This document shows positions 1 through 23,623 of a DNA stretch of 23,623 bases, piece by piece. This stretch comes from a virus. The DNA lies in IMG/VR virus record IMGVR_UViG_3300037189_011943, positions 1 to 23,623 of that record; one strand, given 5' to 3'. The position numbers and the translations under genes were made by a program. Each line of letters opens with the position of its first letter. Positions within the stretch are counted from its first letter, which is position 1. Under the pieces are notes generated by a model. The model saw only the letters and a program-made list of their open reading frames with translations. It had not been told where the DNA came from and did no database searches.

Positions 1-230
1 ATTTGCATTTATATTTTTTGCTTCTTTGGCCGAGTATCCTCAACCCTAACGTCTTTAGCTTTGACGATTCTCCATTGTTATACTAATCAGGCAATCGATA
101 TCTATTTCAGGCCCATTATAAAGAATACTGTTTGCGGCATTTCAGCCCATGCCAACTCAATACTCTTTATGGTGGACCTGCTCGGTACTGCCCCGAGGTC
201 TTACCAAACTTTCAAACAACTTCTACGAAT
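1..230 (-). ncRNA. ssrA: Circularly permuted (two-piece) tmRNA, partial at left edge
   Basis: tmRNA rescues stalled ribosomes by acting as alanyl-tRNA and then as a short message. Read on the minus strand, an acceptor piece comes first: a 5-bp arm with 7-nt loop (197-181), the 3' acceptor strand CAGGTCC (180-174), then A and CCA (173-170). After a 55-nt spacer (169-115) comes the matching 5' strand GGGCCTG (114-108), giving a 7-bp acceptor stem whose third pair is G-U, the alanine identity element. A helix between the two pieces (94-85 with 210-201; 79-75 with 219-215) matches tmRNA P2, and an ATCGAT near 99-94 resembles the conserved TTCGAC. The spacer folds as a long hairpin (11-bp helix at 168-158 with 128-118), as expected for an excised segment. 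A tag frame may start at GCC (30-28), reading AKEAKNINAN before the window ends. The loop GGCAGTA lacks the usual TTCRA, which is the main doubt. The 5' boundary is approximate. Confidence 0.8.
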
Positions 231-233
231 TTT

Positions 234-374
234 TTATTGTACAGAATTTGTTTTTGCTTCATCTTTCTTCTTTAGAGATTTCTTCAATATTTTCATATAG
301 ATTTTTTTCTCTAATTCGGTATGATGATATAAACACGCCTCGTACAATTTATGGATTAATTTTTTAAGTTTCAT
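234..374 (-). CDS. Small basic conserved-looking protein upstream of tmRNA (46 aa)
   Basis: This 46-residue reading frame begins MKLKKLIHKLYEAC and ends ...TNSVQ with TAA at 236-234. It is rich in lysine, predicted helical, and has no Cys pair or membrane segment. Its wording resembles short lysine-rich proteins seen in T4-like marine phages, but I cannot name a family. It sits directly between a consensus sigma70 promoter and the tmRNA acceptor piece. The predicted transcription start falls at about the ATG, so translation from the sigma70 promoter would be nearly leaderless. A transcript from the late-type box at 422-429 would carry a leader. Function unknown. It could also be a non-translated 5' part of the tmRNA precursor, though the codon pattern looks protein-coding. 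Confidence 0.55.
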   Translation of the reverse strand: MKLKKLIHKLYEACLYHHTELEKKIYMKILKKSLKKKDEAKTNSVQ

Positions 375-380
375 AATTCT

Positions 381-409
381 ATTATACACTAATATTTAGT
401 AAATGTCAA
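381..409 (-). promoter_or_regulatory. Perfect consensus sigma70 promoter (TTGACA-17-TATAAT)
   Basis: On the minus strand TTGACA (409-404) and TATAAT (386-381) are separated by exactly 17 bp. Both hexamers match the bacterial housekeeping consensus with no mismatch. It points at the 46-aa gene and the tmRNA. A host-polymerase promoter of this strength is typical of immediate-early phage transcription. It is the only one of this quality I found in the window. Confidence 0.8.
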
Positions 410-421
410 GCAGTAAAGTGG

Positions 422-429
422 TATTTATT
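422..429 (-). promoter_or_regulatory. Possible late-type promoter box AATAAATA
   Basis: The minus strand reads AATAAATA, seven of eight bases of the T4 late box TATAAATA. It overlaps the stop codon of the endonuclease gene and lies about 50 bp upstream of the 46-aa gene. The same NATAAATA pattern stands ahead of two fibre genes. Because the sequence is AT-rich, chance is a real alternative. Confidence 0.3.
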
Positions 430-1135
430 GACCTAAATTGAATTTCATACCAGTTGCCTGCTCAATAACGGTCATATTTACTTGATATTTTGGTAAATCC
501 GCAACTGGAAGCGCACTATTTGGCATTAAATACGCCTGTACTTGTCTACTGTTCTTTTCAATAATGACCTTGTATAAACGTGTTGGAATGCCTAATCCGT
601 TACCAATTACAGGATGGTCTTGGTCAAAAATACCACCAGAGATAATATAAAAATCTGTATTAGGTGCCAAAGCCCATTGGCGTTCCCATGTTTCTAATTG
701 TTTCCAGATACCACGATTATTATTTGCCACTTGTGCTACCATATTACTTAAAAAGAAACTCTCACTCATAATAGCATCATTTTGTGTATTGTTACCTGCG
801 GGCGCCATATGTCCACGGTCATGTGTTTTACCTACAATAGCATAATCAGCTAAACTAGCGGAACAACTAGGTGTTACAAATGGGTCAGGTCTAAAGTTAT
901 CTTTACGTTTTGCTGGACCTGTCATGGCAGCTGGAGTTAAATGTTCAAATACAGCAACAGGTGCTTTAACAGAACAACGATGAATCACCGCATAATTTAG
1001 GTGACAAATTTCTTGGTCACCTGGTTGAGCTCTGTATTGTGGAGTTCCATTGACTGTAAACTGTGGACATTGTTGATTGATTTGAGCAAATACTGATAAT
1101 GGTAATAGTATTGCTAGTAGTAATAACTTTTTCAT
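425..1135 (-). CDS. Exported DNA/RNA non-specific endonuclease (NucA/EndoG-like)
   Basis: A 236-aa beta-beta-alpha-metal nuclease. Residues 1-17 form a signal peptide (MKK, hydrophobic core, VFA-Q cleavage site). The catalytic motif DRGH is at 106-109, with general-base His109, followed by the metal-binding Asn131 region and the WKQLE helix (144-148, Glu148) typical of the Serratia nuclease/EndoG family. Four cysteines (23, 44, 54, 91) could form disulphides after export. These enzymes cut single- and double-stranded DNA and RNA with a divalent metal. The gene overlaps the following start by ATGA with the upstream exonuclease gene, so the two are co-transcribed. A secreted nuclease in a phage could degrade host or competitor DNA in the periplasm or recycle nucleotides; the role is inferred. 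Confidence 0.9.
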   Translation of the reverse strand: MKKLLLLAILLPLSVFAQINQQCPQFTVNGTPQYRAQPGDQEICHLNYAVIHRCSVKAPVAVFEHLTPAAMTGPAKRKDNFRPDPFVTPSCSASLADYAIVGKTHDRGHMAPAGNNTQNDAIMSESFFLSNMVAQVANNNRGIWKQLETWERQWALAPNTDFYIISGGIFDQDHPVIGNGLGIPTRLYKVIIEKNSRQVQAYLMPNSALPVADLPKYQVNMTVIEQATGMKFNLGQ

Positions 1136-1785
1136 AATTGTCCTTTATAAAACTGAATCGCCTCAACTAAACCATCTATGTGGTCTTCCGTTTTTTCTAT
1201 GAAAATAAGAGGTGTACTATTTTCAACAGCCATAATGACTACCAATTTATTTATAGGAGTTCCAATGAGTTCTTCGTACATCAAAGCGTAAGCTGTTGTT
1301 TGCCAAAAGTAATCTAATATATCTTCTCTTGTTTTAATACGTGCAGATGTCTTAAAATCAATCGAGGACAACTCGCTATCGAACTCAGCAATACAATCTG
1401 TACGACCTGCCATACCTAACTGTGTTGACCATAGAGCTTGTTCTTGATAGTGTATATTATTGATACGATTGAGTGTTGGTTTTAATGATAGAAACATCTC
1501 TTTAGCATCAGGCATAATATCACCTAACGATTCATTATTGAGGTATCTTTCACAGAGAGTATGAACATTAGTACCACGACCTGAGGCCTTCTTTGAGATA
1601 GCATTAGCTTTTTCTTCACCAACTCTCTTTCGCCATGCCATAATGGCTTCTTTCTTTTGTGCACCTAGTACGGTAGTAACGGAAGGTAATCGAGTTCCAT
1701 CAGGTAAAGTATAATATCTTTTGCCGTCAGGAAATGTAGTTGATTGAAGGTCTTGAAGTGGTTTTGGTGGACAATATGTAAACAT
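1132..1785 (-). CDS. PD-(D/E)XK exonuclease of phage/MGME1-like type
   Basis: A 217-aa nuclease. The PSVTTVLG start (34-41), GTNVH (71-75), Glu116, GRTD (Asp130), IDFKT (Asp143, Lys145) and the QxxxY motif (Gln162, Tyr166) together are the RecB-type PD-(D/E)XK active site. Length and order fit phage single-domain exonucleases related to mitochondrial MGME1, which digest DNA ends in recombination or repair. The start at 1785 has AGGA at good spacing. It overlaps the secreted endonuclease by four bases. It is probably a cytoplasmic DNA-processing enzyme; the exact substrate is not visible. Confidence 0.88.
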   Translation of the reverse strand: MFTYCPPKPLQDLQSTTFPDGKRYYTLPDGTRLPSVTTVLGAQKKEAIMAWRKRVGEEKANAISKKASGRGTNVHTLCERYLNNESLGDIMPDAKEMFLSLKPTLNRINNIHYQEQALWSTQLGMAGRTDCIAEFDSELSSIDFKTSARIKTREDILDYFWQTTAYALMYEELIGTPINKLVVIMAVENSTPLIFIEKTEDHIDGLVEAIQFYKGQL

Positions 1786-1822
1786 TCTGTAATCCTATCA
1801 TATAATTATTAATTTGTCAATA

Positions 1823-2035
1823 CTATTTGGCAATCTTGCCTTTTTCAACTTTATTCCAAATTCTTTCATGGAAAAAATATAATATACTATTAACTACTAA
1901 AGCAAAACTAACAACGCCGATTCCTACTTTCCAAGAACCACTTGCTAACCACCCACCCACAAAGTTAGTAATTGTAACTAAAATTCTCCATGTTACAACT
2001 TTTCCTAAACTTCTCATAACTTTTTCATAAAACAT
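1823..2035 (-). CDS. DUF2061 small membrane protein
   Basis: A 70-aa protein. The pattern RSLGKVVTWRILVT followed by two hydrophobic segments (around residues 20-35 and 39-54) and a FHERIWNKV tail is the DUF2061 signature. The function of the family is unknown; it is found in bacteria and in marine phages. I chose the ATG at 2035 because GAGG lies six bases upstream; a longer frame up to 2080 has no ribosome site and would abut the divergent ligase start. It probably resides in the inner membrane. Confidence 0.75.
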   Translation of the reverse strand: MFYEKVMRSLGKVVTWRILVTITNFVGGWLASGSWKVGIGVVSFALVVNSILYFFHERIWNKVEKGKIAK

Positions 2036-2044
2036 TTTTAACCT

Positions 2045-2052
2045 CATAAATA
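2045..2052 (+). promoter_or_regulatory. Possible late-type promoter box CATAAATA for the AMP ligase
   Basis: CATAAATA matches seven of eight bases of the T4 late box TATAAATA and ends 29 bp before the ATG of the plus-strand ligase gene. The gene is divergent from its left neighbour and needs its own promoter. An AGGTGA ribosome site follows at 2070-2075. Confidence 0.4.
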
Positions 2053-2081
2053 TTATCAAACAATTATATAGGTGATACATT

Positions 2082-3161
2082 ATGAAACGTGCCGTGGTAT
2101 GTGTTAAAGATCCACATTTAATTATTCCACAACTTGATGACTATAGCATAATGATTGTTAATCCTGACAGCACTCAGGATAGATTAAACTACCTATTAAG
2201 TCAAGCCGATTGGAGTATATTAATTACTGATACAAATATCCAATATAGAAACGGTAACGATTACCCCAATGAAAGAGTTTTATGGTATACTTCGGGCACT
2301 ACAGGTGATAGTAAATTTTATGGATTTACACAAAATCAAATTGACCATTTAGCCAAAACAATTTGTGATAGTTATGACATAACATCAAACGATAGATACA
2401 CAGGTATAATGGGATTGTGGCACGCTCATGGACAAGGATTTTATTGGGCTACAAAATATGCTCAATGTGAAACTAATTTTATTTCAGTTAAAGATATTAA
2501 ATCTTGGCCTAAAAATCAACCAACATTTTTGACAGCAATACCTGATGTATTAAGTACGGCAACATTTTTAAAGTTTGATAACCTTCGTTTTATTCGTAGT
2601 GCTAGTGCTAGTATGCCAGACCGCACCTATATTAAATTAAAAGAAAAATTTAAAGTTCCTGTTATTGAAGCATTTGGAATGACAGAAGCCTTGAGTCATT
2701 GTTTTACTAATCCTTTATATGGTGAACAACGTATGGGAACTGTAGGACTACCTGACGGGATTGAGGCAAAAGTAAATAATGGACATTTACTAATTCGTGG
2801 ACCTAGTGTTTTTACCAATGATTGGTTTGATACAGGAGATTTGGTACAACAAGATGAATTTGGTTATTTTAAAATACTAGGTAGAAGTCGTGACCAGATT
2901 AATATTAAAGGATATAAATTTAATCCTTTAAGTTTAGAACAACAAATATCAAATATATTTCCTGAAATAACTGAGATTGCTATATTTGGTTCTACTTCAA
3001 TAAAATGTTTATATGTTGGAGATATATCAAAAGAAAAATTACAAACATCATTTGAATCTTTTGGTAAAAATTGCCGGCCGGTATTAATTAAACAGGTTGA
3101 TTTAATTCCAAAAAACACTACAGGTAAAATATCAAGAACACTATTAGATTCTATGTTCTAA
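2082..3161 (+). CDS. Short AMP-forming acyl/aryl ligase (ANL superfamily)
   Basis: A 359-aa adenylate-forming enzyme; family members activate a carboxylic acid as acyl-AMP and usually pass it to CoA or a carrier thiol. Motifs in order: P-loop-like YTSGTTGDSK (69-78, with Ser in place of the usual Pro), EAFGMTEA (196-203), DWFDTGDL (247-254), hinge GRSRDQINIKG (267-277) and PKNTTGKISR (343-352) with the catalytic Lys349. The core is intact, but only about 68 residues precede the P-loop instead of the usual 150 or more, so most of the N-terminal subdomain is absent. It is one of only two plus-strand genes. Its 3' end overlaps the end of the convergent SGNH-like gene by 18 bp. Substrate unknown; the neighbouring desaturase and GNAT-like protein would fit a fatty acid or a small carboxylate (inference). 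Confidence 0.85.
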   Translation: MKRAVVCVKDPHLIIPQLDDYSIMIVNPDSTQDRLNYLLSQADWSILITDTNIQYRNGNDYPNERVLWYTSGTTGDSKFYGFTQNQIDHLAKTICDSYDITSNDRYTGIMGLWHAHGQGFYWATKYAQCETNFISVKDIKSWPKNQPTFLTAIPDVLSTATFLKFDNLRFIRSASASMPDRTYIKLKEKFKVPVIEAFGMTEALSHCFTNPLYGEQRMGTVGLPDGIEAKVNNGHLLIRGPSVFTNDWFDTGDLVQQDEFGYFKILGRSRDQINIKGYKFNPLSLEQQISNIFPEITEIAIFGSTSIKCLYVGDISKEKLQTSFESFGKNCRPVLIKQVDLIPKNTTGKISRTLLDSMF

Positions 3162-3866
3162 TAATTCATCTAATCGGGGTTGTACAATTTTTGAAAATGC
3201 ATCATGCCCTCGAAGGCCTGCTCTCCAATTTTTTCTATCAAAAGATTTAAAATTTCTACAAACATTTACAAAATTATTTTTCATATCAACAACAGATTCA
3301 TCAAATAATTGATTTTCTTTTTGATAATTTAAAGCGAGAATGCTTCGTTTTCCAAAATAAAATAAAAATGGAATGTTTAAAGACTTTAAAAATTGTTGTA
3401 GTATATAAACTTTTAAAAGATTGGATTCCGCCATAGTTTTATAATCAATATGATTTAAAAATTTAAACCATTCTGGATGTGGTTCACTATGTAATGTGGC
3501 AGTATTATTAAAAACCCAATTTTTTTCAAATTTTCTATGGTCGACATTTTTAATGCCGGCAATATTACTAGCTCGTTCAGTTTGTTTACTGACATAATCT
3601 GATGTTTTTTCTTTTAGTGGAAAATTTTCTGAATTAGAAATTCTTATATCAGTTTTATATAATTGTGGCCAAACAATTATAACAGCATCATATTTTTGTT
3701 TACTTAAAATATTTACTGTTGTTTCTAAAGTATATGTGTATCCTGCACCACGCAAACTGAAATTGTCAATTTTATATTTTGATTTATCTATTAAATCTGC
3801 CCAACCAAATGATTCACCATGAGTTCCTCCACGATTAAAACAAGAACCATTAACTAGTATATTCAT
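3144..3866 (-). CDS. Divergent SGNH-hydrolase-like protein
   Basis: 240 aa. It has the layout of an SGNH/GDSL esterase: a short beta strand followed by NGSCF (6-10, Ser8 where GDS would be), SLRGAG (37-42) at the Gly block, a VIIVWPQ strand (62-68) where GxND would be, and a C-terminal GHDAFSKIV (220-228, His221) resembling the final His block. Several canonical residues differ, so activity is uncertain. Family members remove acyl groups from sugars or lipids. It overlaps oxygenase A by 17 bp and is probably in the same operon. It could also be a non-enzymatic SGNH-fold protein as seen in tailoring islands. Confidence 0.5.
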   Translation of the reverse strand: MNILVNGSCFNRGGTHGESFGWADLIDKSKYKIDNFSLRGAGYTYTLETTVNILSKQKYDAVIIVWPQLYKTDIRISNSENFPLKEKTSDYVSKQTERASNIAGIKNVDHRKFEKNWVFNNTATLHSEPHPEWFKFLNHIDYKTMAESNLLKVYILQQFLKSLNIPFLFYFGKRSILALNYQKENQLFDESVVDMKNNFVNVCRNFKSFDRKNWRAGLRGHDAFSKIVQPRLDELLEHRI

Positions 3867-4632
3867 TTTTCAAACGAGCTCTAAAAGCAAGTGTGACCCG
3901 CATACATTGAGATACGGTTGATGGAGGTCTTGTATTATGTAATGTTCTTGAATCATAAATCACAATACGACCAGGTACATTAGCCACTATATCACTTGGC
4001 CATCCAACATTAAAACCTCTATTTTGATTATTAGCTTCTCTTTGAAATTGTTGTGTGTCGCCGGAGTTACCTTCAGGATCCTCAGAATAAAAAACAAGTT
4101 CACCTGACCAAGTTGGGTACCATTCTAGATTAGCGCAATATAAAATATTAAATGCACCTTCTTCATTTAAATCTGGATTATCTCTATGTACTCCGTAGGA
4201 TCGGTGCACCCATTCATTTGGTCTGCCATTTACAAAAACAATCCAAGAAGGTAATGAAGGGTCTCCTTCTTTTATTTTCCATTCAGGATAATAATCAGTT
4301 GGTCCCATTCCTTCTGGACATCCATTTAATTCATATTTGTTACCTAATGCTTCATTAATTTTTAACCAAAAGTCATGTATTAATTTATGTTTTTCTATTA
4401 ATTCAGATTCACTTCTTGCCAATGGTGCACGTGGAGTTCCACAACCATACTTATTCGGTTTAATATTTTTTTCACAATAATCCCAACCATCAATATTTGG
4501 TTTAAAAAATACTGTATCTGGAGATTTTTTTTCATGCATAGCTCGCCAAGTTTGATTACCTATGTAATTCCAAATTTTTTCTCGTTCATCCAATGAGATA
4601 ACATTATCAATAATTTCAACGTGTTTTTTCAT
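3850..4632 (-). CDS. Fe(II)/2OG oxygenase A (prolyl-4-hydroxylase-like fold)
   Basis: 260 aa. The iron ligands are His149 and Asp151 (HRD) and His232 (LHNTRPP), with Arg245 thirteen residues later as the likely 2-oxoglutarate anchor. SGELVFY (176-182) is the GGxLxF-like strand found in P4H-type enzymes. Such enzymes hydroxylate proteins, peptides, sugars or lipids using O2 and 2-oxoglutarate. GGAG precedes the ATG. The gene overlaps the PP-loop gene upstream by ATGA, so it is translationally linked to it. This is the largest of the oxygenases here. Substrate unknown. Confidence 0.85.
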   Translation of the reverse strand: MKKHVEIIDNVISLDEREKIWNYIGNQTWRAMHEKKSPDTVFFKPNIDGWDYCEKNIKPNKYGCGTPRAPLARSESELIEKHKLIHDFWLKINEALGNKYELNGCPEGMGPTDYYPEWKIKEGDPSLPSWIVFVNGRPNEWVHRSYGVHRDNPDLNEEGAFNILYCANLEWYPTWSGELVFYSEDPEGNSGDTQQFQREANNQNRGFNVGWPSDIVANVPGRIVIYDSRTLHNTRPPSTVSQCMRVTLAFRARLKNEYTS

Positions 4633-5780
4633 AAATTTTCTCCAAAAGAACCAATGTAATGTAATTTACTTAAGCAAGTCCTTGTTCCATAAATTGTACC
4701 ATCTGTATTATAATGTAAAAAATTAGATATTCTTGGTGTTAAATTTTTTAATCCATCTAACCAAATAGAATGTTCTTTTGTTCCTGACCATCCTTTTGTA
4801 AACCAATAATCTAATTCACAATACCAATCACTTGGTGCTTTTTCAACTTGAAACCAATTATTATCCCAATTTGAATATATAACATTTCTTATTATACCTT
4901 CTTGAGTAGCTCTAATTGTTTTTATATCTTTAGATTCCCATATTTTTTTTGCAACTGAATTAGTTTTAAGATACTTATAAATTGTGTGAGCTTGTTTACA
5001 AAGTAAATCACAACAATCTGGTGACCAATAAAATAATACAGGAGTTATATTTGAATACTCAATTATACTTTCTTTAATCGGTGTAATACTTGAAGCTTTG
5101 TCAGTAAAATACATATAAGTATTTTCATCTTTAACTATAATACGAGGTTTATCAACACCAATAACATAAGCTACACGACCTAGTTTATCAAACTTTTTTC
5201 TAACTTCTGAAAAATATAATAAATTATATTGAAATGCCCCAGTAACATTAAACACATCATTTTTTCCATTAATCCAATTTGCATCAGAGTTATTCAATAG
5301 AGCATTGATAATATTTTTAGAAGAATCTAAAATAGTTATTTTGGTTTTTGGACAATTATTTTTTATATATTCAAGTCTATGTTTTGTGTGTAAATGAAAT
5401 TCTGCATTATTGTTCCATGAATCTTTAACATTTTCATCATATACAAGATATTTTGAACTGGCATCTAAAGCCCATGTTGTTATGATTTCATCAATAATTA
5501 ATCCTTGACGAATAAAACTTTCCAAAATGTTATTGCTATCTGAACCTCCACTATAACTTAAAATAACATAATCATATTGTTCTCGTATTTGTCTTGCTCG
5601 TTGGTCATACAAAGCATCCAAACTTAATGTTGGTTCTATAGACCAATCATATGAATTAAATATTTCATCATTAAAATGCCATTCGATTGGTATTTTTTTT
5701 GGATTAGCATAAAGCATTGCTTGTAATTTTGTTTCAAACACAATACCTTTACAAGTATAATAACCAAGTTCTTTAAACAT
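4629..5780 (-). CDS. PP-loop ATP pyrophosphatase 1 (asparagine-synthase-like)
   Basis: 383 aa. The nucleotide-binding motif SGGSDSNN is at 77-84, preceded by a strand YVILSY and followed by an alpha-beta N-type PP-loop fold. About 70 residues precede the motif, and a long C-terminal part (from about 200) with many aromatic residues probably binds the substrate. PP-loop enzymes adenylate a carbonyl or carboxyl oxygen so that nitrogen or sulphur can replace it, as in asparagine synthase or sugar amidotransferases such as WbpG. No glutaminase domain or Cys zinc site is visible. It is packed between two oxygenase genes (4-bp overlap and 2-bp gap), suggesting a shared pathway. The exact reaction is unknown. 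Confidence 0.75.
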   Translation of the reverse strand: MFKELGYYTCKGIVFETKLQAMLYANPKKIPIEWHFNDEIFNSYDWSIEPTLSLDALYDQRARQIREQYDYVILSYSGGSDSNNILESFIRQGLIIDEIITTWALDASSKYLVYDENVKDSWNNNAEFHLHTKHRLEYIKNNCPKTKITILDSSKNIINALLNNSDANWINGKNDVFNVTGAFQYNLLYFSEVRKKFDKLGRVAYVIGVDKPRIIVKDENTYMYFTDKASSITPIKESIIEYSNITPVLFYWSPDCCDLLCKQAHTIYKYLKTNSVAKKIWESKDIKTIRATQEGIIRNVIYSNWDNNWFQVEKAPSDWYCELDYWFTKGWSGTKEHSIWLDGLKNLTPRISNFLHYNTDGTIYGTRTCLSKLHYIGSFGENL

Positions 5781-5782
5781 AA

Positions 5783-6283
5783 TTAATAAGTTACCGATCC
5801 AACAATATGTAATCGAGGTTCATTTGAACAATTTATAAAAGTGTGTAATTTTCTAGTGTCTGTCCAATATATTTTACCGGCAGATAAATGAGTTAATCCG
5901 GATTCTTTAAAAACAAAATAACATTCGGGATTAGTTATTAAAGGAATATGAATACGAGCTCCCACATCTTTATGTATTGTATAACAAGAAAATGGCATCA
6001 CCCACATTAATCTTGTTCTTCTCATATCATATTCTTTAATTATTTCTTCAAATGGAGTATTTTTAAATAATGGATTAATTAAATTTTCTGACCATGGAGA
6101 TTTAATTATATCTTCAATAATTGCTGAACCAACAGCATCAGAAAAATAGTCGCCACCAATTCTATATTGTATTCCAGCTTGTTTACTTTTAATATCAAAT
6201 TCAGTCCATTTTATTTCTGACTCTAATTTGTAATAACATTCCAACAAACTTGAAATATCTATGTCTCTTAGTTCTTTAATCAT
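5783..6283 (-). CDS. Fe(II)/2OG oxygenase B (Asp/Asn beta-hydroxylase-like)
   Basis: 166 aa. His104-Lys-Asp106 with GARIHIPL (108-115) and RKLHTFINCSNEPRLHIVG (144-162; His147, Arg157, His159) is the double-stranded beta-helix core of the aspartyl/asparaginyl beta-hydroxylase family. Iron ligands and the 2OG-binding Arg are present. The family hydroxylates Asp/Asn side chains in proteins or acts on lipids and free amino acids. The gene overlaps the desaturase by ATGA. It is the closest relative in the window to oxygenase H (12102-12809). Confidence 0.8.
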   Translation of the reverse strand: MIKELRDIDISSLLECYYKLESEIKWTEFDIKSKQAGIQYRIGGDYFSDAVGSAIIEDIIKSPWSENLINPLFKNTPFEEIIKEYDMRRTRLMWVMPFSCYTIHKDVGARIHIPLITNPECYFVFKESGLTHLSAGKIYWTDTRKLHTFINCSNEPRLHIVGSVTY

Positions 6284-7071
6284 TTTAAAAAAGGTAAAAA
6301 TATTCTACAAGGATCAAATTCCCACCATTTACCACTCACACCAGAACCAAAATCATAACTTGCAGGTGAGTGATGATGATTATTATGCCAACCTTGGCCC
6401 CAAGCTACAAATCCCAATACAAGATTATTGTGACTATTATCTTTAGTTTGAAAATTTCTGTAACCAATAATACCTTTTAAATGTCCTAAAACATTTATTG
6501 TATTATCTTGTAATAAACTTATACCCGTAACTAAAAAAAATCCGCAGAATGCTAAACGCCAATCAAACAAACATATAAGCAAAGGTACTGCCCACAAAAT
6601 AGTTAGCTGATGTTTATGAAACCAAACATGATTTGGCTTACGCAACAGGTCAACCGAATATTTAACATTAATAATCATATTGTTTTCTGTAACATGACGA
6701 TACCAACCTATAAATGATTCAAATATACCGTAGACTACAGGACTATGAATATCTTTTGTCGTATCGGCATGAGGATGATGATAACCTCTGTGTAGAGCGG
6801 ACCAAACTATACTAGAACCTTGTCCAGCAAAACTAGCAAAGAACAATATAATGTTTTCTTTGTATGTTGGTAGTTGATGTGTTTTGTGACTAAACACTCT
6901 ATGATACCCTACAGCTACACCTAATCCACACACCAAGCACCACATGATTAAGGTTGAAAATAGATAATAAAGAGGAATGATTCCAACTGTCAACATATAA
7001 AGTGTAGACAAGGCTAAAGGAATAATTGGTAACCAAACGAACCAGATGGCTTTGGAGATATCTTTAAACAT
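6280..7071 (-). CDS. Membrane fatty-acid desaturase (acyl delta-9 type)
   Basis: 263 aa. Membrane di-iron desaturase with box 1 HRVFSH (57-62), box 2 HRGYHH (94-99) plus HAD (101-103), NVLGH (193-197) and box 3 HNNHH (229-233). About four hydrophobic segments (roughly 10-30, 33-50, 76-90, 155-190) flank them. Such enzymes insert a cis double bond in an acyl-CoA or lipid-bound chain, with an electron donor supplied by the host. Box 2 reads HxxxHH instead of the usual HxxHH, an apparent one-residue insertion. It lies between oxygenase B (4-bp overlap) and the GNAT-like gene (TAATG overlap). In a phage it could change host membrane lipids or make an unsaturated acyl group for decoration. Confidence 0.9.
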   Translation of the reverse strand: MFKDISKAIWFVWLPIIPLALSTLYMLTVGIIPLYYLFSTLIMWCLVCGLGVAVGYHRVFSHKTHQLPTYKENIILFFASFAGQGSSIVWSALHRGYHHPHADTTKDIHSPVVYGIFESFIGWYRHVTENNMIINVKYSVDLLRKPNHVWFHKHQLTILWAVPLLICLFDWRLAFCGFFLVTGISLLQDNTINVLGHLKGIIGYRNFQTKDNSHNNLVLGFVAWGQGWHNNHHHSPASYDFGSGVSGKWWEFDPCRIFLPFLK

Positions 7072-7622
7072 TATTTTTCCAGTGCGACAACATATTGTTC
7101 AATCTTATTTACCATTTTTTTACCAATAGGTTTAAATTGTTTATAAATTTCAGGCCAATTGTTATATAATGCTGGAGATTTGTTTTGGCTTGCTCTTTCA
7201 AACCAATGATATATTGCTTTGTTATAATCATTACAAGTTATCCAAACATTTTTATATTGTTGTGTTCGTTCAATCATTATTGGTAATACTTTTTCACCAA
7301 TTATATAGGTTGTTCTATATGGTGGCGAAACTAACATTCTTGTTAATACTAATGCTGTATTCTCGTCATACTCATAACAACCCGCACTAGCTACATAATT
7401 ATCATTTGCATCTGTTATAATAAAATATGCACCTTTTTTATATTGATTTTTTTCAAGTCGATTAAATAAATTAGCAGAGTAACCTTTGTAATTGTATAGA
7501 TAATTTTCGTGTAATTTTGGATTATCCAACATTTCAATCGTGATACCATATTTTAATATATCAATAACCTTATCATTACTCAGGTCATTAATCTCATAAA
7601 TGTTCATTAATTGGTGAGCCAT
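7071..7622 (-). CDS. GNAT-like acetyltransferase-fold protein
   Basis: 183 aa. A GNAT-like order is visible: strand AYFIIT (65-70), a beta turn, SAGCYEY (79-85), LVLTRMLVSPPYR (91-103) where the acetyl-CoA-binding loop starts, a helix (107-119), strand VWITC (126-130) and NDYNKAIYHWFERA (131-144), a typical C-terminal helix. The usual Q/RxxGxG/A loop is weak (residues 102-109), so CoA binding is not certain. The family transfers acyl groups to amines. The ATG at 7622 lies 29 bp inside the upstream PP-loop gene; an alternative ATG at 7607 shortens it by five residues. Confidence 0.6.
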   Translation of the reverse strand: MAHQLMNIYEINDLSNDKVIDILKYGITIEMLDNPKLHENYLYNYKGYSANLFNRLEKNQYKKGAYFIITDANDNYVASAGCYEYDENTALVLTRMLVSPPYRTTYIIGEKVLPIMIERTQQYKNVWITCNDYNKAIYHWFERASQNKSPALYNNWPEIYKQFKPIGKKMVNKIEQYVVALEK

Positions 7623-8481
7623 TTTCTTTCATCATTTCAAAATAATCTTTGAGATATATTCCATCATAAGTTTTTCCAAATTCTTTTAATTCTTTAAATG
7701 AGTCGTGTTTAAATATCTCACTTTGTTCAATAATTTCATAACCAGTATATTTTTGCCTAACTACTAAATTAAAATTGCTATGTCTATTGTAAACATAATG
7801 TTTACTTGATTCTGAACCCAATCTACCTGGAAATTTATTTCTGGCTAAATTCTGTATTCTTTCATCCGATAAAAAAGAAATTGTCATTTCTGGTGTCCAA
7901 CAACCAAAATGTGTTGTACCATAAATTCCTTTTTGTGTGTAATAATTATTTTTTGCATAATCATATTCATATTGGCAATAATACCATCTTTTATCAACCA
8001 ATTTAATATAGGGTTCTATGTCACCATGTATTACTGTACCATCCAATAAACTTGTAGCATAAGCCGTTGCTGATAAATGGTATACTTTTGATTTAATTTC
8101 TTTGGCAATAGATAACATTTGGCCAGACTCAACGAAATTATCAAAATCGATATCTATTATTTTAGGTTTTAATTTTTTTGATTCACAATATTGAAAAGCA
8201 TAATCAATATCATGTTTATTGTATCCAGTATTTAATTGTATAATCACCGGAGTAACATCTAAACCTAAATGTAAAAATACAGCTAAAGTATGTTCACTAT
8301 CAAGACCTCCACTATACAATATGTGAAATTTTCCTTGTTTAAGTGAATAAATTTCTTCAGCTGCTTTACAACTTTCTATAAAATGATTATCAAATTTAGT
8401 TGGTAAAGGATCAATTTCAATATTGAATGTTTTTCCTGTACCAGTTCTTCTAAGATAATTATTTTTAGTTAAAGTTATCAA
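7594..8481 (-). CDS. PP-loop ATP pyrophosphatase 2
   Basis: 295 aa. SGGLDS is at 57-62 after strand FHILY (52-56), followed by a helix and strand VTPVIIQL (76-83), as in N-type ATP pyrophosphatases. It is shorter than PP-loop 1 and lacks the QueC cysteines. The frame starts with TTG overlapping the TGA of oxygenase C; no ATG occurs before the PP-loop, so TTG is probably the true start and translation is coupled. Likely role: ATP-dependent activation of a substrate carbonyl for amidation or similar. Substrate unknown. Confidence 0.72.
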   Translation of the reverse strand: MITLTKNNYLRRTGTGKTFNIEIDPLPTKFDNHFIESCKAAEEIYSLKQGKFHILYSGGLDSEHTLAVFLHLGLDVTPVIIQLNTGYNKHDIDYAFQYCESKKLKPKIIDIDFDNFVESGQMLSIAKEIKSKVYHLSATAYATSLLDGTVIHGDIEPYIKLVDKRWYYCQYEYDYAKNNYYTQKGIYGTTHFGCWTPEMTISFLSDERIQNLARNKFPGRLGSESSKHYVYNRHSNFNLVVRQKYTGYEIIEQSEIFKHDSFKELKEFGKTYDGIYLKDYFEMMKENGSPINEHL

Positions 8482-9086
8482 TTTACAATATAATCACTTA
8501 ATGTAGTTAATGCATCATCAATATCAACTCTCTTATGTGTAGTTTTATCTCTTAAAATCAAACACAAGAGCCATACTGGATCATTACCAACATTTCTTGC
8601 TCTATGAATTACTCCAACATTGGCTAATAGTGGTTGTGTTACATTAATTGTATCAGTTACATCAACATCATCTTTATGATATCTCTTGTGTAGACTGCCA
8701 CAGTTGTTAGGAGAAACTTCAACGTCCACACCAGTTTTTGCATTAGCGTATTGCCATTCGTGTCCTTCTAATCCACCCCAAGAAAAAACAATTTTGGTAT
8801 AATTAGAAACAGGTACCACACCATTTTTATCTATATCAATATGATATCCTATAAAAGAATTTGCCGGAAAGAAAAATATTTCTGCGGCACCACTTTCAAG
8901 ATTATGTTCATCTAACCAATCATAAAGAGCTTGAGTATAAACATCAGGTTTTGAAGAATCTACTCTCCATTGACCAGCTTCGGTTGGATTAAAATTTTCC
9001 ATCGCCGTGAATCTTTGTGTCAATTCAGTTGAATCGTAAAAACCCTCAGGTAAATTTAAAAATCTATATTTGTTATTAACTGCCAT
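8478..9086 (-). CDS. Fe(II)/2OG oxygenase C (cupin-fold, Arg missing)
   Basis: 202 aa. His82-Ile-Asp84 and His161 (GVIHRARNVGNDP) would be the iron ligands in a double-stranded beta-helix fold. At the place where its relative B has NEPR, this protein has NDPV (Val171), so the usual 2-oxoglutarate-binding Arg appears lost; Arg164 or Arg179 might serve. A long insertion (115-145) lies between the metal motifs. AAAGGA precedes the ATG. It is first in a run of five consecutive oxygenase-like genes, each overlapping the next. It could be an atypical oxygenase or a degenerate paralogue. Confidence 0.62.
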   Translation of the reverse strand: MAVNNKYRFLNLPEGFYDSTELTQRFTAMENFNPTEAGQWRVDSSKPDVYTQALYDWLDEHNLESGAAEIFFFPANSFIGYHIDIDKNGVVPVSNYTKIVFSWGGLEGHEWQYANAKTGVDVEVSPNNCGSLHKRYHKDDVDVTDTINVTQPLLANVGVIHRARNVGNDPVWLLCLILRDKTTHKRVDIDDALTTLSDYIVN

Positions 9087-9645
9087 TTAATTTTCCTTTT
9101 ATTGATTGAAAGGTTTCGTAGAACCTTAAAGTTATACTAAGTCTTTTTTTAATACCATCATTTGCCTTAATATCATGAGGTACTTGTGGATTAAAAAGAA
9201 CTGGTCCTGCCGTATCCCACACATCTATAATTTTATTACAATTTTCCCAACTTGTAGAAAAATCGTGTTTACCTCTATCTTCAAATACTGGTGTTGCACC
9301 TTCTTTAGAATAAAACTCAACCCTTGTTCCTGGTGTAAAATTCCAATTTATTCCACAAGGCCTTTTTCTTATTGCATCAACACTTCGCCAATCGCCGTCA
9401 GTATGTGGTAATCTAGGTAAAGCAGATTTTATAGCCCATTTCCATAATATAAAATTTTCTCGAATTTTAATATCTCTATCTTTAAAATAACTTAATAATT
9501 CTGGATTAATAAGCTCTATATCCAACAAGCTATCTAATCTTGGATATCCCCTTACAAGAGGAAAATCCATATCAATTAAAAGTTCTTCAACTGGTTTTAC
9601 CAATGGATAGATATTTATTGGTAATTCAATGTAACATTCATCCAT
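9076..9645 (-). CDS. Fe(II)/2OG oxygenase D
   Basis: 189 aa. His81-Thr-Asp83 (PHTDGDW), distal His157 (QVPHDIK) and Arg168 (KRLSITLRF), eleven residues later, form a complete facial triad and 2OG anchor. The WNFTPGTRVEFY strand (101-112) lies between them. The ATG at 9645 is preferred over a TTG three bases upstream because AAGGA lies eight bases before it. It overlaps oxygenase E by 8 bp and oxygenase C by 11 bp. Substrate unknown; the N-terminal 70 residues carry no recognised domain. Confidence 0.75.
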   Translation of the reverse strand: MDECYIELPINIYPLVKPVEELLIDMDFPLVRGYPRLDSLLDIELINPELLSYFKDRDIKIRENFILWKWAIKSALPRLPHTDGDWRSVDAIRKRPCGINWNFTPGTRVEFYSKEGATPVFEDRGKHDFSTSWENCNKIIDVWDTAGPVLFNPQVPHDIKANDGIKKRLSITLRFYETFQSIKGKLNGS

Positions 9646-10204
9646 CAATATAATCCTTTAATCTATTTTGTAACTCATTGTAATTCAGTCTATAATCTTT
9701 TTCTGTGTCCACTAGACAGGCACTCAAACAGTATCTATCCTCGTATTTATTCCAAACATTATGAAATTCTCCAACGTTCACTAAGTAAAAACCTTCTTTC
9801 ATTGCTGTGCTATATGTTGCAATAACATCTTCAGTTTTGATACCTAAATAGATTGTATTTGCCCAACTTGTTCTCTTTTCTATTTTATCTTCACTTACTG
9901 GTTTATACCAAGTCATTATACTATTTTTACCACCAATAATATAATTTAATTTTGCTTTATTATCCAATTCATGTCCGTCACAATGTATAGTATGGTCTGC
10001 GTTAGGACCCAAATAAAATACTTCGACCCACCTAATACTGAGTCCTACTTTTGATAACAATATGTTGATTTCATCACCCATAATGTTTTGTGGACCCCTG
10101 GTGTGGTTCCTGTAGTTACCTGTACGGTCCTTCTTGTCTACCTTATACTCAGATAAATCTCTTTTAATGAGTGGAAAATTTAAGTAACTACAATAGGGAT
10201 TCAT
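9638..10204 (-). CDS. Fe(II)/2OG oxygenase E
   Basis: 188 aa. His74-Cys-Asp76 (HCDG), distal His148 (GEFHNVWN) and Arg157 (EDRYCLSACLV) make the expected iron and 2OG sites with normal spacing. LNYIIGGKNSIMTWY (86-100) is the strand pair between them. It resembles the phage cupin-like hydroxylases rather than P4H. Overlaps F by ATGA and D by 8 bp, so this is one translationally coupled operon. Substrate unknown. Confidence 0.72.
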   Translation of the reverse strand: MNPYCSYLNFPLIKRDLSEYKVDKKDRTGNYRNHTRGPQNIMGDEINILLSKVGLSIRWVEVFYLGPNADHTIHCDGHELDNKAKLNYIIGGKNSIMTWYKPVSEDKIEKRTSWANTIYLGIKTEDVIATYSTAMKEGFYLVNVGEFHNVWNKYEDRYCLSACLVDTEKDYRLNYNELQNRLKDYIDG

Positions 10205-10722
10205 TTAAAACACTCTATTGCTTGTTCAAAGGTAACACCTTTATTTAAACTCCAACTCAATGTTATTCTCATAGTATCTTTATTATTTGTTACTTCATGT
10301 GGTTTTGAGTTATTAATCAACAATGGCCGGAGTAAGGTATGGCGAAATTTTTCTACCACAGGAGATTTGATTAAATCGTATATTCTTTTAGTGTCGTAAA
10401 CTGTTTGTACCGGTTCAACGGCTTCATAAAATATAGTATTAGTGCCTTCAGTACCTTGAATTGGTATATTAAAAGCACAACTTCGGTCTGTATCAATGTG
10501 TAGCGGTATGCCTATGTTTGCCGGTAAAGGGTATATGTTATATACAGGACTTAATAATGGATATTTTTTTTGAATAGATGACATATAAGCATCATCTGAT
10601 ACCATTCTATGATGTCCAGCTCTACCTTGAACAGTTTCATCTTGCTTTTTTAAAACAAGTTTAGTTATGTAGTCTATGTCTAAATCAATATCTAATTCGT
10701 AGATAAATTCGTTTCTTATCAT
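10201..10722 (-). CDS. Fe(II)/2OG oxygenase F
   Basis: 173 aa. His75-Ile-Asp77 (LHIDTDR), distal His142 (SKPHEVTNN) and Arg152 (MRITLSW) complete the oxygenase site. AFNIPIQG (83-90) and TNTIFYEA (94-101) are the core strands. It is the shortest fully intact member of the five-gene run, little more than the catalytic barrel. Overlaps gene G by ATGA. Substrate unknown. Confidence 0.75.
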   Translation of the reverse strand: MIRNEFIYELDIDLDIDYITKLVLKKQDETVQGRAGHHRMVSDDAYMSSIQKKYPLLSPVYNIYPLPANIGIPLHIDTDRSCAFNIPIQGTEGTNTIFYEAVEPVQTVYDTKRIYDLIKSPVVEKFRHTLLRPLLINNSKPHEVTNNKDTMRITLSWSLNKGVTFEQAIECFK

Positions 10723-11438
10723 TTTCTTTTAGTAAATATACTTATTCCCATTTTAGACACATAACCTAATTTTCTGAAATCACTAGCACAATGCAAACGA
10801 ACACTATCAAATATTATACACGAACCTGGTTTCCAAGGCAAGGCAGATTTAAAACTTAATCCTTTTAACCATTTTCGTTTTAAATGTGTGAAATACTCTT
10901 GGTATAATTTATCATCAATTGCGTCATAATCTAATATACCATCAACTTCACTATATTCATAAATTTGTTTATTATAAAATGTGGGTACTTCAGTATCACC
11001 ATTAAAAAATTTACTAGGACCATGAAAATAGCATTGGTCAAAAAAACACAATTTTGGTAATTCACTACTATTAGAATCACTATCTAACATTAATGGTATT
11101 GTTATACCTTTATACATTGTGTCTGGTAATTGAAACAAGTCATCATTATGTATGATATGTGGGTAATCTGTCCAAAACCAAAAGCCTGCAGTAATATCAA
11201 AATCACCAATCATTATTTTTAATCTGTTAATAATATCCATAACAACATTATCATCCAAATAATTCGTTATGTTTAGTGTAATGGGACCGGTATTTTTATA
11301 TACCTTAGGCTGAACTGGTGTACCATTTTCATATAAATCAATCAAATGGTTAATATCATTTTGTGTTAAAAAATTCTCAACTATATATGGATCCGAGAAG
11401 TTTTTTTTAATGTTATCAATTTGTTCTTTTGTTCTCAT
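10719..11438 (-). CDS. Fe(II)/2OG oxygenase G (P4H/phytanoyl-like, Lys for Arg)
   Basis: 239 aa. The N-terminus DPYIVENFLTQNDINHLIDL (16-35) is the usual start of a prolyl-hydroxylase-like domain. Metal ligands are His97-Asn-Asp99 and His216 (VRLHCASDF). Thirteen residues later Lys229 (KMGISIF) stands in the place of the 2OG Arg; Lys is known to serve this role in some families such as FIH. First gene of the five-oxygenase operon, divergent from the plus-strand QueC-like gene with only about 15 bp between starts. A GATAAATA box lies 6 bp upstream. Confidence 0.75.
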   Translation of the reverse strand: MRTKEQIDNIKKNFSDPYIVENFLTQNDINHLIDLYENGTPVQPKVYKNTGPITLNITNYLDDNVVMDIINRLKIMIGDFDITAGFWFWTDYPHIIHNDDLFQLPDTMYKGITIPLMLDSDSNSSELPKLCFFDQCYFHGPSKFFNGDTEVPTFYNKQIYEYSEVDGILDYDAIDDKLYQEYFTHLKRKWLKGLSFKSALPWKPGSCIIFDSVRLHCASDFRKLGYVSKMGISIFTKRK

Positions 11439-11444
11439 GGCCGT

Positions 11445-11452
11445 ATTTATCT
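11445..11452 (-). promoter_or_regulatory. Possible late-type box GATAAATA ahead of oxygenase operon
   Basis: The minus strand reads GATAAATAC, identical over nine bases to the box ahead of the Gly-rich fibre gene. However it is only 6 bp from the ATG of oxygenase G, so transcription would begin inside the gene unless the mRNA is leaderless. Either it serves downstream genes or it is chance. Confidence 0.3.
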
Positions 11453-11453
11453 T

Positions 11454-12101
11454 ATGAAAAATATATTATCTGATGTTGAAGAAGTATTAGAAAAATACCA
11501 TAAAATTGGTTTGATGGTTTCTGGTGGCTTAGATAGTAGTTTGTTGGCCTATCTGTTATTACATTTTAAATACAAAAATCAAAAAAATAATGAGATTGTA
11601 TTTTTTGTAGTGCCAAGGCCGGACGATTCGGTTGTTCATGTCAATCGTGTGGTAGATTACTTAGATAATCATTTCAATCAACCAAAATCAACTATACATA
11701 TTGTGGGCACAGGTGAATTACATCATAGTAAACAAGTCACCAGCGGCATGAAAGATGCAGTTTTAAACTATGATTGTGATATTTATTTATCATCAACAAC
11801 TACAAATCCTCCAGAATTATTACCTAATTATGAATATGGAAAATTTCGTGAACCAGACGGAACTCCATACAATGGACCTATCAGAAAGAAATCTTGGCAT
11901 CCAAAATTAATTGATATATTTTGGGATTACACAAAAGAAGATACTGTAAAAATAGTTAAAGATATGAACTTAGTTGAAATTATGAATCTCACACATACTT
12001 GCACCGGTTCAAAATTATTGAGATGTGAAAAATGCTGGCAGTGTTGTGAAAGAGCTTGGGCATTTAATAAAAACAACTTTGTAGATACAGGAACAATGTA
12101 A
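11454..12101 (+). CDS. PP-loop ATP pyrophosphatase 3, QueC-like with zinc site
   Basis: 215 aa. SGGLDS at 23-28 starts an N-type PP-loop domain; the C-terminus has Cys183-x7-Cys191-x2-Cys194-x2-Cys197 followed by CERAWAF (198-204), the zinc-binding signature of QueC, which converts 7-carboxy-7-deazaguanine to the nitrile preQ0. Middle residues TSGMKDAVLNYDCDIYLSST (96-115) differ from typical QueC, and no QueD, QueE, FolE or transglycosylase gene is visible in this window, so the substrate may be another carboxylate. Start: ATG at 11454; a longer frame from 11421 would run into the divergent oxygenase start. It ends exactly where the convergent oxygenase H ends, without a terminator. Confidence 0.7.
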   Translation: MKNILSDVEEVLEKYHKIGLMVSGGLDSSLLAYLLLHFKYKNQKNNEIVFFVVPRPDDSVVHVNRVVDYLDNHFNQPKSTIHIVGTGELHHSKQVTSGMKDAVLNYDCDIYLSSTTTNPPELLPNYEYGKFREPDGTPYNGPIRKKSWHPKLIDIFWDYTKEDTVKIVKDMNLVEIMNLTHTCTGSKLLRCEKCWQCCERAWAFNKNNFVDTGTM

Positions 12102-12809
12102 TTAATGTCTGTGTTGAAGATGTGAAATTACTTTTGCAACATTTTTATTTGTAAATGGTATATTCATAATCAAATGTATACTATCATTGACCCAACTAAT
12201 CGTTCTATGTGTTTTTCTTGTATTGATATAATATGCTCTACCCATTTCAATCTGTAGTTTTCTATCTGTATCAATAATCCAATCGTATTGTAATGGTGCA
12301 CAATTATTCAAAAACACAGCAATTCTAAATGTATTTCTTGGTATTGTTGGATGGTCTCGGTGCGGCATAAAAAACCCACCCATATTAGATTTAATCAAAA
12401 ATGTTCTACCTAAAGGAGAATATTCATTTAATAATTCATGTAAACTAGGACAATTATTATATACTTCAGTTGGTACACAAAATTCAGTTTCTTCAACTAA
12501 TCGGCCTGCTTCATAACTTGCTTGTGCTTGACTAGGATTAACTTTGTGGTCTTTACCCGAAAGATTAGTGAGCACCAAACTTTTTCTATTGTTAGGCCAT
12601 TCTTTTCTTGGTAAGTAATCTACCCAATTAGCATGATATCTTGATATCTCATTCATGAATGCATTGGTATCAATTTTAAATTGTAATGGTTCAAAATCAC
12701 CAAGAGTTAATAAAGCCAATTCATTAGCCATATTTTCTTGTGTAACATTATTCACATCAAATTTAGGAGCTCTCTGGCTTATTCCTGGGGGTACTATGAC
12801 ATTTTCCAT
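12102..12809 (-). CDS. Fe(II)/2OG oxygenase H (Asp/Asn beta-hydroxylase-like)
   Basis: 235 aa. MPHRDHP (148-154; His150, Asp152), NTFRIAVFLN (159-168) and RKTHRTISWVNDSIHLI (198-214; His201, His212) match the aspartyl/asparaginyl hydroxylase layout of oxygenase B. The Arg that B has before the second HxI is replaced by Ile211, so 2OG binding must use another residue, perhaps Arg162. The N-terminal 110 residues are not recognised. It ends against the plus-strand QueC-like gene. Last gene of the minus-strand run beginning near 14423. Substrate unknown. Confidence 0.7.
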   Translation of the reverse strand: MENVIVPPGISQRAPKFDVNNVTQENMANELALLTLGDFEPLQFKIDTNAFMNEISRYHANWVDYLPRKEWPNNRKSLVLTNLSGKDHKVNPSQAQASYEAGRLVEETEFCVPTEVYNNCPSLHELLNEYSPLGRTFLIKSNMGGFFMPHRDHPTIPRNTFRIAVFLNNCAPLQYDWIIDTDRKLQIEMGRAYYINTRKTHRTISWVNDSIHLIMNIPFTNKNVAKVISHLQHRH

Positions 12810-12816
12810 AATATTC

Positions 12817-13527
12817 CTACATAAAAATTAATTCATGATTTTTATTTTTTACTTTAGTTTCAAAATAATTTTTTAGAAAATCATAGTCATTGATATTTTT
12901 TTTGATTGAATCCATATCTTGTTCATTTTCTTTATAATATTCATGAGCATCTAAGTAACCTTGATATCCCCATAAACAATTTTTACCTGCTTTATGTGTT
13001 TTCAACAATTCTTTCCATGAGTCATATTTTTGAATATTTCTTGGCAAAGCATCTCTTATGATTATACCACTATAATTTTTTACCATATGTCTGAAACAAT
13101 TTTTCCATGTTGTATACATATCGGCATTATATCGATGCTCAGACATTGTAACTCTAAAGACAGTTCGTTTTTTCGTGGCATTCATACAAAAATCACCTTT
13201 GCTCATATCAGTATTAATTAATCTACCTTTTGGCCAAAGTTTAACAGAACCCATAGAACCAGCTTCACCGTCAATTGGATCCAAAGCATCGAACATAATC
13301 AATTCATCTGAATTATCTTCACCAATATCCAATTCTTTTAACAACCAGTTATCACCATCAACAGTCCAAAATTTATCAGTCGTTGATAAATCATGACACA
13401 TCATATGTGCAACATCAATGCCTTTAACTCCGTTTACTCTTTTTGCTTTAGGATGAAAAGTTAATAATCTTTCCCAATTTTCTTCACAATTTGGTTCATT
13501 ATAACTTATAAAGAAAATATCATACAT
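12817..13527 (-). CDS. Glycosyltransferase-like protein (GT-A fold, DGD motif)
   Basis: 236 aa. YDIFFISYNEPNCEENWERL (2-21) followed by KRVNGVKGIDVAH (29-41) and FWTVDGDN (53-60; Asp57, Asp59) resembles the nucleotide-sugar and metal-binding region of GT-A glycosyltransferases as seen in marine T4-like phages. MGSVKLWPKGRL is further along. It has no membrane segment. A transferase here would fit decoration of glycans or proteins. The family is assigned by pattern only; it could be a GT-fold protein without sugar-transfer activity. Start ATG overlaps the stop of the methyltransferase gene by one base. Confidence 0.6.
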   Translation of the reverse strand: MYDIFFISYNEPNCEENWERLLTFHPKAKRVNGVKGIDVAHMMCHDLSTTDKFWTVDGDNWLLKELDIGEDNSDELIMFDALDPIDGEAGSMGSVKLWPKGRLINTDMSKGDFCMNATKKRTVFRVTMSEHRYNADMYTTWKNCFRHMVKNYSGIIIRDALPRNIQKYDSWKELLKTHKAGKNCLWGYQGYLDAHEYYKENEQDMDSIKKNINDYDFLKNYFETKVKNKNHELIFM

Positions 13528-14162
13528 TATATTTTTTCTCCAATTATCATATATCTAGAAAATATATCATTGTAAATCATTGTACCCATATATTCTACAT
13601 TCATGCAAGGATATTGTTTATGTAATTCTTCAGCAGAATTTACTAAATTTATATGTTCTTCATGCACAAGATTATTTGATTGTAGAAACAATTTAGTTCC
13701 ATTTTTGGCTTTTAAATACCAAGTAACATCAGCTATGTGTTCACAACTTGTGCATACAATAACATCATAGTAACTCAAATCGAGTTCATTGACATCTTTG
13801 CTATAATGGTAAAATTTTGGAAATTTAGAATTTAGAAATTCAGAAATATCTTTGTGTTTTTGTTCAATATCGGTTTCAGTTACATCAATAAATCCCATTT
13901 TTTGAATACAGTAACTTATAAAACCAATCCAAGAGCCAACAACTAAAATTTTAGAATTTCTGTCTAATTTTTCTAAATGTTGGAATAACCAAGCTTTACT
14001 TTGTAATTGTTGTATTCTGAGAGCATCTCGAATTTCAGGCAAAGTATAATTATCAACCACCTTTGGATAATAGAGAGCTTGAATTACTGCAGGTAAATGT
14101 TCTGATATAGATTTATAATCAATTATATCACATTTAAAAATATCATTACTAATTTCACTCAT
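13527..14162 (-). CDS. Class I SAM-dependent methyltransferase
   Basis: 211 aa. ILVVGSWIGFISYCIQ (72-87) is SAM motif I (the GxGxG-like loop reads GSWIG), VTETDIEQK (94-102) carries the acidic residue that binds the ribose, and YDVIVCTSCEHI is the motif IV strand. This fold transfers methyl from S-adenosylmethionine to O, N or C. The first 60 residues form a helical cap. An AGGAGA ribosome site precedes the ATG. In an operon with the glycosyltransferase-like gene and oxygenase H, so methylation of a sugar is a natural guess. Confidence 0.75.
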   Translation of the reverse strand: MSEISNDIFKCDIIDYKSISEHLPAVIQALYYPKVVDNYTLPEIRDALRIQQLQSKAWLFQHLEKLDRNSKILVVGSWIGFISYCIQKMGFIDVTETDIEQKHKDISEFLNSKFPKFYHYSKDVNELDLSYYDVIVCTSCEHIADVTWYLKAKNGTKLFLQSNNLVHEEHINLVNSAEELHKQYPCMNVEYMGTMIYNDIFSRYMIIGEKI

Positions 14163-14186
14163 TCACTTCTCCTAATAAAAATATAA

Positions 14187-14423
14187 TTAAGTAATTGGAT
14201 TATTTTTTTTGATATCAAAAAGAGCATCTACTTTTTGCCATCTACCTATGGGACACTCTTGGTCTGCCATCCATGTTTTAGCATCCATCATACATCCACA
14301 TTCTTTACACATACGTAACACAGAATTAAATCTATCACAAGTTTTACACAATTCTATTCTGTTCTTTTGAGTTTCGGCAGAACAACGAAATTTATCTATT
14401 GCTTCACTCACATTTAAATTCAT
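14187..14423 (-). CDS. Small zinc-binding Cys-rich protein
   Basis: 78 aa. Cys14, Cys26-x2-Cys29, Cys39-x2-Cys42-x-Cys44 and Cys57 make a likely zinc ribbon (LCKTCDRF, MCKECGCMM, ECPIGRW). Similar short proteins of unknown function are common beside tail genes in T4-like marine phages. AAGGA precedes the ATG. It stands between the methyltransferase and the fibre genes. No enzymatic motif is visible. Confidence 0.7.
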   Translation of the reverse strand: MNLNVSEAIDKFRCSAETQKNRIELCKTCDRFNSVLRMCKECGCMMDAKTWMADQECPIGRWQKVDALFDIKKNNPIT

Positions 14424-14444
14424 ATAATATATCCTTTTAAATAA

Positions 14445-15068
14445 TTAATACCAACCTTGTGTTCGCCATGTTCTATCATTGTGATATGTTGAACTGGTTA
14501 CATTACCATATTGGTCATATGTATATGTATAATATTGATTTTGAGTTACGGGAGGAAAATATCCTGTAACACATTCAACAAATACTGTACCACGTTTGCC
14601 TACACCACCACATGGGTCACCAACACCCATACCATTATTAGCACAAAAAGCCCAATAAGTACCTACATCCTGTAAAGATGGCGTATACGACGTACCACCA
14701 CAACGACAAGAAGGATTGCCATATTGGTCATAATCATATTGACAAGTTTGCTGGCTTGGATAACCAACAGGCCACCCATACCAACCCCAAGTTACCCGTG
14801 TTATGCTGTATCCACTTGGAGCAGAAATTCCAACACAACCCCCTTCACCGACAGTACCTCCAGTCGTACTAAAAGCTGGTTTATTTTTTAAGTCACTCAT
14901 AGCAATTTGCCCACTCATCTTACCGGCAAATCTTCTGATAATATCACTACCCATCGATGTAGATTGTGTGGCGCCAGTTACTCCTCCTAACACCAACCTA
15001 GTTTCATAAGCGACAGAATAATTGGCGTCTTGGCCACCTAATCGTATTTGTCCTGATGGAGTTGTCAT
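14445..15068 (-). CDS. Tail fibre/adhesin protein with YDQYGN repeats
   Basis: 207 aa. The opening TPSGQIRLGGQDANYSV and the later GKMSGQIAMSDLKNKPAF (50-67) are typical of short phage fibre/baseplate-attached proteins. The C-terminal half has two copies of YDQYGN, as in RHS/YD-repeat proteins, once before a CRC pair and once before TSSTY. It has several cysteines and many aromatic residues. A GATAAATA late box lies 33 bp upstream and AGGA stands before the ATG. It probably forms a fibre tip or adhesin that binds the host surface. Confidence 0.65.
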   Translation of the reverse strand: MTTPSGQIRLGGQDANYSVAYETRLVLGGVTGATQSTSMGSDIIRRFAGKMSGQIAMSDLKNKPAFSTTGGTVGEGGCVGISAPSGYSITRVTWGWYGWPVGYPSQQTCQYDYDQYGNPSCRCGGTSYTPSLQDVGTYWAFCANNGMGVGDPCGGVGKRGTVFVECVTGYFPPVTQNQYYTYTYDQYGNVTSSTYHNDRTWRTQGWY

Positions 15069-15100
15069 TTGTAAATCCTAAAGTTTTTATTATTATACTT

Positions 15101-15108
15101 TATTTATC
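15101..15108 (-). promoter_or_regulatory. Late-type promoter box GATAAATA
   Basis: The minus strand GATAAATA matches seven of eight bases of the T4 late box and ends 32 bp before the ATG of the YDQYGN fibre gene. It overlaps the stop codon of the orphan frame at 15107-15196. Confidence 0.5.
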
Positions 15109-15196
15109 AATTATAAAATGATATTCTGTGGGGATTAAATCTACAAGATTTTATTGTGATGGTGGCGTAAGATTCGTCATAATTATCATACCATTT
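15107..15196 (-). pseudogene. Orphan C-terminal coding remnant ending NPHRISFYN
   Basis: An open frame of 29 codons without a start, in the -1 frame relative to the end of gene 15151-15669, ends NPHRISFYN-stop. The same ending, NPHRTSFYN-stop, closes the 55-aa gene at 17158-17325. The last 30 bases agree at 26 positions, and three of the four differences are silent, so this was coding sequence kept for its peptide. It may be the tail of a second copy that was overwritten by fibre-module exchange, or the true end of the upstream gene reached by frameshift. Confidence 0.45.
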
Positions 15197-15669
15197 TCAT
15201 GAATGATTTCTGTATTTGCATTAATTCCTGGATGATTTTCAATCATTAATGAAAGATTCAAACTTGGTATACTTACTGGAATTTCAACTGTATTACTTGT
15301 AACAATAGTTGAATTACTTATGTTTGATATCGCATCAGTAATGTTTGAGTCTTGAACTAAAAAATTTATTGAATCAACTTTAATCCATGATGTATTGGCT
15401 TCGTTCCATTCATATCTTACATCACCAAAATCAGAAGGTTTAGGTATTGGAGCTTCCCATTGTTTAGATGAATAATTAAATAACCAAGAGTTATAAGGAG
15501 AAGGAATAATGAATATATTGTTACTACTATCATAGGTATCATTAAGTGAAGCCTCACCTGTAAAGTTTGTTACAGCAATAAACGTGCGTGTATTTGGAAG
15601 GTTTTCCAAACTGTTTGCAATAATCACATTTGTTACAATGTTATTTTCTATTTCTGCAAATTTAAACAT
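15151..15669 (-). CDS. Virion/fibre-associated protein
   Basis: 172 aa. It begins MFKFAEIENNIVTNVIIAN and has WLFNYSSKQWEAPIPKP and YEWNEANTSWI further on, a layout seen in tail fibre assembly or structural proteins of marine myoviruses. The second half (from about 110) is rich in Ser, Asn and Ile and resembles a beta-fibre. The start is the ATG at 15669, overlapping the TAA of the Gly-rich gene by one base; a TTG six bases upstream is less likely. Function inferred from neighbours. Confidence 0.6.
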   Translation of the reverse strand: MFKFAEIENNIVTNVIIANSLENLPNTRTFIAVTNFTGEASLNDTYDSSNNIFIIPSPYNSWLFNYSSKQWEAPIPKPSDFGDVRYEWNEANTSWIKVDSINFLVQDSNITDAISNISNSTIVTSNTVEIPVSIPSLNLSLMIENHPGINANTEIIHENGMIIMTNLTPPSQ

Positions 15670-16475
15670 TACCAATATCCATATATGTAAACAACACCTG
15701 GTTGACCATTTGAATAAGCAGGACCACTCAAAGCGTAGTAATTTCCACCACTATTATCACTTGTATAATGGCCTCCAATTCCTCTATCACCGTAAGTTGT
15801 TGCACCACCCCAACTTAAAGTATTAGCACTACCTGTGCCATCTCCTCCGTGTGTTGGATCATTTCCATAACCATCTGGGGCACCCTGTTGACCACCAGCT
15901 CCACCATAAGTACCGCCGCCAGAAGGTCCATTTTGACCGGATGTTCCGCCAGCTCCTCCGCCTCCACCACCAGCTTTAAGTGAATTAAAACTTGATTGAC
16001 CTCCACCACCACCCGGATAACCGTCAGCAAAAGGATTGTCTTTATAACCGTATCCATAATGACCAGCGCCTCCACCAGCACCAACTTCAACATAATATTC
16101 TGTGTTAGGAGTTACAGTTAATGTTTTAGAAGCGATACCACCATTACCTCCATCACCACCATAACCACCCCAATAATTACTACGCATTCCGCCGCCACCA
16201 CCGCCACCTTCCATATAAACATCTACAGAACCGTTATTCTCTAAAGGAACTGTCCAATTTTGTGAAGTAACAAACGCAGCTAGATTATATACAGTCTTTT
16301 TTGATCCTTGTAATTGACTTAAACTAATTGAACCACTAGTGTTAAGACTAGGCGCATAGTCTGTATTTTTTATATAAGTGCCATTTTTATAATATTCATC
16401 CAAAGAAATGGGGTTACTACCACCAAATTCAGTTTGTATATCAGAAAAAGAGATTTGTCCTGTAGGCAATGTCAT
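15669..16475 (-). CDS. Glycine-rich tail fibre adhesin
   Basis: 268 aa. Residues 1-60 (TGQISFSDIQTEFGG, then ISLSQLQG) form the attachment part shared in style with the gene at 14445. From about 92 to 250 it is a glycine-rich domain with runs of seven Gly and repeats such as GGAGG, separated by strand-forming pieces (TLTVTPNTEYYVEVGAGGG). This is typical of polyglycine-helix adhesins at fibre tips in T4-like phages. A GATAAATA box lies 29 bp upstream; no strong ribosome site is visible. Likely receptor-recognition protein and fast evolving. Confidence 0.75.
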   Translation of the reverse strand: MTLPTGQISFSDIQTEFGGSNPISLDEYYKNGTYIKNTDYAPSLNTSGSISLSQLQGSKKTVYNLAAFVTSQNWTVPLENNGSVDVYMEGGGGGGGMRSNYWGGYGGDGGNGGIASKTLTVTPNTEYYVEVGAGGGAGHYGYGYKDNPFADGYPGGGGGQSSFNSLKAGGGGGGAGGTSGQNGPSGGGTYGGAGGQQGAPDGYGNDPTHGGDGTGSANTLSWGGATTYGDRGIGGHYTSDNSGGNYYALSGPAYSNGQPGVVYIYGYW

Positions 16476-16503
16476 TTTTTTATTATTTTATATTGTTATA
16501 CGG

Positions 16504-16511
16504 TATTTATC
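16504..16511 (-). promoter_or_regulatory. Late-type promoter box GATAAATA
   Basis: The minus strand GATAAATAC lies 29 bp before the ATG of the Gly-rich adhesin, the normal spacing for a T4-type late promoter. It is the best supported of the boxes, in a short space between two genes. Confidence 0.6.
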
Positions 16512-16519
16512 GAAATAAT

Positions 16520-17149
16520 TTATCTATTTTCAATTTTATTATACTCAGCTAAACTAAGTGAATTACCTTTATTCCATGCAGGTGGATAGGTGAAACCGAC
16601 CATAGTGTATCTTTCACCTAAATCTACTTTTTCAACAAAATGTGGATGAGTAACACAACCTGGAAAAAATATTGCTGTGCCAACGTCTAAATCAGACGTA
16701 TTAAAATTTTGTCTAGGAAAATTTAATCCACCTCCAACAAAATCATCATTTAATTTAACTACGATTGATACTGTGCTTCTTTCATTATGTAAAGGCATAC
16801 TTGTTTGTGCACCTTGTTCAAATCTGTTTATGAAAGGATAAAAAAATCCTTGTATATTTCTATCCCACAAATATGTGTCATTTATAATTGGAATTATTCT
16901 TTCAGAAAAATGTTTTATATAATTAAGATATAAAATTTCTCCAAACATTTGAAATCCCATACTATAGTTTGGATAGGCATCTCCATAATCTCCAGTATTT
17001 CGAAAATATTCCCTGTAATCTTTACAAAATTTTACAATACATTCACAATATTCTTTTGTAAAAAAAGAAGTTATAATTATATCGTTTTCAACGTGATATT
17101 TTTTTCCAGATTCAGGATGAATACCAGATACATAATCAAATATTTGCAT
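16520..17149 (-). CDS. Prolyl-4-hydroxylase-type 2OG oxygenase I (HxE variant)
   Basis: 209 aa. The core reads His121-Asn-Glu123, then VVKLNDDFVGGGLNFP (130-145), FFPGCVTHPH (161-170) and LGERYTMVGFTYP (177-189), with His170 and Arg180. This is the classic P4H pattern except that Glu replaces Asp in the metal motif; HxE is known from AsnO and clavaminate synthase. Its position beside the fibre genes differs from the other eight oxygenases, so it may act on virion or host proteins. Confidence 0.85.
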   Translation of the reverse strand: MQIFDYVSGIHPESGKKYHVENDIIITSFFTKEYCECIVKFCKDYREYFRNTGDYGDAYPNYSMGFQMFGEILYLNYIKHFSERIIPIINDTYLWDRNIQGFFYPFINRFEQGAQTSMPLHNERSTVSIVVKLNDDFVGGGLNFPRQNFNTSDLDVGTAIFFPGCVTHPHFVEKVDLGERYTMVGFTYPPAWNKGNSLSLAEYNKIENR

Positions 17150-17157
17150 GGTTATCT

Positions 17158-17325
17158 TCAGTTATAAAATGATGTTCTATGTGGATTTGATGTTGAAAAT
17201 GAAGGTTTTTCTTCATATTCTCTTGTTACTTTGGCTAATTCTGCTAATTCTTGTTTAACTTTTTCTTTATTATTATGTTCGTAATATAAGCGTTGTCTTT
17301 TTGTCATTTCTTTTTTTGCGCTCAT
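17158..17325 (-). CDS. Small charged protein ending NPHRTSFYN (55 aa)
   Basis: 55 aa from ATG at 17325 (AAGGA ribosome site) to TGA at 17158. It is helical, rich in Lys and Glu (MSAKKEMTKRQRLYY...), with a Ser/Asn-rich tail. The last nine residues recur in an orphan frame at 15107-15136. Eight bases separate it from the oxygenase I start. Function unknown. Confidence 0.7.
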   Translation of the reverse strand: MSAKKEMTKRQRLYYEHNNKEKVKQELAELAKVTREYEEKPSFSTSNPHRTSFYN

Positions 17326-17354
17326 GCAATTCCTTAAAGTTAGTTAAAAATAGT

Positions 17355-17636
17355 TTACCACTCTCTTGGCATCTTAGTTTTATGGCTTTTATGTAAAGTA
17401 TTACCAGGAACGGTGTCTTTGATGCGTTGAATTACACCTTGTTCAAAGTCTTTTTTCGCTGTCATAGTTCCAGGAACAGACATACGACCGGCATCAGAAA
17501 ATACTGGTAGATTTTGAGCAGAAATGTATATTTCTAAATTAGGATTGTCTTTTTTGAATTGGTCCAATACTGTGTAACTCATTGTGTGTGTTACAATTTC
17601 ATTCGTTTCTTTATTTAAGAAATCATATCGTGGCAT
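17355..17636 (-). CDS. Conserved T4-like phage protein (93 aa)
   Basis: 93 aa beginning MPRYDFLNKETNEIVTHTMS. This opening resembles the first strand of FmdB-type zinc ribbons, but there are no cysteines. KKDFEQGVIQRIKDTVPGN (62-80) is the conserved C-terminal part I recall from T4-like marine phages. Possibly structural. The start overlaps the end of the next gene upstream by 22 bp. Confidence 0.65.
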   Translation of the reverse strand: MPRYDFLNKETNEIVTHTMSYTVLDQFKKDNPNLEIYISAQNLPVFSDAGRMSVPGTMTAKKDFEQGVIQRIKDTVPGNTLHKSHKTKMPREW

Positions 17637-18220
17637 AATGCAGACTCTTTCGCTTTTTTTAAAAATTCACTTAACCATTGTGGTCTCTCTCTACTATTTA
17701 TCTTACCTGACCATGACCAGAGATGTGTTTTATTCATCACATAGTATCTACGATAGGAAGTAAGAGAATCTCCTGCCACTTTACATTCATCAGGCATGGC
17801 AGGTGTAGGTTCTGTAAATGGTTTATCTGAAATATTCTTAGGAAAGTTATTCTTGAGTGCTTGCATCAGTCCACTAGATTCTACTTTGTGGGTTTTACCA
17901 TAACGATAAGAATACTCAATACAACATTCTTCTAACAGTTCAGCCAACCACATATAGTTTGTGGCAGACTGTCGTACCCATTGTGCTGAAGGATGATTGA
18001 TATGAGTAGCAGAATAGAGAGTGTGTTCACGGTCATCAGGAAGTACATATCGAATTTGTTTGCGGCCCGTTTTACTGAGGCCAACAGATTGAGTACCATC
18101 AAGAATACGATGAGCAGTAGAAAGTAATTGAGCATATTCAAGTATCATCTTTACACAATGTTTATCAACGTGCATTTGAGCACAGACTTTGGGATTTCTA
18201 TCAAGGTAAAATATATTCAT
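17615..18220 (-). CDS. Conserved phage protein of the MNIFYLDRNP family
   Basis: 201 aa. The N-terminus NIFYLDRNPKVCAQMHVDKH (2-21) followed by VKMILEYAQLLSTAHR is a well-known motif set in phage proteins, some annotated as possible pyrimidine-dimer glycosylase-like; conserved His and Lys residues and W/Y-rich HPSAQWVRQS suggest an enzyme. Activity is not established. The ATG at 18220 overlaps the previous stop by ATGA and is preferred to a TTG at 18232. Confidence 0.65.
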   Translation of the reverse strand: MNIFYLDRNPKVCAQMHVDKHCVKMILEYAQLLSTAHRILDGTQSVGLSKTGRKQIRYVLPDDREHTLYSATHINHPSAQWVRQSATNYMWLAELLEECCIEYSYRYGKTHKVESSGLMQALKNNFPKNISDKPFTEPTPAMPDECKVAGDSLTSYRRYYVMNKTHLWSWSGKINSRERPQWLSEFLKKAKESALCHDMIS

Positions 18221-18375
18221 AATGTATTCCAATGCCGAATTACACCGGCAATAATAAAACAGTTAGTAATGATATAGGATAACACAATTGCTGTACGAAT
18301 ACAAGCAATAGTATTAGATTCTTTATCATTACTACCAGACTTCTCACCTAAGGCTTTTGCCCATAATCTCCACAT
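18217..18375 (-). CDS. Small membrane protein (52 aa)
   Basis: 52 aa from ATG at 18375. It begins MWRLWAKALGEKSG, then a charged linker and one hydrophobic segment (about 25-45, TAIVLSYIITNCFIIAGVI). It is similar in style to a short membrane protein common in T4-like cyanophages and pelagiphages. It overlaps both neighbours (TAATG upstream, ATGA downstream), so the three are co-translated. Function unknown. Confidence 0.75.
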   Translation of the reverse strand: MWRLWAKALGEKSGSNDKESNTIACIRTAIVLSYIITNCFIIAGVIRHWNTL

Positions 18376-18671
18376 TACAACATCCTAATCAACCCAATGG
18401 TATCAATGGTAACTAATAACATATAGTTAGCCAACATACCAAATGATTTACGAGTGTAAGCAGCCCAAGCATACATAGAACAACCACTAATCCAAATAGG
18501 ATATAAGTACAAAAGCGGAGGATTGGGTACAGTAAAGGCCATCGTAATTGAGCAACCAATAGAGATAACCCAAGCCAACAACTCAACACAAAAACGAAAC
18601 CGGTTACTATGCCAATCATTTTTTATCCATTGTATGGTGTTTAATAAAGGTTCAATCAATGTAGTCACCAC
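18375..18671 (-). CDS. Conserved T4-like membrane protein (98 aa)
   Basis: 98 aa. IEPLLNTIQWIKNDWHSNRF (6-25) leads into about three hydrophobic segments (28-46, 52-69, 77-95), ending TIDTIGLIRML. This is a recurrent small membrane protein of T4-like marine phages with unknown role. No ATG is present near the N-terminus; GTG at 18671 or 18668 is the likely start, inside the end of the upstream gene. Confidence 0.7.
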   Translation of the reverse strand: MVTTLIEPLLNTIQWIKNDWHSNRFRFCVELLAWVISIGCSITMAFTVPNPPLLYLYPIWISGCSMYAWAAYTRKSFGMLANYMLLVTIDTIGLIRML

Positions 18672-19032
18672 TTGTTTTATCAGGTCGATAAGACGGTGGA
18701 TGTGCTGGGTCGCCAGTTTCTTTACTTATTTTGTTCAAAACTTCTTCAGGAACTGAAATTATATTTGAATCAAGTTTTTTGGCTTTTTCTCTAGCTTGAT
18801 TAAACCATTGGTCAACATCATCTAAATCATCTTCATTTGGACCATCAAATACATCATCTGGAACAAAATCTAAATGACCTTCAAAATGAAAACCAGCACC
18901 TTTTAAAAAATATTCAAATTCAGAAACAATATTCTCTAAAGAAATTTGTGAGAAAGTAACGGTGAGTGTTGATTCACCTTCAGTTAACCAATTATCTGGA
19001 TCCGGTTCTTTAATAAAAGTATACTTACTCAT
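18652..19032 (-). CDS. Conserved acidic phage protein (126 aa)
   Basis: 126 aa with a strongly acidic middle (DFVPDDVFDGPNEDDLDDVD, 55-74) and a C-terminal segment KETGDPAHPPSYRPDK. No known domain or membrane segment. It overlaps the neighbouring start at 19029 by ATGA. Hypothetical, with gene order typical of T4-like marine phages. Confidence 0.65.
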   Translation of the reverse strand: MSKYTFIKEPDPDNWLTEGESTLTVTFSQISLENIVSEFEYFLKGAGFHFEGHLDFVPDDVFDGPNEDDLDDVDQWFNQAREKAKKLDSNIISVPEEVLNKISKETGDPAHPPSYRPDKTSGDYID

Positions 19033-19298
19033 AGTTTTGGAATATCCACTGCAACTGATTTTAGTGCCTTAACTTTCTTAGCAATATCTTCAGAAGAAAC
19101 CATTTGCATTGCTAATTGTTGAAAATGTGCATAACTATCTTCTACCTTCATTGCAGTTTTACCACCAACTGCTGCGGCATCACTAAAGAATAAATGGCAA
19201 CCACCTTCATACAAAGGAGCAATTTCAATAACTTGTTCCAAATTCACAATAACTTTACATTGTTTTTCAATCGATTGTACTTCAATAAACAAACTCAT
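19029..19298 (-). CDS. Conserved phage protein (89 aa)
   Basis: 89 aa with an alternating strand pattern (SLFIEVQSI, KVIVNLEQVIEIAPL) and then a helix (DSYAHFQQLAMQMV). No known motif is recognised. Start overlaps the stop of the 57-aa gene (TAATG), and the stop overlaps the next ATG by ATGA. Confidence 0.65.
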   Translation of the reverse strand: MSLFIEVQSIEKQCKVIVNLEQVIEIAPLYEGGCHLFFSDAAAVGGKTAMKVEDSYAHFQQLAMQMVSSEDIAKKVKALKSVAVDIPKL

Positions 19299-19471
19299 TA
19301 CGCTTCTCCTTGGTTAGTGTTACTACGTTCTTTAATCTTTGATAGTTTAGCTTTTGATTCACTTACCTCAGCATCTATCATCATCTTTTTCCAATGTGTA
19401 TACTTTTCACCATGTAAGCGAGTAAGCATACGCTTTGATTCTTTACTTAATCTAAAATCTTTATTTGTCAT
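19298..19471 (-). CDS. Small basic phage protein (57 aa)
   Basis: 57 aa from ATG at 19471, beginning MTNKDFRLSKESKRMLTRL. Lys/Arg-rich with helical character and no known motif. Overlaps the 73-aa gene end by 11 bp and the next start by TAATG, so it is part of the operon. Unknown function. Confidence 0.7.
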   Translation of the reverse strand: MTNKDFRLSKESKRMLTRLHGEKYTHWKKMMIDAEVSESKAKLSKIKERSNTNQGEA

Positions 19472-19682
19472 TTAATTTTTCCATTAATGTATTACAATTA
19501 TTAATCCACTTAGCAACTTCTTCGGTATGTTTCTTGTCATCAAGAAACATTTGCTGATATAATTCTTTAATCATATTTGAAGCATCTTCTGCATAATCAC
19601 GATAATCAATTAAATCCGCAATAAGAGTATCTTCAGGTTTATGTGCTAATCTAATGGCACGTTCTATCAATTCAAAGTTCAT
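19461..19682 (-). CDS. Small helical phage protein (73 aa)
   Basis: 73 aa, mostly alpha-helical by composition (RAIRLAHKPEDTLIADLIDY, then two long helices). No motif recognised. Overlaps the upstream gene by ATGA. Hypothetical. Confidence 0.62.
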   Translation of the reverse strand: MNFELIERAIRLAHKPEDTLIADLIDYRDYAEDASNMIKELYQQMFLDDKKHTEEVAKWINNCNTLMEKLNDK

Positions 19683-19924
19683 TTTTTATCACAATCTTCC
19701 ACTTTAACGAGATACACGGTTTGACCTGTAGCAGGTCTTACAAAAAAACATTCACCTTTATTTGACCATACTAAATGATTTTGAATACCACCTTTAAACT
19801 CTTTGAGTTCTGGTGGATTCAAATGATTTTGTACAATAAAATATACATTAAAACTTGCCCAAATAATAGCAGCTAAACAACACACTTTAAATGCGTCAAA
19901 CCAACCAAAAAATTTATTAAGCAT
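19679..19924 (-). CDS. Single-span membrane protein (81 aa)
   Basis: 81 aa with a hydrophobic segment at about 12-32 (KVCCLAAIIWASFNVYFIV) and a C-terminal domain that ends CDKK with two further cysteines (59, 78). Probably anchored in the inner membrane with a soluble tail. Overlaps neighbours by 4 and 8 bp. Unknown function. Confidence 0.62.
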   Translation of the reverse strand: MLNKFFGWFDAFKVCCLAAIIWASFNVYFIVQNHLNPPELKEFKGGIQNHLVWSNKGECFFVRPATGQTVYLVKVEDCDKK

Positions 19925-20171
19925 TATTCATTATCCTATTCACATAAATCCAATATAAACCATAACAACCAAAAACGAGTATTAAAAAGAAAATCCAATT
20001 CAATGCTCTTTCATAATAATATTCCATTTCTTTCTGAATAAAATCTCTTTGTGCCAATACCATCTCTGGTACACCAGCGTCAGAGAACTTATTATCTCTT
20101 AACATCATAACAGTTTTTTCTGCTTCTGTCAAGCGTCTTTTGGCACTTATCCAATGTATAATACTAATCAT
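19917..20171 (-). CDS. Single-span membrane protein (84 aa)
   Basis: 84 aa from MISIIHWISAKRRLTEAEK. A charged helix (12-55) is followed by one transmembrane segment (about 60-78, WIFFLILVFGCYGLYWIYV). I chose the ATG at 20171, right after the stop of the upstream gene with GGGAT upstream, rather than 20219. Function unknown. Confidence 0.62.
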   Translation of the reverse strand: MISIIHWISAKRRLTEAEKTVMMLRDNKFSDAGVPEMVLAQRDFIQKEMEYYYERALNWIFFLILVFGCYGLYWIYVNRIMNNA

Positions 20172-20172
20172 A

Positions 20173-20823
20173 TCAATCCCATAAATTTTGATAATAACGA
20201 CCAAACAATCTAAAACCATTTGCCTTACGTTTCTGGTGTGCTTCTAAACCTTCACGGTCAACTTTGAGTCTGTTCATCTTTTCGTCCCAAGTTTTAGCGT
20301 TATCACTTTCACTATGGTCATAAAATTGTGCTACATCATCATCTTTGAGTTCTTGTTCAAAAGCCCAAATCATTTCACCTAAGATATAATCCCAACGCTT
20401 GAAATGGTTTGCATCGGTGTCCCATTCATTTTCTTTTGGTGGTGCAACATAACTTCTTAACTCTTTTGGTACATCATTATCATCTGTGAATGGTGCACCG
20501 TGTTTCTCTTTATTTAATTGCACAAGCATTGGATGAATGATATGAGCCAAAGTGTGGTCCATTGACCATGTATCATATCTATCAATCTTCACATAACGAA
20601 TCTCTGGATGAATTACTTGGCGAATACGCTTGATAACCTGACAGATAGGATCCAAACGGTCAGCCCATGTGTCTGCCCATTTAGGTCGGTCAATCCAATC
20701 TGCATCTTCAATGATGCCATTATCACGATTACACTTAGACCATTCTGTCCAGAAAAAAGTATAATCAATGATTGTATACGGACTTAACCAGTGGTCTGGA
20801 TATCCGTTCATATAAACTTTCAT
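20173..20823 (-). CDS. Conserved T4-like phage protein (216 aa)
   Basis: 216 aa beginning MKVYMNGYPDHWLSPY. YVKIDRYDTWSMDHTLAHII, KHGAPFTDDNDVPKELRS and YILGEMIWAFEQE are patterns I recall from widely spread phage proteins of unknown function. Conserved Asp, His and Trp suggest an enzyme. Start at 20823 has GGAG eight bases upstream and overlaps the previous stop by ATGA. Role unknown. Confidence 0.7.
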   Translation of the reverse strand: MKVYMNGYPDHWLSPYTIIDYTFFWTEWSKCNRDNGIIEDADWIDRPKWADTWADRLDPICQVIKRIRQVIHPEIRYVKIDRYDTWSMDHTLAHIIHPMLVQLNKEKHGAPFTDDNDVPKELRSYVAPPKENEWDTDANHFKRWDYILGEMIWAFEQELKDDDVAQFYDHSESDNAKTWDEKMNRLKVDREGLEAHQKRKANGFRLFGRYYQNLWD

Positions 20824-21218
20824 TTTGCTTTCTCCGCTATATCTTTGTAACCAGCCCAACTTGGATGGATTTTATCTGGTTGTAAACTTGTAATTGGTAA
20901 CACAACATCACCATATTCAGCCGCAACTTTTTTAACAATCTCTTGTATATTAGGTTTAATTGCAGGTAGAATCCAATACACTCTATCTGCTTTCGTATTC
21001 ACTCTAACTGTTCTCAATTCACTTTCAGTTTTAACATACTGATGGTCGTTTGTACCTAAACTAATAATAACTGTTTTAGCCGCAAACGGTGTCTTAGTTA
21101 TATGAGCATTCACCCATTGATAACTATTGATACCGCCTTTACCTACTAATACACACTCAGGCTTAAACATTTTTGTACCTACAGCAATACTGTCGCCTAT
21201 AATTAAACACTCAAACAT
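20820..21218 (-). CDS. SGNH/GDSL hydrolase
   Basis: 132 aa. All four blocks are present: IIGDSIAVG (6-14, nucleophile Ser10), GKGGINS (26-32), SLGTND (53-58) and DKIHPSWAGY (115-124, with Asp115 and His118). It is shorter than typical esterases but complete. These enzymes remove acetyl or other acyl groups from sugars or lipids; in phages they are found as small lytic or decoration enzymes. AAGGA precedes the ATG. Unlike the divergent one at 3144, this one has an intact catalytic triad. Confidence 0.85.
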   Translation of the reverse strand: MFECLIIGDSIAVGTKMFKPECVLVGKGGINSYQWVNAHITKTPFAAKTVIISLGTNDHQYVKTESELRTVRVNTKADRVYWILPAIKPNIQEIVKKVAAEYGDVVLPITSLQPDKIHPSWAGYKDIAEKAK

Positions 21219-21429
21219 TTGTTTTCCTTAAATTGTTATTTTCATCAGCAAGAACTTTTGACCACTTTTGACATTTCTTTAATCTATCATCAAGCAATTC
21301 AATTTCTTTATCTTTATCTTTTAATTGATTCTGATAATACAATCTTTCTCTTGTAACACTAGCACGATTATGTCCAATGGCATAACCACACACTAATCCT
21401 AACACAAACCAAATTATGCCGTCAACCAT
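21211..21429 (-). CDS. Membrane-anchored coiled-coil protein (72 aa)
   Basis: 72 aa. A transmembrane segment at 4-19 (GIIWFVLGLVCGYAIG) is followed by a charged coiled-coil (24-68). The layout resembles small spanin-like or scaffold proteins, but no lipobox is present. Overlaps both neighbours. Function unknown. Confidence 0.6.
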   Translation of the reverse strand: MVDGIIWFVLGLVCGYAIGHNRASVTRERLYYQNQLKDKDKEIELLDDRLKKCQKWSKVLADENNNLRKTNV

Positions 21430-22076
21430 ATTTGGCTTTCTTTTAATGTAATACTTTCGTTACCATCATATTCTTCAATAAGAAATTGTGTACCAACAGG
21501 CAACCAAGCAATAACTAAATCTTCAACACAACTAATATAAGGCATATCATCTTCATCAATGATACCTAATAACTCAGCAATAAAAGCTTCTGTAATTTCT
21601 TCGTGTCGATTGTTTTCAACCAACTCAACTATTTTCGGATGATAAATCAATTCTTCCATACGGTGCCATGTGTACCAACCTGCACCCCAGCCTGGTGAAT
21701 ACAATACTGCTACTTTACCATCTCTAATAACTTTGTCCATTTCTTTCACCTGTCTAATATGAATCATTTTGCCATCTTTGAACACGGCATTATATTCAAT
21801 CCAAATATAAACTCTTTTACCATTTTCTTCGTTACATTCACTACGATAGAATCGTATCTTGCCTGTAAAATCATCACAACGAATCCAACGATAATTGAAT
21901 TGATGTAAATAACCTCCAAGCCATTTCTTGCCTTCTTCATCATCAACCCATTCAACATCATAATCTTCAAACCATAACTCACCATTTTCAATCTTATAGT
22001 TATCACAACCTTGCCTAGGCGTACCTTTGGTTTGATACTGGTGGCCTTCATAGTTCAAATAGTCAAACATTCCCAT
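21414..22076 (-). CDS. Two-module conserved phage protein (220 aa)
   Basis: 220 aa. The N-terminal module starts MGMFDYLNYEGHQYQTKGTP, a pattern widespread in phages. The C-terminal module DGKVAVLYSPGWGAGWYTWH (118-137) with LPVGTQFLIEEYDGNESI near the end looks like a separate phage domain that I recall standing alone elsewhere. Two parts in one gene suggest a fusion. No catalytic residues known. AAGGA at good spacing supports the ATG at 22076. Confidence 0.65.
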   Translation of the reverse strand: MGMFDYLNYEGHQYQTKGTPRQGCDNYKIENGELWFEDYDVEWVDDEEGKKWLGGYLHQFNYRWIRCDDFTGKIRFYRSECNEENGKRVYIWIEYNAVFKDGKMIHIRQVKEMDKVIRDGKVAVLYSPGWGAGWYTWHRMEELIYHPKIVELVENNRHEEITEAFIAELLGIIDEDDMPYISCVEDLVIAWLPVGTQFLIEEYDGNESITLKESQIWLTA

Positions 22077-22324
22077 TTCTTTTGTCCTTTTGTTTCAAAA
22101 CCACAATTATAACCTGCTTGATGTTCCCATGTCAATAATCCTGCTCGTGGTGAAGATGGATTAGCACATACACCCCAATCACTATCTATTGCTTGCCAAT
22201 GAATACAACCACTAGAACAATCAGGATAAGATTCATCTGGTTTTTCCCAACGCACTATTTCACCACCATAATCTTTATAATCACTTGGTAATCTTTTCAG
22301 CACAACCCACAATGGGTCATTCAT
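22055..22324 (-). CDS. Conserved protein with DWGVCANPSSPRAGL motif
   Basis: 89 aa. YPDCSSGCIHW and DWGVCANPSSPRAGLLTWEH are recognisable from small bacterial and phage proteins of unknown function; five cysteines could bind metal. The ATG at 22324 has GAGG seven bases upstream, better than 22351. Overlaps both neighbours. Confidence 0.65.
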   Translation of the reverse strand: MNDPLWVVLKRLPSDYKDYGGEIVRWEKPDESYPDCSSGCIHWQAIDSDWGVCANPSSPRAGLLTWEHQAGYNCGFETKGQKKWECLTI

Positions 22325-22712
22325 TTCTTTTCCTCGCAAATGCTTCAGCATCTTCTAATGAGCAAACTTCATAACCTTTATCAGAATGAATGTTTGCACC
22401 TGTCATAATGTTTACAATTTCCATTGTGCCCATATCATTTTCTTCTAATTTCTTTTTGTAGTTTTCATATACACTATTTGTGTAAGCACTCATACCTTCA
22501 GCACCTTTTACACATTTATATATTGAACCAGAATAACCATACACATCATAATATGTACCTTGGTCAATTACTTTTTCAATACCTGAATTCATACGCCATT
22601 CATCAGAGCCGGCAAATCCACCATACCAACTGCCTAACACTTTACGAACGGTGCCATGTTCAGGACTATTAATCTCTACAATGACCCAACGGTCTGGTGT
22701 ATATTCACTCAT
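22317..22712 (-). CDS. Conserved T4-like phage protein (131 aa)
   Basis: 131 aa beginning SEYTPDRWVIVEI, with VLGSWYGGFAGSDEWRMNSG (25-44) and YGYSGSIYKC (58-67) as conserved blocks, typical of T4-like marine phages. Probably a beta-rich fold with a short C-terminal helix. Function unknown. Overlaps the 53-aa gene by 8 bp. Confidence 0.68.
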   Translation of the reverse strand: MSEYTPDRWVIVEINSPEHGTVRKVLGSWYGGFAGSDEWRMNSGIEKVIDQGTYYDVYGYSGSIYKCVKGAEGMSAYTNSVYENYKKKLEENDMGTMEIVNIMTGANIHSDKGYEVCSLEDAEAFARKRNE

Positions 22713-22866
22713 CTTTAACTCCTACAAATATTTTTAATGTTTGCTCATTGTCTTGCAAACTTACTTTATCAATTACAATGTTCCATTTTTCATAAGATAT
22801 ACCATCATAATCTATTACAACTAATCTGGTAACTTTACTTAAATCAAAATCGAATGGAATTTTCAT
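22705..22866 (-). CDS. Small beta-rich protein (53 aa)
   Basis: 53 aa from ATG at 22866 to TGA at 22705: MKIPFDFDLSKVTRLVVID, then strands YEKWNIVIDKV and TLKIFVGVKDE. It overlaps the upstream gene by ATGA and the downstream gene by 8 bp, strong support for being real. Unknown function. Confidence 0.72.
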   Translation of the reverse strand: MKIPFDFDLSKVTRLVVIDYDGISYEKWNIVIDKVSLQDNEQTLKIFVGVKDE

Positions 22867-23126
22867 TCTTCAACTCCGAAATGTTCTTGAATTCTTCGTT
22901 TAACTTCGAACAAGGCACCATTGTAATCTGTGTATAATTCATTGCTGGTCCAACTGCCATCTACATTACGATTTACTAAATCATCAGTAATACCAACACA
23001 TTCCCGAACAATCAACTCGGCGAACTTTTCTAACTCAATATTAAAGGCTATCCATACATCAAGCTCAGGCCGTTTTTCATAAACAATACCGGCCTGTAAA
23101 GCAAATTCTTTAATCTTCTCGTTCAT
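22863..23126 (-). CDS. Conserved T4-like phage protein (87 aa)
   Basis: 87 aa. MNEKIKEFALQAGI, then ELEKFAELIVRECVGI (31-46) and a C-terminal RIQEHFGVEE, a common helical protein of T4-like cyanophages and relatives. Role unknown. One base separates it from the phosphoesterase stop. Confidence 0.72.
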   Translation of the reverse strand: MNEKIKEFALQAGIVYEKRPELDVWIAFNIELEKFAELIVRECVGITDDLVNRNVDGSWTSNELYTDYNGALFEVKRRIQEHFGVEE

Positions 23127-23127
23127 A

Positions 23128-23622
23128 TCAAATCTCCAAATATTTCAATTCAAACTCTTTAGCTCTTTGCTCATACTTTACATAACCACGAGGATTACAA
23201 ACCACTCTGGTATCACCCATCATGTAGTCTGATACATTGTGCATATGACCATGAGTCCACAATTTAATCTGTGGCCTGTCCATAATAAACTCTGATAGGT
23301 CACTATGAAACCCACCATTCATCAATGTATCATTCTTATACCATTCAGCAATACTCAATGGCGTTGGTGCATGATGTGTTACTGCTACATAACTTTTAGC
23401 CTTATCTTGCGTCACAATGTTAATGTAGTCTAACATTTTCTTATGGTCAACAACAGCATCTTCGGTAGACCAAGTAGCGTTTTCTTCCTTAAATTTATAC
23501 GATTCAATAATCATGCTACCACGCTCATCTTTGAAATAAGTACCATCATCATTTTTCTTATACAATGGAACTTTTCTACTGAGCTTACGATTGCTATTGA
23601 TAATACATTGAAAATCATTCAT
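23128..23622 (-). CDS. Metallophosphoesterase, C-terminal part (cut by window edge)
   Basis: 164 aa. VTHHAPTP (81-88), LWTHGHMHN (121-129) and VVCNPRGY (140-147) are the last metal-binding motifs of calcineurin-like phosphoesterases. The first motifs (DxH, GD, GNHE) are absent, so the gene most likely continues past the right edge and the ATG at 23622 is internal. These enzymes cleave phosphoesters using two metals; the target is unknown. Confidence 0.8.
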   Translation of the reverse strand: MNDFQCIINSNRKLSRKVPLYKKNDDGTYFKDERGSMIIESYKFKEENATWSTEDAVVDHKKMLDYINIVTQDKAKSYVAVTHHAPTPLSIAEWYKNDTLMNGGFHSDLSEFIMDRPQIKLWTHGHMHNVSDYMMGDTRVVCNPRGYVKYEQRAKEFELKYLEI

Positions 23623-23623
23623 G

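Follow-up and report, generated by a model that had tools for sequence, protein, structure and literature searches.

A linked island of 2OG oxygenases, PP-loop enzymes and acyl-modifying enzymes in T4-like phages as a possible biosynthetic cluster

Does a dense block of modifying enzymes in a viral genome belong to one pathway, or did its genes merely gather there? The window, the whole stretch of viral DNA that was analysed (IMGVR_UViG_3300037189_011943, 23,623 nt), holds such a block of about 12 kb at 2082-14162. Judged from its sequence, we give about even chances to the island being a phage-encoded biosynthetic cluster with a dedicated acyl/amino-acid amide pathway. The genes are:

2082..3161, plus strand: short ANL (AMP-binding) acyl/aryl acid ligase with a YTSGTTG motif (PF00501, E=1e-19, firm); nearest PDB entries oxalate-CoA ligase and malonyl-CoA synthetase; relatives in 6 other loci
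3144..3866, minus strand: putative SGNH/GDSL-like hydrolase, by an N-terminal NGSCF motif only
3850..4632, minus strand: prolyl-hydroxylase-like 2OG-Fe(II) oxygenase, HRD...H...R (PHROG 274, E=1e-8; PF13640, E=3e-4, below cutoff)
4629..5780, minus strand: PP-loop enzyme PPa, SGGSDS, with a putative AsnB/GMPS/carbapenam-synthetase-like fold (AF2 model and Foldseek)
5783..6283, minus strand: oxygenase of the Asp/Asn beta-hydroxylase family, Cpz10-like (AspH5783; PF05118, E=4e-5)
6280..7071, minus strand: membrane fatty-acid desaturase with SCD-like His boxes (PF00487, E=1e-8, firm); 422 viral relatives
7071..7622, minus strand: GNAT-like N-acyltransferase (PF00583, E=0.007, weak), conserved beside PPb and the desaturase in relatives
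7594..8481, minus strand: PP-loop amide-synthetase-like enzyme PPb, SGGLDS (profile against NAD synthetase, E=1e-7); 178 viral relatives
8478..9086, minus strand: small DSBH oxygenase, HxD and distal His kept (family alignments)
9076..9648, minus strand: small DSBH oxygenase, HTD...H...R (family alignments)
9638..10204, minus strand: small DSBH oxygenase OG9638, HCD...H...R (AF2 and Foldseek, cupin/JmjC)
10201..10722, minus strand: small DSBH oxygenase, HID...H...R (family alignments)
10719..11438, minus strand: 2OG oxygenase OG10719, a core member, HND...H (36 viral loci)
11421..12101, plus strand: QueC-like PP-loop enzyme with a CxxCxxC zinc site and SGGxDS (PF06508, E=3.5e-6)
12102..12809, minus strand: 2OG oxygenase OG12102, a core member, Asp_Arg_Hydrox-like (24 viral loci); PDB neighbours Cpz10, BesD and proline hydroxylases (weak E)
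12817..13527, minus strand: putative GT-A-like protein, DGDNW motif; relatives in 10 other loci
13527..14162, minus strand: class I SAM methyltransferase-like protein (profile against 3DTN, E=8e-6)
16520..17149, minus strand: ninth 2OG oxygenase, HNE...H...R (PHROG 61, E=1e-18), outside the island and adjoining putative tail-type genes

The assignment of the window to a T4-like phage was borne out by an independent 32-kb record (G001), 99.985 % identical to it, which extends into T4-type virion and replication genes (PHROGs matches to SSB, baseplate hub, tail tube, DNA end protector, head closure and tube cap). Gp23 was present in 9/20 related contigs. Window positions 15669-16475 gave a weak match to a tail-fibre-assembly PHROG (E=2e-5). 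At the DNA level, none of 50,697 phage records was a near match to the whole window, phage isolates were too divergent to align by megablast, and protein searches with PPa, PPb, OG10719, the methyltransferase, OG9638 and the GT-like protein retrieved no relatives from isolates.

All reading frames were intact at the coordinates predicted earlier. Thirteen of the 16 junctions within 2082-14162 overlap and the remaining three measure 0, 2 and 7 bp, in agreement with the original description of nearly all genes as overlapping. The AMP ligase and the QueC-like gene lie on the plus strand; the island therefore consists of two minus-strand runs (3144-11438 and 12102-14162), and its reading as a single, jointly coupled operon was rejected. 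The genes are regarded as real because of the nearly identical twin, the dozens of viral contigs with homologues, and a dN/dS of 0.08-0.21 where dS was unsaturated. The predicted inventory of a ligase, a desaturase, GNAT-like, GT-like and methyltransferase genes, three PP-loop enzymes and eight oxygenases was recovered, with weaker support for the GNAT, methyltransferase and GT-like members; the methyltransferase and GT-like assignments are based on motifs and relatives. Family assignments are weak for GNAT, GT and SGNH. The SGNH-like gene, missing from the predicted list, had no match in profile searches.

Eight 2OG oxygenases had been predicted, and HxD and the distal His were found in 8/8. 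The usual Arg/Lys is present in 7/8; the gene at 8478-9086 is without an evident C-terminal 2OG-binding Arg. Pfam alone backs just two or three of the eight, the others depending on family alignments, in which 254/267 members of the small family keep the HxD/E-H-R/K spacing compared with 88/267 after shuffling. The hallmarks of the 2OG-Fe(II) superfamily (HxD/E...H triad, Arg/Lys, DSBH) were thus recognized, with the fold modelled for one gene: 9638-10204 gave a confident DSBH/cupin structure (AF2 pLDDT 95; Foldseek cupin/JmjC). The small-oxygenase profile had no match in PDB. The protein of 5783-6283 passed the PF05118 cut-off (23.9 vs 22.6 bits) with H104, D106, R110, H147 and R157 invariant, and its family profile found Cpz10 (7V4F) as closest PDB entry (E=2e-35). 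A decay of most oxygenases, which would have spoken against one pathway, was not seen; motifs and dN/dS describe intact genes. In a 235-kb phage, eight matches of one 2OG profile all fall within 2.5-39.5 kb.

The three PP-loop genes (4629-5780, 7594-8481, 11421-12101) were confirmed, all with SGGxDS. For the PPa model (AF2 pLDDT 85) the best Foldseek matches were CarA and GMPS (E=4e-4, at a low TM of 0.24-0.35), and no sequence match to carbapenam/beta-lactam synthetase was obtained. Carbapenem pathways also pair PP-loop synthetases with 2OG oxygenases. PPa has relatives in viral contigs; a pattern scan of GTDB genomes, which distant relatives could escape, yielded 187 stretches, none of them confirmed. 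The QueC-like protein has Cap9 as nearest PDB entry (E=3e-5). A full QueC or queuosine function was rejected for it (TIGR00364, 22 bits against a cut-off of 150; window without pathway partners).

Co-occurrence in related phages had been proposed as a check and was observed from independent seeds. The loci were the best 80 by similarity rather than a random sample. OG12102 lay within 10 kb (<=10 kb) of OG10719 in 32/32 loci seeded with the latter. Around the desaturase (70 non-redundant viral loci from the best 80) a PP-loop gene was found in 69/70, GNAT in 63/70 and 2OG oxygenases in 58/70; around PPb (n=64, from the best 80) the desaturase was found in 51/64, GNAT in 46/64, 2OG oxygenases in 44/64 and Rieske proteins in 22/64. 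Densities per ORF drop away from the desaturase (PP-loop 0.146 to 0.041, GNAT 0.086 to 0.011, 2OG 0.161 to 0.082). Many relatives share a fixed operon of GNAT, carrier protein (DSL), PP-loop, GNAT-like, desaturase and 2OG genes. Carrier proteins (DSL motif, PF00550) stand between GNATa and PPb (21/47) or next to a ketoacyl synthase (8/47), and occur in 42/134 non-redundant related loci; a ketoacyl synthase adjoins the carrier protein in about ten loci. Neither the 23.6-kb window nor the 32-kb twin contains the phosphopantetheine carrier protein of such clusters. Mantel tests show a correlation between the distances of desaturase and PPb (r=0.48, p=0.001; GNAT r=0.52), to which shared phage ancestry may contribute. 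The conserved linkage supports the predicted functional set, and a putative core of amide synthetase, acyltransferase, desaturase and often carrier protein is found again, as a unit, in dozens of further large phages. A biosynthetic pathway of their own therefore seems to operate in these viruses. OG12102 also lies near a terminase-like gene in three loci (L074-L076); it thus occurs alone as well and may act independently of the island.

Gene content, intact motifs, conserved linkage and viral context were established directly; we infer the chemical steps, their order and the target. The AMP-binding ligase would activate a carboxylic acid, and the acyl chain would be held by a dedicated carrier protein, in some cases accompanied by a ketoacyl synthase, both encoded in relatives rather than in the window. 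The desaturase would oxidise the chain, GNAT and PP-loop enzymes would join amino acids or amines by amide bonds, the 2OG oxygenases would hydroxylate amino-acid or acyl parts, and the methyltransferase and GT-like protein would complete the product. This putative amide/acyl core (PP-loop, GNAT and desaturase, with the carrier protein in relatives) is an addition to the original prediction. Putative tail-type genes adjoin the island and some relatives carry sugar-nucleotide or GT genes; hence attachment of the product to the host or virion surface is favoured, though we hold this only tentatively. The product may also diffuse freely. As a counterpoint to the amide pathway, neither a transporter nor an enzyme for product release was identified.

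The position beside tail-type genes would also suit a modification of proteins, in which oxygenases, GNAT and methyltransferase hydroxylate, acylate or methylate virion (tail-fibre) or host proteins next to their genes. This explanation fits two prolyl-hydroxylase-like genes (3850 and 16520), proteins with collagen-like repeats in two related loci (L013, L015) and the small-oxygenase fold, whose nearest neighbours include cupin/JmjC protein hydroxylases, but it leaves the AMP ligase, the SCD-like desaturase, three PP-loop enzymes, carrier protein, ketoacyl synthase and Rieske protein unexplained, and the AspH member is nearest to a small-molecule hydroxylase; we consider it unlikely. A similarly low probability is assigned to a remodelling of host membrane lipids, where desaturase, acyl ligase, GNAT and AspH-type hydroxylases would make or modify aminolipids during infection. 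The SCD-like desaturase, ligase, carrier protein and ketoacyl synthase genes agree with it, as does the AspH fold of the lipid hydroxylases LpxO and OlsC, whereas PP-loop, QueC-like and many oxygenase genes are left over. An ornithine-lipid pathway was considered, but its GNAT (acyltransferase) family was unmatched in the Pfam search.

Other islands carry P450, radical SAM, carbamoyltransferase, Rieske, ATP-grasp, BKACE and SDR genes, and the strong variation in content may mean many products or a loose set. These differences between phages, and the metabolically unrelated appearance of TctC, DctP and BKACE genes, would be accounted for by a loose collection of unconnected auxiliary genes that have gathered in a hypervariable region without serving a common pathway. 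Fixed gene order and near-universal co-occurrence make such a collection improbable, and random morons are disfavoured by the linkage tests. Hypermodification of DNA or tRNA by QueC/TilS-like PP-loop enzymes, oxygenases and GNAT is suggested by the QueC-like gene and by PP-loop profiles that match tRNA thiolases as well as NAD synthetase. It leaves desaturase, AMP ligase, carrier protein and ketoacyl synthase without a role, and QueD/E, dCMP-hydroxymethylase or a base-transfer partner were not seen in the 23.6-kb window, a weak absence in a fragment; we judge it highly improbable.

Phage auxiliary genes are usually interpreted as single copies boosting host metabolism. If the amide pathway is true, phages would be evolving biosynthetic pathways themselves, as a conserved multi-enzyme operon including its own carrier protein is shared by dozens of divergent large phages and one PP-loop family has no confirmed relatives among the cellular genomes that were scanned. 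The many 2OG oxygenases of aquatic T4-like phages, an abundance so far unexplained, would gain a testable meaning, and the islands would offer new enzymes for amide formation and oxidation. More speculatively, large T4-like phages might possess a widespread virus-specific natural-product system with a carrier-based amide synthetase/GNAT/desaturase core and tailoring by interchangeable oxygenase, Rieske, P450, radical SAM and carbamoyltransferase genes, forming phage-specific small molecules or surface groups in lytic infection. No earlier description of a conserved carrier-protein/amide-synthetase/desaturase operon was found among the papers searched.

Prophage-borne biosynthetic clusters (work cited in PMC9927498) likewise show phages with biosynthesis genes. 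Such clusters are peptide bacteriocins in temperate phages, whereas the large T4-like phages here encode acyl/amide and oxygenase chemistry. Carbapenam/beta-lactam synthetases and the AsnB class share the PP-loop fold and provide the best Foldseek matches of PPa, which differs by its shorter length, low TM-score and lack of sequence-level membership. Cpz10, of the same family as the protein of 5783-6283, is the beta-hydroxylase of caprazamycin (nucleoside antibiotic) biosynthesis and acts on an aminoacyl-nucleoside intermediate (PMC9814697), whereas no nucleoside-antibiotic core enzymes were identified in the phage island. The pelagimyophage host recognition cluster is a hypervariable island of T4-like phages that carries tail fibres alongside radical SAM proteins and further enzymes, and fabF, SCD and a 2OG oxygenase are reported for group PMP-D (Zaragoza-Solas 2020, PMC7029224). 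It resembles our locus as a variable enzyme island in which fabF, SCD and 2OG genes are already known, but these were interpreted there as LPS or lipid genes; a PP-loop/GNAT/carrier/desaturase operon was not found in the available text. That cluster lies between VrlC and the neck gene gp14, neither of which was identified in the window fragment. The isolate Mosig EXVC030M (MT647606) has an analogous island beside annotated tail fibres, with Asp_Arg_Hydrox, desaturase, GNAT, TauD and carbamoyltransferase genes. Cyanomyophages also possess several similarly sized small 2OG-Fe(II) oxygenases, up to five per genome (Sullivan 2010, PMC3037559), whereas here eight are encoded in 12 kb and linked to amide and acyl enzymes.

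The source record in IMG/VR comprises 23,623 bases, and the open reading frames listed in the original prediction were intact. As it had described, eight oxygenase genes, three PP-loop genes and genes for an AMP-binding ligase, a desaturase and GNAT-like, GT-like and methyltransferase-like proteins occupied positions 2082-14162. Two further features were assigned:
16520-17149, a ninth oxygenase gene, outside 2082-14162
3144-3866, an SGNH-like gene
In 2082-14162, 13 of the 16 gene junctions overlapped (the other three measured 0, 2 and 7 bp). The AMP-ligase and QueC-like genes were located on the plus strand, thus the island consists of two minus-strand runs and not of one operon. A DUF2061 membrane protein (1823-2080, minus strand) adjoined the AMP-ligase; a similar protein was present amid the PP-loop genes of the viral contig L019 (2413-2889, plus strand).

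A second record, G001, was 99.985% identical across 20,462 bases and continued past the shared part into genes for SSB, baseplate hub, tail tube, DNA end protector, head closure and tube cap. The phage is T4-like, as anticipated, and an assembly accident is ruled out as origin of the island. Decay of the oxygenases was not seen. HxD and the distal histidine were retained in all eight island oxygenases, with the 2OG-binding arginine not evident in 8478-9086 only, and 254 of 267 members of the small oxygenase family retained the spaced motif versus 88 after shuffling. The window also had SGGxDS in the PP-loop genes, CxxCxxC in the QueC-like gene, the His boxes of the desaturase and YTSGTTG in the ligase. 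With dN/dS at 0.08-0.21 where dS was unsaturated, the island genes are under selection rather than decayed.

The predicted co-occurrence in related phages was borne out. Scans with two oxygenase families named by window position, OG10719 and OG12102, yielded 36 and 24 loci, respectively; of 32 OG10719-seeded loci, 28 had OG12102 at most 3 kb away and every one had it within 10 kb. Viral relatives numbered 178 in the PPb-seeded and 422 in the desaturase-seeded scan. Among non-redundant loci chosen by best score, hence no random sample, 70 desaturase loci contained a PP-loop gene in 69, GNAT in 63 and at least one oxygenase in 58 cases, and 64 PPb loci a desaturase in 51, GNAT in 46, an oxygenase in 44 and a Rieske protein in 22 cases. 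Gene densities dropped with distance from the seed. Desaturase distances correlated with those of PPb (Mantel r=0.48, p=0.001) and GNAT (r=0.52); common phage descent may contribute to both correlations. The related 235-kb phage contig G002 carried an enlarged, rearranged island: its oxygenases numbered about 20 by reading, alongside three desaturases, no fewer than four PP-loop genes and genes of the ATP-grasp and B12-type radical SAM kinds. One oxygenase profile gave eight hits on it, all inside 2.5-39.5 kb of 235.6 kb; on two other contigs, of 128 and 112 kb, its hits were confined to 32-49 kb and 18-47 kb, respectively.

Many loci shared a recurrent order: GNAT, a protein of 71-81 residues, PPb, a GNAT-like protein of ~200 residues, desaturase and small oxygenase. 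The 71-81 residue protein had a DSL motif and scored above the Pfam cut-off for PF00550, a carrier protein. Its profile detected 54 proteins in 48 loci, covering 42 of 134 non-redundant loci. For 47 carrier proteins in non-redundant loci, GNAT and PPb were both within 250 bp in 21 cases and a beta-ketoacyl synthase in eight. Gp23 was present in nine of 20 large contigs tested, including L188 and L120, which carry the GNAT/carrier/PPb/desaturase operon; the operon carriers are therefore viruses. In L119 (9400-10931) and ten other loci, all of large phages, the carrier protein was followed by the beta-ketoacyl synthase and adjoined a PP-loop gene, a couple resembling a minimal FAS/PKS-like pair. 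Another acyl-carrier-like protein (L074, 1638-1856, plus strand) was located within a T4-like structural gene run, outside any island.

Neighbouring islands also contained genes for radical SAM, carbamoyltransferase, P450, Rieske, TauD, ATP-grasp, BKACE and SDR proteins and sugar-nucleotide genes. The P450 of L019 (8136-9305, minus strand; PF00067, E=2e-20) was near PP-loop genes. By reading of L072 (2689-10867), OG12102 and an OG10719-like gene were flanked by O-carbamoyltransferase-like, radical SAM/SPASM-like and glycosyltransferase-like genes. BKACE enzymes and transporter proteins of the TctC/Bug, DctP and TctA types, odd in phages, occurred in the islands of L029, L031, L033, L059 and L019 and may hint at betaproteobacterial hosts. 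In L022-L026 and others a nitroreductase-family gene adjoined OG12102 where the QueC-like gene stands in other phages, as if one replaced the other. Two viral contigs encoded collagen-like GPP/GPKGDKG repeat proteins (L013, 12391-13392, minus strand; L015, 16259-16759, plus strand) besides 2OG oxygenases, and L015 had a LuxR-type regulator (12296-13420, plus strand) close to a PP-loop gene.

The AspH-type family matched Cpz10, the caprazamycin beta-hydroxylase (E=2e-35; PMC9814697), and OG12102 weakly Cpz10, a lysine halogenase and proline hydroxylases. PPb matched NAD synthetase. The closest structures to the PPa model (pLDDT 85), at low TM-scores, were carbapenam synthetase and GMP synthetase; the AMP-ligase was nearest to oxalate-CoA and malonyl-CoA ligases. 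The QueC-like protein was nearest to Cap9 and scored far under the QueC cut-off.

We read the island as a biosynthetic cluster on the observed gene content and linkage; its reactions, all of which we infer, might proceed as follows. An acyl unit would be activated and partly desaturated, amino-acid or amine units would be hydroxylated, and PP-loop and GNAT chemistry would couple the two, after which the product would be methylated and perhaps glycosylated. A surface product is tentatively favoured because the island may be in a host-recognition-type region (PMC7029224) and some relatives have sugar genes; a free small molecule comes second. Ranked below these are modification of proteins, remodelling of lipids, a loose accumulation of genes and modification of nucleic acids. 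The main gap in the biosynthetic reading is that the window's own island is without a carrier protein, the profile search having retrieved none in the window or in G001, therefore the chemistry there must use a host carrier protein, CoA esters or another phage locus.

Variable enzyme islands of T4-like phages (PMC7029224) and multiple oxygenases in cyanophages (PMC3037559) are already known, and fabF, stearoyl-CoA desaturase and a 2OG oxygenase have been reported from freshwater pelagimyophages. An island of like style adjoins the tail fibres of Mosig, a cultured Pelagibacter phage. In the open-access literature searched, no description of the conserved GNAT/carrier/PP-loop/desaturase/2OG operon was found, and there is a real chance that this operon represents a viral biosynthetic system of a new class.
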